Shown: in pieces, positions 1-64,000 of the stretch
Layout of the letters: every line of letters starts with the position of its first letter
Position numbering within the stretch: position 1 is the first letter of the stretch
Assembly (NCBI RefSeq): GCF_000425405.1
Contig: NZ_AUDJ01000032.1
Coordinates: 1 to 64,000 of the forward strand
From: Ferrimonas kyonanensis DSM 18153
Lineage (GTDB): Bacteria > Pseudomonadota > Gammaproteobacteria > Enterobacterales > Shewanellaceae
DNA length: 64,000 nucleotides
Direction: 5' to 3'
Translations under genes and position numbers: made by a program
The notes under the pieces: generated by a model
The model's database searches: none
Told to the model about the DNA's origin: nothing
Seen by the model: only the letters and a program-made list of their open reading frames with translations

Positions 1-80
1 AGGATTGAACCATCCTCCTGCAGAACACATACCTGAAAAACACTCTTGGCTAAATCGATTCCAATGGCTTTAATAGACAT
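1..80 (-). mobile_element. IS110-family transposase, N-terminal fragment (runs off the window)
   Basis: The first 26 codons of a transposase start at the ATG at 78-80 and run off the left edge. The N-terminus contains GIDLAKSVFQV, the hallmark start of IS110-family DEDD transposases, and resembles the IS1111 subgroup. Only about 83 nt separate the start codon from the inferred element end near 163, which fits the IS1111 arrangement with a short upstream non-coding end. A 9-bp inverted repeat (81-89 with 151-159) lies in this leader. The subgroup is inferred. Whether the element is intact cannot be judged from this window. Confidence 0.8.
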
Positions 81-163
81 GATGGACGCTCCTCTGGGAA
101 TTATGTTTCGCAACTTAATTCTGGCGCATTTGACGCCGTATCGTAGGGGGGCGTCCATCACAT
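81..163. mobile_element. Non-coding end of the IS110-family element
   Basis: This is the short non-coding end between the transposase start codon and the first base that matches the host palindromic repeat at 164. It contains a perfect 9-bp inverted repeat, gatggacgc at 81-89 and gcgtccatc at 151-159. The boundary was placed by comparison with the intact repeat copies at 13416-13446 and 13622-13652, where the bases before CACTGGG differ. Confidence 0.6.
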
Positions 164-433
164 CACTGGGTACCCGCGTTCGCGGGCACGACGGAGGAGT
201 GGTTAACCTGCGGTGGTAACGAGCGGCCCCAACTCTGTGGCAACCTCTAAAGCTCAAGTTAACTGCAAAATCTTCCTGATCGCACCGTCGCCCTTGCGAA
301 CGCGAGGGGTCATATCCTCCACCCCGTCGCCCTTGCGAACGCGAGGGCCCAGTGGCTTTTGCAAAGTAAAAATCAAAAGCGGGTGCGACAATCAAGGTCA
401 AAGTCGCTGGATTCTCGCGTGCGCGAGAATGAC
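164..433. repeat. Cluster of REP-like 31-nt hairpin elements, copies of types A, B and C
   Basis: There are four elements here. Type B lies on the plus strand at 164-192 with its first two bases replaced by the IS end. Type A lies on the minus strand at about 287-309 (head degenerate) and at 326-356. Type C lies on the plus strand at 403-433 with a perfect stem, attctcgcg/cgcgagaat. All follow head GYCRCTGG, 9-nt arm, 2-nt loop, 9-nt arm, tail GAC. No gene is seen between the IS end and the terminator at 466. Confidence 0.8.
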
Positions 434-465
434 CAAAGGCGAAGAGCGCTGGGGAGGGGGGCAAT

Positions 466-494
466 AAAAAAAGGAGCCTTAGGCTCCGTTTTTT
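466..494. terminator. Bidirectional rho-independent terminator after the chemotaxis operon
   Basis: The hairpin ggagcc-tta-ggctcc (473-487) is flanked by an A-run on the left and a T-run on the right, so it can act in both directions. It directly follows the DUF2802 stop codon on the minus strand and closes the flhA-to-DUF2802 operon. Confidence 0.85.
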
Positions 495-497
495 GAA

Positions 498-908
498 TCA
501 GGCGTTGGGTGACTTATGCAGGGTCACCAGCAGCTGCGCTTCCGCCATGGGAATTTCGCACTCTTTGACAATCTCGTCGACACCGGCCCCCAGCTCCACC
601 ATTTTCATGGCTCGGCTGTAGAGTCGGGCATCGGGATCGTTATGAGACAGCTCATCCTGTCTAGCTTGAGTATGGGCCAGTTGCTGCTCGATGGTTTTCA
701 CCTTACGGCCAACCCCGAGCGCACCACTGCGCAGCTCATTGAGCTCGCGACGCAAACCATCACGTTGACGCTCAGCCTCTTTCAGCAATAACGTCAACGC
801 TTCAAATTTGCGTTCGATCCCCTGGGCCTGTTGGCGGCTTTTCCACCCAAACAGCAGAGCCGCCAGAGACACCGCAGCCGCAGCCCCAGCAAGGATCAGC
901 GCTATCAC
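498..908 (-). CDS. DUF2802 membrane-anchored protein, last gene of the chemotaxis operon
   Basis: The protein has about 136 residues, one N-terminal transmembrane segment (Ala/Leu-rich), a coiled-coil middle (EAERQRDGLRRELNELR) and a C-terminal DUF2802 region (RAMKMVELGAGVDEIVKECEIPMAEAQLL). That region looks like a small helix-turn-helix-like fold. DUF2802 proteins commonly sit after cheW in polar flagellar clusters, and I know of no assigned function. I prefer the GTG at 908, which overlaps the cheW stop as GTGA and has AGGAG about 11 nt upstream. An in-frame GTG at 929 would add seven residues but has no good ribosome binding site. Confidence 0.85.
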   Translation of the reverse strand: MIALILAGAAAAVSLAALLFGWKSRQQAQGIERKFEALTLLLKEAERQRDGLRRELNELRSGALGVGRKVKTIEQQLAHTQARQDELSHNDPDARLYSRAMKMVELGAGVDEIVKECEIPMAEAQLLVTLHKSPNA

Positions 909-1399
909 AGGCCAGAGATCTCCTGCCACTCTTCATCGGTCAGCAGCTTATTGAGATCCACCAGAATCAGCAACTCGTCATCGCGATGGCTTACACCCTG
1001 AATGAACTTAGCGCTCTCTTCGGTGCCCACGTTCGGCGCCGAGTCGATCTCGGAGGAACGCAGGTAAACCACTTCCGCCACACTGTCCACCAGAATACCC
1101 ACAACCTGGCTCTCGGTTTCGATGATCACGATACGGGTGGTATCGGTCACGTCGGCCTGAGGCAGGGCAAAGCGGGAACGGGTATCGATCACCGTAACCA
1201 CGTTACCGCGCAGGTTGATGATTCCCAATACGTAGTGCGGCGCACCCGGTACCGGCGCGATGTCGCTGAATCGCAACACTTCCCGCACCTGCATCACGTT
1301 CACACCATAGGTTTCGTTATCCAGGCGGAAGGTGACCCATTGCAGTACCTTGTCTTCACCTTCGGTGGTTTCTGCCACCGCTGCGCGTAATTCACTCAT
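905..1399 (-). CDS. cheW: Chemotaxis coupling protein CheW
   Basis: The 164-residue protein is a single CheW (SH3-like) domain linking chemoreceptors to CheA. Family signatures include VNVMQVREVLRFSDIAPVPGAP, split here as two loops around residues 33-54, then VLGIINLRGNVVTVIDTR and a late ILVDLNKLL. There is no signal peptide or membrane segment, so it acts in the cytoplasm at the receptor array. It starts 4 nt after parP and overlaps the DUF2802 gene by 4 nt, so the genes are probably translated together. Confidence 0.96.
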   Translation of the reverse strand: MSELRAAVAETTEGEDKVLQWVTFRLDNETYGVNVMQVREVLRFSDIAPVPGAPHYVLGIINLRGNVVTVIDTRSRFALPQADVTDTTRIVIIETESQVVGILVDSVAEVVYLRSSEIDSAPNVGTEESAKFIQGVSHRDDELLILVDLNKLLTDEEWQEISGL

Positions 1400-1403
1400 C
1401 CTA

Positions 1404-2165
1404 TCAGGACTCCTTTACGGTAATATCTAAACCAGCATCAAGCATGCGTATCAGCTCAGGAACGTCGAGCACCACGCATTTCTTATCCCGAACAATGCCC
1501 GCCAACCAGGGCCGTTTCGATGAAGCCTGCTGCTGCCAGTTTATCTCTGACTTAGACAGCGGCTCCGCATCCAACAACGATTCGCAGGCCAGCGTCCAGG
1601 GGCTGTCCCCCAGGCGCACCAGATACTGATAATCGTAATCGGCGGTATTGGTTTGTGGTCGATCGGCCAAAAACCACTGGCCGCTGTCCACCACATTCAA
1701 TTTTCCATCTTGAGCATCCAACTGCACCCCCAGCACCCAGTTCGGGCTGCCGGGCAGGTGATTCAGCTTGCTCAGGCGTTTAATTCCGCCCAGTGTAAGC
1801 AACGGTACGGCAATCACCAAGCCCGCCACTTCGAAATACAGACACTGAAACTCCTGTTCCAGTTGCTCTCGCCAATCGGCTTCGTCGGCCGGTTGTGGTT
1901 GCTCCTGAACCGAGGCAGAGGTCTCGGACTCGACCACCGGCTCTGATGCCACCTTAACCGATGACGGTTGTTGTTGTACTTCAATCGCCTCTTCAACCTC
2001 AGTTGACGGCAAGGGTTCCACATCCGCAACGGCAGGATGTTCAACCTCAGCCTGCTCCAGCAATTGGCTGAGGCTGGCTTTCTGGACCTCATCCAACTCC
2101 GGCTTCGGCGGGGTCAACATGACGTCAAAATAATCTACTAGGGCCTGTTCTGCCGCTTTAGACAT
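1404..2165 (-). CDS. parP: ParP, CheW-like polar array protein
   Basis: The protein has 253 residues: a Pro/Glu/Val-rich disordered N-terminal half (about 20-115) and a C-terminal CheW-like domain (about 120-250, with VPLLTLGGIKRL and GSPNWVLGVQ). In Vibrio, ParP of this architecture binds CheA and ParC and holds the chemotaxis array at the pole; this is transferred by homology and by the adjacent parC. I chose the ATG at 2165, which has AAGGTGG 6-7 nt upstream. An in-frame GTG three codons earlier lies inside that ribosome binding site. It overlaps parC by 8 nt. The alternative name is CheW-like domain protein. Confidence 0.85.
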   Translation of the reverse strand: MSKAAEQALVDYFDVMLTPPKPELDEVQKASLSQLLEQAEVEHPAVADVEPLPSTEVEEAIEVQQQPSSVKVASEPVVESETSASVQEQPQPADEADWREQLEQEFQCLYFEVAGLVIAVPLLTLGGIKRLSKLNHLPGSPNWVLGVQLDAQDGKLNVVDSGQWFLADRPQTNTADYDYQYLVRLGDSPWTLACESLLDAEPLSKSEINWQQQASSKRPWLAGIVRDKKCVVLDVPELIRMLDAGLDITVKES

Positions 2166-2943
2166 GGAGCCCACCTTGTTGATCCAGCAACGCGTCTAAC
2201 AGTTGATCATAGGCCTTGACGCCACGACTGCCGGCATCGAAGTGCGATGGCGGCAAATGTGCCTGGCTGGCGTCACGAAAACGCGTGTCCACCGGAATCA
2301 CCGAATGCCACAGGTCTTTAGGGTACTTCTGTGTCAGCGCGGTCAGCGCCTGCAATGAAGCCCGGGTGCGCTTGTCGAACATGGTCGGCACTATGGTAAA
2401 CGGGTATTGGGTTCCCCGCGACCGCCCGACCATCTCCAGGGTTCGAACCATTCTATCCAGTCCCTTGAGCGCCAGAAACTCAGTTTGCACCGGAACCACG
2501 ATGCGGTCACACGCTGCCAGCGCGTTGATCATCAACACCCCCAGCACCGGCGGGCAGTCAATCAACACCGCATCATAACGATGGCTGACCATCTCCAGCA
2601 CCCGCTTAAGAATCAACCCCATGCCGTCTTTGGTGCCCAGGGTTCGATCCAGGGTCGCCAACGCCGTGGTGGCCGGCAACAGATCCAATTGCGGCACGCT
2701 AGTGGGGACAATCACCGCCTCAACGTGCTGACGCTCGATCTCTTCATGATAGCGAAACAGGTCAAACAGCGAACCCGGCAGTTCATCGGGATCCACCCCC
2801 AGGTAATAGCCCAGAGACGCCTGTGGGTCGGTATCGACCGCCAACACCCGGTAGCCGCGCTTCACCAGAAGCCCGGCCAGGGTAATGACGCTGGTGGTTT
2901 TGCCTACCCCACCCTTCTGATTCGATACGGTCCAGACCTGCAC
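2158..2943 (-). CDS. parC: ParC, ParA-type ATPase for polar placement of the chemotaxis array
   Basis: This is a 261-residue ParA/MinD ATPase. It has the deviant Walker A KGGVGKTT at residues 10-17 with both signature lysines, DTDPQ at 37-41 and VLIDCPP as Walker B. Within the family, position next to parP and cheW identifies the ParC branch, which in Vibrio recruits chemotaxis arrays to the cell pole. It is distinct from FlhG, the second ParA-type ATPase of this cluster (8596-9486), which has an N-terminal DQAxxLR motif that ParC lacks. It lies 30 nt after the small membrane protein gene. Confidence 0.88.
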   Translation of the reverse strand: MQVWTVSNQKGGVGKTTSVITLAGLLVKRGYRVLAVDTDPQASLGYYLGVDPDELPGSLFDLFRYHEEIERQHVEAVIVPTSVPQLDLLPATTALATLDRTLGTKDGMGLILKRVLEMVSHRYDAVLIDCPPVLGVLMINALAACDRIVVPVQTEFLALKGLDRMVRTLEMVGRSRGTQYPFTIVPTMFDKRTRASLQALTALTQKYPKDLWHSVIPVDTRFRDASQAHLPPSHFDAGSRGVKAYDQLLDALLDQQGGLHV

Positions 2944-2973
2944 GGACTTCCCCAGTTGCTAGTGCCGCTTAGC

Positions 2974-3321
2974 CTATGGCTCGCGGCTGATTTTTACCCC
3001 ACCATGGGGTTGAGCATAGGTGGTGACACCGGCGTCATCGGTCGTCAAGGCGACCGGCTCACCGGTTTCCTGAGCCTGTTGATGACGACGACGAATCTCC
3101 TGTCGCTGACGTTCCAACTCCCGCCACTGAGTCAACTCGGTGGCCAGAGTTTGCAATTGCTGTTGCTGCTGCTCGGTAATCGACTGTTGGTTGACCAACT
3201 GCTGCTCCAATTCGGCAGCCACATGGTGCTTATCCACGGCCCAAAACAGGCTGACGCAAGCCACGGTGGCCAGCACGGCCATCAGGTACCCATTGAGCTT
3301 ACAGCGCCAGCCGCAGGTCAT
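2974..3321 (-). CDS. Small membrane-anchored coiled-coil protein of the chemotaxis locus, unknown function
   Basis: The protein has 115 residues. A short basic N-terminus (CGWRCKLNG) is followed by one transmembrane helix (about 11-29), a long Gln/Glu-rich coiled coil (about 30-85) and a polar tail. No catalytic motif is seen. The start codon overlaps the cheB stop as ATGA, so it is translationally coupled to cheB, and parC follows. Similar proteins occupy this slot in Shewanella, where I recall only a positional label. A link between the membrane and the array is a guess from topology and neighbours. Confidence 0.75.
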
Positions 3322-4463
3322 CGGCGACCCACCTCTTTAAGGATGCAGTCGGCCATCTTATCCAAGGGAATGGAGCAGCTGGAGATCTGTTCGACCGCCA
3401 CCGCCTGCGGCATGCCGTAGACCACGCAACTGGCTTCGTCCTGGGCCCAGATATTGGCCCCTTCCCGCTTGAGCATCCGCGAGCCTTCACGGCCGTCGGC
3501 CCCCATGCCGGTGAGGATCACTCCCAGCACATCGCCTTTGTAAATTCGGGCCGCCGACCCAAAGGTCACGTCCACCGAGGGTTTGTAGTTCAGCTGTTCA
3601 CCGCCGTCGCGAATGGTCAGCTTGGCGGCGCGGTTGGAACCATCGATCAGCATCTGTTTGCCGCCGGGGGCCAGATAGGCGCAGCCAGGCTTGAGCACTT
3701 CTCCGCCCTGGGCTTCCTTAACCGAAATCTTACACAGGCTGTCCAGTCGCTGAGCAAACGCCGGGGTAAAGGCCGCCGGCATGTGCTGCACCAGCACGAT
3801 GGGCAGTGGAAAATCCGCTGGCAACAGGGTAAGAATCTTTTGCAGGGCAACCGGGCCGCCGGTGGAGGTTCCGATGGCCAGAAGCTTATAACTCTTGCCG
3901 CTGGGCCTGGACGGCATTTTCACCGCCCCCACGTCACTGCTGGTGCCGGTGCGCAGCGCCGGCCGCGGCGCGGTGGTAGCCGGCTTGGAGGCAACCGCAG
4001 TGCGACTGCTCAAGGTTGAGCGCGGACTGGCCGGAGCCGGAGTCGGCCGGCTGCTGCCCAGGCTGCGACGCGACGCGATGGCACGCACCCGCTGCTGCAA
4101 CAGGGCGATGGCATTGGCACGGTCGTTGGCAATGTCCTCGAAACGCTTCGGCAGGAAGTCGGCGGCACCGGCCTCCAGCGCTTCCAGCGTGGAGCGCGCG
4201 CCCTCGTAGGTGAGGGAGGAGAACATCAATACCGGCACCGGGTTAGTGCGCATGATTTCGCGCACCGCTTCGATGCCGTTCATCTGCGGCATCTCGATGT
4301 CCATGGTCACCACCTGCGGACGCAGGCGGCGTACTTGCTCAACGGCTTCGCGGCCGTTGGAGGCGGTACCTACCACCTCCAGCAACGGATCTGCGTTGAT
4401 GATTTCCGATACGCGGCGACGAAAAAAACTTGAATCGTCTACCACCAGTACTTTTATCGACAT
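3318..4463 (-). CDS. cheB: Chemotaxis response regulator protein-glutamate methylesterase CheB
   Basis: The 381-residue protein has a receiver domain (1-120; acidic pair DD at 9-10, phosphoacceptor D55 in TMDIEMP) and a Ser/Pro/Thr-rich linker (about 135-185). The C-terminal methylesterase/deamidase domain carries the catalytic triad: serine in GTSTGG, histidine in VQHMP and aspartate in MGADG. It removes methyl groups from chemoreceptor glutamates when phosphorylated by CheA. The linker is longer than in E. coli CheB. The matching methyltransferase CheR is 42 kb away (46613-47440). Confidence 0.96.
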
Positions 4464-4491
4464 ACCTATCCTTCGTTTACTCTACCGACTG

Positions 4492-6687
4492 CTAGCGTCT
4501 TGCGTGTTGCTTCAGCAGTCCAGGTACATCGAGAATCAGGGCACAGCCACCGTCAGAGGTGATGGTGGCACCGGCCATGCCGGGAGTGCCGTGAAGCAGT
4601 GAACCTAAGGGTTTAATCACTACCTCTTCCTGGCCAATCAGGCCATCCACCACGAAACCGACCTGCAGGGTCCCGATGTGGACGATCACCACATGGCCCT
4701 GGTCTTCGCGCTCCACCCGGCCGGGGCCATTCAGCAGCCACTTGTCGAGGTAGAACAGCGGGATCGCCTTTTCACGCACGGTCACGGTCAACTGACCATC
4801 CACCACATTGGTCTTGCTCAGATCCAGGTGGAAAATTTCGTTGATGCAGGACAGCGGCAGGGCAAAGATCTGCTCACCCACTTCCACCATCAACGTCGGC
4901 ATGATCGCCAAGGTCAGTGGCACCTTGATCTCAAGGATGGTACCGGTGCCCTTGCTGGAGTCGATGTGCACCGAGCCGTTCAACTGAGTGATGCGGGTCT
5001 TGACCACGTCCATGCCCACACCACGGCCGGAGATGTCGGAGATCTCGGTCTTGGTGGAGAAGCCAGGGGCAAAAATCAGGTTGTAGGCGTCCTGGTCACT
5101 CATGCGGGCGGCGCCATCCTCATCGAGAATGCCGCGGCTGATGGCAATGCCTTTGAGCCTTTCCGCATCCATACCGGCACCGTCATCGCGGATGCACAGC
5201 AGGATGTGGTCGCCCTCCTGAGAGGCCGACAGCAGAATGTTACCCTGACGAGGTTTGCCATTGGCTTCGCGTTCGTCCGGCATCTCGATGCCATGGTCGA
5301 CGGCGTTACGCACCAGGTGCACCAGTGGATCAGACAGCGCCTCAACCAGGTTCTTATCGAGGTCGGTATCCTCCCCTTCCATGGTCAGGGCAATGTCTTT
5401 GTTGAGGCTGCGAGCCAGATCGCGAACCACGCGCGGGAAGCGGCCAAACACCTTTTTGATGGGCTGCATGCGGGTCTTCATTACCGCACCCTGGAGATCG
5501 GCAGTCACCAGATCCAGGTTGGCCACCGCTTTGCTCATCTCTTCATCTTCACGCTCGATGCCGAGGCTGACCAACCGGTTACGCACCAGCACCAGCTCAC
5601 CGACCATGTTCATGATGTCATCGAGGCGAGCGGTATCTACCCGGACCGTGGTTTCCCCACTGGGGGCGTTCTGGTTTTTGGCCGGCGCCTTTTTCGCGGC
5701 GGCTTTGGCCGGTGCAGGCGCCGCTTTGGCCACCGGGGCTGGCGCGACAGGCTGAGCGGCAGCCGGTTCCGGGGTTACCGCAGCCGGGGCCTGGCCCTTA
5801 CCGTGCAACTGATCCAGCAACGCCTCAAACTCGTCATCGGTTATGTCATCGGACGCCGATGCTTCGGCAGCCGCAGGAACTTTGCCCGGCGCGCCCCCTT
5901 TGCCGTGCAGCTCATCCAGCAGGTTTTCAAACTCATCGTCGGAGATCAGGTCGCCGGAAGCGGCCGCCGGTTCCGGCGCCACTTCGGTAGAGAACTGCCC
6001 CTTGCCATGCAGGTTATCCAGCAAGGCTTCAAATTCATCGTCTGAGATTTCGTCTCCGGTGCCGATGTCGGCAGGGGCGGAGTCACTGGCTGCAGACGCG
6101 GTGGGCAGAGGCGCGCCGCATTGGCTGTCATCCAGGCCACTCATGATGTGCTCAAACTCGGGCTGAGTCATGCTGTCGATGCCGCCGCCATTGAGCGAAA
6201 CGGGCTCGGGCTCGACGCTTGGCTCTGGCACAGGTTCAGCGGCCGGTGCCGGGGCACTGACCTCTGCGGGCTCGGGAACCGCTAATGGCGATGGGCTGTT
6301 GGGGTCGGTGATCGCTGCCAGAGTCGCCAGCAATTGCGGGTCCGCTGGCTCCAGCTCATCACCGGCCTGCACCAGGGCAAACATTTCGTTGACCGTGTCC
6401 AGAGCCTGTAAAATCACGTCCATCAGCTCTGACGTCATCTCCAGCTGGCCATTGCGCAGCATGTCGAACACGTTTTCGGCGCCGTGACAGGCGTCGACCA
6501 GGTGGGTCAGACTCAAGAAGCCCGCCCCGCCTTTTACTGTATGGAAACCCCGAAAAATGGCGTTTAACAGGTCGCTGTCGGTGGGGTTATTTTCCAACTC
6601 CACCAGCTGCTCCTGCAACTGTTCCAAAATCTCACCTGCTTCAACCAAAAAGTCCTGCAGGATTTCGTCATCTATGTCAAAACCCAT
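4492..6687 (-). CDS. cheA: Chemotaxis histidine kinase CheA
   Basis: The 731-residue kinase has an HPt domain (about 1-110; phosphoaccepting H49 in FHTVKGG), a long Ala/Pro/Glu-rich linker (130-345), dimerisation (about 345-410), ATPase (about 410-590; SDPLVHLVRNAVDHGIE, DDGAGMD, GRGVGMDVV) and a C-terminal CheW-like regulatory domain. No globular P2 domain is evident. In its place three near-identical 17-residue motifs of the type DEFExLLDxLHGKG start at residues 214, 248 and 282, exactly 34 apart. In Vibrio the corresponding CheA region includes the ParP-binding LID segment. The gene follows cheZ by 10 nt. Confidence 0.97.
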   Translation of the reverse strand: MGFDIDDEILQDFLVEAGEILEQLQEQLVELENNPTDSDLLNAIFRGFHTVKGGAGFLSLTHLVDACHGAENVFDMLRNGQLEMTSELMDVILQALDTVNEMFALVQAGDELEPADPQLLATLAAITDPNSPSPLAVPEPAEVSAPAPAAEPVPEPSVEPEPVSLNGGGIDSMTQPEFEHIMSGLDDSQCGAPLPTASAASDSAPADIGTGDEISDDEFEALLDNLHGKGQFSTEVAPEPAAASGDLISDDEFENLLDELHGKGGAPGKVPAAAEASASDDITDDEFEALLDQLHGKGQAPAAVTPEPAAAQPVAPAPVAKAAPAPAKAAAKKAPAKNQNAPSGETTVRVDTARLDDIMNMVGELVLVRNRLVSLGIEREDEEMSKAVANLDLVTADLQGAVMKTRMQPIKKVFGRFPRVVRDLARSLNKDIALTMEGEDTDLDKNLVEALSDPLVHLVRNAVDHGIEMPDEREANGKPRQGNILLSASQEGDHILLCIRDDGAGMDAERLKGIAISRGILDEDGAARMSDQDAYNLIFAPGFSTKTEISDISGRGVGMDVVKTRITQLNGSVHIDSSKGTGTILEIKVPLTLAIMPTLMVEVGEQIFALPLSCINEIFHLDLSKTNVVDGQLTVTVREKAIPLFYLDKWLLNGPGRVEREDQGHVVIVHIGTLQVGFVVDGLIGQEEVVIKPLGSLLHGTPGMAGATITSDGGCALILDVPGLLKQHARR
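5794..6048 (-). repeat. Three 34-residue repeats inside CheA (DEFExLLDxLHGKG motif)
   Basis: Residues 214-298 of CheA hold three copies of I[ST]DDEFExLLDxLHGKG at strict 34-residue spacing, separated by Ala/Pro-rich linkers. The motif resembles the CheY-binding ends of FliM (DEIDALLHG, residues 8-16) and CheZ (DEVDDLLSSLGF, last 12 residues) encoded in the same window. Confidence 0.9.
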
Positions 6688-6697
6688 CGCCTAGCTC

Positions 6698-7423
6698 CTA
6701 GAACCCGAGGCTGGAAAGCAGATCGTCAACTTCATCCTGACCGTTCACGACTTCCGCTTTGTTTTCCGAACTCACTACTGGGCCTTCCGCCGCTGCCGTG
6801 TCGACAGTCTGACGGTTTACGTCTGCCTGCTCACCGAAGACGGTCAGCATCGACACCAGATTCTCTTCCACTTCTCGCACCAGGTCGATCACCCGGCGAA
6901 TCACCTGCCCGGTGAGATCCTGAAAATCCTGAGCCATCATAATCTGGTTCAGGGTATCGGTCACCTTACTGGCATCGGCGGCGGAGGTAGACAGCATGGT
7001 GTCCATTTCGTGGCACAGCGTCTTAAACTCGCCCAGCTCAATCTGCTTATCCATCAGCTTTTGCCAGCCGGGTTGCAGACTCTGAATCCGCGACTGCATC
7101 TGCGACACCAACGGCATGCCATCATCCAGCGCATCCATGGTGCGGTTGGCCGCCTGCTCGGTCATCTCGATAACGTAAGTCAGGCGCTCTTTGGCATCGG
7201 GAATCTCGTGCTTGGCGAGGTCCGAAATGCGGTCGTCAAGTTGGAAGTCCTGCAATGCATCGTGCAGTTGACGAGTCAGTTTACCGACTTCATCGAACAA
7301 TTTTTGATTCAGTGGCGCGGCCGCCATCTGAATGAGTTGGTTCGCCTGCTCTACCTGGTCCTGCTCTAACAAAGCCACCAGTTCACGGGCATCTTCCAAC
7401 GAGATATAGGCATCCTGTTGCAT
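6698..7423 (-). CDS. cheZ: CheY-P phosphatase CheZ
   Basis: The 241-residue helical protein speeds dephosphorylation of CheY-P. The catalytic stretch AQDFQDLTGQVIRRVI contains the conserved catalytic Gln of CheZ. The last residues, DEVDDLLSSLGF, are the tethered amphipathic CheY-binding helix. The length is slightly above E. coli CheZ. It lies between cheY and cheA, 18 nt after the cheY stop, in the flhA-fliA-che operon. Confidence 0.95.
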   Translation of the reverse strand: MQQDAYISLEDARELVALLEQDQVEQANQLIQMAAAPLNQKLFDEVGKLTRQLHDALQDFQLDDRISDLAKHEIPDAKERLTYVIEMTEQAANRTMDALDDGMPLVSQMQSRIQSLQPGWQKLMDKQIELGEFKTLCHEMDTMLSTSAADASKVTDTLNQIMMAQDFQDLTGQVIRRVIDLVREVEENLVSMLTVFGEQADVNRQTVDTAAAEGPVVSSENKAEVVNGQDEVDDLLSSLGF

Positions 7424-7441
7424 ATGCTCTCCCTGCGACTT

Positions 7442-7825
7442 TTAGTTAAGACGGTCGAATATTTTTTCCAACTTCTCTTTTAGGGTCGCAGCAGTAAAAG
7501 GTTTAACGACGTAACCGTTTACACCAGCCTCGGCCGCCATCACGATCTGCTCGCGTTTGGCTTCGGCGGTTACCATCAAAACAGGCAGGTGCTTCAGATT
7601 CTGGTCTGCGCGAATGGCACGCAGCAGGTCAATCCCCTGCATGCCCGGCATGTTCCAGTCAGTTACGACAAAATCGAAATCGCCTTCCTTCAGCATAGGA
7701 AGGGCAGTATTGCCATCGTCCGCTTCGAGAGTGTTGTTAAACCCCAGGTCACGCAATAAGTTTTTGATGATCCGACGCATTGTTGAAAAATCATCAACGA
7801 TCAGAATCTTCATGTTTGTGTTCAA
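7442..7825 (-). CDS. cheY: Chemotaxis response regulator CheY
   Basis: This single-domain receiver binds FliM after phosphorylation to switch flagellar rotation. It has acidic pair D11-D12, phosphoacceptor D56 in VTDWNMPGM, Thr in MVTAEA and Lys in VVKPF. The start is ambiguous. I chose the TTG at 7823-7825 because a good GGAGG lies 5 nt upstream, giving an N-terminus like that of other polar-flagellum CheY proteins. The internal ATG at 7813 is 17 nt from that site, and the ATG at 7852 has no ribosome binding site. The first residues ([10 protein letters not shown]) resemble Vibrio CheY3. Confidence 0.93.
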
Positions 7826-7889
7826 AACATCCTCCAGCCGGGGTATCCCCATCGAGCCAATAGTGCAGAGCGCATTATTAATCTAAATT

Positions 7890-8603
7890 CTATTGTTGCC
7901 AACTTGATAAGCGACTTTTAAGGCGCATCATTGCCTGACTATTGATCTGGCTCACTCGTGATTCACTTACCCCAAGCACCAGACCAATTTCTTTCAAGTT
8001 GAGTTCTTCATCGTAATAGAGCGACAAAACCAGCGCTTCTCTTTCAGGCAATGTTTTAATTGCGGCAGAAAGCGCCTTTTGAAACCGTTCCTGAGCCACC
8101 TGCTCAAAATTGCGTTGCGGCGCATCTTCATCAACAAAGCTATCGGCCGGCACGCCCAAATCTTCAATGCCGACCATTCTACCCATGCTGGCTTCATTTA
8201 GCATCTGATGATATTCAGCAACAGGTACGTCCAGATGCTCGGCCACTTCGGTATCGCGGGGATCCCGACCGAGGCGTTTTTCCAGTTCGCTGATGGCTTC
8301 GGTGACCTGACGGTAGTTTCGATGAACCGATCGTGGCACCCAGTCGCCACGACGAATTTCATCCAGCATGGCACCGCGAATACGGATGCCGGCAAAGGTC
8401 TCAAAACTGGCCCCTTTGCTGCCGTCGAAATTCCTGGAGGCTTCCAGCAGGCCAATCATGCCGGACTGAAGCAAGTCATCCAGTTGCACACTGGCCGGCA
8501 GACGGGCCATCAGGTGATGGGCGATGCGCTTCACCAGCGGGGCGTAGCGCTCGACCAAGGAGGTTCGGTTATCGAACTGGGTGTAGGCGGCCGCCTTATT
8601 CAC
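7890..8603 (-). CDS. fliA: Flagellar sigma factor FliA (sigma28)
   Basis: The 237-residue sigma70-family factor has regions 2 (SVQLDDLLQSGMIGLLEA, GASFETFAGIRIRGAM), 3 (LGRDPRDTEVAEHL) and 4 (LKEIGLVLGVSESRVSQI). It directs transcription of late flagellar genes and is held by FlgM until the hook is complete. The start is a GTG at 8601-8603 giving MNKAAAYTQF, which matches the family N-terminus and has GGGGAA upstream. It overlaps flhG by 8 nt. Four good FliA-type promoters in this window (fliC, flaG, flgM, flgO) are its likely targets. Confidence 0.96.
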   Translation of the reverse strand: MNKAAAYTQFDNRTSLVERYAPLVKRIAHHLMARLPASVQLDDLLQSGMIGLLEASRNFDGSKGASFETFAGIRIRGAMLDEIRRGDWVPRSVHRNYRQVTEAISELEKRLGRDPRDTEVAEHLDVPVAEYHQMLNEASMGRMVGIEDLGVPADSFVDEDAPQRNFEQVAQERFQKALSAAIKTLPEREALVLSLYYDEELNLKEIGLVLGVSESRVSQINSQAMMRLKSRLSSWQQ

Positions 8604-9486
8604 CAACCGCTTCCCCGTACATATTGCGGCGCACCAGACGTTCGACAAAGAACTCCAGATGCCCTCCGGGGTTATCCGGAGTTGGCCAACTCATCACTTT
8701 GTTGGACAGCCCCTGGTAAGCGATGGACGCCGGGGCACGTGGGAAGGCTTCGACCACGACCCGCTGTTTGCGGACGGCCTTACGCACGTTTTCATCAAAG
8801 GGTATGGTGGCCACCAGTTCCAGGGCCACATCGAGGAAGCGATCCGTCACTTTCGACAGCTTGGCAAACAGCTCCATGCCCTCCCGCAGACTGCGGACCA
8901 TGTTGGCCACAATGCGGAAGCGGAATACGCCGTGCTCCCGAGACAAAATCTTAATCAGGGCATAGGCATCGGTAATGGACGTGGGCTCGTCGCACACCAC
9001 CACCATCACCTCCTGCGCGGCCCGCGAGTAGCTAAGCACCATCTCTGAGATGCCGGCCGCGGTATCCACGATCAGCACATCAAACTCGTCTTCCAGCTCG
9101 CTGAATGCGCGAATCAGACCCACATGCTGAGCGGCGGTTAACTCCACCATCTCTTGAGTGCCCGACGCTGCCGGCACGATGAATACCCCTTTGGGGCCTT
9201 CCACCAGCACTTCCGACAGGGTGCATTCGCCGCTGATCACGTGCGACAGGTTGTGCGTTACCCGCAGTCCAAGCAATACGTCCACGTTGGCCAGGCCCAG
9301 GTCACCGTCGAGCACCAGCACCTTCTGGCCTTTCTGTGCCAGTGAGGTTGCCAGGTTAATGGAGACGTTGGTTTTGCCCACGCCGCCTTTGCCGCCGGTC
9401 ACCGCAATCACTTTCACCATCTTTTGCTTTTGCTGTGCCATCTTTCTTAGTCCGCTCGCCTGATCCTGCAAAAACCATCTATTCAT
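8596..9486 (-). CDS. flhG: FlhG (FleN), ParA/MinD ATPase controlling flagellar number
   Basis: The 296-residue ATPase carries an N-terminal DQASGLR (residues 8-14), the FlhG motif that stimulates the FlhF GTPase, and then the deviant Walker A GGKGGVGKTN near residue 31. It limits flagellar number in polar flagellates and in relatives also restrains FlrA/FleQ. The ATG at 9484-9486 was chosen because it gives the family N-terminus MNRWFLQDQAS. It overlaps flhF by 8 nt. In-frame codons upstream read through flhF in another frame and are not part of the protein. Confidence 0.96.
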   Translation of the reverse strand: MNRWFLQDQASGLRKMAQQKQKMVKVIAVTGGKGGVGKTNVSINLATSLAQKGQKVLVLDGDLGLANVDVLLGLRVTHNLSHVISGECTLSEVLVEGPKGVFIVPAASGTQEMVELTAAQHVGLIRAFSELEDEFDVLIVDTAAGISEMVLSYSRAAQEVMVVVCDEPTSITDAYALIKILSREHGVFRFRIVANMVRSLREGMELFAKLSKVTDRFLDVALELVATIPFDENVRKAVRKQRVVVEAFPRAPASIAYQGLSNKVMSWPTPDNPGGHLEFFVERLVRRNMYGEAVGE

Positions 9487-10960
9487 AGCTGCCCGCCATA
9501 CTCTGTCGTTGTTCGGGCTCGCCCCATTGCTGCGGTTGGTCCAGGACCACCGCGCGTCGCGCCAAGTATTCGGGTTCGGCGGTGCGAAGATCTTCAGGTA
9601 CTCGTTGTCCATCAGTAAGGTAACTGATTGGCAAGGAATTTTGAATCAAAACGCTCAACGCCTCTCCGATGTTATGGGCCTCATCCAGCTTAGTGAAAAT
9701 GCACCCTGCCAGGGAGATGCGGCGGAACTGTTCCACCGTTTCCTTGAGCACCCGATACTGGGCCGTCGATGACAACACCAGGTAGGGGCGGATGGGCAAC
9801 CGGGTCGCTGCAACCAGGTTATCCAGCTGTTCCACCAGTCGCATGTCCCGCTGGCCCATGCCAGCGGTGTCGATCAGAATCAATCGACGGCTGCGAAGCT
9901 GATACAGCACATTTTCTAACTCCTTCACATTACTGGCACTTCGCACCGGACAGCCCATGATTTTACCATAGGTAGCCAACTGTTCTTTGGCGCCAATACG
10001 ATAGTTATCGGTCGTAATCAGCGCAACTTGATCAACTCCGTACCGAGCTGCGAAGCGTGCCGCCAATTTGGCCACTGTTGTGGTCTTGCCCACACCGGTT
10101 GGCCCCACCAGTGCGATGACGCCGCCCTGGCTCAATGTCTCTTCCGAAGTCTGAGTCAACTCGCGGGCAATCAGTTGTGGCAACTGAGCCAATGCGTCAT
10201 GCAGGCTCAGGTGCTCCGGCACCATGGAGGCGAAATGATCCGCCACACTGCGGTGAAAACCGTTGTCCCGAAGCTTCTCCGCCAGCATCGCTCGCACCGG
10301 CTCGCGACGGGCCAGATCCTGGTCCATCAGGTTAGAGACCTGGTGCTCCAACAATTGACGAATGGACGCCATCTCATCGCGCACTGCCTGCAGCTCCTGC
10401 TGACCGCCGCCACGGTTTTCCACCGGACGGGGTTTCGCCTGTGCCTTGGGTGCCGCCTTAGGTTGCTCCGGCCGGCCAAAGGCTTCCTTAGCCCACTCCG
10501 GCAATGCCTCATTACGACGCCCCAGTTGCCGCGGCTGCTCCTCTTCGAAGCTTCGCTGCTTCAATCGCTGCTGCTGACGCTCCAGCAAGCCACGCAGGCT
10601 GTCGCTGGCAGCATCGGCCTCAGATTTGCGAGGCTGGCGGTCGTCGCTGACCAGCGGTTGTTTCGCCGGGCTGCGCAGCGGCGCCTGTTGGCGCGGCGCA
10701 TGGGTCGGGGCTTTCATCCCCCCCAGGGAAACCGTATCTTCGGCCAGCTTACGGGATAACATCGACGGAGCCGGAGCAGTAGACAGATTCAGTGACGGAT
10801 TACTGGCGCCACTGTGGTCATCAAAATCCACGGCCGCCACAATTTCGACGCCGCCGTTGACCTTTTTATTGGACATGATCACCGCATCGGTGCCCAGAGT
10901 CTCTTTGACTTCGGCCAGCGCGGTGCGCATATCCTTGGCAAAAAATCGTTTTATCTTCAC
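9479..10960 (-). CDS. flhF: FlhF, SRP-type GTPase setting the polar site of flagellum assembly
   Basis: The 493-residue protein has a basic/Gln-rich N-terminal domain (1-200; MKIKRFFAKDMR start), an N-helical region and an SRP-type G domain with GPTGVGKTTTVAKL (G1, about 281), TTDNYRIGA, DTAGMGQRD (G3) and TKLDEA (G4). FlhF places the first flagellar structure at the old pole. It starts at GTG 10958-10960, 25 nt after flhA, and overlaps flhG by 8 nt. Family assignment is clear from the G-domain motifs and the neighbours. Confidence 0.97.
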   Translation of the reverse strand: MKIKRFFAKDMRTALAEVKETLGTDAVIMSNKKVNGGVEIVAAVDFDDHSGASNPSLNLSTAPAPSMLSRKLAEDTVSLGGMKAPTHAPRQQAPLRSPAKQPLVSDDRQPRKSEADAASDSLRGLLERQQQRLKQRSFEEEQPRQLGRRNEALPEWAKEAFGRPEQPKAAPKAQAKPRPVENRGGGQQELQAVRDEMASIRQLLEHQVSNLMDQDLARREPVRAMLAEKLRDNGFHRSVADHFASMVPEHLSLHDALAQLPQLIARELTQTSEETLSQGGVIALVGPTGVGKTTTVAKLAARFAARYGVDQVALITTDNYRIGAKEQLATYGKIMGCPVRSASNVKELENVLYQLRSRRLILIDTAGMGQRDMRLVEQLDNLVAATRLPIRPYLVLSSTAQYRVLKETVEQFRRISLAGCIFTKLDEAHNIGEALSVLIQNSLPISYLTDGQRVPEDLRTAEPEYLARRAVVLDQPQQWGEPEQRQSMAGSYE

Positions 10961-10985
10961 GTTGGTTTACTCCCCGCTCCTCGGG

Positions 10986-13085
10986 TTACTGGCCCACGGA
11001 GTGGACAATTCGAATCTGTTTATCATCCGGTATCTCCTGATAGGACAGTACCCTCAGGGATGGAATCGTATGTTTTACAAACCGGCTCAATGTGGTTCTC
11101 AATACGCCGGAGGTCAGCAGCACGGCAGGCTCTCCCACCATCTCCTGCTTCTGGGCCGTTTCTGACAACGACTTCTGCAGGCGCTCTGCCAGCCCGGGCT
11201 CCAGGCCGCTGTTATCACCGTTGCTGGATTGTAATGACTGATGCAATATTTGTTCCAGCTCAGGTGACAAAGTAATGACGGGTATTTCGGACTCGGAGCC
11301 GTTTATCTCCTGAACAATCAGACGTTTCAGAGCGATACGCACCGCCGCCGTTAACACTTCCGGATCTTTACTCTTTGGTCCGTACTCCACCAGGGTCTGC
11401 ACCAGGGTGCGCACATCCCGCACCGGTACTCCCTCGTTGAGCATGTTCTGCAGTACCTTGACGATCACGCCCAGAGACAGCACTTCAGGCACCAGACCAT
11501 CCACCAGTTTGGGTGAATCTTTGGCCAGGATATCCAGCAACTGCTGAACCTCTTCGTAGCCCAGCAACTGCGAGGCATTGTTGGTAAGCAGTTGGCTAAG
11601 GTGGGTGGCCACCACCGTCGCCGCATCCACCACGGTGTATCCCAGAGTCTGGGCATGGTCACGACGATCAGAGTTGATCCACACCGCTTCCAGACCAAAC
11701 GCCGGATCGGTGGTGGTCTGGCCCTCCAGTTGCCCAAACACCTGACCCGGGTTGATGGCCAGTTCGCAATCATGGCGAATCTCGGCTTCACCGATGGCCA
11801 CCCCCATCAGGCTGATGCGGTAGGCGTTCGGAGCCAGGTCCAGGTTGTCACGGATGTGGACGGGCGGAATCAGGAAACCAAACTCCTGCGACAGCTTTTT
11901 GCGCACCCCCTTGATGCGGGCCAACAGCTCCCCTTTCTGTGCCTTGTCCACCAGCGGGATCAGGCGGTAGCCCACCTCCAGGCCGATGGTGTCGACCTGA
12001 TTGACGTCGTCCCAGCCCAGCTCTTTGGTTTCTGCCTCGATGCGCTCGGTGGCGGCGGTTTCCTGTTCCTGCACCGCCACTTCGGCGGCCTTCTGGCGCC
12101 GCTTAAAGGTCCAGTAGGTCAGACCAGCACCGCACAAGCCAAAGCCCAGGAACGCCAGCTTCGGCATGCCCGGCACCAACCCCATGACAATCAACACCCC
12201 GGAGGTCACCATCAGCACCTTGGGATCGTCGAACATCTGGCTGACCAGGGTCTCGCCCATCTTCTGGGATTCGTTCTGGCGGGTAATGATGATGGCGGCA
12301 GCGATGGACAACAGCAACCCGGGAATCTGTGCCACCAGGCCGTCACCAATGGTCAGCAGGGTGTAAATCTCCAGTGCCTCAGCAAAGCCGAGCTGGTGCT
12401 GGGTCATGCCGATGACGAAGCCGCCGAGGATGTTGATGAACAGGATCAGGATGCCGGCAATGGCATCGCCTTTCACGAACTTGGACGCACCGTCCATGGC
12501 CCCGTAGAAGTCGGCTTCTTTGGCCACTTCGCCACGACGCTCACGGGCCTGCTCCTGGTTGATCAACCCGGCGTTAAGGTCGGCATCGATGGCCATCTGC
12601 TTACCGGGCATGGCGTCCAGGGTAAAGCGAGCGGTCACTTCGGAAATACGACCGGCACCCTTGGTGACCACCACAAAGTTGATGATCACCAGAATCAGGA
12701 ACACCACCAGACCCACGGCATAGTTGCCGCCGATCACCACCGAGCCGAACGCCTCGATCACCTTACCGGCGGCATCACCGCCGTTGTGGCCCTCCAGCAG
12801 AACCAACCGCGTAGACGCCACGTTCAGTGCCAGCCGCAGCAAGGTGGCAATCAGCAGCACGGTAGGGAAGGCGGCGAAGTCCAGCGGGCGCATGGTGTAG
12901 ATGGACACCAGCAACACCACCAGAGCCAGGGCTATGTTGAACGAGAACAGCATGTCCAGCAGCAGCGCCGGCATGGGCAGGGTCACCATGGCCAGGGCCG
13001 CCAGCACCATCAAAGGTGTACCGGCTCCCTTTAGGAAGATGCCGTATTTTTGGAAAAAGCCGGACAGGCTGGACTGTAGATTCAT
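10986..13085 (-). CDS. flhA: Flagellar type III export gate protein FlhA
   Basis: The 699-residue protein has an N-terminal membrane half with about eight helices (1-330). The conserved FHIPEP-type loop includes GAGRISEVTARFTLDAMPGK and INQEQARERR. The cytoplasmic half (about 360-699) contains the chaperone-docking ring domain. FlhA forms the nonameric export gate ring. A sigma54-type promoter lies 44 nt upstream (13129-13144). It is the first gene of the flhAFG-fliA-che operon and is separated from flhB by a repeat array. Confidence 0.97.
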   Translation of the reverse strand: MNLQSSLSGFFQKYGIFLKGAGTPLMVLAALAMVTLPMPALLLDMLFSFNIALALVVLLVSIYTMRPLDFAAFPTVLLIATLLRLALNVASTRLVLLEGHNGGDAAGKVIEAFGSVVIGGNYAVGLVVFLILVIINFVVVTKGAGRISEVTARFTLDAMPGKQMAIDADLNAGLINQEQARERRGEVAKEADFYGAMDGASKFVKGDAIAGILILFINILGGFVIGMTQHQLGFAEALEIYTLLTIGDGLVAQIPGLLLSIAAAIIITRQNESQKMGETLVSQMFDDPKVLMVTSGVLIVMGLVPGMPKLAFLGFGLCGAGLTYWTFKRRQKAAEVAVQEQETAATERIEAETKELGWDDVNQVDTIGLEVGYRLIPLVDKAQKGELLARIKGVRKKLSQEFGFLIPPVHIRDNLDLAPNAYRISLMGVAIGEAEIRHDCELAINPGQVFGQLEGQTTTDPAFGLEAVWINSDRRDHAQTLGYTVVDAATVVATHLSQLLTNNASQLLGYEEVQQLLDILAKDSPKLVDGLVPEVLSLGVIVKVLQNMLNEGVPVRDVRTLVQTLVEYGPKSKDPEVLTAAVRIALKRLIVQEINGSESEIPVITLSPELEQILHQSLQSSNGDNSGLEPGLAERLQKSLSETAQKQEMVGEPAVLLTSGVLRTTLSRFVKHTIPSLRVLSYQEIPDDKQIRIVHSVGQ

Positions 13086-13128
13086 GTTCCGTCTGATTGT
13101 TGACGCCGAGCGGGAATGCTAACGAATA

Positions 13129-13144
13129 AGCAAGGAGTATACCA
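13129..13144 (-). promoter_or_regulatory. Sigma54 promoter for flhA
   Basis: On the minus strand the element reads TGGTAT-ACTCC-TTGCT, with the invariant GG and GC 10 nt apart. It ends 44 nt before the flhA start codon. Sigma54 control of flhA is known in Vibrio flagellar cascades. Confidence 0.75.
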
Positions 13145-13300
13145 GTCACCGAACGCCTGCACAGCGCCGACGAGGGATGCCGTGATAAAAAACGGGATTT
13201 CAGCACTATAGAGAAAAAGATTAAGTGAATTTTACTGCCGTTAATCTTGATGACCATCGTGTTGCTGACGCTGTCACTCAGCGGTGTTCGAGCACAATAC

Positions 13301-13506
13301 CAAAGTCGCTGGGCCCTCGCGTTCGCAAGGGCGACACGGCTGGAGAGTTGTGCGAACGGCAGGGGTAGTGGTCGCCATCCATGCCGGATTCGCATGGCGT
13401 AAGCTACGACCTTCCGTCGTGCCCGCGCACGCGGGTACCCAGTGGCTTTGCCCTTTTGTCATTCTTGCGTAAGCGAGAATCGTGTGGCTGTTTCCACGGT
13501 CAACAT
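13301..13506. repeat. 206-bp tandem repeat, unit 1
   Basis: Unit 1 of a direct repeat with an exact 206-bp period. It contains element A on the plus strand (13305-13335), element B on the minus strand (13416-13446) and element C on the minus strand (13458-13488, head degenerate). Unit 1 and unit 2 differ at about five positions, all in the last 40 bp. Confidence 0.93.
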
Positions 13507-13712
13507 CAAAGTCGCTGGGCCCTCGCGTTCGCAAGGGCGACACGGCTGGAGAGTTGTGCGAACGGCAGGGGTAGTGGTCGCCATCCATGCCGGATTCGCA
13601 TGGCGTAAGCTACGACCTTCCGTCGTGCCCGCGCACGCGGGTACCCAGTGGCTTTGCCCTTTTGTCATTCTTGCGTAGGCGAGAATCCAGTGGCTGTTTC
13701 CACGGTCAAAAC
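13507..13712. repeat. 206-bp tandem repeat, unit 2
   Basis: Unit 2 carries element A at 13511-13541 (plus), B at 13622-13652 (minus) and C at 13664-13694 (minus) with an intact head. A third, truncated unit starts at 13713 and keeps only element A. The first 160 bp or so are identical to unit 1, so the duplication is recent or kept uniform by gene conversion. Confidence 0.93.
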
Positions 13713-13716
13713 CAAA

Positions 13717-13833
13717 GTCGCTGGGCCCTCGCGTTCGCAAGGGCGACATATTGGGGCATGTCGCTGGCCCCTCGCGTTCGCAAGGGCGACATATTGGGGC
13801 GTGTCGCTGGGCCCTCGCGTTCGCAAGGGCGAC
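13717..13833 (+). repeat. 43-bp tandem repeat carrying three type A hairpin elements
   Basis: Elements A start at 13717, 13760 and 13803, an exact 43-bp period, each followed by a short linker such as atattggggc. Each element is 31 nt: head GTCGCTGG, arms GCCCTCGCG and CGCAAGGGC around TT, tail GAC. One copy has CC for GC after the head. The last copy ends 17 nt before the flhB stop codon. Confidence 0.93.
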
Positions 13834-13850
13834 GGGGTGGGAAACCGAGG

Positions 13851-15020
13851 CTACTCCGAATCAGGCTTCAGCGGGTTGCCATCGCTGTCCATCTGCAGTT
13901 CGTCGGGGATCGGCAGAGTGTTGGGCAGTGGCACGGGGCGGCCGCTGCGGCCTTTCTGGAACTGCTTCAACTGGAACACATAAGCAAGAATCTGTGCCAC
14001 TGCGGTGAACAAGCCGTCTGGAATCTGCTTGTTCAGTTTGGTGGAGTAATACACCGCCCGCGCCAGTTGCGGCGAGCTGATCACCGGCACCTCGTACTCT
14101 CGGGCGATCTCGCGAATCTTCAGCGCCACCTCGTCGGTGCCCTTGGCCACCACCAGCGGTGCCCGGGCCTTGGCCTTGTCGTATTTCAGTGCCACCGAGT
14201 AGTGCGTCGGGTTGACCACCACCACATCGGCCTGAGGCACCTCACTCATCATCCGTCGCTGAGACATCTCCCGCTGCAACTGGCGAATCCGCCCCTTGAC
14301 CTCAGGTTTACCCTCGCTGTCTTTATGCTCATCCTTGATCTCCTGCTTGGTCATCTTCAGCTGCTTGGTGTGGTTCCAGATCTGATACGGCGCATCGATG
14401 ATCACAATCAGCATCAGCGAACAACAGAGAATGGTAAACAGCTTATTGAGCAGGGACACGGAACCGGCAATGGCGCCAAAGGTGGTGCCGGTGGACAGTG
14501 CCATGATGTCTTCAAAGTAGATGGTCAGCAGCATCCAGGCCACCACCGCCACTACCGCAAACTTGGCCACGGCTTTCACCAGCTCCACCACGGCCTGCAC
14601 CCCGAACATCCGCTTAAAGCCATTGATGGGGTTAAATTTATTCATTTTCGGGGCCGCCGCCTTCCAGCTGAAAGTCATGCCCCCCAGCAGGGTGTTGCCC
14701 ACAAAGGCGGCCACGGTCAGGAACACCACAAATCCCAACACTGGCAGCCCCACCGCCATCACAATCTCGCCAAAGACCCGGGTCATCTCTGACACGTCAA
14801 ACACCTGGGCACGATTGCGACTGAACAGTGACGTCGCCAGCGAAATCATGCTCTGGGCGATGGCCTGACCAAAAATCATCATGGCGATGGCGGCCCCCAT
14901 CAACACAAACGCGGTGCCCATCTCTTTGGATCGGGGCACCTGCCCTTTCTCCCGGGCCTGCTGGAGTCGTTTGGGTGTGGGGTCTTCGGTTTTTTCCTGA
15001 TCGCTGCTGTTTTCTGCCAT
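13851..15020 (-). CDS. flhB: Flagellar export switch protein FlhB
   Basis: The 389-residue protein has a charged N-terminus (SSDQEKTEDPTPKRLQQAREKG), four membrane helices (about 30-210) and a cytoplasmic domain with the self-cleaving NPTH loop in VVVNPTHYSVAL. Cleavage at NPTH switches export from rod/hook to filament substrates, with FliK as the ruler. The C-terminal tail is Pro-rich. It shares one base with the fliR stop (TGATG) and is the last gene of the fliE-flhB operon. The 3' end abuts the palindromic array. Confidence 0.97.
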   Translation of the reverse strand: MAENSSDQEKTEDPTPKRLQQAREKGQVPRSKEMGTAFVLMGAAIAMMIFGQAIAQSMISLATSLFSRNRAQVFDVSEMTRVFGEIVMAVGLPVLGFVVFLTVAAFVGNTLLGGMTFSWKAAAPKMNKFNPINGFKRMFGVQAVVELVKAVAKFAVVAVVAWMLLTIYFEDIMALSTGTTFGAIAGSVSLLNKLFTILCCSLMLIVIIDAPYQIWNHTKQLKMTKQEIKDEHKDSEGKPEVKGRIRQLQREMSQRRMMSEVPQADVVVVNPTHYSVALKYDKAKARAPLVVAKGTDEVALKIREIAREYEVPVISSPQLARAVYYSTKLNKQIPDGLFTAVAQILAYVFQLKQFQKGRSGRPVPLPNTLPIPDELQMDSDGNPLKPDSE

Positions 15021-15805
15021 CAGGGCGCCTCACACTGCAGCTTGAGAATGTCACACAGGGTGGTCTGGCCATGCTGCCAGGCCGCCTCGAAGTGGGGCAT
15101 GAACCCGGACAGGGACAGCCACAGGATCAACAGCCCCGACAACATGGTAATGGGAAAACCGATGGCGAAGATGTTCAGCTGCGGCGCGGCCCGGGTCATC
15201 ACCCCAAAGGAGAAGTTGATCAGCAGCAGGGCGGTGGCCGCCGACAGGGCCAACGTCAGGGCACCGGCAAACATCAGGCTGCCCCAGTTGGCCAGATCGA
15301 GGAAATTTTGCGGCACCATCCCTTCGCCGATGGGCAGGGTTTCAAAACTGGCCACCAGCATGCGGATCATCATCAGGTGGCCATCCACCAGGAAGAAGAT
15401 CAGCGTCGACAGCAGCAGGAACAGTTGGCCGACCAAGGGGACCTGCTGGCCGTTACTGGGATCCACCATGGAAGCAAAACCTAGGGAGGTCTGCATGCCG
15501 ATGATCTGACCGGCCAGAATGAAGGTGTTCAGCACCAGCATCGAGACGAAACCGACGCTGATGCCAATCAACAGCTCCTGGGCGGTGATCAGAATCGCCT
15601 CGGCAGACAGCAGGTCGATGCGGGGGGCCATGGGCAGAATCGGCGCCACTGCGGCGGTGATCACCACCGCCAACGCCATTCGAATTCGGGCCGGAACGGA
15701 ACTGCCACCGATGGTCACCATCACCATCAGCATGGCGCTGATACGACACAGGGGCCACAACAGTCCCCTGAGCCAGTCGAAGATCACCTCCAGCGGCAAC
15801 TCCAT
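15020..15805 (-). CDS. fliR: Flagellar export gate protein FliR
   Basis: The 261-residue integral membrane protein has about six hydrophobic helices and conserved FliR stretches (SVPARIRMALAVVITAAVAPILP, split by charged turns, and LPLLIGISVGF-like ELLIGISVGF). With FliP and FliQ it forms the helical export gate core. It overlaps fliQ and flhB by one base each (TGATG), indicating tight translational coupling. Confidence 0.96.
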   Translation of the reverse strand: MELPLEVIFDWLRGLLWPLCRISAMLMVMVTIGGSSVPARIRMALAVVITAAVAPILPMAPRIDLLSAEAILITAQELLIGISVGFVSMLVLNTFILAGQIIGMQTSLGFASMVDPSNGQQVPLVGQLFLLLSTLIFFLVDGHLMMIRMLVASFETLPIGEGMVPQNFLDLANWGSLMFAGALTLALSAATALLLINFSFGVMTRAAPQLNIFAIGFPITMLSGLLILWLSLSGFMPHFEAAWQHGQTTLCDILKLQCEAP

Positions 15806-16074
15806 CAGCCGATCACCGCAGGTATCCGCTCCACCAGCTCAAAGGTGAACTCCATCAGCGTCCGAATCAGCCAGTGACCCAGAAACGCCAGGGTCAGCAG
15901 CGTCACCAGCAGGCGAGGAAGAAACGACAGTGTCTGTTCGTTGATGGAGGTGGCGGCCTGGAACACCGCTACCACCAGACCAATCAGCAGACCGGGAACA
16001 ATGATGGCCGATACCATAATCAGAATGGTGTACAGGGCATGGCGGAACAGGTCGACGTAGGCTTCTGGGGTCAC
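15805..16074 (-). CDS. fliQ: Flagellar export gate protein FliQ
   Basis: The 89-residue protein has two transmembrane helices (about 14-38 and 51-76) and the family start MTPEAYVDLFRHAL. Four copies pack with FliP and FliR in the export gate. The length is normal for the family. It follows fliP by 2 nt and overlaps fliR by one base. Confidence 0.96.
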   Translation of the reverse strand: MTPEAYVDLFRHALYTILIMVSAIIVPGLLIGLVVAVFQAATSINEQTLSFLPRLLVTLLTLAFLGHWLIRTLMEFTFELVERIPAVIG

Positions 16075-16076
16075 GG

Positions 16077-16823
16077 CTACACCCCGAAACTGTTGGCCAG
16101 GGTGCCCATCACCAGGCTCCAGCCATCCACCAATACAAACAGCATGATCTTAAACGGCAGTGATACGATCATCGGTGACAGCATCATCATCCCCATGGCC
16201 ATCAATACCGAGGCCACCACCAGATCGATGACCAGAAACGGCAGGAACAGCATAAAGCCGATCTGGAAGGCGGTCTTCAGTTCCGAGGTGACAAAGGCCG
16301 GAATCAAAACCCGCATCGGCGTCTGTTCCGGCGAAGTCAGACCGGTGGTGCCGCTGATCTCGATAAAGGTGTTGAGGTCCGAAACCCGCGTCTGCGACAA
16401 CATAAAGGCTTTGATGGGCACCGAGGCACGATCCAGTGCATCCCGGGCCGTCACCTGCTCCTCCATGTAGGGCACCACGGCATCGTCATAGACCCGGTCC
16501 ATCACCGGCGTCATGATGAACAACGACAGGAACAACGCCATTCCCAGCAGTACCTGGTTTGACGGCGTCTGCTGCAAGCCCAGGGCCTGACGCAGAATCG
16601 CCAGCACCACAATAATGCGGGTGAAGCTGGACATCAGCACCACCATCGCCGGCAGGAAGGTCAGCAGGGTCATCAGGCCGAGAATCTGCAACGAGACGGT
16701 GTAGTCCTGACTGCCGTCGGCATTGGTGGTGACGGTAACCGCAGGAATGCCCGCCTCCGCCAGAGCCAGCGACGGCATCAACAGGGGCAGCAGCAAGGCC
16801 AGCCAGGGAAGCCAACGATTCAC
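16077..16823 (-). CDS. fliP: Flagellar export gate protein FliP
   Basis: The 248-residue protein has a cleavable signal peptide (about 1-22, ending ALAEAG), as in other FliP proteins. Four membrane helices and the conserved [17 protein letters not shown] and [15 protein letters not shown] follow. It is the main component of the FliPQR gate. The start is a GTG overlapping the fliO stop as GTGA. Confidence 0.96.
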
Positions 16824-17191
16824 GATTTCTGCCCCTTGCTGACTTTGGCAAACACCTTGGCAAACTCCGGTGGTTGCGGCGACTCGATGGGAGTGTCCAG
16901 CTTATCCAACAGCTGGATGCCACCGGAGCTGACGCCGATCAAATACTGTTGCTCGCCCACTTCGATCACCGCCACCTTCTCCTTGGTACCCAACGACATG
17001 CTGGCGATAAGACGAATCTTGCCCACCATCTTGGTGGGCAGGTTCATTTTCCGGGCCATCAGTGCCAGCACCACGATCAGCGCCACCACCCCAAACAGGG
17101 TGGCAATGGTGGTGGCCAACTGGTCGCCGGCAGACACCGGCTCGGCGGCGGCGGAGAAGCTGGCCGCCGACAGCAACAGAAGAGTTCGCAT
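16820..17191 (-). CDS. fliO: Flagellar export assembly protein FliO
   Basis: The 123-residue protein has an N-terminal signal-like hydrophobic segment, one transmembrane helix (about 27-47) and a C-terminal cytoplasmic part with [21 protein letters not shown], typical of FliO. FliO helps FliP assemble in the membrane. It follows fliN by 2 nt and overlaps fliP by 4 nt. Confidence 0.92.
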
Positions 17192-17193
17192 GG

Positions 17194-17595
17194 TTATTTC
17201 AGCTTCTTGATTCGCTCGGTCTGGCTGATCACGTCGGTGAGACGGATACCAAATTTTTCATTGACCACCACCACCTCGCCGTGGGCGATCAGGGTGCCGT
17301 TAACCATCACGTCCAGCGGTTCACCGGCAACGCGATCCAGTTCCACCACCGAGCCCTGGTTTAGCTGCAGCAGGTTACGAATGCTGATGTTGCTGCGTCC
17401 GACCTCCATGGAGATGGTGACCGGAATGTCGAGAATGGAATCGAGCTTTTTGCGTTCCTCTTCGCTGAAACTGCGCCCGGCGGGTTCGTCAAACGACTCC
17501 AGCTCTACGGGTTCAGGCTCGGCCTGCTCCGCCAGCGCCGAGGCCCATTCGTCCGCCAGTCCGTCTTGGTTAAACAGGTCGTCGTCATTACTCAT
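17194..17595 (-). CDS. fliN: Flagellar motor switch protein FliN
   Basis: The 133-residue protein has an acidic N-terminal tail (MSNDDDLFNQDGLADEW, Glu-rich to about residue 50) and the conserved SpoA domain (IPVTISMEVGRSNISIRNLL, then DVMVNGTLIAHGEVVVV). FliN forms the lower C-ring with FliM and docks FliH. It overlaps fliM by 8 nt. Confidence 0.97.
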   Translation of the reverse strand: MSNDDDLFNQDGLADEWASALAEQAEPEPVELESFDEPAGRSFSEEERKKLDSILDIPVTISMEVGRSNISIRNLLQLNQGSVVELDRVAGEPLDVMVNGTLIAHGEVVVVNEKFGIRLTDVISQTERIKKLK

Positions 17596-18655
17596 CTTTT
17601 GGGCTCTCTTTCAGCTGTTCTAACATGTTTTCAGTGACATCACTCACCCCTTGGAGGCGGCTCTGTACCATCTGCAATTCGGTCTTGAAGCTCTCTGGCC
17701 GAGGGATTCGTTCGGTGATTTGAATCGCCTTGTGATCGCCACTGCGACCGAGGCGCCCTCGGAAAGTCGGCAACTCTTCGACCCGCACCAACATATTTTC
17801 CGGCATATCCACCGGAATGATGTCGCCGCTCTTCATCTCCATGATGTCGTTCAGGGTGACCTGAGTCTCCAGCAGGGTGCCGGAAAACTCCACCGGCACG
17901 TCCAGGATCTCTTCCTGCAACGCCCTGGCCCATCGTTGGTCGGTATCCTGTTTGTCCGACTGAACCCCGGCATCCAGCAGTTCCCGAATCGGTTCGATCA
18001 TGGAATAGGGCAAGGTGATGTGGAAATCACCACCGCCGCCATCGAGTTCGATGTGGAACGACGACACCACCACCACTTCGGTGGGGCTGACGATGTTGGC
18101 CATGGCCGGGTTCACTTCCGAGTCCAGGTACTCGAACTCCACATCCATCACCGGTGACCAGGCTTCTTTGTAGTCCTCAAACACGGTCTTGAGCAGCAAC
18201 TGAATGATGCGCCGCTCGGTGGGGGTAAACTCCCGGCCTTCAATTTTGGCCTGAAAACGGCCATCGCCGCCGAAGAAATTATCCACCAGAATAAACACCA
18301 GCCGGGCTTCCATGGTGATGAGGCCGGTGCCTTTCAGCGGCCGGAACCGAACCATGTTGAGGCTGGTGGGAACAAACAGGGTATGGACGTATTCGCCAAA
18401 CTTGATCATCTGCACGCCGTTGATGGAGATCTCGGCGGAGCGGCGCATCAAGTTAAATAAGCTGATCCGCAGGTGACGGGCAAAACGTTCATTGACCAGT
18501 TCCAGAGTCGGCATTCGACCCCGGACAATGCGATCCTGAGACGAGAAGTCATAGGTGGTGGCACTGTCACCACCGTCTTCTATGACCTCGTCTTCGACCT
18601 CATCCACACCGTGCAGGAGGGCATCAATTTCGTCTTGGCTAAGCAGATCGCTCAT
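17588..18655 (-). CDS. fliM: Flagellar motor switch protein FliM
   Basis: The 355-residue protein has an N-terminal CheY-P binding peptide (LLSQDEIDALLHG, residues 4-16), a CheC-like middle domain (about 50-230) and a C-terminal SpoA domain (about 250-330, FSGTLLETQVTLNDIMEMKSG). It receives CheY-P and reverses the motor. The gene starts 10 nt after fliL and overlaps fliN. Confidence 0.97.
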   Translation of the reverse strand: MSDLLSQDEIDALLHGVDEVEDEVIEDGGDSATTYDFSSQDRIVRGRMPTLELVNERFARHLRISLFNLMRRSAEISINGVQMIKFGEYVHTLFVPTSLNMVRFRPLKGTGLITMEARLVFILVDNFFGGDGRFQAKIEGREFTPTERRIIQLLLKTVFEDYKEAWSPVMDVEFEYLDSEVNPAMANIVSPTEVVVVSSFHIELDGGGGDFHITLPYSMIEPIRELLDAGVQSDKQDTDQRWARALQEEILDVPVEFSGTLLETQVTLNDIMEMKSGDIIPVDMPENMLVRVEELPTFRGRLGRSGDHKAIQITERIPRPESFKTELQMVQSRLQGVSDVTENMLEQLKESPKDE

Positions 18656-18665
18656 TCAGAGTCTC

Positions 18666-19175
18666 TTATTGCATTACAAATCCGGTGAACAACACACGTT
18701 CCACCAGAGGTTTACCGGTAACCCCTTGCAGGGTCGTTTTCACGTTCATCAACGCCTGGGTGCGCAACTCCTCTTTGCCTTCACGGCTGGCAAGTTGCTT
18801 GGCGTTGGAACCGCTGAAGGTGGTCAACAACGAGTCTTCTATCAGCGGAATGTGCTTCTTGACCAGATCCTGAGCGGCATTGCCGCGAACCTGAATCTGC
18901 ACCTTAATCTGCACCAGATAACTGCGCTTGTCACCGGGCAGGTTAAACAGAAACGGTCTTGGCATGCCGACATAGAGCGCATCGCCCGGCGTCAGGGGCG
19001 TATTCAGCTCCACCTGTTCACCCTCGGCGTCTGAGCCGTCATCACTCATCACCATCACCGCCACGGCAACCGCCACCGCGATCAGGACTCCGGCTGCCGC
19101 AATCACGGCAGGCATCATCCATTTGGGCCGCTTTCCAGCCGGCTTCACTTCCAATTGCAGCGACTCTTCCGCCAT
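18666..19175 (-). CDS. fliL: Flagellar basal-body associated protein FliL
   Basis: The 169-residue single-pass inner-membrane protein has a transmembrane helix at about 21-42 and a periplasmic FliL domain with YVGMPRPFLFNL and VKIQVQIQVRGN. FliL supports stator engagement. I chose the ATG at 19173-19175 (MAEESLQLEV, as in related FliL). An in-frame TTG at 19199 would add eight residues. The ribosome binding site GGAAAG is about 6 nt upstream of the ATG. Confidence 0.94.
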   Translation of the reverse strand: MAEESLQLEVKPAGKRPKWMMPAVIAAAGVLIAVAVAVAVMVMSDDGSDAEGEQVELNTPLTPGDALYVGMPRPFLFNLPGDKRSYLVQIKVQIQVRGNAAQDLVKKHIPLIEDSLLTTFSGSNAKQLASREGKEELRTQALMNVKTTLQGVTGKPLVERVLFTGFVMQ

Positions 19176-19225
19176 CGTTAACTTTCCATCCTTCGTCAAT
19201 CCCCATCAGGGTAACACACCGCGCT

Positions 19226-21232
19226 TTACGCGTAATAATCGATACCGCCGTCGGCATTTCGGCCGGTCATTTGCTGCACAGCCGCCAGCGTGTCGTCACT
19301 GGCCTCTACCATGCCATCACCGAAGCCTTGCTGACCATGCTGGCCCTGACCGTCTCCGGCCTCATTTCCGGCCTGCCCCCCACTGCCATGGCTAATGTGA
19401 GTGTCGGCCAGGGTGATGCCTTGTTGCGCCAGCATCTCCCGTAATCTTGGCAACGCCTGTTCGACCATCTCCCGGGTCTGAGCCTGAGCCGCGTGCATCT
19501 GCACCTGGGCCTGATCGCCGTTCATCTGAATCTTCACTTGCAGGGCGCCCAGTTCCGGAGGATCCAGGCGAATCTCGGCCTGGCTGGTGCGGCTGTTGAT
19601 CATCATCATCATCCGCTCTCGCAGCTCCGGCGCCATTCGCTCTGCCGCCACCGGCTGACGCAAAGCCGCTGCGGGATCGTGCTGCAGCTGTTGGTGAGCC
19701 TGAACCCGCGCCTCCGGCGTTCGCGCCTGCTGCAATCGCAGTTGCGGATCCAGATCCAGCTCGGCAGCCTCTGCCGCTTCCATGGCCGCGGCCGAGTTGG
19801 CCAACAGGGTGTCTGCTGTCGGCAGCGCCGCGTCGGCGGTCAGGGTCGCCGTGGTGCGTCCGGCAGAGGCGCCGGCATCGGCTTTAACCAGGTCATTGGC
19901 CCACTTTGCCAGCGGATCGGCATCGGCGTCACTGCCTGTCAGTTGTGGTGCCGTTGTGGTAGTGGTCGAACCGCCCTCGGCGCCAGAGGCCGAGGCTGCC
20001 ATCCGGCCTTTGGGGGCCGAACTCAATTTGTCCTGGGCTTGCTTGAAGCCCTGAAGCTGGGCCAGCAGTTCTCCGTTAGCCTTATCGCCACCGGCGGACG
20101 CATCGCCGTCGCTGCTGCCGGCCTCGGCACTGCCCTTGGCCTGGGTTACTGGAACGGAGTCGGCACCAGAGGTCGCCTGGGTCCCTTCTCCAGCCACCTT
20201 GGCGGCCTGAGCCGGTCGACTCACCAGGGTCTGTGCCGCCGCAGCGACACCGTGTGGATCTGTGGTTTTACTCACGCTGCTCGCAGCCTGACTCTGGGCC
20301 GGGTCACCGCTGCCATCGTCTTGAGCTTGGGTCGACTCCGGCGCGGCGTTGGCCTGAGCCAGTCCGGCAAACGGAGAGTCGCTCGTCTTGGCGTCATCAC
20401 TGCCGGCGACCGTCGACGGTTGTGGTTCGGTGGAGCCGGCGGCCACGGCCGTTTTCGTGTCGGCCTCAGCCTCAGGGTCGCTGTCACTGTCCCCGTCCTC
20501 GGGCTTGGCCGAGGCGGCGGTCACCGCCTCGCTGGCGCCGTGACCGCTGGTCTCGGTCGGCTTAAGATCGGAAGCCACCCCTGCCGCGACGGCAAACCCT
20601 GGAGCCTCCTCTGGAACACTGGCTTCAACCGGAGTCGCACTACCCTTGGTAGCTGCCAAGACCGGGGCATCGTCGGCCTGGGGCTTGGCGTCTGTCGAGG
20701 CTGGCTGAACCGTCTTAGCCAGCTCGGACGATGACGTCTGCGGGTTAGGGTCATCAGCGCTGGCAGCGGTGTCCTTGGCCTCGGTCTGTTGGCGACCCTC
20801 AGCCTCGGCCTCATTGTTATCCTCTAAGGCGGCCGAGGCAGGTTGTTGCCGCCCCGGTTGAAGCAGGTTTGCCGCGTTAAGGGAATCCTTGCCGCTTTTG
20901 GCCGCCGTCTCGCCGTCTGTCGTCTTGGCCTCGTCGCCGTTGTCGCTAGCATTGGTGCTCGAAGGCGCGGCATCGCCGCCCTTGGTCTCGGTGGCTGCGA
21001 CCTCAGGCTTGGCGTTGGCATCGTCGGTTTGAGACGGAGATTTGACGCCGGACTCGGCCTCGGGAGATTCAGTGGCAACGGGGGCTTGCGATGAGGTGGC
21101 GCGGTCACCACTCTGCTGTTGAGAGGCCGAAGCCAGGGCGGCGCCAAACCCTTCCCCTTGCGCCTCGGCGGCCGGCGTTGCCGCCGGTCCGAGTACGGAG
21201 GAGGAGGTGTTTACAGTCAGGCGTGCGTCCAT
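19226..21232 (-). CDS. fliK: Flagellar hook-length control protein FliK
   Basis: The 668-residue protein is long for the family. Residues 1 to about 430 are low-complexity Ala/Ser/Asp/Glu/Gln-rich sequence, as expected for the exported ruler part. The C-terminal domain (about 560-650, SQAEIRLDPPELGALQVKIQ and LREMLAQQGITLAD) is the Flg_hook region that flips FlhB specificity. The start is ATG at 21230-21232, with a weak ribosome binding site. It lies 67 nt after fliJ. Confidence 0.93.
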   Translation of the reverse strand: MDARLTVNTSSSVLGPAATPAAEAQGEGFGAALASASQQQSGDRATSSQAPVATESPEAESGVKSPSQTDDANAKPEVAATETKGGDAAPSSTNASDNGDEAKTTDGETAAKSGKDSLNAANLLQPGRQQPASAALEDNNEAEAEGRQQTEAKDTAASADDPNPQTSSSELAKTVQPASTDAKPQADDAPVLAATKGSATPVEASVPEEAPGFAVAAGVASDLKPTETSGHGASEAVTAASAKPEDGDSDSDPEAEADTKTAVAAGSTEPQPSTVAGSDDAKTSDSPFAGLAQANAAPESTQAQDDGSGDPAQSQAASSVSKTTDPHGVAAAAQTLVSRPAQAAKVAGEGTQATSGADSVPVTQAKGSAEAGSSDGDASAGGDKANGELLAQLQGFKQAQDKLSSAPKGRMAASASGAEGGSTTTTTAPQLTGSDADADPLAKWANDLVKADAGASAGRTTATLTADAALPTADTLLANSAAAMEAAEAAELDLDPQLRLQQARTPEARVQAHQQLQHDPAAALRQPVAAERMAPELRERMMMMINSRTSQAEIRLDPPELGALQVKIQMNGDQAQVQMHAAQAQTREMVEQALPRLREMLAQQGITLADTHISHGSGGQAGNEAGDGQGQHGQQGFGDGMVEASDDTLAAVQQMTGRNADGGIDYYA

Positions 21233-21299
21233 AAGCAAAAAGGGTCCATCGAGTAAGCCAAAATCAGTGCTGATTTCTTTGCAAACTCTATGCCATTCG

Positions 21300-21743
21300 T
21301 TAGGCGCGACTTCGCAAATATTGCTGAATGGCAAACTCGTCCAACTCGGCTTGCTCCCGCTTCTCTGCGCGGGCCGCCCGGCGCTGATGTTCCTTGTCAA
21401 TCAGCAGCGCCAATGCCTTCTGTTTCTGCTGAATCAACTGCCAATGCTGCTGAAACTGCAGCACCGCTTCGTCGGCCGCCTGAATCTGCGTGTGCTGGTC
21501 ATTGATGGCGCCATCGAGCTTGGCAATAAAGTGGTAATACTGCTGATAGTGGTTGGCCGCCACCAGGGTGCCGGCCTTCTCATCGGCCTGCTTGACGTAA
21601 TCGAAGCGGTACGCTTGCAGTTGCTTTAACTGTTCCCGCAGGGCATCGGCCTGAGAGCGGGCACTGCGCAGCTGCAGCTGGGCCTTTTCCAACTCCTTGT
21701 CTGCCAGTTCCAGTACCTTAGCCAGTTGTTTGGGATCCGCCAT
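21300..21743 (-). CDS. fliJ: Flagellar export chaperone FliJ
   Basis: The 147-residue protein is an almost continuous antiparallel coiled coil, rich in Gln, Leu and Ala, with the family-type LQAYRFDYVKQADEKAG. FliJ sits on the FliI hexamer and couples it to FlhA. It follows fliI by 9 nt. Confidence 0.93.
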   Translation of the reverse strand: MADPKQLAKVLELADKELEKAQLQLRSARSQADALREQLKQLQAYRFDYVKQADEKAGTLVAANHYQQYYHFIAKLDGAINDQHTQIQAADEAVLQFQQHWQLIQQKQKALALLIDKEHQRRAARAEKREQAELDEFAIQQYLRSRA

Positions 21744-21752
21744 CGGCTAACC

Positions 21753-23093
21753 TCAGACTTTGCAGTTGGCCGCCAGGCGGGCCAGCTGTTCCAGACTTTC
21801 GGTGTAGGAGGCCGAGCGCTTCATCTCCTGGCGCAGGAAGGCGTTGAATGCCGGCTGCATGGCAATGGCCTTATCGACTTTCGGGTCGGAGCCTTTGGAG
21901 TAGGCGCCAATGGCGATCAGATCTTGGTTCTGGCGGTAGGCCGACCACAGCTGCTTCACCATCACCGCCGCAGTCTGGTGCAGTTGCTCGGTCACCATCG
22001 GCATGACCCGGCTGATGGAGGCTTCGATGTCGATGGCCGGATAATGGCCGCTCTCAGCCAGTTGCCGGGACAACACGATGTGGCCATCGAGAATCGCCCG
22101 CGAGGCATCGGCAATGGGATCCTGCTGATCGTCCCCTTCGGTGAGAACGGTGTAGAAGGCGGTGATGCTGCCCTGCCCCGGGCCGCCATTGCCGGCCCGC
22201 TCAACCAGCTTCGGCAGCTTGGCAAACACCGACGGCGGATAACCCTTGGTGGCCGGCGGCTCACCGATGGCCAAGGCGATCTCTCGCTGGGCCTGGGCAT
22301 AACGGGTCAGCGAGTCCATCAGCAGCAGCACGTTTTTACCGCAATCGCGGAAATACTCGGCGATGCGAGTAGAGGTTTCACAGGCCCGCAGCCGCATCAT
22401 CGGGCTGTTGTCTGCCGGTGCCGCCACCACCACCGAGCGGGCGCGCCCTTCCGGCCCCAGAATCTCTTCGATGAACTCTTTCACCTCTCGACCCCGCTCC
22501 CCCACCAGGCCCACCACGATGACGTCGGCGTTGGTGCCTCGGGTCATCATCCCCAGCAGCACCGACTTACCGACACCGGAGCCGGCAAACAAGCCCATGC
22601 GCTGACCTTGGCCTACGGTCAACAGGGCATTGATGGTACGCACACCGGTATCGATGGGCTGAGAGATGGCCCGCCGGGCCATGGGATTGAGAATGGGAGA
22701 ACTGTGAGCGGCGCGTTGGCGGGTTTTCAGCGGTCCCTGACCGTCGATGGGTTCGCCATTGCCATCGATCACCCGCCCCAACAGTGCCTCGCCCACCGCC
22801 AGGCCGCGGCGGCCGCCAATGGGGGTGACCCGGGCTCCGGGCAACACCCCTTTCATCTCTTCGATGGGCATCAGATACAGCAGTTGGTCATCAAAACCCA
22901 CCACCTCGGCCAGAATCTCGCCGCTGAGGGTATCGATGCTGCACAGGGAACCAACCGGTGCCCGGCAGCCCACCGCTTCCAGAGTCAGTCCCACCACCCG
23001 CAACAATTGGCCACTGGCCACCGGTTTCTGGCTGGCAACGTTGTGTTGCCAGGCTCGAATCCGCTGCTGAAGTCGGTCGCTACGCAGGTCCAT
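21753..23093 (-). CDS. fliI: Flagellum-specific ATPase FliI
   Basis: This 446-residue F1-beta-like ATPase has Walker [10 protein letters not shown] near residue 170, a Walker [18 protein letters not shown] and the ATPase signature region [13 protein letters not shown]. It helps load export substrates at the gate. The ATG at 23091-23093 gives [11 protein letters not shown]; longer upstream reading lies inside fliH in another frame. It overlaps fliH by 14 nt. Confidence 0.97.
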
Positions 23094-24021
23094 GGTGATC
23101 GCCCTGCGGCTCAGGGCCGACAGGCTCCGCTTCGGCCTCGGCGGCGCCTGGCGTCGACTGGGCGGCCTCCACCTCGGTGTCCGGATCCAGCTGCGGCGGC
23201 GTGGACTCGGCACGGGGGTAGTCCGGCTCATCCACCGGGGAGCGAGGTTGGTTGATAAACTGATTGAAAATGGCGTCGATGCGCTCGGACAGCGGCATCT
23301 CAACCCGGGAGCGCTTGGTGTGCACCTGGACACTGCCCTGGGTCAGGCTGGGTTCCAGTTCCAGGCGCCAGTCGCGCCGGGCCAACTCCTGTTCGCCGTA
23401 GCTAAATTTTACCAATTCCAGATCCGGTGCCGACAGGCGAATGGTGATTCGCTGCTCTTGGCTCGGCAACGCTTCAACCGCCTGGCGCAGGGCCAGCAAC
23501 AATGGCTCTGGCTGGGTTTTGACTTCACAGCCGATCACCGCCCTCGCCAGCTGTTGGGTCAGCTCGATCAGCTCCTGCTCGACCTGGGAATCCACCGCCT
23601 GCAGCGGCGCAATCAACTCATTGAGCAGGGCATCCCACTGTTGCATCTGCAGCGCAATCTGCTTTTTGCCCTCTTCCAGCCCCTGTTCCAGGCCTTGGGC
23701 AAATCCTTGCTGGTGCCCCTCTTCCAGCCCCTTGAGACGCCCCTCTTCGATCCCTTTCTGAGTGCCCTGCTCGATGCCGGCGTCGTAGCCTTCCTGCTGG
23801 GCATCGGTGCGAATCGCCTCAATCTCCGCCAGTGTCGGCGGCGCCGGCAACTCTTCCGGCTCGGGCTCCGGCTCGGCCGGAGCGGTGTGCCGGTTCACCG
23901 CGTTGATCTGAGCACGGTCGCTCACCTGAGTCACATCAGGCAACTGCCACTGCTCGGCATCCCCCTGTTGCAATTGCGACTGGAGGTGGCGAGTGTAAGC
24001 GGCGCGGGTCTCGTTGCTCAT
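23080..24021 (-). CDS. fliH: Flagellar export regulator FliH
   Basis: The 313-residue protein has a Glu/Pro-rich N-terminus and a run of glycines every four residues at about 78-118 ([17 protein letters not shown] and on), the FliH GxxxG repeat helix. A V-ATPase E-like C-terminal domain follows (about 125-250), then an extra acidic, Pro-rich tail of about 50 residues. FliH holds FliI inactive and docks it on FliN. It follows fliG by 3 nt. Confidence 0.95.
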
Positions 24022-24024
24022 GAA

Positions 24025-25071
24025 TTACAGGAACTCTTCGCCACCGGCACCACCGAGAACAATCTCGCCAGAGTCGGCCAGGCGGCGGGCAATGGACAGT
24101 ACCTCTTTCTGGGCCGATTCCACTTCCGACAAGCGTACCGGGCCCATGGCTTCGAGGTCGTCGCGCACCAGGTCGGCCTGGCGCTTGGACATGTTGCCGA
24201 GAATCTTCTCCTTGAGCTGATCGTCCGCGCCTTTGAGGGCGCGAATAAGCACCTCTTGCTGCATCTCCCGCAGCAGCACCTGCATCGCCTTGTCGTCCAT
24301 GTCCGACAGGTTTTCGAACACAAACATCAGATCCTGAATCTGCTGACCCAACTCCTCGTCGGTGTCGCGAATCGACTCCATCAACTGGCCTTCCATACCG
24401 GTGTCCAGGTAGTTCATGATGTTGGCTGCCGCCTTCAGGCCGCCCATCTTGGCTGCCTGGGCGCCCGCCTGGCCGGCAAACTGTTTCTCCATGATGTCGT
24501 TCAGCTCCTGCAATGCCGCCGGTTGGACCTCTTCCAGGTTGGCGATACGCAGCATCAGATCCAGGCGGACCCGCTCGGTAAACTGGCCCATGATCTGAGC
24601 CGCCTGATCCGGCTCCAGATAGGACAGCACAATGGTTTGGATCTGCGGGTGTTCGTTCTGAATGATGTTGGCCACTTGTCGGGCATCCATCCATTTCAGG
24701 GAATCCAGACCGGTGGCGCCATGACCCATGACGATCTGGTCAATCAGGTTACCGGCCTTGTCTTCACCCAAGGCATGGGTCAACGCCTTGCGAACAAACT
24801 CCTGGCTGTTAAGACCGATGGAGGAGAATTTCTTAATCTGCTCCAGGAACAGCCGGTGCACCGCGGTGACCTTGTCCTGGCTGAAGTTAGACATGCCCGC
24901 CATGGCCATGCCAACCTTCTGCACCTGCTTGGGCTCGAGATTTTTCAGCACCTGGGCGGCATCCGATTCCGACAGGCTCAATAGAAGAATCGCGGTCTTT
25001 TCGATACCGTTTAAATTTTTAGGGTCAAACTCACCCGGTGCCACCGGGGCGACGTCGGTCAAATCAGGCAT
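24025..25071 (-). CDS. fliG: Flagellar motor switch protein FliG
   Basis: The 348-residue protein has the N-terminal FliF-binding region, an ARM_M middle domain with MGHGATGLDSLKWM and a C-terminal torque domain with charged residues around VRDDLEAMGPVRLSEVE, which meets the stator. The EHPQ motif in NEHPQIQTIVLSYL is conserved. It overlaps fliF by 8 nt. Confidence 0.97.
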   Translation of the reverse strand: MPDLTDVAPVAPGEFDPKNLNGIEKTAILLLSLSESDAAQVLKNLEPKQVQKVGMAMAGMSNFSQDKVTAVHRLFLEQIKKFSSIGLNSQEFVRKALTHALGEDKAGNLIDQIVMGHGATGLDSLKWMDARQVANIIQNEHPQIQTIVLSYLEPDQAAQIMGQFTERVRLDLMLRIANLEEVQPAALQELNDIMEKQFAGQAGAQAAKMGGLKAAANIMNYLDTGMEGQLMESIRDTDEELGQQIQDLMFVFENLSDMDDKAMQVLLREMQQEVLIRALKGADDQLKEKILGNMSKRQADLVRDDLEAMGPVRLSEVESAQKEVLSIARRLADSGEIVLGGAGGEEFL

Positions 25072-26794
25072 CGTCTTCCAACCAATGTTTAATTACCTGG
25101 GTCGACAGCTCAGGTTCGTTGGCCACCAGGGCCCGAATGGCGCGCAGCATGTCGTCTTCTTTGTGCAGATCCGGCAACAGAATCGAGCCATCGTCGGCGT
25201 AACTGTAATCGCCCTCGCTCTGAGCCAGCATGCCCAGAGTGTCGGCGGCGTATTGATCTTCAATCTCGGCCAGCTCTTCACCCGGGGACAGCGCCTTGGT
25301 CTTGTCACCCTGAGGATCCAGCAGCCGTTTCATCATCGGTCGAATCACCGCCAGGACAATGACGATGATCACCAGGGCGCCACTGCCAAACTTCACCAGA
25401 CGCCAGAACAGCGGTTGTTCATACAGAGGCAGTTCCGGCGCTTCCAGGGATACCCCTTCGGCAAATGGAATGGTGATGACATCGACCATATCACCTCGAC
25501 GACCGCTGAAACCGATGCTGCCTTCCAGCAACCGCTGCAGGTTGGCCAACTCTTGTTCACTGCGAGGTTGCGGCGTTGCCACCTCGCCCTCTGCCGCCGT
25601 ACCCAGGGTGTAATCCACCGCCACCGACACGGTAATGCGGCGCACAACCCCAACCTGCTGACGCACGTGGCTAACGGTGGAATCGAGCTCGTAGTTGCGG
25701 GTGGCTTCGGAGCGGCGGCGATTGCTGCCGATCACCGAGGTTTCGCCATTGGCATCCACCTGCTGAGGAATGTCGGAATTCATCGGCGGCTGGTTGGTAA
25801 GGGCACCGGGAATGCCGATGGCATCTTTGCCATTCTGGTTGTCGGTGATCACCATCTCACTGCGCAGTGACGGCAGGTCCGGATTATAGCGCTTGGAGGT
25901 TTCCTCCACGGCGGAGAAGTCCATGCTGACGTCCACCTGGGCGGTGTAGTTGCCGATGCCCAGCACCGGGATCAAAATGGAATCGATTTTACGCAGCAGC
26001 GCCTGCTCCTGCTGAGACTCCACTTCCAGTTCGCGACGAGCGCGGCTGGAGATGGCATCCTGACTGCCGGAGTTCAGCAGACGACCATGCTGATCGGTGA
26101 CGGTCACTCGCGACGGCGACAGCTTATGCACCGCCGAGGCGACGATGTCGACAATGGCATCCACTTCGGTCTGGCGCAGTTCGGTATTGCGGGTCAGGCC
26201 CACCACCACGGTGGCCGAGGGCTCCGCCTGCTGACGGGCAAACACGTTGGTTTTCGGCAAGGCCAGAATCACCCGGGCCCGGCTGACGCTGCGCAGCTCT
26301 TCGATGGCGCGGGCCAGAGTCTGTTCCTGAGTGTGCTTGAGCCGGGCCGATTCCAGTCGCTGACTGACGCCGAAGCCACTCTCCTGGTTCAGATAATCCT
26401 GTTCGGTGGCGTTGGCATTTTCCAGCCCAGCCCGGGTCATGCGCAGACGGATGTCGTTGTACTGGTCTTCCGGCACCGAGATCACATTGGCTTCCACCTG
26501 GTACTCGATCTTCTGCTGATCAAGAAAATCCAGGGTTTCCACCAGCTCGGCGGTTTCCATCTTTCCCAACGGCCGGTAATCCGGTTCCTGGGCCCAGATG
26601 ACAATAAACACCACCAGCAACAGACACACGGTCAGCGCCAGGATCAGCGACACCTGACGCAGTGTATCGGTACCGGCCAACGATCCGAATGGACTGGCTT
26701 TATTTTCTTCGACGGCCGCGGTATCACCGCCCTCTATGGGCAATGCCGCGTCGTTCCCCAATGCCAACTGGGTTGACTGATTCGCCTCTGCCAC
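25064..26794 (-). CDS. fliF: Flagellar MS-ring protein FliF
   Basis: The 576-residue protein has two membrane helices (about 49-67 and 464-484) enclosing the YscJ-like ring-building domains (about 70-240, with ARVILALPKTNVFARQQAEP) and the beta-collar region. The C-terminal tail (about 545-576, with LVANEPELSTQVIKHWL) binds FliG. FliF is the base for flagellar assembly. It lies 18 nt after fliE. Confidence 0.97.
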   Translation of the reverse strand: MAEANQSTQLALGNDAALPIEGGDTAAVEENKASPFGSLAGTDTLRQVSLILALTVCLLLVVFIVIWAQEPDYRPLGKMETAELVETLDFLDQQKIEYQVEANVISVPEDQYNDIRLRMTRAGLENANATEQDYLNQESGFGVSQRLESARLKHTQEQTLARAIEELRSVSRARVILALPKTNVFARQQAEPSATVVVGLTRNTELRQTEVDAIVDIVASAVHKLSPSRVTVTDQHGRLLNSGSQDAISSRARRELEVESQQEQALLRKIDSILIPVLGIGNYTAQVDVSMDFSAVEETSKRYNPDLPSLRSEMVITDNQNGKDAIGIPGALTNQPPMNSDIPQQVDANGETSVIGSNRRRSEATRNYELDSTVSHVRQQVGVVRRITVSVAVDYTLGTAAEGEVATPQPRSEQELANLQRLLEGSIGFSGRRGDMVDVITIPFAEGVSLEAPELPLYEQPLFWRLVKFGSGALVIIVIVLAVIRPMMKRLLDPQGDKTKALSPGEELAEIEDQYAADTLGMLAQSEGDYSYADDGSILLPDLHKEDDMLRAIRALVANEPELSTQVIKHWLEDDA

Positions 26795-26812
26795 GCTTTT
26801 ACCTTAAGCCCA

Positions 26813-27127
26813 TCAAACGGGCATACTCATTATCTCTTTATAGGCTTCAACAAGCTTGTTGCGAACCTGGATGGTCGCCTCGAAGGCCACACCGGCCTTC
26901 TCTTTGGCGATCATGGTGTCGGACAAGGTCACGCTGCTGTCACCCAGCTCCAGCCGAGTAGACAGATCCGAGGCATTCTTCTGTAAACCATTTACGTGAT
27001 CGATGGCATTACCCAGCAGCGCTTCGAAGTCGCCGCTTGGGCCAGCGGTGGGCTGCAACGCACCGGGCTGGGCTTCCAGCGCCAGTTGCTGCATCTCACT
27101 CAGCATTGGATTAGAGCCAATCTCCAT
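26813..27127 (-). CDS. fliE: Flagellar hook-basal body protein FliE
   Basis: The 104-residue all-alpha protein has the conserved DFEALLGNAIDHVN and the C-terminal ATIQVRNKLVEAYKEIMSMPV. FliE joins the MS ring to the rod and is the first rod-type export substrate. The ATG at 27127 has AAGGAG 9 nt upstream. A 75-nt gap separates it from flrC. It is first of the fliE-to-flhB operon. Confidence 0.96.
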   Translation of the reverse strand: MEIGSNPMLSEMQQLALEAQPGALQPTAGPSGDFEALLGNAIDHVNGLQKNASDLSTRLELGDSSVTLSDTMIAKEKAGVAFEATIQVRNKLVEAYKEIMSMPV

Positions 27128-27202
27128 CTCGAGCTACTCCTTACCGTTCTTCATCATCATTGTTGTAATAAAACCTCGACCAGGGCACGCAGTGTACAGG
27201 CT

Positions 27203-28546
27203 TCACGCCGGCAATTCGATCCCCATGTCTCTCATCTTGGCCAATTTGTACCTAAGGGTACGGGGACTGATCCCCAGTTGTTCGGCCACCGCCTTGCGGC
27301 TGCCACCGTGGTGGTTCAGGGCATCGACGATGATCTGATGCTCCTGCAGTTTCAATTCGTCGCCGAGGCTGTCCGACTTGACGTCGACCACTTGAGCCAC
27401 CGGCATCACCGGCGCACTGCCGGTATCGATGAACAGGTCATCCGCTTCAATGTTCTGACCTACGCAGAGGATCAGCGCCCGCTGAACCACGTTTTCCAGT
27501 TCACGGACGTTGCCTGGCCAGGTGTGCTGCTGCAGTTTGATTCTGGCGGCGTCGGTCAACCGCGGCTTGGCAGCACCGGGGCGGCCACTGCAGTGACGGC
27601 CAATCAGGTGCTCCGCCAGCGGCACGATGTCGCCGGGGCGCTGGCACAGGGGCAACCAGGTCAGCGGAAACACATTCAGGCGGTAGTAGAGATCTTCGCG
27701 GAACTCACCGGCGGCCACGGCTTGCTTTAGATCCCGGTTGGAAGTCGCCAGTACTCGAACGTCCAGGCTCAGAGTCTTGCGACTGCCCAGACGCTCCACT
27801 TCCCGCTCCTGCAGCACTCGCAGCAATTTGGACTGCAGGCTGAGGTCCATCTCGGTGATCTCGTCCAGCAGGATGGTGCCCCCCTGGGCTTGCTCAAACT
27901 TACCGGCACAGGCGGTAACGGCACCGGTAAAGGCGCCTTTTTCATAACCAAACAACGTGGCTTCCAGCATGTTTTCCGGAATCGCCGCACAGTTGATCGC
28001 CACAAAGGGGGCGCTGGCGCGAGGCGATTGCTGGTGCAGGTAACGCGCCAACACCTCTTTGCCTGAACCACTGGGGCCGGCAATCATCACCGAGGCATCG
28101 GATTGTGCCACCCGCCCTGCCAATGCCAGTAACTGCTGGCTGGCCGGGTCGGCGGCGATGGGCTGGGGCACCGGATCCGGCGTCGGCATCAGATAGCGCT
28201 CCACCTGGTGCAGCAACACTTCAGGCGCAAACGGCTTGGCCAGGTAATCACTGGCCCCGCAGCGCATAGCTTCGACGGCGGCGTCAATGGTGCCGTAGGC
28301 GGTCATTAACAGAACCGGCAGTTGTAAATCTTTGGCCCGAATGGCTTTTAACAGGGCGACCCCGTCCATGCCAGCCATCTGGATGTCGGATATCACCATG
28401 TCCGGGCGCTGACGCCCAATTTGAATCAAGGCTTCCTGGCCGTCTCCGGCTTCCAGGCACTGGTAGCCGCCCAGCATCAGGGTATCCACCAGAGCTTCTC
28501 TCAGGCCCAGATCATCTTCAACGACTAAGATGGTGTGCTTACTCAT
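27203..28546 (-). CDS. flrC: FlrC (FleR), sigma54-dependent flagellar response regulator
   Basis: The 447-residue protein has a receiver domain (phosphoacceptor D54 in VISDIQMAGM), an AAA+ domain (Walker A GPSGSGKE at about 157-164; GAFTGA loop at 204-209, which contacts sigma54) and a Fis-type helix-turn-helix at the C-terminus (GGSRKAVAEQLGISPRTLRYKL). It activates the class III flagellar promoters after phosphorylation by FlrB. The start overlaps the flrB stop as ATGA. The flgB, flgF and flgT sigma54 promoters are likely targets. Confidence 0.95.
   Translation of the reverse strand: MSKHTILVVEDDLGLREALVDTLMLGGYQCLEAGDGQEALIQIGRQRPDMVISDIQMAGMDGVALLKAIRAKDLQLPVLLMTAYGTIDAAVEAMRCGASDYLAKPFAPEVLLHQVERYLMPTPDPVPQPIAADPASQQLLALAGRVAQSDASVMIAGPSGSGKEVLARYLHQQSPRASAPFVAINCAAIPENMLEATLFGYEKGAFTGAVTACAGKFEQAQGGTILLDEITEMDLSLQSKLLRVLQEREVERLGSRKTLSLDVRVLATSNRDLKQAVAAGEFREDLYYRLNVFPLTWLPLCQRPGDIVPLAEHLIGRHCSGRPGAAKPRLTDAARIKLQQHTWPGNVRELENVVQRALILCVGQNIEADDLFIDTGSAPVMPVAQVVDVKSDSLGDELKLQEHQIIVDALNHHGGSRKAVAEQLGISPRTLRYKLAKMRDMGIELPA
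27210..27225 (-). promoter_or_regulatory. Possible sigma54 promoter for fliE inside the flrC 3' end
   Basis: On the minus strand TGGGGA-TCGAA-TTGCC keeps the essential GG-N10-GC and the TTGC of the -12 element, but the second half of the -24 element is not consensus. It overlaps the last codons of flrC and would give a leader of about 70 nt for fliE. Confidence 0.45.
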
Positions 28547-29586
28547 GCACGTTGTTCCTCTTGCTGTTCCAGGCATGGAAAGGTCAGGGTAAATTGGCTG
28601 CCCTGTCCGGGCAGTGACGCCAGGCTGATGGTGCCATCGTGAGCCCGGCAGATGGAATGCAATACCGCCAGGCCCAAGCCGGTGCCGTTGGCCTTAGTGG
28701 TGTAAAATGGCGTCATTGCCTGTTGTTGTTGCTCCTGAGTCATGCCGTTACCGTTGTCGGCCACCTGAATCACCGCCCGCCCCTTAAGTTCAGACACGGT
28801 GATGCGAATGGCGTTGGCATTGGCTTCCAGAGCATTGTTTATCAGATTTTGCAGCGCGCCCTGCAGGGCGGTGACATTAGCCTCGATGTGAGGCGAGGCC
28901 TGAAACACCCAGCTGAGATCCGCCTGGCGCTGCTGCAGTGCCGCTTCGCAACTGGTGGCCAATTCCTGAATCAGGTCGACAACCGACAGCGGCTCCAGCT
29001 TTTGAGTGTGGCCGCCACGGGCAAACAACAACAGATCATTGACCCGCTGCTCAAGCTCACCCAAGCGCGCCATCAGCTTCTGCTGGAACCGCGCCCGTCC
29101 GGCGTCATCCAGTTTCGGACTGGCCAGGTTGGCACCGTACAGCAGTGCGGCAGACAAGGGAGTACGAATCTGGTGTGCCAGCGATGCCGCCATCTTTCCC
29201 AACGCCGACAAGCGCTGCAAGTGCGAAACGTTGTGCTGCATGCGACGGGTTTCGGTCAAATCGGTGAGCATCACCAACTGGCCGGACTCCGGTGTCAGAG
29301 AGCGGGTTTTCAGGCTGACGCGTTTGCCATTTTTTAGCGACACCTCATGACCATCGTCCGCCCGCGGCGCAAAGGCCGAGTCAATAATCTGACGCCAGGC
29401 TTTGCCTTGCAGTGGCTGTTCCAGCAGCTCACAGGCGGCGGGATTGGCCTGCTCAACCACGCCCATCTCATCCAGCAGCAGCACCCCGGCCGGCAAACAA
29501 TGCATCAGGTGATTCAGGCGACTTTCGGCCTGACTGCCCGCCGAAGGGGCATCAATAGAAGCTAGGGTGGATTGGCTGACCGCCAT
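28543..29586 (-). CDS. flrB: FlrB (FleS), flagellar sensor histidine kinase
   Basis: The 347-residue cytoplasmic kinase has no membrane helices. A PAS-like domain (about 20-115) is followed by HisKA with H138 in LAHQIRTPLSAALL and an HATPase_c domain (about 235-345; QNLINNALEANANAI, VADNGNGM, GTGLGLAVLHSI). It phosphorylates FlrC. A sigma54 promoter lies about 50 nt upstream, in line with FlrA control of flrBC. Confidence 0.95.
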   Translation of the reverse strand: MAVSQSTLASIDAPSAGSQAESRLNHLMHCLPAGVLLLDEMGVVEQANPAACELLEQPLQGKAWRQIIDSAFAPRADDGHEVSLKNGKRVSLKTRSLTPESGQLVMLTDLTETRRMQHNVSHLQRLSALGKMAASLAHQIRTPLSAALLYGANLASPKLDDAGRARFQQKLMARLGELEQRVNDLLLFARGGHTQKLEPLSVVDLIQELATSCEAALQQRQADLSWVFQASPHIEANVTALQGALQNLINNALEANANAIRITVSELKGRAVIQVADNGNGMTQEQQQQAMTPFYTTKANGTGLGLAVLHSICRAHDGTISLASLPGQGSQFTLTFPCLEQQEEQRA

Positions 29587-29635
29587 GTAGTCATCCTGTC
29601 AAAAAAACGTAAATCTGAACGCGATGAGCGAATAA

Positions 29636-29651
29636 TGCATGAATTATGCCA
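29636..29651 (-). promoter_or_regulatory. Sigma54 promoter for flrBC
   Basis: On the minus strand the element reads TGGCAT-AATTC-ATGCA, close to the sigma54 consensus with correct GG-N10-GC spacing. It is about 50 nt upstream of the flrB start and is the expected target of FlrA. Confidence 0.8.
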
Positions 29652-29875
29652 AGCACTGGCATTTAAAAGGACGGTAACAGGATAGGTAAAAAGTGACGTT
29701 GGAGCAGCCTTGTTCCATTCATTGTGTGATCTGGGTTAAATTCAGCGCTATCAACAGCTTGAACATGGGGGACCAGATGGCATTGTTGCGACACCGATCA
29801 CGGTTTGCTGCAAATTTGCGCCAGTGATGGACTGAGTCAGAGCGGAAATTATGTTAACAAACCAGGAAGAAGCGG

Positions 29876-29898
29876 AAACCAAGCGGCAATGCTGCCGC
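29876..29898 (-). terminator. Weak terminator-like hairpin after flrA
   Basis: A 6-bp GC-rich stem (29883-29888 with 29893-29898) lies just downstream of the flrA stop. It is followed on the minus strand only by TTGGTTT, so termination is uncertain. Confidence 0.35.
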
Positions 29899-29904
29899 CG
29901 GTCT

Positions 29905-31338
29905 TCAGGCTTTGCTCAGGCCGTATTTGCGCATCTTCTCCACCAGAGTGGTGCGGCGCATGCCCAGCATCTCGGCGGCCTTGGCCACCACGTTGCTTTG
30001 CTGATCCAGAGCCTGGCGAATCATCTCCACCTCCAGCTCCGCCAACATGTCCTTGAGATTGACGCCATCTTCGGGCAGTTCCGATGAGAACTTCTGCTCT
30101 GGCAGTTCGATGCTCTCCTCGCCGGAGAACAGCGCCGCCAGCGCGTCGCGCTCCTGCAACTCTTCCGGGTATTCCGGAGAGTACTGAGGCACATCCACAT
30201 GGCGATACTTCAATGGCAGGTCATTCACATCTACCAGGCTGTTGGGATAGAGAATCACCATCCGCTCCACCAGGTTTGACAGTTCGCGCACGTTGCCAGA
30301 CCAGGGGTGCGCCACCAGAGATTCCACCGCCCTCAGGGTAAAGCGCACGGCGCCTTTGCCCTCGCCTTCCAGGCGGGTCACCAACTCCTGCAGCAGCAAA
30401 GGAATGTCTTCTTTGCGCTCGCTCAGGGCCGGCATCTCGATAGGGAATACGTTAAGTCGGTAGTAGAGATCCTCACGGAACTGATTTTTCTCAATCATCG
30501 ACTCGAGGTTTTGATGGGTGGCGGCAACGATTCGCACGTCCGCCTGCAGCGGCTTAGTGCCACCGACCCGCTCAAAGGTCTTTTCCTGCAACACGCGCAG
30601 CAACTTCACCTGCATGTGAGCCGGCATGTCACCGATTTCATCCAGAAACAGGGTGCCGCCTTCGGCCATCTCAAACCGGCCTTTGCGGGTACCGATGGCA
30701 CCGGTAAAGGCCCCTTTCTCGTGACCAAACAGCTCGCTTTCCAGCAATTCGGCCGGAATGGCACCACAATTGACCGGAATAAAAGGGCCGTTACGGCGCT
30801 TGGAGAGGTAATGAACGTTGCGGGCCACCACCTCTTTGCCGGTACCCGACTGACCCAGCACCAACACGGTAGCCTCGGTTTCGGCCACCTGAGCCATCAG
30901 GTGGCGCACCTCGGCGATGCTTTCGCTGCGACCGACCAGGCTGCGGAACAACTTGGTCTGATTGGCACTGGTGGGAGCAAGTTCATGACGGGTACGGTTG
31001 TACACCTGACAGTAGTGCAGCATCTCGGTGAGCTGAGCATAGCTGAAGGGCAGCGCGATCTCACCCACCAGGTTGGCAATCTCCAGGGGACGGGTATCCA
31101 GACACAGAAACGGCTGGTGCGGAAAATCACGCAACAATTGCACTGCGGTTTCGCTGTCGGTCTCATTATTATGACCGAAGATCACACTTCTGTAGCGTTC
31201 TGAGTCATTCAGTCGCATCGGGAGTTCGGCCATTTTAACTGACTCGACCTGCTCTCCCAGGAAGTTAAGTAAAAAGCTTAGTTGTTGGAGCCGTTCCGGG
31301 TCCCAATCCACTAATAATATGCTTTGTTCTGTTTGCAT
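29905..31338 (-). CDS. flrA: FlrA (FleQ), master sigma54-dependent flagellar activator
   Basis: The 477-residue protein has a degenerate receiver domain without a phosphoaccepting Asp (about 1-120) and an AAA+ domain with Walker A GQSGTGKE at 162-169 and GAFTGA at 209-214. A C-terminal Fis-type HTH follows ([21 protein letters not shown]). Residues equivalent to the FleQ/FlrA c-di-GMP site are kept: LFRS at 130-133 (R132) and the RN pair R173-N174 after Walker A. This suggests that c-di-GMP turns it off, as in relatives. It is monocistronic with its own sigma70-like promoter. Confidence 0.96.
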
Positions 31339-31458
31339 TACTTATCTTCCGGCCATACCCGCACTAATTAGCAATTTAAGCGTAGCTAATTGAAAATCCG
31401 AATTAAAGCACTCACTAGAGGGTGCATTAACTGCCTGAGCAGCATTTCTTGTCCGGTT

Positions 31459-31486
31459 ATTGTAATGAGAAAGTACACTTTAGCAA
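31459..31486 (-). promoter_or_regulatory. Sigma70-type promoter for flrA
   Basis: On the minus strand -35 TTGCTA, a 16-nt spacer and -10 TACAAT precede flrA by about 120 nt. This fits a top-tier regulator transcribed by the housekeeping sigma factor. A 7-bp inverted repeat (ctgggtt at 31492-31498, aacccag at 31523-31529) lies just upstream. Confidence 0.55.
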
Positions 31487-31544
31487 GCGACCTGGGTTTC
31501 TGACGGTTAATAAGCGGCCAAGAACCCAGTTTGCTTAATTCTAA

Positions 31545-31946
31545 TTATGCGGGCTGCTTAACATGATGGTGTTCGGCAGGGATGGCATCCCAGCCCTCTT
31601 TCACGGTTTTCAGCAGATCCACGACTTCGTCCACAATGGCGCTGTCGTTGCCGGCGTTGGCTTCGGCAATGCGTCGCAGCACGTATTCGTACAAAGAGGC
31701 CAGGTTATCGGCAATCTCACCGCCTTTTTCATGATCCAGAGAGGCTTTCAGGTGAGTGATGATCTCCATGCTGCGGCCCATCAACTCGCCCTTCTTGGCC
31801 ACCTGGTTGGTGTCAATGGCCATCTTTGCCTGAATCAACTTGTCAATACTGCCCCCCAGCAGAAGCTGGACGACCTTGTGAGGCGACGCTTCGGCTTTTT
31901 GGCTGTCAACGGACACCTGACGGTAAGCTTTTAAGGATCCACGCAT
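31545..31946 (-). CDS. fliS: Flagellin export chaperone FliS
   Basis: The 133-residue helical protein has the FliS N-terminus MRGSLKAYRQVSVDSQ and the conserved SPHKVVQLLLGG. FliS binds the flagellin C-terminus and keeps it unfolded for export. A short His-containing tail (EHHHVKQPA) ends the protein. It follows the fliT-like gene by one base. Confidence 0.96.
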   Translation of the reverse strand: MRGSLKAYRQVSVDSQKAEASPHKVVQLLLGGSIDKLIQAKMAIDTNQVAKKGELMGRSMEIITHLKASLDHEKGGEIADNLASLYEYVLRRIAEANAGNDSAIVDEVVDLLKTVKEGWDAIPAEHHHVKQPA

Positions 31947-31947
31947 G

Positions 31948-32268
31948 CTACTTTCCTAATTCTACGTTCTGGTAAATTGATACTTGTTGGCGGCCCTTGC
32001 GGTAGCCCCCCAACTCACTTCGTTGTTTGTCCAGCTGGCGTTTACTCTGTTGCGCCAAGCCTCGAGAGATGTCCAGTTGCCGTTTGATCCACTCCCTATC
32101 CTGAGCCAGTTCCGTCTCCAGCAGCTGGGCCAGGCAGGCGCGCCGCGCTTCGATCTGCTGATTCAGCTTAGGCAAAAGCTCATCCCTGGCTTCCATCTCT
32201 GCGGCATCAATCTCTTCCAGCAGATCCGAAATGGCGTGAGTGATCTGTTCCAAAGATGATTGATTCAT
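31948..32268 (-). CDS. fliT: FliT-type (FlaI) flagellar protein
   Basis: The 106-residue, Gln/Leu/Glu-rich helical protein lies between fliD and fliS, exactly where Vibrio and Shewanella have flaI and enterics have fliT. FliT binds the filament cap FliD. Sequence identity to enteric FliT is not obvious by eye, so the symbol rests on position, size and helical character. The start overlaps the fliD stop as ATGA. Confidence 0.75.
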   Translation of the reverse strand: MNQSSLEQITHAISDLLEEIDAAEMEARDELLPKLNQQIEARRACLAQLLETELAQDREWIKRQLDISRGLAQQSKRQLDKQRSELGGYRKGRQQVSIYQNVELGK

Positions 32269-33620
32269 GACTTCTTGGTAAATCCTGGCAGAGCATCAAA
32301 TCGGGCAGCAAGGTCGGCACTCTGAGAGTTCAGCGAGGCGACCGCCGCATCCATGGCATTGAATTGCTTATAGAGGCGATTTTCATAGGACTTCATTCGG
32401 GTCGCCAGGCTGGTCCTGTCGTCTGCAATTCGCTCCAACTGGTTTTTCAGGGTGGTATCCCGACTGGCGATGATGCCGCCGGCTTGCACATAGGCATCGA
32501 CCGCCGAATCCAGTTTCGAGGTCAGACCGGTGTCTTCCTTGGTGAACATCTCTGCCAGGGCCGCGCCGTTGTCTTTGACCGACTCTTTGAGCTTGTCGTC
32601 GTCAATCTCCAGCTTACCGTAGCGATCGCTGGAGACGCCGAACATCGACAGCGACTTGGGTCCGTCACTGGTGTCATAGACATTACCGAGCAGGCCGCGC
32701 ATCTGGCTCTGAATCGCCCTGGGCAGCGCATCCCCCTGCAGGGCGCCGGATGTCTTGGTGTTGGGGTCGTAGGCCGAGAGGTTACTGACGGTGGTCATCA
32801 TCTCGTTGTAGGCCTCGACGAAGGCCTCGATGTTTTTGATCACCGCATCGTCGTCGTTGCTGATGGTGATCTTGGTGGACTCACCGGCATCGGCCTTGGT
32901 CAGATCCAGGGTAACTCCCTGAATCGCCTTGTCCAGGGTGTTGCTGCTGGAGGTGACCTTAAGGCCATCGATGGTCACTATCGCGTCTTTGGCAGGCTGA
33001 ATCTCGGTGGTGGCATTGAACACGTCGGTCAGGCTGGTGTCACCACTGGCGGTGACGGTAATCTGATTTTCGGTACCGGTTTTGTCGGAGCTCATCACCA
33101 GGCGGCTGCCGGTGTCATCGGTGACGATGGTGGCGGTGATGCCAACATTGTCTTCAGAGTTGTTGATTTTCTTCATTACATCCTGAAGAGAATCGTCGGC
33201 ATCGACACTGACGCTAAAACTCTTGCCGTTGACGTCCAGGTCCAACGAGCCGGCCCCCAGGTTGGTGGTGACATCGGCCACCGGCCCACTGCCCACCTTC
33301 TGGTTTTCCGCCAGCTGTTCCACCACCACGTTGTAACTGCCGGTAACGGCGGTGTCATCGGCTTTGGCGCTGAGGAAGTCCACCTGGTTGCGGGACACCT
33401 TGCGCTGATTAAACTCGGTAGGGTCGGACAGTTTCTCCAGGGAATCCTGGAAGGTAGTCATGGCGCTTTTGATGCTGCCCACGGCGGAGATCTCCGCCTG
33501 GACCGTCGCCTCTTTCGAGTTGAGCGACGCTTCCTTCGGCAGCTTCTCTGTATCAACCAGCGCTTTTACAATGCCATTGATGTCCAGGCCGGAGCCCAGA
33601 CCTACCGCCGTTAAGCCCAT
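32265..33620 (-). CDS. fliD: Flagellar filament cap protein FliD
   Basis: The 451-residue protein has the N-terminal GLGSGLDINGIVKALVDTEK and a C-terminal coiled coil (TSLATRMKSYENRLYKQF), both diagnostic of FliD/HAP2. The Asp/Ser/Thr-rich middle is the cap plate. It caps the growing filament and guides flagellin folding. It follows flaG by 37 nt and is in the flaG-fliD-fliT-fliS operon. Confidence 0.96.
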   Translation of the reverse strand: MGLTAVGLGSGLDINGIVKALVDTEKLPKEASLNSKEATVQAEISAVGSIKSAMTTFQDSLEKLSDPTEFNQRKVSRNQVDFLSAKADDTAVTGSYNVVVEQLAENQKVGSGPVADVTTNLGAGSLDLDVNGKSFSVSVDADDSLQDVMKKINNSEDNVGITATIVTDDTGSRLVMSSDKTGTENQITVTASGDTSLTDVFNATTEIQPAKDAIVTIDGLKVTSSSNTLDKAIQGVTLDLTKADAGESTKITISNDDDAVIKNIEAFVEAYNEMMTTVSNLSAYDPNTKTSGALQGDALPRAIQSQMRGLLGNVYDTSDGPKSLSMFGVSSDRYGKLEIDDDKLKESVKDNGAALAEMFTKEDTGLTSKLDSAVDAYVQAGGIIASRDTTLKNQLERIADDRTSLATRMKSYENRLYKQFNAMDAAVASLNSQSADLAARFDALPGFTKKS

Positions 33621-33657
33621 AATCTTACCTCTGTTCTATCCGGTCACCACCGAACGG

Positions 33658-34053
33658 TTAAATTTCTTCTTTCATCAACAGTCCGCTGGCTTCGGACATT
33701 CGAGCGGCAAGTTCCAGCACCTCTTCGGCAGGAATTTGCCGGATCACTTCGCCGGTCTTGGCCTCGACCACCTTGACCACACTGCGGTCGGTTTTTTCGT
33801 CGATGTGAAAGCGAATCTCTTTGTTCATTGAGTCAAAAAACTCATTCATACCATGAGTGGCCTGAGCAATCCGGTCATCTTGGTTCTGTTTTGACTCATT
33901 GGCCTCTTCCGCTTTGGCGGTCGCGGTCACCGCATCGGCGGCCACCGCTTCGGCTTGGCCGGCCTTTTGTAATTGCTGCTCAGCCGACAGTTCTGGTTTA
34001 ACCGCAGATACTGCAACTGGCGTGCCAACTGAGTTGATCAATGTGCTATCCAT
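33658..34053 (-). CDS. flaG: Flagellar protein FlaG
   Basis: The 131-residue protein has an Ala/Glu-rich N-terminal half and a conserved FlaG domain (about 65-125: FFDSMNKEIRFHIDEKTDRS and GEVIRQIPAEEVLELAARM). FlaG affects filament length in other polar flagellates; the mechanism is unclear. It is led by a sigma28 promoter at 34180-34206. Confidence 0.93.
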   Translation of the reverse strand: MDSTLINSVGTPVAVSAVKPELSAEQQLQKAGQAEAVAADAVTATAKAEEANESKQNQDDRIAQATHGMNEFFDSMNKEIRFHIDEKTDRSVVKVVEAKTGEVIRQIPAEEVLELAARMSEASGLLMKEEI

Positions 34054-34179
34054 GGTCCCTTCCTCGATTCAGATAGCGGTAAACAGGGAGGTCGGCCCTC
34101 CCCGGCGTAACTCTGGGTCCTTGTGTGGCTTTGACGCGTCCAACTGCGACGTTCAACACTTTTTCCCTTGTCCCCCCTA

Positions 34180-34206
34180 TCATCGGCCCGGTATAGAAAA
34201 GCTTTA
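34180..34206 (-). promoter_or_regulatory. Sigma28 (FliA) promoter for flaG-fliD-fliT-fliS
   Basis: On the minus strand TAAAGCTT, an 11-nt spacer and GCCGATGA match the FliA consensus at all but one position of the -10. The element lies about 127 nt upstream of flaG and just downstream of the fliC terminator. Confidence 0.8.
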
Positions 34207-34237
34207 GGTTTTTTATTGAACCTTTGAATTGCAGGCA

Positions 34238-34270
34238 TAAAAAAACCCGGGCAAGACCCGGGCTTTTGTT
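34238..34270 (-). terminator. Rho-independent terminator of fliC
   Basis: On the minus strand GCCCGGGT-ctt-GCCCGGGT-like arms form a GC-rich hairpin (agcccgggtcttg cccggg) followed by a run of seven T. It begins 15 nt after the fliC stop and isolates fliC from flaG. Confidence 0.88.
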
Positions 34271-34284
34271 GCAGTAAGTAGAAC

Positions 34285-35742
34285 TTACAGCAGAGACAGT
34301 GCCGCAGATGGCAGCTGGTTGGCCTGAGCCAGCATCGCAGAGGAGGACTGAGACAGAACCTGTTGCTTAGACAGCTCTGCAGTTTCCTTCGCGAAGTCAA
34401 CGTCCTGAATACGACTACGGGCGTCAGATACGTTGGTCTGAATGTTACCCAGGTTGTTGATGGTGTGGCCCAGACGGTTTTGAATCGCACCCAGGTCAGC
34501 ACGCTGAGAGTCAATCTGCGCGATGGCGGCATCGATGATGCCGATGGCATCCTGAGAACCGTCGGCGGTAGAGATGTCCACAGAGGCGATGGAATCAACG
34601 GTGGAAGACGCAGAAGCCAGGTTGAAGGCTTCGGTGTCAGCGCCGTCGAAGCTGAACTTCTCGGTGGAGTTCATGACTACGGTACCCACGGCGATGGTTG
34701 GGTTAGCAGCGCCCTCAGTCAGAGTCGCAGTGGCACCACCGTGGTTGGTCATGTCAGCGGTCACGTTACCGGCGTTGGTATCGGAGATGTCCAGAGAGAT
34801 GTCATCGCTGGAGCTCAGTTTCAACTCGCTTGGGTTGTCGGAATCGAAGCTGGCGGTTACGCCACTGATGCCGGCAGCGTTGATCTGGTTAACCAGGCCT
34901 TCCAGGTCGTTGGGGTTGAAGTTGGTAGCGTTCACGGAGGTACCGTTGATGTCCAGGGTCAGAGTCTCACCGGCAGAGGTAGAGGCGATGTTGGACAGGG
35001 TAACTTCGTTCTTCACTTCGGCGGTCACGCCCACACCGGCAGCAGAGGTCGCGGTGTTGATGGAATCAGCAATGTCTTTAGAGCTTGCATCGGCGGCGTA
35101 AGTGATGGCGGAAGTTGAACCGCTGGAGGTGGCAATCTTGAAGTTGTCACCAGCAACCACTGCGTCCATGCCGTTGGCTGCGCCAACTACGAACTTACCC
35201 GCAACGGTACCGGCAGCGTCAAACTTGTGGTTACCGATAGATGCAGCGGAAGTGTTGCGCAAGGCAATGCCGATGGTTTCGTTGGCGCCGGAACCGATCT
35301 GGAAATCCTGAGAACCGTAAGAGCCGTCCAGCAGCTTCTGGCCACCGAATACGGTGGTGTCGGAGATACGAGTCAGTTCGTCTTGCAGAGCGGTGATCTC
35401 TTTCTGCATGGACAGACGGTCTTCGGAAGAGTTCGAGCCGTTAGCAGACTGCAGGGACAGGTCACGCATACGCTGCAGAATGTTGGTGGATTCCTGCATC
35501 GCACCTTCAGCGGTCTGAGCGATGGAGATACCGTCGTTGGCGTTACGCATTGCCACATCCAGACCGTTGATTTGGCTGGTCATACGGTTGGAGATCTGCA
35601 GACCTGCGGCGTCATCTTTCGCAGAGTTGATGCGCATACCAGAAGCCAGACGCTCCATGGAGGTTTTGGTGGCCATGCTGGCCTTGTTCAGGTTGCCTTG
35701 GGCCTGCATCGAAGTGACGTTGGTGTTTACACTTAAAGCCAT
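34285..35742 (-). CDS. fliC: Flagellin
   Basis: The 485-residue protein has conserved N-terminal (1-150, [18 protein letters not shown]) and C-terminal (about 395-485, [20 protein letters not shown]) coiled-coil domains. A Ser/Thr/Ala/Asp-rich surface-exposed middle of about 230 residues is likely the variable region. It ends LPSAALSLL. It is the only flagellin gene in the window. It has its own FliA promoter and terminator, so it is transcribed alone. Confidence 0.96.
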
Positions 35743-35820
35743 GATGTCTTCCTCATTAACTCGGGCGTTATTGCCATATTGTCGCGCCGAGTTGTATGGC
35801 GCGTCTTGGTTTCAATTAGG

Positions 35821-35847
35821 GTATCGGCTGAGTTTTCAGTGGCTTTA
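35821..35847 (-). promoter_or_regulatory. Sigma28 (FliA) promoter for fliC
   Basis: On the minus strand TAAAGCCA, an 11-nt spacer and GCCGATAC closely match the FliA consensus, about 79 nt upstream of the fliC start. Confidence 0.88.
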
Positions 35848-36005
35848 GATCTTTTTGCGATTTTTTTCCACCGGGGGAGAGGAAGGGATTTTTCCTTTAC
35901 TTTACATAGTGTTAAAAACAAATTCCGGGCACAAAAAACGACCATCGATGAAAAGTGTGATCCAGCTCTCTTCACCAATGGCCGTTGTGGTCGCCGAACG
36001 GCGAA

Positions 36006-37211
36006 TCAAACGAAGTCAAACAGGGAGGTACCGCTCATTTTGCCGAACGTTTCCGTGAGCGCGTTCATCGCCAGAGACTGGCGCTCAAACTCCGAGATGG
36101 CGGCGGCATAATCCAGATCTTCCAGCGTCGACTTGACGCTTTCCGACACCAGTTTCATGTCACTGTGCTGATTTTCGTAAGTCTCCAGCGCCTTCATGCG
36201 GTTACCGACTTCGGCACGGACACCGGTGGCATGGTTAAACACCTCGCCCAGGTCTCCCAGTAACTGCGCATACTCTGCCTGGGCATTGGGGCCCGTCAGC
36301 CCTTCGTGCGACTCCAGCATGCTGATAGCCCGGTTCATAACCGTAAACACGTCCCGGCTCTCCTGCTGAGCCATGGTCAGGGAGTCGCCGATCTGCGGAT
36401 CGCCACTCAGTGTCACCTCCACCCCCTGAAACGCAATGGGCTGAGTGGGATCAAACGCCGTCGGCCCAGACACCAGGGTGCCGCCATCGTCATAGACTTC
36501 GTAAGCCACGTTACCGGCACCGTCGTTGACGAAATCAAACTGGTAACTGGGTGCCTGGGTCAGCGCCGGATTGACCACTTCCGCCGACTCGACAAAGAAC
36601 TTCTCCGACATGGTGGCATTGGCGTAATCCGCCTGATAGGCGCCACTGGCCACCGGCACATTCATAAACACTTCGTTGCCCGGATCATTCACCGGCACCG
36701 ACACCCCATCGCCGACCATGGCGGTACGCTGACCGGAGTTACCGACGTAGGTCACCACTCCGGCCTGATCCACAAACGGCTTGGTGTCGCTGTCGGTGCC
36801 GGCAAACAGGTAATTACCGGACTCATCCTGACTGTTGGCCAGAGACAACAGCGAGTCGAGGTTGGCTTTCAGGTCACTGGCGTGCACGCGACGGTTCTCC
36901 AGAGACAAGGAACCGTCGTTGCCTGCCAGCATGATGTCACGGGCGTTCATCAGCAGGTTTTCGTAGGAGGCCAGGTGAGGCTCCTCCTGGCGCAAACGGT
37001 TGTTGGCCAGGTTGATGTTGGCTTCATACTGACTCAACATCGCCGACTGCTGTTTGAGGTTCTCGATGGCAATGTTGGCCACCGGATCATCCGCTGCGGT
37101 ATTGATCTGCTTGCCACTGGACAACTGTTGCAGAGTCCGGTTGTTCTGAGACTGCAGGTTGGTCAGGTTGTTGGTGTTCAGGTTATAGAACTGAAACGTT
37201 GAAACGCGCAT
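36006..37211 (-). CDS. flgL: Hook-filament junction protein FlgL
   Basis: The 401-residue flagellin-like protein has N-terminal RVSTFQFYNLNTNNLTNLQSQ and a matching C-terminal helix region (DLDYAAAISEFERQSLAMNA), plus the FlgL-type SGNYLFAGTDSDTKPF. It joins hook and filament above FlgK. It starts 10 nt after flgK and ends the long flgF-to-flgL gene string. Confidence 0.95.
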   Translation of the reverse strand: MRVSTFQFYNLNTNNLTNLQSQNNRTLQQLSSGKQINTAADDPVANIAIENLKQQSAMLSQYEANINLANNRLRQEEPHLASYENLLMNARDIMLAGNDGSLSLENRRVHASDLKANLDSLLSLANSQDESGNYLFAGTDSDTKPFVDQAGVVTYVGNSGQRTAMVGDGVSVPVNDPGNEVFMNVPVASGAYQADYANATMSEKFFVESAEVVNPALTQAPSYQFDFVNDGAGNVAYEVYDDGGTLVSGPTAFDPTQPIAFQGVEVTLSGDPQIGDSLTMAQQESRDVFTVMNRAISMLESHEGLTGPNAQAEYAQLLGDLGEVFNHATGVRAEVGNRMKALETYENQHSDMKLVSESVKSTLEDLDYAAAISEFERQSLAMNALTETFGKMSGTSLFDFV

Positions 37212-37220
37212 CCGCTCCCC

Positions 37221-39146
37221 CTATCGCAACGAAGTAAATAGTGTATCGAAAGTCTCTTTTGCTACCGTCATGATTCGCGCAGAGGCTTGGAATGCCTGTT
37301 GAAACCGCAGCAAGTTGGCCGCCTCTTCATCCAGGTTAACGCCGGACTCCGACTCAACCCGGTTCTGGGCCTGAGAATACACCGCCTGGGCTGAATTCAT
37401 GCCCACCTCGGCGGCGGCGGCCTGACTGCCGACCTCGGTGATCACCCCCTGGAAGGTATCAATCAGGGTCGACTTGCCGCCATCCAACAACTTGATGTTG
37501 GGAATCTTGCCCATTTCAACGGCATTGGCGTTGTCGCCAACGGCAAAATCCAGGTTCATGGTAAAACCGCTGCTGGCGGTAGTGTTGTTGTCGATTTGGA
37601 CCTCAAAGCCCATGGCACTGACGGTATTGCCGGTGTAAACGCCGTTATCGAGCACGGTGCCATCGGGGTCGGTCACCTGATAGGTGTTCTGCCCGGGGGG
37701 CACCGACAGGGGGTCATTTGGGGTCACCGACAGGCTCACCTCGCCGGACGGGAAGTTGGCGTGGGTTCGATCCACGGACACCAGCGAGGCTTCGCCGTCG
37801 CCGGCACTGGTCTCCAGAGAGTATCCGGCGGCGGCCAGCAACTTGGGGTCCTCGATCTTCAGGTTCAGTCCCTTGGCCGCGTTGGCGGTGGGCATCAAGG
37901 CCCATTTATCGCCGGCCACCGGCGCTCCGCCACTGGTGTCCATCACCACGCTGAAGCCTTCCGCCGAGCTGTAGCGCGTCGGATTGGAGGGATCCTGAAC
38001 CAGGGTGGAGCTGACGCCAAACTCGTCGGTTAATTGATAGTTAGCCCCGTCAAAACTCATGGTGTATTTGCCACCGGTGAGCTTGTCGACGTCGTCGATA
38101 AACACGCTGGTTTGAGTACCACCGGCATTGTTACCGGAACTGGCACTGCGACCAATGGACATCTCCGGCGCATTGATGTCGGCAAACACCTGCTGGCCGA
38201 CATTGCCATAGAGGTCAAAGCCATTGGCCTGGGTGCGGTTCATGGCATCGGCGATGCCGATGGCCATCTTGCCCAGATCCCGTTCCGCCGGCAGCAGCAC
38301 GTTATCGCGGTAATCGGTCAACGCTTGCAACTGGCCGCCAACATCCCGGCCATCCAGGGTGATCTTCTGGTTGCCGGTATCGATGGTGTAGCGTAATTCA
38401 TGCCGCACCGGATCGCCGTCGGTGATGCCCAGTTCGAGCTGATTGGGCCCGGACACCAACATGGCCGTCCCGCCCATCATGATGCTCTTTACCCCCAGTT
38501 CCTGTTCAATCACGTTCACCTGGGTGTAATCGCTGAGTTCGGTGATCAACTGGTTCTGATAATCAAGCAGTTGAAGGTCTTCACCGCCCACTTTTTGCAG
38601 CTGACTGTTGATGTCTGCCAGCTCTTTGGTGATGGCATTGACCCGATCCACCGTCGTGATCACCTGCTCGTTGGTCTGACGCAACTGGCTGGTGAGGCTC
38701 TCTGCGACGGTATCAAAGGAGCCGGACAACTGCCCCAGGGCCACCAGGACGTTATCTCGGGCGCTGAGATCATTGGGAATATCGGCCATGTTGTTGATGG
38801 CGTTGAAGGCGTTATTCAGCGAGTCGGGAATGGCGTCACCGGACACCGAGAACACCTGGTTGAGCTCATCCGCCTTAATGTAGCTGGTCTTGGCGTAGGA
38901 GAGTTGGCTTTCGCTTAGATGCAACTCCCTGGCGGCATAGCTGTTATAGACTCGGCTAACGTCAGCCACGTAGGTACCGGTTCCGGCGAAGTCTCCGGCA
39001 ATAAACAATGACTGAGAGGTTCGCTGTTCCGCCACCTGGCGAGAGTATCCAGCCGTTCCGGCATTGGCGATGTTGTTTGAGGTGACCTGAAGCTGCTTCC
39101 TGGTCGCCATTACACCAGAACGGCCAATGTTCATTAAATCAGACAC
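37221..39146 (-). CDS. flgK: Hook-filament junction protein FlgK
   Basis: The 641-residue protein has the rod/hook-type N-terminus (MNIGRSGVMATRKQLQVTSNNIANAGTAGYS, here quoted in part: NNIANAGTAGYSRQ) and C-terminal SGVNLDEEAANLLRFQQAFQ, both diagnostic of FlgK. A long Asp/Thr-rich insert (about 330-560) is probably surface-exposed. The start codon overlaps the flgJ stop. Confidence 0.95.
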   Translation of the reverse strand: MSDLMNIGRSGVMATRKQLQVTSNNIANAGTAGYSRQVAEQRTSQSLFIAGDFAGTGTYVADVSRVYNSYAARELHLSESQLSYAKTSYIKADELNQVFSVSGDAIPDSLNNAFNAINNMADIPNDLSARDNVLVALGQLSGSFDTVAESLTSQLRQTNEQVITTVDRVNAITKELADINSQLQKVGGEDLQLLDYQNQLITELSDYTQVNVIEQELGVKSIMMGGTAMLVSGPNQLELGITDGDPVRHELRYTIDTGNQKITLDGRDVGGQLQALTDYRDNVLLPAERDLGKMAIGIADAMNRTQANGFDLYGNVGQQVFADINAPEMSIGRSASSGNNAGGTQTSVFIDDVDKLTGGKYTMSFDGANYQLTDEFGVSSTLVQDPSNPTRYSSAEGFSVVMDTSGGAPVAGDKWALMPTANAAKGLNLKIEDPKLLAAAGYSLETSAGDGEASLVSVDRTHANFPSGEVSLSVTPNDPLSVPPGQNTYQVTDPDGTVLDNGVYTGNTVSAMGFEVQIDNNTTASSGFTMNLDFAVGDNANAVEMGKIPNIKLLDGGKSTLIDTFQGVITEVGSQAAAAEVGMNSAQAVYSQAQNRVESESGVNLDEEAANLLRFQQAFQASARIMTVAKETFDTLFTSLR

Positions 39147-40102
39147 TAATTACTCCCCTTTGGCACCAAGCTGGTGTCGGTCATCAGACGTTTCATCACC
39201 TGTAGCACTTTGTCCGCATAGGCGGGGTCGGTGGCATAGCCAGCCTGCTGCAGCCCCCGAATAAAGCCTTCATCGTTGCCGGCATCGAGGGCATCGCGAT
39301 ACCTGGGCTTATTCACAAACTCGACAAAATCGGAAAAACTGTCGGCAATGTCGCCGTACACTCGGAATTCAGAGCGCCGTTTCACCGGCATCCCCTGCTC
39401 CACTTCCAGCGCATTGATGGCCACTTTGTCGCCCTGCCAACTGCTGCCCGCCTTGATGTTAAACAGGTTATTGCTGCTGCCTTGAGCGGCAGGCAACACC
39501 TTGCGCCCCCAACCGGTCTCCAGCGCCGACTGGGCCACCAGCAGTTCCGGGCTGACCCCAAGCTTATCGGCCGCAACCTGGGCATGAGGCATCAGGCTGT
39601 CAACAAAGCTGCGAGGCTGGCTGAAATCCGGTTCCGGATTGGCCGCCGCCGCCAATGGCGGCCGTGGCAATGACGGCTCGACCTTTGGGGCCGACTCGGC
39701 AACGGCAGAGACGGAGGACGTGACAGGCGCGGCCGCCATGGCCATGCCAGCCTGGCCTCGCAGTGCCGACGCAGGCGTCAGTGCATCGTCACCGCCCAAC
39801 TGGGCTACAATCAGATCCGCCAGCCCCAACGCGCCCTGGCTGGACAGTTCGGACACCAGTTGCTGATCCTGCATATCCTGATAGAACTTGCTGGTCTGAC
39901 TGTTAAAGGGACTGTCGGACTCCAGCACGGCACTGGCACTGCGCATCTCTTTGAGCATCATCCCCAGGAAGATGCCCTCAAACTGCAGCGCCACCTCTTT
40001 GAGGCTGGCATTGGGATCCGATTGAGCCTTTTGGCGCAGATCGTCCATGGCTGCCAGGTCCATGTAGTGGTTGGGGTTTTGCTTTAAAGGATCCACCGCC
40101 AT
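39146..40102 (-). CDS. flgJ: Flagellar rod cap and peptidoglycan hydrolase FlgJ
   Basis: The 318-residue protein has an N-terminal rod-scaffold domain (about 1-105, FEGIFLGMMLKEMRSAS), an Ala/Pro linker, and a C-terminal glucosaminidase domain (about 160-310). The catalytic Glu lies in QSALETGWGRKV, and NNLFNIKAGSSWQG is conserved. It clears peptidoglycan for the rod. It follows flgI by 3 nt. Confidence 0.95.
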   Translation of the reverse strand: MAVDPLKQNPNHYMDLAAMDDLRQKAQSDPNASLKEVALQFEGIFLGMMLKEMRSASAVLESDSPFNSQTSKFYQDMQDQQLVSELSSQGALGLADLIVAQLGGDDALTPASALRGQAGMAMAAAPVTSSVSAVAESAPKVEPSLPRPPLAAAANPEPDFSQPRSFVDSLMPHAQVAADKLGVSPELLVAQSALETGWGRKVLPAAQGSSNNLFNIKAGSSWQGDKVAINALEVEQGMPVKRRSEFRVYGDIADSFSDFVEFVNKPRYRDALDAGNDEGFIRGLQQAGYATDPAYADKVLQVMKRLMTDTSLVPKGSN

Positions 40103-40105
40103 CCC

Positions 40106-41194
40106 CTAGATGATCACCAGCTCGCCGCGAAGCGCGCCGGCCTGAGATAACGCTTCCAGGATCGCCATCAGGTCTGAAGGCGCGGCGCCCACCTGGTTGA
40201 CGGCCCGTACCAGTTCATCCAGGGTCACGCCGGGATCGAATTTAAACATGCGCCGATTGGACTGCTGCACATCGATGCTGCTGTTCGGTGTCACTGCGGT
40301 CTGACCCTGGGCAAAGGGGTTCGGCTGACTGGTTTGCAAATTCTCGGAGATGGTCACCGTCAGGCCGCCATGGGTGATGGCTGCCGGCAACAGGCGCACA
40401 TTTTTACCGACGACGATGGTGCCGGTGCGAGAGTTGACGATCACCTTGGCCGATTCATCGGCGGGCTCCACATTGAGGTTTTCCAGCGTTGCCAGGTAGG
40501 CGACGCGCTGGGACCGATCCCGGGGCGCCGAGACCTGAATGGAGGTGGCGTCCTGTGCTCGGGCAACGCCGGGCCCCAGCAAGCCGTTGATGGTGTCTGC
40601 CACTCGCTTGGCGGTAGAGAAATCCGGCCGCTGCAGGTTAAAGGTCAGGAAGTCACCATTGGCGAAGGGGCTGGGGACACTGCGCTCGACGATGGCGCCG
40701 TTGGGAATGCGGCCCACGGTGGGGGTATTCTGAATCACGCTGGAGCCGTCGGCACCGGTGGCGCTGAAACCGGACACCACCAGGCTGCCCTGTGCCAGTG
40801 CATACACCTTGCCGTCCGCCCCTTTTAGAAAGGTTTGCAGCAGGGTGCCACCGCGCAGGCTCTTGGCACTGCCGACGGAGGAAACGGTAATGTCAATCTG
40901 CTGGCCGGGCTTGGTGAACGGCGGCAGCTCGGCGTGTACCGCCACCGCGGCCACGTTTTTCAGCTTGGGACGGGCACCGGGCGGCAAGTTGATGCCGAAG
41001 TTGGACAGCATGGTGGTAAAGCTCTGCTCGGTGAATCGGCCTTTCTCACCGGTGCCGGGCAGACCCACCACCAGTCCATAACCCACCAGTTGGTTACTGC
41101 GAACCCCTTGCACATCGGAGATGTCCTTCAGGCGCAGCGCCTGCGCGGCGGGGGAAGCCAGAACCAGGGCCAGCACGGCAACAAACAGTCTCAT
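40106..41194 (-). CDS. flgI: Flagellar P-ring protein FlgI
   Basis: The 362-residue periplasmic protein has a signal peptide ([19 protein letters not shown]) and then [21 protein letters not shown], the family N-terminus. It builds the P-ring bushing around the rod. The ATG at 41192-41194 has GGGAG upstream; longer in-frame reading into flgH lacks the signal peptide context. Confidence 0.96.
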
Positions 41195-41204
41195 ATCACG
41201 CTCC

Positions 41205-41879
41205 CTAGAAAGGCCACAAAGGCCCATTGAAGAACGCGGCCAACCAGCCGGTCTTCTGCGATTCGGCAAAGGTGCCGGTGCCGCTGTACTGAATGCGGGC
41301 GTTGGCCACTCGAGTGGACTCGACGGTGTTGTCTGGCTTGATGTCGCGGGGGCGAATCAACCCGGTCAAGCGAATGTACTCTTCGCCGTCGTTGATGGTG
41401 ATCCATTTCTCACCGCGAATTACCAGGTTGCCGTTGGACAGCACCTGCAACACGTTGACCGAGATGGAGCCATCGAGGCTGTTGCTCTGATCCGCATCCG
41501 CCTCCTTGGACAAGTCCAGTTTCTCTTTGTAGTTCAGGTCAATGGTCTGGCCATTAATGGTGATTGGCGCACCGCCAGCACTGATGGGATCCAGGCTCAT
41601 GGAGTTGTCTTTGGACATCTCGTTGGTGGCACTTTTCTTGGCCTTGGTGGATTCCACCAGATTCACGGTGATCACATCACCGACCCGGTGTGCCTTAATG
41701 TCGGAGTACAGCTCGTTGGAGAAGGTATCCTGGTAGATGGAGCCCGTGGTCACCACCTGAGTTGGCGGCAGGTCCGGATACACCGGCGCATAGTAGGGAT
41801 CATCGGGCAGCGGGCCGCCCGGGGTAGTGCATCCGGCCAGCGCCAGCAGGCTGGCGGCCACAATCAGGACTCTCATCAC
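41205..41879 (-). CDS. flgH: Flagellar L-ring lipoprotein FlgH
   Basis: The 224-residue outer-membrane lipoprotein has the lipobox LLALAGC near residue 17 and the conserved [20 protein letters not shown] and [14 protein letters not shown]. It forms the L-ring. It follows flgG by 6 nt. Confidence 0.96.
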
Positions 41880-41885
41880 GGCTCC

Positions 41886-42674
41886 TTACAGCTGCTGGTT
41901 GAGGTTGGCCAGCATCTGGTCAACGGTGGAGATCACTTTGGAGTTCATCTCATACACCCGCTGGGCTTCAATCATGTTCACCAGTTCTTCGGTCACATTG
42001 ACGTTGGAAGTCTCCAGCGCCCCCTGGCGAATGGAACCCAGGCCGTCGAGGCTGGGCACCCCGGCAATGGGGGCACCGCTGGCACCGGTTTCCAGAAACA
42101 GGTTCTGACCGATGGGCTCGAGGCCGCTGGCATTAACGAAGTTACTGATCTCAATCTGACCCACCACCACGTTCTCTGCCACGCCCGGGGTGCGAACCGA
42201 CACCTCCCCCTCGGCCGAGACACTGATGGACTGAGTGTCTTCGGGAATCACAATGCCTGGATCCAGTACGTAGCCAGAACCCGGGGTCACCATCTGCCCC
42301 TCTTCGTCCAGAGTGAACTGACCGTTACGCGAGTAAGCGATGGTGCCGTCCGGCATCTGAATCTGGAAAAACCCCGGACCATCGATCATCAGATCCAGGC
42401 TGTTGTCCGTGGTCAGCATGTTGCCCTGAGAGAAGATTCGCTGGGTGGCCGCCACCTTGGTACCCGCCCCCAGGGTCAGACCGTTGGGCAGCTCGGTGTT
42501 CTGGGCACTGATGCCGCCGGCCTGGTTGATGGTCTGGTACAGGAGATCTTCAAACACCGCCCGGCTTTTCTTGTAGCCGACGGTGCTGGCGTTGGCCAGA
42601 TTGTTGGAGATGTTGGCGATTTCTGTTTGCTGGGCATCGAGGCCCGTCTTGCTAATCCAAAGTGCCGGTTGCAT
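41886..42674 (-). CDS. flgG: Distal rod protein FlgG
   Basis: The 262-residue protein has the rod N-terminus (ALWISKTGLDAQQTEIANIS, then NNLANASTVGYKKSRA) and the C-terminal rod/hook motif (ETSNVNVTEELVNMIEAQR). It follows flgF by 21 nt. The length is standard for FlgG. Confidence 0.97.
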   Translation of the reverse strand: MQPALWISKTGLDAQQTEIANISNNLANASTVGYKKSRAVFEDLLYQTINQAGGISAQNTELPNGLTLGAGTKVAATQRIFSQGNMLTTDNSLDLMIDGPGFFQIQMPDGTIAYSRNGQFTLDEEGQMVTPGSGYVLDPGIVIPEDTQSISVSAEGEVSVRTPGVAENVVVGQIEISNFVNASGLEPIGQNLFLETGASGAPIAGVPSLDGLGSIRQGALETSNVNVTEELVNMIEAQRVYEMNSKVISTVDQMLANLNQQL

Positions 42675-42695
42675 GTTGCTGTCCCTTTAATCTGG

Positions 42696-43448
42696 TTACA
42701 CCCGCAAGAGTTTTGCGGCTGACCTGTCATTCTCTTCTGCTGTTTTCATCATCTTCAGTTGCATATCAAACTGGCGCTGCATCTCAATCATGCCCACCAG
42801 TTCGTGCACTGGACTTACGTTGCTGCCCTCTACGGCACCACTGAGCAGTTCCACCTCGACATCGGTCTGATAGGCAGCCCCTTCCAGGTTACGGAACAGG
42901 CCGTCTTCGCCCTTGGTAAGTGAAGTCAGAGGCGGATTCACCAACTGCAGCTGGGCCACCTCTTCCATGGCATTGGCCGGCGCCCCCTGGGGACGGACGG
43001 TAATGATGCCGTTGGAGGCAATCTCAACCTTCTCGATGGGCAGCGGCAACAGGATGGGGCCATTTTCCCCCATGATGGGTTGCCCCTGAGAGTTCATCAG
43101 CAAGCCACTCTCATCAATCTGCAACGAGCCGTTGCGATTGAGCGCCTCTTTGCCTTCGGCATCTTCCACCACGAACCAGCCTTCATTCTTGATGGCAACG
43201 TCAAGATCGCGATTGGTGGTTTGAATGGAGCCGGCATCGAAATTGGTGGCCGGGCGCTCGGTCATGGCAAACACTCGAGTCGGTAAGCCTTCACCGTATG
43301 CCTGCATGCTGCGGGCCTGATGCAAGTCTGCCTTGAACGCATCGGTGCGGGCATTGGCCAGGTTGTTGGCGTGCACCCCGAGGGCATTCATGTTCTGGCT
43401 GGCACCGGTTGCGGCGATGTAGAGCATGTTATCCAAAAGTGACTCCAA
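42696..43448 (-). CDS. flgF: Proximal rod protein FlgF
   Basis: The 250-residue rod-family protein has MLYIAATGASQNMNALGVHA followed by NNLANARTDAFKAD, and a C-terminal SNVSPVHELVGMIEMQRQF. A sigma54 promoter lies about 33 nt upstream, so flgF starts a second rod/ring/junction operon (flgFGHIJKL). Confidence 0.96.
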   Translation of the reverse strand: MESLLDNMLYIAATGASQNMNALGVHANNLANARTDAFKADLHQARSMQAYGEGLPTRVFAMTERPATNFDAGSIQTTNRDLDVAIKNEGWFVVEDAEGKEALNRNGSLQIDESGLLMNSQGQPIMGENGPILLPLPIEKVEIASNGIITVRPQGAPANAMEEVAQLQLVNPPLTSLTKGEDGLFRNLEGAAYQTDVEVELLSGAVEGSNVSPVHELVGMIEMQRQFDMQLKMMKTAEENDRSAAKLLRV

Positions 43449-43480
43449 TGAGGACGCTTGCTGTGGTTAGCCTGGATAAA

Positions 43481-43496
43481 TGCAATTGCTATGCCA
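43481..43496 (-). promoter_or_regulatory. Sigma54 promoter for flgFGHIJKL
   Basis: On the minus strand TGGCAT-AGCAA-TTGCA is a near-perfect -24/-12 element. It lies in the 153-nt flgE-flgF gap, after the flgE terminator. Confidence 0.88.
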
Positions 43497-43553
43497 AAAC
43501 GAAAGGGGCGGTTTTATGGCGGTTCAGGGGCGGTTCAGAAAAATCGACGGCCG

Positions 43554-43594
43554 GGAGGGGAAAAGGGTTGCCGCCCCGATGGCCGGGGCGGCAA
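43554..43594 (-). terminator. Terminator-like hairpin after flgE
   Basis: The arms ttgccgcccc and ggggcggcaa (43568-43594) form a 10-bp GC-rich stem just after the flgE stop. The following minus-strand tract CCCTTTTCCCC is only moderately T-rich, so termination is likely but may be partial. Confidence 0.7.
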
Positions 43595-43601
43595 TCTGAG
43601 A

Positions 43602-45002
43602 TTAGCGGATTTGCAGGATGTTCTGTTGCAGCTGGTTGGCAATGTCCAGCGCTCGGGAGTTGGCCTGGAAGTTACGCTGAGCACTGATCAGATCCACCAG
43701 CTCGGTGGTCAGATCGGTGTTGGACTGCTCCAGCGCCGCGGAGTTAACGCTGCCGAAGGTGCCGGTGTTGGGCTCACCAATCAGCGCCTCACCGGAAGCC
43801 TGACTCTGTTTCCAGGAGGTGTTGCCCTGCTGAGACAACCCCTGCTCATTGGCAAATCGGGCCAGGGCCACCTTACCCAGCGCCACCTCGGTGCCGTTGG
43901 AATAGGTGGCAGCAATAAGACCGTCAGAGGCAACTTCGACGTTGGTCAGGCGGCCCACGGTGGCGCCATCCTGCTTCAGCTGAGTCACTTCAAAGGATGA
44001 GGCGTACTGAGTCGGGTTATCAAAGCGCAGTTCTACCCGCTGAGTGCCATCGGCACCGGGGCCGATAACGCCGGCACCGGTATTGCCCAGGGCCACACTC
44101 TGAATCATGGTGGGGTTCGAGCCGATGTAGTTACCGGTATCGTCAAAGCTCAGCACGGCACCGGTGTGGCCGGAGCCGTTAACCGCCGCCACATTCTGCC
44201 TATCGGTACCACCGGGAGGCAGGGTGATCACGCCGTCGCCGTCGACGTCCTGATCCCAGGTGCCGTTGGTGGTGGCACCACCGGCGTCACCAATATTGAC
44301 CGGCTTGTCGTCCATGGTCATGAAGGTGATCCACTGGTTGTTGTTGTTCAGCGCCCCGCCCGGTGGTTTAACGAAGTACTGGGTCATGATGTGCGGCTCA
44401 CCCAGGGAGTCGTACACCGTCACCGAGGTGGCGTTGTTGTAGGTGGTGGGATCCGCGGCATCGAAGTTAGCCGGATCATGGGTCACATCCCCCGCTGGCA
44501 GGTTCATGGACATGTTGACCATGGAGGTTTGCGTCGGCTGACCGGCGGTCTGCGGGATCTGCACCGGGGTGGTGGTGGAGATGCTCACCGACTGCACCGA
44601 ACCGTCATCGTTTACCGGCAACGCCATCAGGTAGTTGCCCTGAGAGTCCACCATGAAGTTCTGGTCATTGAGCTTAAAAGCACCGGCGCGGGTGAAGCTG
44701 TAATCCTGAGAACCAAACTCCGAGGTGGTGACAAACATGCCGTTGCCGTTGATGGCCAGATCCAGGGCGTTGTTGGTGAACTGCAACGAGCCCTGGTGGA
44801 ACTGCTGTGCCACTTCGGAGGTGGCCACACCACTGCCCACATTGGTCTTGCTGTTGGTGAACAGCGAGTTCGAGTAGACGTCGGCAAACTCCGCCCGGGA
44901 TTCCTTGAAGCCAATGGTGTTGACGTTGGCAATGTTGTTAGAAGTGGTATCCAGATCCTTCTGGGCGGCGTTCAGGCCGCTGAGTGAGATATTAAAAGAC
45001 AT
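43602..45002 (-). CDS. flgE: Flagellar hook protein FlgE
   Basis: The 466-residue protein has the N-terminal SLSGLNAAQKDLDTTSNNIA and NVNTIGFKESRAEFADVY and the C-terminal NTDLTTELVDLISAQRNFQ. The extended middle forms the hook surface. It follows flgD by 15 nt. Confidence 0.97.
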   Translation of the reverse strand: MSFNISLSGLNAAQKDLDTTSNNIANVNTIGFKESRAEFADVYSNSLFTNSKTNVGSGVATSEVAQQFHQGSLQFTNNALDLAINGNGMFVTTSEFGSQDYSFTRAGAFKLNDQNFMVDSQGNYLMALPVNDDGSVQSVSISTTTPVQIPQTAGQPTQTSMVNMSMNLPAGDVTHDPANFDAADPTTYNNATSVTVYDSLGEPHIMTQYFVKPPGGALNNNNQWITFMTMDDKPVNIGDAGGATTNGTWDQDVDGDGVITLPPGGTDRQNVAAVNGSGHTGAVLSFDDTGNYIGSNPTMIQSVALGNTGAGVIGPGADGTQRVELRFDNPTQYASSFEVTQLKQDGATVGRLTNVEVASDGLIAATYSNGTEVALGKVALARFANEQGLSQQGNTSWKQSQASGEALIGEPNTGTFGSVNSAALEQSNTDLTTELVDLISAQRNFQANSRALDIANQLQQNILQIR

Positions 45003-45017
45003 GCTTTTTCCTCTTGA

Positions 45018-45701
45018 TTACCCTTCTGCGACTGCCAATACATCAGCAAGCTTGATGCCGCCAACACCGCGCAGATTAAGGACTGTATCGAAATTTGCTC
45101 CGCCCAGCGTGACACTGCTGACGTGGGCGTAGGTAAATACGGGCAGGGTCTCGGTCTTGCCACCGACCAGGGCCTCTGCGGTAAAGCTGTAGTTGCCCGC
45201 TGGCAACTTTTTGCCATCGGCATTGTTGCCGTCCCAGTTGAAGTCGACGTTGCCGCCGCTGCCGGCGGGCACCTCCAGGGTGCGAACAATCTGCCCGGCC
45301 GAATCCTTAACCTTGACGGTCATGGTGCCGGCGCCGGCAGGGGCGGCAATGACACCGGCAACCGGGTTAACGCCGTCGCTGCTGCCAGTATCCGAGGGGA
45401 TCAACACCTTCTGCCCCACCAGGCTGCTGGCTTCCAGCGCCTGGGAAGAGGTCATGGAGGCGTTCATGTTCTTGATCTCTTCGTTGAGGGTGCCAATGCC
45501 ATCGACGGTGGCAAACGACGACATCTGAGAGATCATCTGATCGTTGTCCACCGGCTTAAAGGGGTCCTGCATCGACAACTGCTGTGACAGCAGGGAGAAA
45601 AAATCTTCCTGGGTCAGCGCCTGGTTGTTATTGCTCTCCGGCAGAGAGGATTTGTCCTCCCACTTCAGGGAGTTGAGGTAGTTATTGTCGATCGTGCTCA
45701 T
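45018..45701 (-). CDS. flgD: Flagellar hook cap FlgD
   Basis: The 227-residue protein has the conserved LTQEDFFSLLSQQLSMQDPF and a C-terminal FlgD Ig-like/tudor region (NVDFNWDGNNADGKKLPAG). It is the scaffold for hook assembly. It follows flgC by 10 nt. Confidence 0.96.
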   Translation of the reverse strand: MSTIDNNYLNSLKWEDKSSLPESNNNQALTQEDFFSLLSQQLSMQDPFKPVDNDQMISQMSSFATVDGIGTLNEEIKNMNASMTSSQALEASSLVGQKVLIPSDTGSSDGVNPVAGVIAAPAGAGTMTVKVKDSAGQIVRTLEVPAGSGGNVDFNWDGNNADGKKLPAGNYSFTAEALVGGKTETLPVFTYAHVSSVTLGGANFDTVLNLRGVGGIKLADVLAVAEG

Positions 45702-45711
45702 CGTTTACCTC

Positions 45712-46128
45712 CTACCGTCCCAGTTTCAGGGTTTGTTTGGCCAGGGTCTTGGCGGCGTCGGCCACTTCGACATTGGCCTGGTAACTGCGGGACGCCGAAA
45801 TCATGTTGGCCATCTCCTCCACCACATTGACGTTGGGCTTGTAGATGTAGCCGTCTTCGTCTGCCAGAGGGTGGTTGGGAGAGAACTCACGCACCAGAGG
45901 CTTATCGCTTTCGACGATGCCCTCAATCTTGACGCCGGCAGCCGCCTGCTGCTGGGCACTGAATTCATCCAGTTGGGCGGCAAACACCGGTTGCCGGGCC
46001 CGGTAAGTGTCACCGGCACTGCTGCTGACACTGTTGGCGTTGGCGATGTTACTGGCGGTGGTGTTCAGTCGCACATTCTGTGCCGACATTCCCGAACCTG
46101 CTACATCAAATATGTTGAATAAGCTCAT
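45712..46128 (-). CDS. flgC: Proximal rod protein FlgC
   Basis: The 138-residue rod protein has FDVAGSGMSAQNVRLNTTAS followed by NIANANSVSSSAGDTYR and the C-terminal VNVVEEMANMISASRSYQAN. It follows flgB by 2 nt. Confidence 0.96.
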   Translation of the reverse strand: MSLFNIFDVAGSGMSAQNVRLNTTASNIANANSVSSSAGDTYRARQPVFAAQLDEFSAQQQAAAGVKIEGIVESDKPLVREFSPNHPLADEDGYIYKPNVNVVEEMANMISASRSYQANVEVADAAKTLAKQTLKLGR

Positions 46129-46130
46129 GG

Positions 46131-46532
46131 TTATTCGCCCCTGATGGCCTTACGCATTCCCTGGAACTTGCCGCCGAGAAACTCCAGCGTCATCTGTTGC
46201 TCCAGATTGTTCTGCATGAAATTGTTGCGTTCCACATTGAGATCCACGGTATTGCCGTCACCGGTATCGGGCTGCAACGGCACCCGATAAGCCAGACCGG
46301 CGGTCGGCTCCAGGCCAAGATCAAAATGCTTATCGTGAGTCTTGCTCATGGACAAGCCACCGCTCTGGCCACTTTTGGCCTGATTCAGTGCCTGCTCGAA
46401 GTCGACATCCTGAGCCTTGTAGTTAGGGGTATCGGCGTTGGCGATATTGTTTGCCAGCACTTCGGCCCGCTTGGAACGAACGCCAAGTGTGTGCTGGTGA
46501 ATGCCCAGGGCTTTGTCAAACGATATGGCCAT
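46131..46532 (-). CDS. flgB: Proximal rod protein FlgB
   Basis: The 133-residue protein has HQHTLGVRSKRAEVLANNIA followed by NADTPNYKAQDVDFEQAL, diagnostic of FlgB. A strong AGGAGG precedes the ATG. It is the first gene of flgBCDE, downstream of a consensus sigma54 promoter. Confidence 0.97.
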   Translation of the reverse strand: MAISFDKALGIHQHTLGVRSKRAEVLANNIANADTPNYKAQDVDFEQALNQAKSGQSGGLSMSKTHDKHFDLGLEPTAGLAYRVPLQPDTGDGNTVDLNVERNNFMQNNLEQQMTLEFLGGKFQGMRKAIRGE

Positions 46533-46564
46533 TGTTGCCTCCTAAAAACAGTCTTGCCCTAGAA

Positions 46565-46595
46565 AAGCAAAAGGCGTGCCAATGGCACGCCTTTT
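46565..46595 (-). terminator. Rho-independent terminator of cheVR
   Basis: A perfect 12-bp stem (aaaaggcgtgcc at 46569-46580 with ggcacgcctttt at 46584-46595) and a 3-nt loop stand 18 nt after the cheR stop. On the minus strand the stem is followed by GCTTTTC. It shares sequence with the flgB sigma54 promoter. Confidence 0.85.
46566..46581 (-). promoter_or_regulatory. Consensus sigma54 promoter for flgBCDE, embedded in the cheR terminator
   Basis: On the minus strand TGGCAC-GCCTT-TTGCT is a perfect -24/-12 match. The -24 element and spacer are the downstream arm of the cheR terminator hairpin, and the -12 lies in its T-tract. Confidence 0.9.
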
Positions 46596-46612
46596 AAGGA
46601 GGTGAAAGTAGG

Positions 46613-47440
46613 TTATCGCTTTCTATGTATGATTCCCGCTGGGAATCTGAGCATTTCAAACTGATCGGTTAAGCCGGCCAGAGACTCGGACGCCCCCAGA
46701 ACCAGATAGCCCCCCGGGTTCAAAGCGGCAGCAAATTGCCGCAGGATCTTGCCCTTGTCCTCCGCCGAGAAATAGATCAGCACATTGCGGCAGAAGATGA
46801 TGTCGAACTTACCCAGCAGCGCGTAGCTGTCGAGCAGGTTGAGCTGGCGGAAGTTCACCATTCGGCGAACCTCATCCTTCACTTTCATGCCTTTGGCCGA
46901 CGGCTGAAAGAACTGTTTGCGCCGCTCCGGGGACAAGCCTCGGGTCAGTGCCAGTTCATCGTACTCGGCGGCCTTGGCCTGATCGAGAATCTGAGTGGAC
47001 AGATCGGTGGCGACGATGTCGATGCCGGACATCAGCATGCCGGGACGCTTCTGGCGGGTCTCCTGGGCGATCATCGCCATGGAGTACGGCTCCTGCCCCG
47101 AGGAGCACGCCGACGACCAGATGCGAATCGGCCGGCCCAGCTTGGCCAGTTCCGGCAGCAACTGCTCAGACAGCAACTGATAGGGGTAGTTATCACGAAA
47201 CCAGAAGGTCTCGTTGGTGGTCATCGCTTCGATCACGGCCATGCGCAGCTTGCTTTGTTCCGGGCGCATGGATTGCTTGACCAGTTCAGACAGGTTGGCC
47301 ACCTGAAAGGACTTCATCAGCGGACTTAGGCGGCTACGTACCAGATACTGCTTGTTATCACCCAATACAATGCCGCACTGCTTCTGCAGGAAGGCGGCAA
47401 AGGTCTGGTATTCAGTAGGAGCTAAGGTTTTCGTCGGCAC
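46613..47440 (-). CDS. cheR: Chemoreceptor methyltransferase CheR
   Basis: The 275-residue SAM-dependent methyltransferase has an N-terminal helical domain (about 1-75), TNETFWFRD and the SAM-binding WSSACSSGQEPYSMAM, and FCRNVLIYF. It methylates receptor glutamates and opposes CheB. It follows cheV by 4 nt; the pair ends at a terminator. Confidence 0.96.
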   Translation of the reverse strand: MPTKTLAPTEYQTFAAFLQKQCGIVLGDNKQYLVRSRLSPLMKSFQVANLSELVKQSMRPEQSKLRMAVIEAMTTNETFWFRDNYPYQLLSEQLLPELAKLGRPIRIWSSACSSGQEPYSMAMIAQETRQKRPGMLMSGIDIVATDLSTQILDQAKAAEYDELALTRGLSPERRKQFFQPSAKGMKVKDEVRRMVNFRQLNLLDSYALLGKFDIIFCRNVLIYFSAEDKGKILRQFAAALNPGGYLVLGASESLAGLTDQFEMLRFPAGIIHRKR

Positions 47441-47444
47441 CGAT

Positions 47445-48368
47445 TCAGGCCTCTTTCAAATAACGGTCAATGGCGCCAGCCAGCTCGTCGGGGTTAAATT
47501 TGGCAATAAAGTCATCTGCGCCGACTTTTTTCACCATGGCTTGGTTGAACACCCCACTGAGGGAGGTGTGCAGAATCACTTTCAGGGAGGTCAACTTGGG
47601 GTTATCCCGAATCGACGCGGTCAGAGTATAACCATCCATCTCCGGCATTTCGATGTCGGAGATGATACCACCAAAGACCTCGTCGATGTCCTCTTTGTCC
47701 TTCACCAGCTCTTCCAGCCGGCGCAGCGCTTCGAGGCCATCTTTCGCCAGCTCGATCTCCAGTCCCAGAGGCTCCAGGGCGCGCACAATCTGCTTACGGG
47801 CCACGGCGGAATCGTCCACCACCATGATACGGCGTTTGCGCTCGGTGATGGGACTCAGGTTGGCGGCCACATCGTCACTGATGTCGGTCTTGGCCGGCGT
47901 GATCTCATCGAGAATCTTCTCAACATCCAGAATCTCAACCAGTTCGTTGTTGAGTTCGGTGACCGCGGTCAGGTAGTTGCTCTTGCCGCTTCCCTGTGGC
48001 GGTGGCAGGACGCTGTCCCAGTTGAGGTTGACAATCCGCTCCACCCCGGCGACCAGGAACCCTTGAACCGAGCGGTTATACTCGCTGATGATAATGAAGC
48101 TGTTTTCGGTGTCCTGCACCGGACGACCACCGATGGCGGCAGACAGATCGATGACCGAAATGGTCTGACCTCGAATGTGAGCCACACCACGAATCAGGCT
48201 GTTGAGCCGTGGCAGCAGGGTCAGTTTAGGGCATTGCAATACTTCCCGGACCTTGAACACGTTGATCCCAAAGGTCTGCCGGCCATTTAGACGGAATAAC
48301 AGGAGTTCAAGGCGGTTTTGACCAACCAGCTGGGTTCGCTGATTTACCGAATCTAAAATGCTAGCCAT
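47445..48368 (-). CDS. cheV: Chemotaxis coupling protein CheV (CheW plus receiver domain)
   Basis: The 307-residue protein has a CheW-like domain (about 15-155; GINVFKVREVLQCPKLTLLP) and a C-terminal receiver domain (about 180-305; IMVVDDSAVARKQ, phosphoacceptor in ISDIEMPEMDG). It is an adaptor that CheA can phosphorylate. It is transcribed divergently from flgA, with about 160 nt between the starts. Confidence 0.96.
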   Translation of the reverse strand: MASILDSVNQRTQLVGQNRLELLLFRLNGRQTFGINVFKVREVLQCPKLTLLPRLNSLIRGVAHIRGQTISVIDLSAAIGGRPVQDTENSFIIISEYNRSVQGFLVAGVERIVNLNWDSVLPPPQGSGKSNYLTAVTELNNELVEILDVEKILDEITPAKTDISDDVAANLSPITERKRRIMVVDDSAVARKQIVRALEPLGLEIELAKDGLEALRRLEELVKDKEDIDEVFGGIISDIEMPEMDGYTLTASIRDNPKLTSLKVILHTSLSGVFNQAMVKKVGADDFIAKFNPDELAGAIDRYLKEA

Positions 48369-48432
48369 CGAAAGATGTCCTTATTAAAACTAAAACAAAG
48401 GCACAGTTATTGCTGTAAACCCAACTGACAAA

Positions 48433-48460
48433 TTGTTGGCGCGAAAACTTTTGCTATGAT
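48433..48460 (+). promoter_or_regulatory. Possible sigma70 promoter for flgA
   Basis: TTGTTG, a 16-nt spacer and TATGAT lie about 70 nt upstream of the flgA start in the flgA-cheV divergent region. No sigma54 or sigma28 element with correct spacing was found here. Confidence 0.5.
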
Positions 48461-48528
48461 GCGACTGCGTTGTATCAATTTCCCCAACCGTGTTCAAGTG
48501 TAGGTTATCTCTAATCCGGTCAAATTAC

Positions 48529-49206
48529 ATGAAGCTGTGTTTGTTTTTGCTCTCTTTGCTGTCCACATTTTCCGCAATGTGTGAGACCTCTCTCGCTCTG
48601 ATTCAGGAGACGGCTGAGGGCTATGTACAGAACACCCTAGGCTCTGATCCACAAGCCAGAATTACCGTCGAAGCCAACGAATTGGATTCACGTCGCCACT
48701 TCGACAACTGTGAACAGCCATTGCTGGCCCAAGCCCCGAACAGCAAGGCCGGAGCCCGGTATGTGACGGTGAAAGTCAGCTGTCCCGGCCCCGCTCCCTG
48801 GCTGGTGTATGTTCCGGTTCAGGTGACCATTGAATACCCGGTGGTGATCGCCACCACCACTCTGGGGGCCAATACTGTGATCGACGACACCATGCTGGAG
48901 GTTCGCTATGTGAATTCCAACAGCATTCGAGGCAATCATTTTAGCCACCCTGATGAGTTGAATGGTGCACGGCTTAAACGTCGAACCGCCGCTGGTCAGG
49001 CCATTTCACAACAAAACATCTGCCTGGTGTGCAAAGGCGATCCGGTGGTGATTGTGGTGAACAACGACAACCTGTCCATTCGCACCAGTGGCGTTGCACT
49101 CAGTGGTGGCAGCCTGGGAGAATCGGTACGAGTGCAGAACAGCAACTCCCGACGAATGGTAGAAGCTTACGTCTCTGCCATTGGCCAAGTGGAAGTCAAA
49201 ATGTAA
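48529..49206 (+). CDS. flgA: P-ring assembly chaperone FlgA
   Basis: The 225-residue periplasmic protein has a signal peptide (MKLCLFLLSLLSTFSAMC) and a C-terminal SAF/FlgA domain (VIATTTLGANTVIDDTMLEV, GQAISQQNI, VRVQNSNSRRMVEAYV). It assists FlgI in P-ring formation. The ATG at 48529 was chosen for the signal peptide; an upstream in-frame GTG at 48490 adds 13 residues that spoil it. Confidence 0.94.
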   Translation: MKLCLFLLSLLSTFSAMCETSLALIQETAEGYVQNTLGSDPQARITVEANELDSRRHFDNCEQPLLAQAPNSKAGARYVTVKVSCPGPAPWLVYVPVQVTIEYPVVIATTTLGANTVIDDTMLEVRYVNSNSIRGNHFSHPDELNGARLKRRTAAGQAISQQNICLVCKGDPVVIVVNNDNLSIRTSGVALSGGSLGESVRVQNSNSRRMVEAYVSAIGQVEVKM

Positions 49207-49214
49207 AATAACAC

Positions 49215-49241
49215 TAAAGCTTTCTGTGCAATGGCCGATAG
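49215..49241 (+). promoter_or_regulatory. Sigma28 (FliA) promoter for flgMN
   Basis: TAAAGCTT, an 11-nt spacer and GCCGATAG match the FliA consensus almost perfectly, starting 9 nt after the flgA stop and 48 nt before flgM. FliA therefore probably drives its own anti-sigma factor, a known feedback. Confidence 0.88.
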
Positions 49242-49288
49242 GTCTTGTAGAACACCCGTTTTTACCCCTAACCGACGGAGCCAACACG

Positions 49289-49600
49289 ATGGCTATCGAC
49301 ATTAACAAACTCAGCAGCGGCACCGCCAGCCTGCAGCCAGCAAAGCGCCAGGTGAGTGCGGATGCTCAGCCTAAGAGCACCGGTGCCAAGCCCTCTGCCA
49401 AAGGGGATGAGGTTATGCTGACCCAGGAAGCCCAGCAACTGCAGCGCGCTGAAAAAGTGATGCAGGAGACCCCGGAGGTCAACAGCGCCAAGGTTGAAGC
49501 GCTGAAACAGCAGATCGCCGAGGGCCGCTACCATGTGAACCCGGACAAACTGGCCAGCAATCTGTCCAAGTTTGAAAGTGAACTGACCGGCCGTGGTTAA
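49289..49600 (+). CDS. flgM: Anti-sigma28 factor FlgM
   Basis: The 103-residue, mostly disordered protein has MAIDINKLSSG at the start and a C-terminal FliA-binding half (NSAKVEALKQQIAEGRYHVN and PDKLASNLSKFE). It binds FliA until exported through the finished hook. The ATG at 49289 has GGAG 9 nt upstream and a FliA promoter further upstream. Confidence 0.95.
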   Translation: MAIDINKLSSGTASLQPAKRQVSADAQPKSTGAKPSAKGDEVMLTQEAQQLQRAEKVMQETPEVNSAKVEALKQQIAEGRYHVNPDKLASNLSKFESELTGRG

Positions 49601-50024
49601 TCCAGAACTTCTGCAGTTGATCGATGCCCAGCAAGGGCGTCTGCAGCAACTGCAACAGCTGCTGCAACAAGAACACCAGGCTTTGGTGGAGCGAGACGCG
49701 GATGCCATCGAATCGCTACTGCGGGAGAAGCTGGCACAGCTGGACGCCATTAATGCGGCAGACACGGCTCTGGCCGGCCACCCGGATGTGGCGCAACTGG
49801 CCAATGATGCCGAGGCCCGTCAGGGCATTGAACAATGCCGGTCGGTGCTGACGCAATGCCAGATGTTCAATCAACAAAACAGCCAGCTGGCGGACCAGAC
49901 CCTGGCCAGCCTCAGTCGGCTGCAGCAGATCCTCAATAGCACCAAAAGTGCCAACTCTCTGACCTATAACCAGTCAGGCACCACCAGCAGCGGCAACCGC
50001 CTGGGCAAGGCCATCAAGGCCTGA
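49593..50024 (+). CDS. flgN: FlgN-type flagellar export chaperone
   Basis: The 143-residue helical protein has a Gln/Leu-rich coiled-coil middle (QQGRLQQLQQLLQQEHQALV) and sits directly after flgM, the usual place of flgN, the chaperone of FlgK and FlgL. The start is a GTG overlapping the flgM stop by 8 nt. It ends with a Ser/Gly-rich tail (SGTTSSGNRLGKAIKA). Confidence 0.87.
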   Translation: MVNPELLQLIDAQQGRLQQLQQLLQQEHQALVERDADAIESLLREKLAQLDAINAADTALAGHPDVAQLANDAEARQGIEQCRSVLTQCQMFNQQNSQLADQTLASLSRLQQILNSTKSANSLTYNQSGTTSSGNRLGKAIKA

Positions 50025-50063
50025 ACACCCGGCGCTGTTTCGCCGCCCCCCTAGACATCACCG

Positions 50064-51197
50064 TTACCGACTCTGTCCCCTGGCCCGAACCAGATCCTGA
50101 GGCTGCCATGCGGTGTAACTGGCTCCGGGCTGCAACCGGCCAATGGCCTGCTCCCGCTGAACCTGCTCCACCAGCAAACGGTCTTCCTTGCCATTTTGCT
50201 GGGGCCACCAGCTTTGCTGATCCTGTTGTCGGCTCTGCAGGGTCAGTCGATCCCCGACCCGTACTCCATGACGGCTGCCCAGGTTAAAGGTGACCCGCTC
50301 GCCGTTAACCGCCAGCACCCGGCCGTTTAACGGGCGGCAGCGCAGGGTGGCATCCAGATCCTGGGCCATCTGAGTCACGGTCTGACGAATCTGCTGACCG
50401 TATTCACTGTTCCAGAACTGACTGCTGGCGATGTTGACGGCATCGGTGCGCTCGTAGGGCCAGTCGCCCTGGGCCCGGTAGCGGTTTTGCCACACCAACT
50501 GGCCACTGAGACCGTCGTACACCGACAGATCGGCACCAAAATAGCGGTTGCGATCGTAGGAAAACCAGCCCAGAAGCGGCTTGTGGGGGTCCACCGTCAC
50601 ATCATCGATTCGCACTACCGCGATGTACTGGCTGTTGTCCTTGATGGTCAACTCCTGCGCCCAGGCCCCCTGATACTGTTGATTGAGCTGATTCGAATCA
50701 AAACTGATGTCCGGGCGCGAATGGGCAAACAGGGAACGTGCTTCCCCATTAAGGGTGTTGGCCAGTAAGCGACTGACCGCGGCATCAAACTCATACAGGC
50801 TGCCCGGAACCAATTGCTCCCGGTGCACCACCTGCGCCCGGGGCACGGTGATTGCCTGACGGAATCCGGCGCCGTCGCACTGACTGCCGATACTGCGAAC
50901 GTCGGCCTGCAGCGTCACTTCCAGAACGTCGTCACGAACGTGTTCGGCAATCACCTGATACTGACCGACCTGGCTCAGCGGTTCGCTGCCCTGACTCAGC
51001 ACCCCGTTATTGAGAGTTTCCACCACCATGGTGTCGCCACTGGCCTGGCTCAGGGCGTTGTTGATCGCCTGCTGACGGGCCTGTTCCATCCCCTGCCCCG
51101 CCACGGGAGCGGTTCCGGTTAATGTCGTCCATTGTCCCCAGGCTGGCATGCCCAGACAGCCGGCCAGGAGCAGAGCGGTGGTTCGCCGATTGATCAT
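50064..51197 (-). CDS. flgT: FlgT, H-ring protein of the polar flagellum
   Basis: The 377-residue exported protein has a signal peptide (RRTTALLLAGCLGMPAWGQW). The Asp/Gln-rich repeats and C-terminal SH3-like region (TFNLGSRHGVRVGDRLTLQ) suggest FlgT. FlgT forms the H-ring around the basal body in Vibrio. The ATG at 51195-51197 has GAGGAA upstream. A sigma54 promoter lies about 35 nt upstream. Confidence 0.85.
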   Translation of the reverse strand: MINRRTTALLLAGCLGMPAWGQWTTLTGTAPVAGQGMEQARQQAINNALSQASGDTMVVETLNNGVLSQGSEPLSQVGQYQVIAEHVRDDVLEVTLQADVRSIGSQCDGAGFRQAITVPRAQVVHREQLVPGSLYEFDAAVSRLLANTLNGEARSLFAHSRPDISFDSNQLNQQYQGAWAQELTIKDNSQYIAVVRIDDVTVDPHKPLLGWFSYDRNRYFGADLSVYDGLSGQLVWQNRYRAQGDWPYERTDAVNIASSQFWNSEYGQQIRQTVTQMAQDLDATLRCRPLNGRVLAVNGERVTFNLGSRHGVRVGDRLTLQSRQQDQQSWWPQQNGKEDRLLVEQVQREQAIGRLQPGASYTAWQPQDLVRARGQSR

Positions 51198-51231
51198 CTG
51201 TCGTGTTCCTCGATGCAGTTGGCGTAAATAA

Positions 51232-51247
51232 TGCAATGCTCGTGCCG
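51232..51247 (-). promoter_or_regulatory. Sigma54 promoter for flgT
   Basis: On the minus strand CGGCAC-GAGCA-TTGCA matches the sigma54 consensus apart from the first base. It lies back to back with the flgO FliA promoter, 11 bp away. Confidence 0.83.
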
Positions 51248-51258
51248 ACAATGGCAAT

Positions 51259-51285
51259 TAAAGCCCTGGAGTTTTGGGCCGATAA
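51259..51285 (+). promoter_or_regulatory. Sigma28 (FliA) promoter for flgOP
   Basis: TAAAGCCC, an 11-nt spacer and GCCGATAA is a full FliA consensus, about 51 nt upstream of flgO. A small hairpin (gcgcctgacaggcgc, 51303-51317) lies in the leader. Confidence 0.9.
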
Positions 51286-51335
51286 GCCATTAACAAACGA
51301 TGCGCCTGACAGGCGCCCTAAATACGGAGACAGTG

Positions 51336-51956
51336 ATGAAAGCGGCTATTGGTGTTCTGTTCCTGCTACTGACGGCCTGTGCTGCCCCACCGGAGCCCCC
51401 ATTGCCGGACTACTCCGACAGCGGCAAAGGTTTGCCGCACAGCAGTGCCCTTATTCACCTGTCCGCACGCATTGCCGAAGATCTGGAGCGCAACCACGAT
51501 CTGTTGAATAAACGACAGCTGATCGCCGTCACCACCCCGGTGTGGCTGAATAATATCAACGCCAGCGGCCGCTTGCCCCGGCAACTCGGTGAAGGGCTGT
51601 TGTCGGCCCTGCACCAGCGAGGCTTCAACCTGGTGGAGCTCAACAGCAGCAAACAGATTCGGGTCTCTGAGCAGGGCAACCTGATTCTCAGTCGCGATTA
51701 TCAGCGCCTGGAGGCCAATCTGCCGGTCAATCAGGTGCTGGTTGCCACCCTGAGCCAGGACAGCGATGGGGTCATCATCAACACCCGGCTGGTGGACATT
51801 GCCAATAACCGGGTGGTATCGACCTCTCAGGCGTTTCTGTCCTGGCAGGAGTCCGCCGGCTATCTGGAGCCCAGCTACAGCGTAACGGAACAGCAGGGTC
51901 TGTTGATTCGCGATGAACAACCGGGTCGCACCCCGGTAAGAGAGGTTACCCCATGA
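51336..51956 (+). CDS. flgO: FlgO, outer-membrane flagellar lipoprotein
   Basis: The 206-residue lipoprotein has signal peptide and lipobox LLTAC (Cys about 15) and a FlgO domain (ALIHLSARIAEDLERNHDLL, VNQVLVATLSQDSDGVIINT, RLVDIANNRVV). FlgO and FlgP are outer-membrane components of sheathed polar flagella in Vibrio. The ATG at 51336 has GGAG 7 nt upstream. It overlaps flgP by 4 nt. Confidence 0.87.
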   Translation: MKAAIGVLFLLLTACAAPPEPPLPDYSDSGKGLPHSSALIHLSARIAEDLERNHDLLNKRQLIAVTTPVWLNNINASGRLPRQLGEGLLSALHQRGFNLVELNSSKQIRVSEQGNLILSRDYQRLEANLPVNQVLVATLSQDSDGVIINTRLVDIANNRVVSTSQAFLSWQESAGYLEPSYSVTEQQGLLIRDEQPGRTPVREVTP

Positions 51957-52393
51957 GAAGCTGGATCCTTGTCGTCGCTCTGGTCATGGCCGGTTGCCAG
52001 AACAACGCCTACGTCGAGTACGAGACGGTGGCCCCAACCTCATTCCCAATCCTGACCGCCAAGGGCATTGCTCCGATCTCGTCGCAACAAGGAGACACGC
52101 CCGCTCTGCGCCAACAGCAGGCGATGCGAGCCGCCAAGTTGGATGCCTACCGGGAATTGGCGGAACAGATCTACGGAGTCAGGGTGTCGGGTACCAGCGC
52201 CATCGATCAGCAACTGCTGCAGGGGGACCGATTTGAGACTCAAATCGACGGCCTGGTGCGCGGCGCTGAAGTGGTTCGAATCTATCCGGTGGGGGACAAT
52301 TACGTGGCGGAATTGAAGCTGGATTATGAGAAAGTCTGGCAACTGTTTCAGCAGGCGCCAAAACAGCGAATAAAAAGTGTGGTGTACTACTGA
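51953..52393 (+). CDS. flgP: FlgP, LPP20-family flagellar lipoprotein
   Basis: The 146-residue lipoprotein has the lipobox VMAGC and an LPP20-type domain (QQAMRAAKLDAYRELAEQIY, SGTSAIDQQLLQGDRFETQ). FlgP stabilises outer-membrane parts of the motor. The start overlaps the flgO stop as ATGA. It is followed by a terminator shared with yfbV. Confidence 0.87.
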   Translation: MRSWILVVALVMAGCQNNAYVEYETVAPTSFPILTAKGIAPISSQQGDTPALRQQQAMRAAKLDAYRELAEQIYGVRVSGTSAIDQQLLQGDRFETQIDGLVRGAEVVRIYPVGDNYVAELKLDYEKVWQLFQQAPKQRIKSVVYY

Positions 52394-52428
52394 CACCAAA
52401 ATCGAACACTGTTCCCACAAAAACCCCA

Positions 52429-52456
52429 CAAAAAAGGAGGCCACCGCCTCCTTTTT
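52429..52456. terminator. Bidirectional terminator between flgP and yfbV
   Basis: The arms ggaggc and gcctcc are flanked by an A-run and a T-run, so it can stop transcription from both flgOP (plus) and yfbV (minus). Confidence 0.85.
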
Positions 52457-52484
52457 GTGATCTGGGTTCGAGTGCGCTCAGTTG

Positions 52485-52925
52485 TTAATCAAACCTCTGC
52501 CACTCTCCCCGCTCGATTTTTGTAAACACTCTGCGCAGTAACTTGGCCATATTCAGGTATCGGGCCGACGCGCCGAAAGGGGCGATTTGTTCACCGGCCG
52601 CCACCATTTTCGAGCGCAAATCGTCACACCATACCAGCAAAGGCTTAGGCAAGGGTTGTTGAGACCGCCAGCCTAACCAGAACAGTCCCTGCAGGGGTAA
52701 GCTCAATAAAAACAAGCCACTGGCTATTGCCTGGGGCAAGCTGGTGGCCCCCATGGATTGGTACTGAAGCCAGAAGCAAAACACCGCAATTGGAGGCATG
52801 ACTCGAATCGCCAACTCGGTGGCACGGATGACCCGATGCTCCGGAAACAACGGCGCCAGCTGGGCGGCTTTCGGCCACTCCTTCATGTAGTCATTGCCAC
52901 ATCGCAATGTTTCAAAAAAGGTCAT
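52485..52925 (-). CDS. yfbV: YfbV family (UPF0208, DUF412) membrane protein
   Basis: The 146-residue protein has the conserved LAPLFPEHRVIRATELAIR and MPPIAVF, two membrane helices (about 40-60 and 65-85) and the GLFWLGWRSQQPLPKPLL segment of the UPF0208 family. E. coli YfbV is likewise divergent from ackA; it has been linked to the Ter macrodomain. Position and family motifs agree. Confidence 0.9.
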   Translation of the reverse strand: MTFFETLRCGNDYMKEWPKAAQLAPLFPEHRVIRATELAIRVMPPIAVFCFWLQYQSMGATSLPQAIASGLFLLSLPLQGLFWLGWRSQQPLPKPLLVWCDDLRSKMVAAGEQIAPFGASARYLNMAKLLRRVFTKIERGEWQRFD

Positions 52926-53200
52926 GCTTCACTCTCCTATGGACAACGCGAGACTGATCACAGATTTGTTAAGTGTAACACGTCCTGATTCTGCTTCTTG
53001 AGAAAAGTTCGGGTAAAATGGTCATACCTTTTTTACGAGGGTGGCTGCAATTCAGCCGAATAACCGCCGATTCCCGTGGCCGAGTTCACGTTCTTCAGCG
53101 GTCTATACTGTATTGGCTTACCCTCTTCAGTCGCTATCGACTTATACGCCCAGAGTGCGTAGTCGGTTGTTCGCATGTATATCACTTAGGTGTTTGAATA

Positions 53201-54391
53201 ATGAGCAAACTTGTTCTGGTTCTTAACTGCGGTAGCTCCTCTCTGAAGTTCGCTGTAATCGATGCTACTTCAGGTGACGAGTATCTGTCCGGATTGGCCG
53301 AATGTTTCAATCTGGAAGACGCGCGTATCAAATGGAAGCTGGATGGCAACAAGGGCGAAGCCGCTCTGGGTGCCGGCGCAGCCCACACCGAGGCTCTGGA
53401 CTACATCGTAAACACCATTCTGGCCAGCAAGCCAGAACTGGCTGAGCAACTGGTTGCCATCGGCCACCGTATCGTTCACGGCGGTGAGAAGTACACCAAG
53501 TCCATGCTGGCCACTGACGAAGTGATTGCCGGTATCGAAGAGTGTGCCGCCCTGGCGCCATTGCACAACCCTGCTCACCTGATCGGTATTCGTGCTGCTA
53601 AAGCCGCTTTCGCCGAGCTGCCTCAGGTTGTGGTATTCGATACCGCGTTCCACCAGACTATGCCTAAGACTGCTTACGCATACGCCATCCCACAGAACCT
53701 GTACCGCGACCACGGCATCCGTCGTTACGGCGCCCACGGCACCAGCCACCTGTTCGTTTCCCAAGAAGCCGCCAAGGCCCTGGGCAAAGAGGTGTCCGAC
53801 ACCAACGTCATCACCTGCCACCTGGGTAACGGCGGTTCCGTATCCGCCGTTCGCAATGGCGAGTGCGTTGACACCTCCATGGGTCTGACCCCGCTGGAAG
53901 GCATCGTAATGGGCACTCGCTCTGGTGATATCGACGCTAACGTCGTGTTCTACATGGTGAACAACCTGGGCTACTCTCTGGACGAAGTGCACAACATCCT
54001 GCACAAAGAATCCGGTCTGCTGGGCCTGTCTGAAAAGACCAACGATTGCCGTGGCATCGAAGAAGGCCATGCGGCCGGTGACGAAGGCTGCACCCTGGCT
54101 CTGGAAGTGTTCTGCTACCGCCTGGCCAAGTACGTGGCTTCCTACACCGTGCCTCTGAAGCGCGTTGACGCCATCATCTTTACCGGCGGCATCGGTGAAA
54201 ACTCCATGCTGATTCGTGAGAAGGTACTGGAGCACCTGGCCATCTTCGGTTACGACGTCGACGCCGAGAAGAACGCCGCTGCCCGCTTCGGCAACGAAGG
54301 TGTTATCACCAAAGACGGCACTCCAGTTGCGATGGTTATCCCAACCAACGAAGAGTTCGTCATTGCCAGCGACGCTCTGGCTCTGATCTAA
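53201..54391 (+). CDS. ackA: Acetate kinase AckA
   Basis: The 396-residue ASKHA enzyme interconverts acetyl phosphate/ADP and acetate/ATP. It has [17 protein letters not shown] near the N-terminus and [18 protein letters not shown], and [16 protein letters not shown] near the C-terminus. AGG lies upstream of the ATG. It is followed after 52 nt by pta. Confidence 0.97.
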
Positions 54392-54400
54392 ATGCTGTAC

Positions 54401-54431
54401 ACTGAGCCACGGAAGTGGCTCAGTTTCTTTT
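54401..54431 (+). terminator. Hairpin between ackA and pta (possible partial terminator)
   Basis: A perfect 10-bp stem (actgagccac with gtggctcagt, GGAA loop) is followed by TTCTTTT. It lies in the 52-nt ackA-pta gap and would act as a partial terminator or mRNA-processing stem lowering pta relative to ackA. Confidence 0.65.
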
Positions 54432-54443
54432 AAGAGGTATATT

Positions 54444-56579
54444 ATGTCTCGCTCTATCATGTTGATCCCAGTGGGTACTGGTGTCGGCTTGACCTCCATC
54501 AGCCTGGGTATGGTTCGTGCACTCGAACGCCAGGGTGTTAAGGTTAACTTCTTCAAGCCTGTTGCCCAGCAACGTCCCGGCGATACCGGCCCGGAACGTT
54601 CCTCCACCATTCTGTCTACTTCCCCTACCATCAATCCACCAGAACCTTTTGCCATGGAACACGCGCAGCAGCGCATCAGCTCCGGCGATACCGATGTGCT
54701 TCTGGAAGAGATTGTGGCTCGAGTGAAGTCCGGTGATGAGGAAACTGAAGTGCTGATCGTGGAAGGCCTGGTTCCTACCCGCAGCCATCCGTTCGCCAAC
54801 ACCCTGAATGCCAAGACCGCCAAGACTCTGGATGCCGATATCGTGTTCGTTATCAATCCAGGTGCCGATGGTGCCAACCAGGTGCAGAAGCGCCTGGAGA
54901 TCATCGTCGATGAGTTTGGTGGTAAGAAGAACAAACGCATTCTGGGCGCCATCATCAACAAGATCGGTGCGCCGGTCGATGAGCGAGGCCGTGCCCGTCC
55001 TGATCTGTCTGAAGTGTTTGAACACGATCAGGTCGTTCGCGGTGACCACGCCGACATCTTCCAGCTGTCTGCCAACTCTCCAGTGGGCATCCTGGGTGCG
55101 GTTCCTTACAACCTGGACCTGGTTTCGCCACGGGCCTCCGATCTGGCTAAGCACCTGGGTGCCCGCCTGATCAACGCCGGTGAAATGCACAGCCGTCGTC
55201 TGCGTCGCGTCAGCTTCTGTACCCGCGCCATCCCTAACATGGTTAACCACCTGCAAGCGGATACGCTGCTGGTTACCTCCGGTGACCGTTCCGACATCAT
55301 CGTCTCTGCCTGTCTGGCTGCCATGAATGGCACCAAGATTGGCGCGTTGATGCTGACCGGTGGCTACGAGCTGGAGCAGCAAGTTCAAGATCTGTGCGCG
55401 CAAGCCTTTGATACCGGCCTGCCGGTGATGATGGTTGACACCAACACCTGGCAGACCGCACTGAACATCCAGAACTTCAACCACGAAGTGCCTGTGGATG
55501 ATTCCGCCCGTATCGAACTGCTGCAGGATTACGTTGCCGGCCACATCGATCGCAAGTTCATCGAAAACGTTGCCAGCGACTCCAAGCGTGAAAACCGCCT
55601 GTCTCCGGCCGCCTTCCGCTACCAGCTGACCGAGTTTGCCCGCCGTGCCGGCAAGCGCGTTGTGCTGCCAGAGGGTGACGAGCCACGTACCGTGAAAGCC
55701 GCCGCCATCTGTGCCGAACGTGGCATTGCCAACTGCGTACTGATCGGTAACCCGGAAGAGATTCGTCGCGTTGCCGGTCAACAGGGTGTCACCCTGGGCG
55801 AAGGCATCGAGATCGTGGATCCGGATCTGGCCCGCGAGCGTTTCGTGGCACCGATGTGCGAGCTGCGTAAGAGCAAAGGCCTGACCGAAGTGGTTGCCCG
55901 CGAGCAACTGCAAGACAACGTGGTACTGGGTACCATGATGCTGGCTGAAGACAAGGTCGACGGCCTGGTGTCCGGTGCGGTTCACACCACAGCCAACACC
56001 ATTCGTCCACCACTGCAGCTGATCAAGACCGCACCGAATGCGTCTCTGGTGTCGTCGATCTTCTTCATGCTGCTGCCTGATCAGGTTCTGGTTTACGGCG
56101 ACTGCGCCATCAACCCGGATCCGAATGCCGAGCAGCTGGCCGAGATTGCGATTCAGTCCGCCGATTCCGCCAAAGCCTTTGGCATTGAGCCTCGCGTGGC
56201 CATGATCTCCTACTCCACCGGTAGCTCCGGCCAAGGTGCAGACGTAGAGAAAGTGCGTGAAGCCACTCGCATTGCTCAGGAGAAGCGCCCAGACCTGGTG
56301 ATTGATGGCCCACTGCAGTACGACGCCGCCATCATGCCAAACGTTGCAGCCTCCAAGGCTCCGGACAGCCCGGTTGCCGGCCAGGCCACCGTGTTTGTGT
56401 TCCCGGACCTGAACACCGGTAACACCACCTACAAAGCGGTACAACGTTCCGCCGACCTGATCTCCATCGGTCCAATGCTGCAAGGCATGCGCAAGCCGGT
56501 GAACGACCTGTCCCGTGGTGCTCTGGTTGAAGACATCGTCTACACCATCGCCCTGACAGCGATTCAAGCTAACGCCTGA
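54444..56579 (+). CDS. pta: Phosphate acetyltransferase Pta (long form)
   Basis: The 711-residue enzyme converts acetyl-CoA and phosphate to acetyl phosphate. It has an N-terminal P-loop-like AAA_26 domain ([20 protein letters not shown]), a DRTGG domain (about 215-325) and the C-terminal phosphotransacetylase domain (about 390-705, [20 protein letters not shown] and [16 protein letters not shown]). This is the long form typical of gammaproteobacteria. It is followed by a terminator. Confidence 0.97.
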
Positions 56580-56600
56580 TAGCCGACCGGTCTGAAATAA

Positions 56601-56639
56601 GCCGCCCTTTGGCAACGAAGGGCGGCTTTTTTTATTTTT
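56601..56639 (+). terminator. Rho-independent terminator after pta
   Basis: The arms gccgccctt and aagggcggc form a GC-rich stem followed by a run of seven T and then ATTTTT, 21 nt after the pta stop. Confidence 0.9.
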
Positions 56640-56894
56640 GCGTGATCCCAGCCTGCTTCCATTTCGTTTTGAGTCATTGATGGTGTTTCAGACAAATACG
56701 TGATCACCTCTCACATTTGTCTCGAGCTTAGGTAAAGTTGTTCATTTATCAGGCCAATATCGATATATTGAGAATATCGCGTTATACATTTAGCAATACC
56801 GTTTTGGTCCAGATTTTTGAACCATCCTCAAAAAGTTGGCTAAAGTTTCTGAAGACCAAAGAATTACTCTACAAATATGAATTAAGGAATCGAG
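56640..56894. other. pta-cymA intergenic region
   Basis: No gene is seen between the pta terminator and cymA. The sequence is AT-rich, with an 8-bp palindrome gtgatcac and a nearby ctcacat that resemble a CRP site with one extra spacer base. A cymA promoter must lie here, but no clear -35/-10 pair was seen. Confidence 0.5.
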
Positions 56895-57485
56895 ATGTCT
56901 GACAACAAACGCTCTGGATGGAGCCGGTTATGGCAACAACCTAAGTCAAAGTGGTTACTTGGCATTCCTGTAGGCGCTTTCCTGGCCCTGGTGATGGGCG
57001 GAATCGGTGTCTATGGCACTCAAGTTGTCCTGCACGCTACCAGCACCGACGACTTCTGCATGACCTGTCACTCCAACCACTCCCTGCGGGATGAGGTTAT
57101 GGCGTCCAGCCACGGCAACAACAGTGTCGGCATCACTGTGACCTGTGCTCAGTGTCACCTGCCTCCAGGCGGCTTCGAGTACCTGGTGAAGAAGATCATC
57201 GTCTCCAAAGACATCATCGGCTACATGACCATCAAAGATTTCAACACTCAGAAGTGGCTGGATGACAACCGTAAAGAACAGGCCGATCTGGCGCGCGACT
57301 ACCTGCGCTCCATCGATTCCCGAACCTGTACCAGCTGTCACTCCAACATCTACGAGAACCAGCCTGAGTCCATGAAGAAAGTCGCGAAGCGGATGCACGC
57401 CATGAACTTCAAGAAAGCGGAAGACAAGCGCAAAACCTGCATCGACTGCCACAAAGGCGTGGCTCACCCCTACCCGAAAGGCTAA
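56895..57485 (+). CDS. cymA: CymA-like tetraheme quinol dehydrogenase (NapC/NirT family)
   Basis: The 196-residue protein has an N-terminal membrane anchor (about 20-42) and four CxxCH heme sites: C55-H59, C84-H88, C145-H149 and C182-H186. The stretch HATSTDDFCMTCHSNHSL and the C-terminus CHKGVAHPYPKG closely match Shewanella CymA. CymA oxidises menaquinol and passes electrons to several periplasmic reductases in anaerobic respiration. It is an orphan gene here, with its own terminator. Confidence 0.93.
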   Translation: MSDNKRSGWSRLWQQPKSKWLLGIPVGAFLALVMGGIGVYGTQVVLHATSTDDFCMTCHSNHSLRDEVMASSHGNNSVGITVTCAQCHLPPGGFEYLVKKIIVSKDIIGYMTIKDFNTQKWLDDNRKEQADLARDYLRSIDSRTCTSCHSNIYENQPESMKKVAKRMHAMNFKKAEDKRKTCIDCHKGVAHPYPKG

Positions 57486-57538
57486 CGCCGACCCGGCATT
57501 CGCAAAGCAGACTCGCTGCGAATGCCTGGCGACCAGCC

Positions 57539-57577
57539 ACAAAAAAGCCCGCCAGATTCTGGCGGGCTTTTTTTTTG
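57539..57577. terminator. Terminator after cymA
   Basis: The arms agcccgcca and tggcgggct form a strong stem followed by a run of nine T on the plus strand and preceded by six A, so it may act in both directions. Confidence 0.9.
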
Positions 57578-57652
57578 ACCAAAGTGAAAACCAAGATCAA
57601 ATAATTTTTAAGATCAGCAACTTACGAAGTAGTCATCGATCTAATAACAGGC

Positions 57653-57675
57653 TTGTCCACAGGTTTTGTGGATAA
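57653..57675. other. Inverted pair of DnaA-box-like sequences
   Basis: TTGTCCACA (57653-57661, one mismatch to the DnaA box TTATCCACA) faces a perfect box on the minus strand, TGTGGATAA (57667-57675), separated by 5 bp. Three GATC sites and an AT-rich stretch lie on the left (57594-57640) and one GATC on the right. No initiator gene is nearby. Confidence 0.5.
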
Positions 57676-57746
57676 CCCACAACGATGCACCCAAAGGCGG
57701 CGGCTCAGATCAGACGATGCTGAAGGCCACCAGAGGGCGGGGGGTT

Positions 57747-58145
57747 CTATTGTTGCAGACTCTGCTGAAGAACCATCTCTGTATAGGAGATTAATCCAAT
57801 TACCTGGTGGTTATCAATCACCGGGGCCTGATTTATGCCAAATTGTTCAAAAAGACGAGCGCAATAGCGAATGTCCATGTCCGGGTGAACCGGCAGCACT
57901 GGCTTGGACATGATCTCATAGAGGTTAACCCGATCGGCGGCTTTATCACGGGCCATGACCTTCTTGCCGATGTCCGACAGCAGCACCAACCCGTATTCAT
58001 CGTGTTCATGGCGTTTATCGATGATCAGGGCCTCCGCATGCTGCTCACGCAGCACTGCCAGTCCTTCGGCAACGGTTTTTAAACCATCGAGCATGATCCA
58101 CTTTTGGGCCATGACATCTTTCACTTTAATTAGCTGGGTATTCAT
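57747..58145 (-). CDS. CBS-domain pair protein
   Basis: The 132-residue protein is two CBS domains (about 8-60 with VKDVMAQKWIMLDGLKTVAE, about 77-130 with YEIMSKPVLPVHPDMDIR and GINQAPVIDNHQVIGLISY). Such pairs bind adenine nucleotides and regulate partners. It overlaps the PII-like gene by 4 nt, as the last gene of the DUF1538 operon. A regulatory role on the DUF1538 transporter is inferred. Confidence 0.9.
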   Translation of the reverse strand: MNTQLIKVKDVMAQKWIMLDGLKTVAEGLAVLREQHAEALIIDKRHEHDEYGLVLLSDIGKKVMARDKAADRVNLYEIMSKPVLPVHPDMDIRYCARLFEQFGINQAPVIDNHQVIGLISYTEMVLQQSLQQ

Positions 58146-58492
58146 AGTTCCTCTCCAACCCGCTCAGACAGGCTTTCAATCTGGTGAGCAACACCCACCA
58201 CGTCTTCAATGTCCAGTTGCAACGCAATGCCGGTCCCCGGTGAGCTGTCGAACTCGCCAACCTTAGCGATACACTCCAGAATATTGCGGGCCAAATGCTC
58301 TTCAACCACAAACAGCAATACATCTCGCTGCACTTCCAAGTGCAACCCGAAAAAGGTTTTCTTAGGCTTCAGGCCTTCGCCTCGAGCATGGTTGATCAGG
58401 GTAACACCGGTCGCTCCCGCCGCTCGGGCCGCATCCACCAATTTGTCACTCTTGTCCTCTTCCGCAAAAGCGATAATGAGTTTAAAACGCAT
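58142..58492 (-). CDS. PII-like signalling protein
   Basis: The 116-residue protein has the PII core pattern: KLIIAFAEEDKSDKLVDAAR, GATGVTLINHARGEGL, a T-loop region (KPKKTFFGLHLEVQRD) and the B-loop-like GTGIALQLDIEDVVGV. The T-loop lacks the uridylylated Tyr of GlnB/GlnK. PII-like proteins next to transporters sense nucleotides or metabolites and gate them; the ligand here is unknown. It follows the second DUF1538 gene by 3 nt. Confidence 0.82.
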   Translation of the reverse strand: MRFKLIIAFAEEDKSDKLVDAARAAGATGVTLINHARGEGLKPKKTFFGLHLEVQRDVLLFVVEEHLARNILECIAKVGEFDSSPGTGIALQLDIEDVVGVAHQIESLSERVGEEL

Positions 58493-58495
58493 GAT

Positions 58496-59254
58496 TTACC
58501 TCGTTTGAATTCGTTGCAGCAGCGCGATGATCTGGGCATACCCCATCACGCTGATAATAGGAAACAGGCTGGCAAAAGCAATGAGGCCAAATCCGTCAAT
58601 CATCGGACTGCGTCCGGGGATGGTGCTGGCCAGGCCCAGTCCCAAAGCGGCCACCAGGGGCACGGTCACGGTTGAGGTGGTAACCCCGCCGGAGTCATAG
58701 GCCAATGGGATCACGCTCTTGGGCGCAAATGCCGTTTGCACCACGACCACCATGTAGCCGCCAAGAATGTACCAATGGATGGGATCGCCGACGACAATGC
58801 GGTAGCTGCCCAGAGCGATGCCCACCGCCACCCCCAGGGCCACCGACAGCCTTAATCCCATGGGACGGATGGTACCACCGGAAACCTGCTCAGCTTTAAT
58901 GGCAACGGCCAGCAGCGACGGTTCGGCAATGGTGGTAGCAAAACCGATGGCGAAGGCGAAGGCGTACACCCAGTAGTAGTCCTGCCAATGACTCTGACCA
59001 CTCACTCCGAGAAACTCCGGAGCCGTCAACTGGCTGGCCATCAACTCACCAAGGGGAAACAGCGCCCGCTCCAACCCGACCAGAAACAGTGCCAGACCCA
59101 GAATAACGGCAACAAAACCGGCCAGCACCTGCTTCAGGTGCGGCACCGGGCGACGTAATACCAGATACTGGAACCCGAACAACACCGCCACAATGGGGAC
59201 CACGTCTCCCAGAGTATCGATAAGGGTCTCGAAAATGGCCGTTAACCAATCCAT
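58496..59254 (-). CDS. DUF1538 integral membrane protein (second of a pair)
   Basis: The 252-residue protein has six to seven hydrophobic helices. Two signatures are shared with its upstream paralogue: FATTIAEP (105-112) and [14 protein letters not shown] (187-200), then [16 protein letters not shown] recall a DUF1538 pair, UmpAB, reported as a Na+(Li+,K+)/H+ antiporter in Halomonas; this is from memory and not checked. It overlaps the first DUF1538 gene by 13 nt. Confidence 0.9.
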
Positions 59255-59976
59255 GCGCGCACCACCCCAAACATCAACACAAACTGCACCGGCAGCAGAG
59301 AAGCAAAGGCGATTAACCCAAAGCCATCGAGCATGGGGTTTCTGCCCTTAATGGAGCTTGCCAACCCCACCCCCAGGGCCGTTACCAAAGGTACGGTAAT
59401 GGTGGAGGTCGTCACGCCACCGGAATCGTAGGCGATGCCGATGATCTCCTTGGGGGCAATCATGGTCAGCGCCATGACAATGACATAGCCACTGATGATC
59501 AACCGGTGCAAAGGCCAGCCTTTGAGAATACGGACAACCCCAAGCAGAATGGCGCAGCCCACCGACAAGGCCACCACCATCCTCAATTGAGTCGCATAGG
59601 ATTCCTGAGCCTCGACGGTGTTCGCCAGCATGCCTCCCAGTGCCGCTACCTCGGCGGCCTCATCGGCAACGGCAATGAGTGCCGGCTCGGCCACCGTGGT
59701 TCCAAATCCCAGCAGGAAAGCAAACAACAACAATGGGATCAAAGCCCCCTTGCGGGCAAAGGCCTGGGCCAGGGTTTCACCAATGGGAAACAATCCCATC
59801 TCCAGCCCAAATACAAACAGAGTTAATCCAATGACCACCAGGCCCATACCCAGTATGATGGTCAGCACGTCCGGTAAGGGCTGCTGCAATACCGCCAGCT
59901 GAAACAACGCCACCACTAACACGATGGGCAACAAATCCCGGCAACTTCCCAATAACGCCATTAACGCCCGATACAC
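59242..59976 (-). CDS. DUF1538 integral membrane protein (first of a pair)
   Basis: The 244-residue membrane protein has the same layout as its partner: FGTTVAEP (91-98) and [14 protein letters not shown] (184-197), then [15 protein letters not shown]. The two are clear tandem paralogues and probably form a heterodimer. The start is a GTG at 59974-59976 with AGGAG 5 nt upstream. It opens the four-gene DUF1538-DUF1538-PII-CBS operon. Substrate unknown. Confidence 0.9.
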
Positions 59977-60307
59977 ATATGCTCCTGCAATTCCTATGCT
60001 TTTGAGATTGTTAGTACATTCTTACAACATTTCCCTTGAGGGGTAAGCCTGAATTTGCTGGGAAGTGAATAAAAGTTGATCGAGATCGCGGTTTTCCCGA
60101 GGGGTTGCTTAAAAACCCCCCACTTGAGCACTTTCACCACATGTACGGATGAACGATTGTTCAATGGGTTTGATTTACGGACGCTTTTATGCGGTGATAA
60201 CCCATCTGGTCGTAACGACCCGGTTTGCATGGCGATTTCTAGAACCCACAGGGGGACGCTGTTATGATGTGGCGTTCGACTTTTTGGCTACACAGGGCTA
60301 AGCGTGT
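59977..60307. other. Divergent intergenic region between the DUF1538 operon and the lipoprotein gene
   Basis: No gene or clear sigma70 pair was recognised in these 331 nt. A small hairpin (ggggtt/aacccc, 60101-60118) lies in the middle. The promoters of both flanking genes should be here. Confidence 0.5.
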
Positions 60308-60742
60308 ATGACAATCAGAACGTTATGGACGCTGTTGTTCATCACCGTATTGCAAGGCTGCAGCGACGCTCCCGGCCCGCAGCGGCTGCCCGAGCACGTT
60401 GCTTTGGATCTGTTCACGGCCATCTATGTGGATCAGGATACCAACAAAGCACTGCCGCTTATCGGTGGCGAACTGCTGCCACTGTTTCACCACTATCGCC
60501 TCGCCAGTCAGATTCAGCGCCAATTGTTTGGCTTGCGTCTGCAGCAGGCTGAGGTGGAACTGTCCAGCACCGATGCTGACTTCTTTCGACGCCGAAATCA
60601 GAATATGAAGGTCACCATCAAACTGAGTGGCCTCAAGGGTGACAGCGTCTGGCAGGATTTACGCCAGGTTCAGGTGGAGGTGATCGATAACCGCTGGAAG
60701 GTCACCAAGCTGATTAACGATCCCTGGCTAAGCAATGGCTAA
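60308..60742 (+). CDS. Small predicted lipoprotein, unknown function
   Basis: The 144-residue protein has a hydrophobic leader with lipobox VLQGC (Cys18), then no membrane segment. The C-terminal half has alternating charged/hydrophobic strands (MKVTIKLSGLKGDSVW, VQVEVIDNRWKVTKL), like a small alpha-beta fold; I do not recognise the family. The ATG at 60308 has a weak ribosome binding site. It is monocistronic and ends at a bidirectional terminator. Confidence 0.75.
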   Translation: MTIRTLWTLLFITVLQGCSDAPGPQRLPEHVALDLFTAIYVDQDTNKALPLIGGELLPLFHHYRLASQIQRQLFGLRLQQAEVELSSTDADFFRRRNQNMKVTIKLSGLKGDSVWQDLRQVQVEVIDNRWKVTKLINDPWLSNG

Positions 60743-60756
60743 GTTCGAATCAGCAT

Positions 60757-60790
60757 AAAAAAACCAACGCCTTGGCGTTGGTTTTTTTAT
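60757..60790. terminator. Bidirectional terminator
   Basis: The arms aaccaacgcc and ggcgttggtt form a 10-bp stem flanked by an A-run and a T-run, serving the lipoprotein gene on the plus strand and the micro-ORF on the minus strand. Confidence 0.88.
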
Positions 60791-60807
60791 TCAGGTCGCA
60801 GCCGGGA

Positions 60808-60906
60808 TTAATCCAGGTAAGCGTCCTCATCCAGATCGACAGGAAGCTCACCGGCTACTTCATCCTGAACCTGATAATACGCTTCTTCGTACTCTTGCAT
60901 TTCCAT
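60808..60906 (-). CDS. Candidate 32-residue acidic small protein
   Basis: An ATG with TAAGG about 8 nt upstream opens a 32-codon frame (beginning MEMQEYEEAYYQVQDEV) that ends shortly before a strong terminator. It has 12 Asp/Glu, 4 Tyr and no Lys or Arg. It has no recognised family. A good ribosome binding site and a terminator support expression, but at this size coding remains unproven. Confidence 0.5.
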   Translation of the reverse strand: MEMQEYEEAYYQVQDEVAGELPVDLDEDAYLD

Positions 60907-61095
60907 AAACCCGCCTTACTGCTGAATACCAACGGCACCACAATTTCTGTGATGTGTGTAGCATAAGTGTATCACGCAGGCGGGCCTGGCTCGAACAAAA
61001 CACCACTTCTGCGACATTGAAGGAATCTTTCAGCCAAAGGCTGCAAGTTCGGGGCTAATCACAGCAAACAAGGTTAAAAACGAAGTTTTATTTCA

Positions 61096-62004
61096 TCAGT
61101 TTAAACGGTAGCGAAACACCTTCAGCCCTTTATCAGGATCGCTTTCAGGGAAACTGGCGGGGTTGGGCAACTGTTCGACAAAGCTCAGTTGAGGGGCAGA
61201 CTCGGCGACCTGCTGCTGCAGGTGAGCACGACTCAGCTCCGGCGCATTCAAACACAGCAAGGCTTCTCCCTGCGCCGTTAACAATTCGGGCAGCCGCCTC
61301 AACACTTTGGGGTAATCCTTAGTGGCGATAAAACTGCCGTGCTGAAAGCTCGGCGGATCCACCACAACCAAGTCGAAAGGACCGAGTTTCTTGAGTTTGC
61401 CAAAGGTCTTAAACAGATCATGGGCCAGATAGCGCACTCCGGCTTCCAGGCCATTGCGGGCGTGGTTGCGCTTGCCTACTTTCAGGGCTCCGCCACTCAT
61501 GTCGAGGTTCACCACCTCTTGGGCCCCCCCTTGACGGGCGGCAACAGAAAAGCCACAGGTGTAGGCAAACAGATTCAGTACTTTCTTGCCCTCGGCATGG
61601 GTCCGAACCCAGTGACGACCTGCGGCCATGTCCAGAAACAGGCCGTGGTTCTGGCCACGCATCAACTCAATGCGGTACTCGAGGCTGCCTTCGTGGACCC
61701 AATGCGGCTCGGGTACCTGCCCTTGCAGCAGCTGAGTCTGGGCCGGTGAACTGGCGCGGTTTTGCCACACCAGGTTCATCGGGGTGGCGTCCCCCTGCTG
61801 CTGCCACCACTGGGTGATTTGCTGTTGATACTGCGCCACCGTTTCCGCCGGCAACGCTCTGAAGGTGGTCAGCAACAGCACCGGTGGAAACCAGTCCACG
61901 GTTACGGCTTCCAGACCGGGATAACACTGCCCTCTTCCATGAAACAGCCGCTGAACCTGATCCAATTGAGGCTGATCAGGCAGGTGAGGCAAAAGTGAGG
62001 TCAT
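61096..62004 (-). CDS. Class I SAM-dependent methyltransferase (RlmI/RlmK-like, COG1092 type)
   Basis: The 302-residue protein has a Rossmann methyltransferase domain with VLNLFAYTCGFSVAARQGGA (SAM-binding), NLDMSGGALKVGKRN and the catalytic-type VVVDPPSFQHGS. Similar enzymes methylate 23S rRNA, but the PUA domain of RlmI is not evident here, so the target is unknown. It overlaps the upstream transporter gene by 4 nt (ATGA). Confidence 0.85.
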   Translation of the reverse strand: MTSLLPHLPDQPQLDQVQRLFHGRGQCYPGLEAVTVDWFPPVLLLTTFRALPAETVAQYQQQITQWWQQQGDATPMNLVWQNRASSPAQTQLLQGQVPEPHWVHEGSLEYRIELMRGQNHGLFLDMAAGRHWVRTHAEGKKVLNLFAYTCGFSVAARQGGAQEVVNLDMSGGALKVGKRNHARNGLEAGVRYLAHDLFKTFGKLKKLGPFDLVVVDPPSFQHGSFIATKDYPKVLRRLPELLTAQGEALLCLNAPELSRAHLQQQVAESAPQLSFVEQLPNPASFPESDPDKGLKVFRYRLN

Positions 62005-63089
62005 GCGGTTTTACTCTTTATTGCAGAGGTTCTGACCGGAGGGCCGGTCAGAGTAACATTAATGGCCACGCTGCTGGTTTGAGGTTCACCTTCAAGCAGG
62101 GCCGCCAACCAGCGGCCTCCGTGAGACGATTCCAGGCCAATCTTGACGATCATCGTCAGGGGCACCGACAACAACATGCCGACCGACCCCAGCAGCCAGC
62201 CCCAGAAGATCAATGACAGGAAGACCACCAGGGTGGATAGCCCCAGGCCACGGCCCATCATTCTGGGCTCGATCACGTTGCCCATGAACATATTGACGCC
62301 AACGTACAGCCCCGCCACCGTGGCGGCGGCGCCAGGCCCCAGCTGAATCAACGCCAATCCCAGTGGTGGCACGGCGGCAATGATTGAGCCGATGTTAGGG
62401 ATGTAATTGAACAGGAAAGCCACCACCCCCCACAGAATGAAGTAATCCACCCCCAGCAGATACAAACCAAAGCCGCAAATAAAACCGGTGCCGAGACTGA
62501 TGAGGGTTTTGATGGCCAAGTAGCGATTGACCGACTCCAGGAAGCGGTCAATCTGCTGCATGCGCATTTGCGGGTCATCCAGGGCATAGTGCAGTTTTCT
62601 TGGCAGGCTTGATGCTTCAAACAACATGAACACTACGGTCAGAACGATCAACAGCAAGTTGGCCATCACCGCCCCCAACCCCGACAGCATATCGGTTGCC
62701 AGGCTCATCACCCGCCCGGGATCGAACTGTTCCTTGAGTACCTCTACGGAGACCGGCACATTGAACCGCGCCGCCAGGTCCACCAGCGTCTGAAACTGGC
62801 CGGTCAGCTGTTGCCGATAATGGGGCAATTGAGCGGTAAAATCGTTGATGGAGCTGCCCAGTAACGCCCCCAGCCAGGTGCCCAACAATACCACCAGCAA
62901 CATCACCATGAAGATGGCCAGCGCCTTGGGCAACCGGAAGCGGGTCATCAGGCGAACCAACGGGCTGCAGACGATAGCGATGAAGATGGCCAGCAAAAAC
63001 GGCACGACAATGGTGCTGGAGAGTTTGATGCCGGCCAGCACCACCACCAGGGAAGCGCACACCAGCAAACTACGTTGAAATGAACTCAT
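62001..63089 (-). CDS. AI-2E family transporter (PerM/TqsA-like)
   Basis: The protein has about 362 residues and seven to eight membrane helices. The family motif region FLFNYIPNIGSIIAAVPPLGLAL is clear, with NVIEPRMMGRGLGLSTLVVF. Members include TqsA (autoinducer-2 export) and ion antiporters; the substrate cannot be told. I chose the ATG at 63089. A GTG two codons earlier is possible. It is co-transcribed with the methyltransferase gene. Confidence 0.9.
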   Translation of the reverse strand: MSSFQRSLLVCASLVVVLAGIKLSSTIVVPFLLAIFIAIVCSPLVRLMTRFRLPKALAIFMVMLLVVLLGTWLGALLGSSINDFTAQLPHYRQQLTGQFQTLVDLAARFNVPVSVEVLKEQFDPGRVMSLATDMLSGLGAVMANLLLIVLTVVFMLFEASSLPRKLHYALDDPQMRMQQIDRFLESVNRYLAIKTLISLGTGFICGFGLYLLGVDYFILWGVVAFLFNYIPNIGSIIAAVPPLGLALIQLGPGAAATVAGLYVGVNMFMGNVIEPRMMGRGLGLSTLVVFLSLIFWGWLLGSVGMLLSVPLTMIVKIGLESSHGGRWLAALLEGEPQTSSVAINVTLTGPPVRTSAIKSKTA

Positions 63090-63187
63090 AGACACTATCT
63101 AATAGGGTACAGAGATCACAGTATATCCTGTTATCTGAAATAGATAAGCCTCTTAATGAGGCAAAACCGCATCCACAGGGAGAGACG

Positions 63188-63685
63188 ATGCCAGAACAGC
63201 GCTATTACTGCAGTTTCGGAGCGAACCTCGAGCCCGAGGCCAATGCCGTACTGGCTCTGCAGGCCCTGAGCCGACGGTTTTCACCGATCGTCTTAAGCAG
63301 CATCATCAAGACGGCTCCCGCCGCCATGGAAAGCAAACATCCGTTTTTGAACTTCGCCTTCTGGTTTGACAGCACAATGAATGCGGATGAAGTGAAATCC
63401 CTGTTCAACCAACTGGAGACTGAACAGGGGCGAGACCGCAGCGATCCCGAATGCAGCATCAAAGACCGGCCTCTGGATCTGGATATTCTGTCGGTGAACC
63501 AGGCACCAAGCCCAGCGCAGCACCCAGAATATCTGACCCCTTTACTGCATCAACTGGCTGGTAACGCCGACGTTCCGGCCGGCATCTGCCTGGCACAGCA
63601 CGGATTAGAGCTTGGCCACCGAGCGGCCACCATCCACCGGGATCCGGGCTCCGGTCATATACGGGTTGTTGACCAGCATCCATAA
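63188..63685 (+). CDS. folK: FolK-like pterin pyrophosphokinase (HPPK family)
   Basis: The 165-residue protein has the HPPK start SFGANLEPEANAVLALQAL, HPFLNFAFWFDS, and the signature KDRPLDLDIL with the two metal-binding Asp. It transfers pyrophosphate to a hydroxymethyl-dihydropterin. The signature is GPR-less, as in a second FolK copy. GGGAGAG precedes the ATG. Its last 27 codons overlap folM on the other strand, so the C-terminus may be unconstrained. Confidence 0.85.
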   Translation: MPEQRYYCSFGANLEPEANAVLALQALSRRFSPIVLSSIIKTAPAAMESKHPFLNFAFWFDSTMNADEVKSLFNQLETEQGRDRSDPECSIKDRPLDLDILSVNQAPSPAQHPEYLTPLLHQLAGNADVPAGICLAQHGLELGHRAATIHRDPGSGHIRVVDQHP

Positions 63686-64000
63686 CGCCTGCCATATGGG
63701 CTCCAACCCCCCTTCGACCTGAAGCAGAGTTCGGGCAAGAATCTGCTGTCGGTAGGCCTGAGAATGCTCCTCCAGAAACAGAATCGGCCCGGGCTCAATG
63801 CTGTTGACTCTGACTGCCGGCGCCAAAGATCGCGCCCAGGACTGGGTCAGGCTGTCCAATCCCGCCTTAGTGGCGCAGTAGAGGCTGTACTCCTCGTTCG
63901 GATGATGGATGTAGATGTCGGTCAGGTTGACGATCTGCCCCTTGGCCACCTTCAACCGTTCATTCAAATGCATCATCAACAAATACGGTGCCTGCAGGTG
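63605..64000 (-). CDS. folM: FolM-like dihydromonapterin reductase, C-terminal part (runs off the window)
   Basis: This is the C-terminal 131 residues of a short-chain dehydrogenase. The active-site YCATKAGLD (YxxxK), NSIEPGPILF and YMTGARIPVDGGRSVAKL match FolM, the dihydromonapterin reductase that makes tetrahydromonapterin. The N-terminus is outside the window. It is convergent with a FolK-like gene, a pairing that supports a pterin role. Confidence 0.88.
   Translation of the reverse strand, partial: HLQAPYLLMMHLNERLKVAKGQIVNLTDIYIHHPNEEYSLYCATKAGLDSLTQSWARSLAPAVRVNSIEPGPILFLEEHSQAYRQQILARTLLQVEGGLEPIWQALWMLVNNPYMTGARIPVDGGRSVAKL

Follow-up and report, generated by a model that had tools for sequence, protein, structure and literature searches.

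The short hairpins that recur in the analysed stretch of Ferrimonas kyonanensis DSM 18153 (64,000 nt of contig NZ_AUDJ01000032.1, hereafter the window) are read here as CGTC-tagged REPs whose BIME-like arrays combine three stem types (A, B, and C) and whose partner is a 95-aa GIY-YIG nuclease, a reading to which we give a probability of roughly three in four. The class assignment is based on a (C)GTC tag, an 8-bp stem, a 4-nt loop and a CCA tail, which agree with the CGTC families of the 2013 survey (Di Nocera et al., 2013; PMC3733652). Judging from sequence comparisons, this nuclease, and not a RAYT, is the probable partner of the repeats.

According to the same survey (PMC3733652), CGTC REPs form one of two large REP superfamilies and are defined by an unpaired CGTC (or TGTC/CCTC) tag at one end, together with an 8- or 9-bp stem, a 4- or 5-nt loop and a short unpaired tail with the consensus CCA, while complementary A and T occupy stem positions one and two “almost invariably.” They were described as being without a dedicated transposase, and their multiplier was left open. 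The CGTC-1 family includes the neisserial dRS3 repeats. Grouped CGTC elements were reported as rare; in Neisseria and Wolbachia most of them are clustered, and in Neisseria mosaic intergenic arrays interleave CGTC-1 elements with other repeat families (PMC3733652).

Hairpin copies in the window and their architecture

All 13 copies of the preliminary description, in their two clusters and three types, were recovered. The first cluster (162–433) holds four copies: a type B at 162–192 on the plus strand (CTGG-first, the CGTC strand being the minus strand), a degenerate type A at 287–313 (minus; three mismatches, without head), a type A at 326–356 (minus) and a type C at 403–433 (plus). The outer tail of the copy at 162 is truncated by the abutting end of an IS110-family element, the transposase N-terminus of which is located at 3–80 (minus); the family label derives from a longer copy on contig 24 with a score below the curated cut-off. 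The second cluster (13,305–13,833) holds nine copies, starting with a type A at 13,305–13,335 (plus), a type B at 13,416–13,446 (minus) and a degenerate type C at 13,458–13,484 (minus; three mismatches, altered head). A type A at 13,511–13,541 (plus), a type B at 13,622–13,652 (minus) and a type C at 13,664–13,694 (minus) follow, the type A lying within the second copy of a 206-nt tandem unit; two such BIME-like units, 98% identical, span 13,295–13,706 (plus). Finally, three type A copies on the plus strand are found at 13,717–13,747, at 13,760–13,790 (variant arm CCCCTCGCG) and at 13,803–13,833, the last one separated by 17 nt from position 13,851, where the flhB reading frame ends.

The pattern GYCRCTGG-N20-GAC matches 10 of the 13 copies exactly and one more (162–192, beside the IS end) with a single mismatch. 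The head GYCRCTGG, initially ascribed to all copies, thus holds for 11 of 13 and is missing or altered in those at about 287 and 13,458. With up to one mismatch the pattern gave 20 matches in the window, while shuffled sequences averaged 6.84 and reached at most 15, nine of the 20 being non-members when judged by arm sequence.

On the tag strand, opposite to the one first described, the element reads (C)GTC, 8-bp stem, 4-nt loop and CCAGTGnCTTT. Among 284 copies CCAG is conserved at 95–98% per position, though mismatches were permitted, GTC and CCAG both being built into the search pattern. Conservation continues beyond CCAG into TGnCTTT (G 96%, C 94%, T 96%, T 78%, and T 80%), so the conserved unit is closer to 38–40 nt than to 31. 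The free base before GTC is C in 178 of 286 copies (CGTC) and T in 86 (TGTC), with G in 18 and A in 4. DNA folding of the CGTC strand predicts the same 8-bp stem and 4-nt loop in types A, B, and C (for type C, as the centroid structure and as part of the minimum fold); on the other strand, the best predicted fold of A or B is without that stem. The 9-2-9 arm and loop arrangement originally proposed is not the best reading. CTGG, suggested earlier as the recognized tetranucleotide, is the complement of the tail, the class-defining tag being CGTC at the other end and on the opposite strand. Predicted fold stability against shuffles gave z-scores of −0.69 (A), −0.10 (B), and −1.93 (C), the hairpins of A and B not exceeding shuffled sequences in stability. 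The stem of type A starts with GC and that of type B with GT, and complementary A/T at positions one and two is present only in type C; given the wording “almost invariably” in the survey (PMC3733652), we treat this as a family detail and not as a defining feature.

The claim that the stems covary is borne out between the three types and between species. Within types most changes are uncompensated: among 142 changed pairs, 127 differ on one side only and 7 are two-sided Watson–Crick changes, and strict covariation inside stem types was not found. Changed pairs within types leave G.T 47 times on the CGTC strand vs. 20 times on the other, a bias that is modest across genomes (40 vs. 20, p = 0.013).

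Genome-wide arrays and linkage to a GIY-YIG gene

The 4.93-Mb Ferrimonas genome carries about 280 copies. Arm-specific patterns detected 116 A-like (up to three mismatches) and 159 B/C-like copies (up to two mismatches), some hybrids possibly being counted in both, with no match for either pattern read backwards. The N20 pattern proposed at the outset was too loose as a genome scanner, giving 166 matches vs. 69 in the reversed control. In the fetched stretches, deduplication left 286 copies in 43 arrays of up to 26 copies, with units of about 180–210 nt. Genome-wide copies, BIME-like arrays and the fixed tag and tail all back the early identification as REP elements. Based on crude ORF calls, gene context could be read for 21 of the 43 arrays, the remaining 22 being at a contig or stretch end. 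Of the 21, 12 lie between unidirectional genes, 5 between convergent and 2 between divergent ones, while an ORF contains the other 2.

Three GIY-YIG genes are present in this genome and one of them encodes a single-domain protein of 95 aa (Pfam GIY-YIG, E-value = 1.9e-14). It is located on the minus strand of contig 24 (50,589–50,873), inside a REP array, with a type B REP on one side and a type A REP on the other, their tags pointing outward. Residues Y7, Y18, R28, E65, and N84, presumably those of the catalytic motif, are invariant across nine aligned nuclease sequences. A search of solved structures with the single protein gave no match; with the alignment it gave three weak ones, the sole GIY-YIG-like one being a UPF0213 protein (E-value = 0.0018).

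The same association was detected across bacteria. A scan of a genome collection yielded at least 572 confirmed loci, and the best 80, those most similar to the query, were kept, a few of them coming from one genome bin. In these best 80 of at least 572, a GTC..CCA hairpin lies within 150 nt of the nuclease gene at 72 loci and hairpins occur on both sides within 300 nt at 51, while the reversed and two swapped-tag control patterns each gave 0/80 within 150 nt; eight loci have no hairpin within 300 nt. Hairpin density in this set is 7.9 per kb at 0–100 nt vs. 0.04–0.16 per kb beyond 500 nt. The tags of the 51 two-sided loci point outward in 34, inward in 10 and in the same direction in 7. The stems differ between species, and tag and tail are alike in several bacterial phyla. 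Within the family set, at least one hairpin was found in the fetched flanks (about 1.5 kb) of 24 of 29 nuclease loci (within 150 nt at 19) and none in those of the other five; in this set the hairpins vary in stem and length from one genome to another. Hairpins were found at none of 14 other short GIY-YIG loci of the same genomes (13 loci plus L145, proteins being inspected for L086 and L145), which we take to be YhbQ-type, nor at the single locus of UvrC length.

At least three CGTC pattern matches occur in 21 of 28 nuclease-positive vs. 11 of 124 nuclease-negative genomes (Fisher p = 2.8e-12, with a cut-off picked after the counts were known and a test that ignores relatedness). Among the CGTC hosts named in the survey (PMC3733652), Azospirillum lipoferum carries the nuclease gene between CGTC hairpins, and in Sinorhizobium meliloti such hairpins lie upstream of the gene; the pNL2 copy of Novosphingobium aromaticivorans has no hairpin. 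Additionally, a homologue with 62% identity in a Neisseria sp. MAG adjoins CGTC hairpins. When loop class was mapped on the nuclease tree, the combined 108-row set required 16 changes where shuffling gave 23.8 on average, and the 80-locus set alone required 12 where shuffling gave 12.2, and we do not claim broad coevolution. Labels were available for 95 of the 108 rows (13 have no near hairpin) and L115 was left out of the tree; gene bounds taken from stretch ends are approximate for L108 and L117 (two genes per stretch) and for L115 (one in-frame stop).

Alternative explanations and a possible mechanism

Mobilization by a RAYT (Y1/HUH) transposase, active now or lost earlier, was the parallel drawn in the preliminary description. 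The layout of inverted pairs and BIME arrays does resemble that of GTAG REPs with RAYTs (PMC3733652), which also share tagged hairpins, mosaic arrays and repeats flanking the enzyme gene, and Y1_Tnp genes were detected in 88 of 152 family genomes. However, the Ferrimonas tag is CGTC/TGTC instead of GTAG and the linked enzyme is GIY-YIG instead of HUH/Y1. The Y1_Tnp profile has no match in the own genome, nor in three family genomes with CGTC hairpins (G005, G009, and G012). The association of Y1 genes with REPs is weak (23 of 32 REP-bearing vs. 65 of 120 other genomes, p = 0.11), and a GTC..CCA hairpin lies near one of 30 fetched Y1 loci, a doubtful case that is not member-like. In the survey, too, CGTC units flanked none of the tyrosine transposase genes (PMC3733652). 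We therefore reject RAYT as the mover and regard this explanation as very improbable. Host regulation by RNA elements (terminators, mRNA stabilizers, or decay barriers), amplified by recombination alone, is just as improbable. It would suit the 12 unidirectional and 5 convergent gene gaps among the 21 of 43 arrays that could be read, the position of the flhB–flhA array within a flagellar gene run, and the 206-nt tandem duplication, which shows growth through recombination. Yet the stem has no T-run directly after it (a short CTTT follows 7 nt past the stem), a separate terminator-like stem with a T-run was seen by eye at about 467–495, and no Rfam family was matched at E 0.1 in positions 1–14,500 of the window. 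Moreover, the flhB–flhA site is hairpin-free in 9 of 14 genus members, and regulation in the host would not account for the fact that, in other phyla, a nuclease gene adjoins these same palindromes.

A less remote alternative, although still unlikely, is that the nuclease is a homing-type hitchhiker in safe, recombination-prone REP arrays, with no action on the palindromes. GIY-YIG domains are found in homing endonucleases, a weak PADLOC match points to the same category (“homing endonuclease,” E-value = 0.0011), and REP arrays do serve as insertion targets, all three copies found of the IS110-family element lying against a type B REP. Against it, hairpin density is 7.9 per kb next to the gene and has dropped to 0.04 per kb within a distance of 1 kb (best 80 of at least 572 loci), and thus at many loci the palindromes adjoin the gene and are not part of wide arrays. 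Additionally, the same tag and tail in several phyla with different stems, as well as the prevailing outward orientation, would be unexpected of a random passenger.

Under the preferred reading, with the GIY-YIG nuclease as partner, we infer that the enzyme binds and cleaves the repeats and may have a role in their spread or in DNA uptake. The sequences themselves establish the class, the arrays, the physical linkage, the co-occurrence, the difference between strands in predicted folding and the existence of empty sites in relatives. The enzyme would bind the hairpin in single-stranded DNA, on the CGTC strand, and would recognize the tag, the CCA tail and the part next to the loop with no single fixed stem sequence, so that stems could change from species to species without a change in geometry, tag or tail. 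The outward-tagged pair (CGTC-hairpin-CCA ... TGG-hairpin-GACG) may be the unit that is copied, or it may shape recombination, and the nuclease gene may or may not sit between the paired palindromes. GIY-YIG nucleases cut DNA but are not known to join it, which weighs against this reading. A tentative extension, for which we would give somewhat less than even odds, is that the CGTC palindromes together with the single-domain GIY-YIG nucleases make up a single, widespread system of mobile elements that parallels RAYT/REPIN but is non-HUH. Its autonomous unit would consist of the GIY-YIG gene between two palindromes with outward tags (about 400 bp), REP pairs of 90 nt with the same tag orientation would be non-autonomous copies, and one enzyme would sustain several stem types via tag, loop and tail. 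If true, this would give the CGTC superfamily its missing enzyme, and if the nuclease spreads the repeats, repeat dissemination would have arisen around two unrelated catalytic folds. The linkage itself (72 of the best 80 among at least 572 loci, in several phyla, vs. 0/14 paralogues) points to a small, directly testable enzyme, for which Ferrimonas offers a setting of about 280 targets and three stem types.

Related repeats and array sites in other genomes

The Ferrimonas elements agree with the CGTC REPs of the survey, above all CGTC-1, in their CGTC tag, 8-bp stem, 4-nt loop and unpaired CCA tail, and also share high copy number, pairs in opposite orientation and the lack of a RAYT beside the repeats. 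They differ in that three stem types are mixed in large arrays (43 of them, with up to 26 copies) and in that types A and B are without the almost invariable AT with which the stem begins in the survey set. The neisserial mosaic arrays likewise consist of large clusters between genes in which palindromes of CGTC type alternate with other sequence; this likeness is by description, the Ferrimonas units being of about 180–210 nt with no Rfam match in positions 1–14,500 of the window. GTAG REPs and REPINs with RAYTs, among them the E. coli BIMEs, are a further system of comparable layout.

A 2025 paper reportedly introduced Ssn, a family of GIY-YIG nucleases that act site-specifically on single-stranded DNA and are accompanied in Neisseria by NTS repeats; a small nuclease is said to have hundreds of cognate repeats in the genome. 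Perhaps the 95-aa nuclease belongs to this family. It is a single-domain GIY-YIG protein of about 100 aa with intact motif residues, and its gene is linked to genomic repeats. The Ferrimonas case differs in genus, in its three stem types with one enzyme and in its BIME-like arrays. The Neisseria enzyme is said to act on incoming single strands; if the Ferrimonas nuclease did so, its repeats would mark regions of restrained DNA uptake.

Hairpins also occur in relatives without the nuclease, which weighs against the preferred reading. G009, with an FlhB 98% identical to that of the own genome, has 167 copies, yet just the two other GIY-YIG genes, and G005, G016, and G017 have hairpins with no nuclease match at an E-value of 1e-10; loss, an assembly gap or another enzyme could account for these genomes. 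At two array sites, the flhB–flhA gap and the region that follows the DUF2802 gene, the stems are of types A/B/C in the own genome and in G009 and of other types in G005 and G008. In situ stem replacement or conversion at these shared sites was rejected, because the own array spacers find no match in G005 or G008 except for REP-length pieces (27–43 nt); independent turnover at favoured sites seems more likely from these alignments. A match of 60–65 nt to G005 and G012 corresponds to the stretch before flhA.

Hairpin arrays in the window and genome

The F. kyonanensis assembly comprises 4.93 Mb in 40 contigs, and the window is the start of contig 20. The thirteen hairpin copies in two clusters of the preliminary description were recovered there, with four copies at 162-433, downstream of a DUF2802 gene and near CheW and ParA-like genes, and nine at 13305-13833, between flhB and flhA (neighbour gene names at both clusters are taken from Pfam families). 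The head and tail described as common to all copies are exact in 10 of the 13 and carry a single mismatch in one, but the head is absent in two. Across the genome, an A-like pattern allowing 3 mismatches matched 116 copies and a B/C-like pattern allowing 2 mismatches matched 159, while both patterns read backward returned none. After deduplication, the fetched stretches and the window together hold 286 copies with no more than 3 mismatches; these form 43 arrays, whose size ranges from 1 to 26 copies and some of which are truncated by a contig or stretch end. Many contigs of this genome start or stop in or near arrays (L041, L043-L047, L049, L050, L052-L058). Short-read assembly thus probably breaks at these arrays, and the genome may hold more copies than were counted.

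The arrays are mosaics of stem types. Adjacent A and B copies are oppositely oriented in 137 of 146 pairs, as are A and C copies in all 29 of theirs; all 38 pairs of B and C neighbors point the same way. Facing tails are most often 28-35 nt apart and facing tags 80 or 95-98 nt (with a further 7 pairs at 12 nt), and the usual spacing within B-C tandems is 14-15 nt. This is the layout of BIMEs, a known arrangement of repetitive extragenic palindromes (REPs). A terminator-like stem with a T-run at 460-495 separates the first cluster from the end of the DUF2802 gene, and a GGAGCC..GGCTCC stem resembling it is kept in the relatives G005, G008, and G009.

Strand, fold and class of the hairpins

Taken as DNA on the strand opposite to the CTGG-first one, types A, B, and C share one predicted fold, consisting of an unpaired (C)GTC tag, an 8-bp stem, a 4-nt loop and an unpaired tail. 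A and B have it as their minimum-energy structure; in C it is the centroid, and the minimum-energy structure carries two extra pairs on the outside. On the CTGG-first strand, the stem is not the best predicted fold for A or B. In energy, neither A nor B outperforms shuffled sequences (40/200 and 88/200 shuffles, respectively, fold equally well), and the strand argument thus rests on common shape and not on stability. Fixed C.A or A.C mismatches on the CTGG-first strand correspond to T.G wobbles on its CGTC counterpart, and pairs changed within types are G.T 47 times on the CGTC strand against 20 times on the other (p = 0.0013, with copies not independent), a bias that weakens to 40 against 20 in a set of 189 distinct hairpins from other genomes. 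Selection, we infer, acts on the CGTC strand. The CTGG head, previously put forward as a recognized tetranucleotide, is instead complementary to the tail CCAG, itself extended to CCAGTGnCTTT.

Covariation of the stems holds between types and species, where both arms change and tag, tail and geometry stay constant, but it mostly fails within types, since 127 of the 142 changed pairs are one-sided, 50 of them losing the pairing altogether, and two-sided Watson-Crick changes number 7. The pattern is that of three founder families, one per type, rather than of many independent compensations. The Ferrimonas hairpins fit the description of CGTC-tagged REPs in the text of PMC3733652, where these elements are presented as having no association with transposase genes and as rarely grouped; Neisseria and Wolbachia are noted there for large clusters of them. 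The term GIY-YIG does not occur in the main text of that paper (word search).

A GIY-YIG nuclease gene linked to the hairpins

The suggested RAYT partner was not supported, as the F. kyonanensis genome has no Y1_Tnp match and only 1 of 30 fetched Y1 loci has a hairpin, a doubtful one. Y1 genes are present in 23/32 REP-bearing and 65/120 other family genomes (p = 0.11). A GIY-YIG ORF adjoins REPs in REP-bearing stretches of relatives, and F. kyonanensis has three GIY-YIG genes. Two look ordinary, one (L086) resembling YhbQ and the other a frame of 612 aa consistent with UvrC. The third, encoding 95 aa, occupies 50589-50873 of contig 24, with a REP on either side whose tag points outward (type B at 50531, type A at 50940). 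This nuclease is present in 28 of 152 family genomes (protein search, E 1e-10), in single copy except for two in G142. CGTC..CCA hairpins, with stems and lengths varying by genome, were detected in the fetched flanks of 24 of its 29 family loci, at most 150 nt away in 19; none of any such kind was found at 14 other short GIY-YIG loci or one UvrC-length locus of the family. One homologue (L115, G093:C1:938114-938377) carries an in-frame TAG and is apparently decayed.

A contig scan of a genome collection, with a nine-sequence alignment as query, gave at least 586 stretches, of which 572 were confirmed and the best 80 kept. Among these best 80 of 572, a GTC-stem-loop-stem-CCA hairpin lies within 150 nt of the gene in 72, compared with 0/80 for reversed sequence and 0/80 for each of two swapped-tag searches. 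Hairpin density in the same set is 7.9 per kb at 0-100 nt, 0.04 at 500-1000 nt and 0.09-0.16 beyond. Hairpins stand on both sides within 300 nt at 51 of the 80 loci, with tags outward in 34, inward in 10 and in the same direction in 7 (p = 0.0004, 34 against 10). By record title, 55 of the 80 are Pseudomonadota, 20 belong to twelve other named phyla and 5 are unassigned, many being MAGs whose contig assignment is taken as deposited. In three of the CGTC hosts named in the text of PMC3733652, the gene has hairpins on both sides (Azospirillum lipoferum), upstream hairpins (Sinorhizobium meliloti) or no hairpin (Novosphingobium aromaticivorans pNL2).

Across the family, at least 3 CGTC hits occur in 21/28 nuclease-positive against 11/124 negative genomes (p = 2.8e-12, kinship ignored and the threshold chosen after the counts were seen), and at least 10 in 12/28 against 4/124, with a pattern that misses some stems, such as type A and that of G096. 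Counting against the nuclease as the partner of the REPs, the closest relative searched, G009 (98% FlhB identity), holds 167 REP copies of the F. kyonanensis types with no nuclease match at E 1e-10 (L076-L078, L228, L278), for which loss, an assembly gap or another enzyme are the alternatives; G005, G016, and G017, which have hairpins and no nuclease match, also count against it. Alongside the observed linkage, orientation, co-occurrence, strand-specific predicted fold and empty sites, the nuclease would recognize the CGTC-strand hairpin in single-stranded DNA and may cut it. A 2025 paper reportedly describes the Ssn nucleases, GIY-YIG enzymes specific for single strands, and reports that the one from Neisseria acts on repeats (NTS) and modulates natural transformation. 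If that account holds, the enzyme has been described before, and what is added here is a member from Ferrimonas, a BIME-like layout of three stem types, a gene unit with outward tags and a link to the CGTC superfamily. No literature joining GIY-YIG to REP elements was found in a search of largely open-access papers, among which one names both GIY-YIG and repetitive extragenic palindromes, once each.

Empty sites and genomic context

In about 1.5 kb fetched after flhB, the hairpin is absent in 9 of 14 genus members and present in 5, with A/B/C stems in F. kyonanensis and G009 and other stems in G005, G008, and G012. The DUF2802 site has arrays in F. kyonanensis, G009, G005, and G008 and none in G012 and G001. 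Array spacers of F. kyonanensis are unmatched in G005 and G008 apart from REP-length pieces. From these sequence comparisons, we read the pattern as probable repeated colonization or turnover of favored intergenic sites.

Contig 24 bears the nuclease, eight array clusters and capsule/exopolysaccharide genes (SLBB/Poly_export, Glycos_transf_4, Wzi and UDPG_MGDP_dh, by Pfam on 10 hand-picked proteins; L031-L033). REPs of G096 and G091 surround apparent sugar-nucleotide and glycosyltransferase genes (by eye). Arrays and the nuclease gene near capsule/exopolysaccharide clusters were also seen, with different stems, in another genus of the family (L067-L068, L070). Finally, the end of an IS110-family element (a fragment of 77 aa matches DEDD_Tnp_IS110 at E 1.3e-5, below the curated cut-off) abuts the type B REP tail at an identical position (CCAGTGATG) in all three copies found, at 1-161 of the window, at 272 of contig 12 and at 51101 of contig 24 (L245-L247), and the element therefore seems to target the REP.
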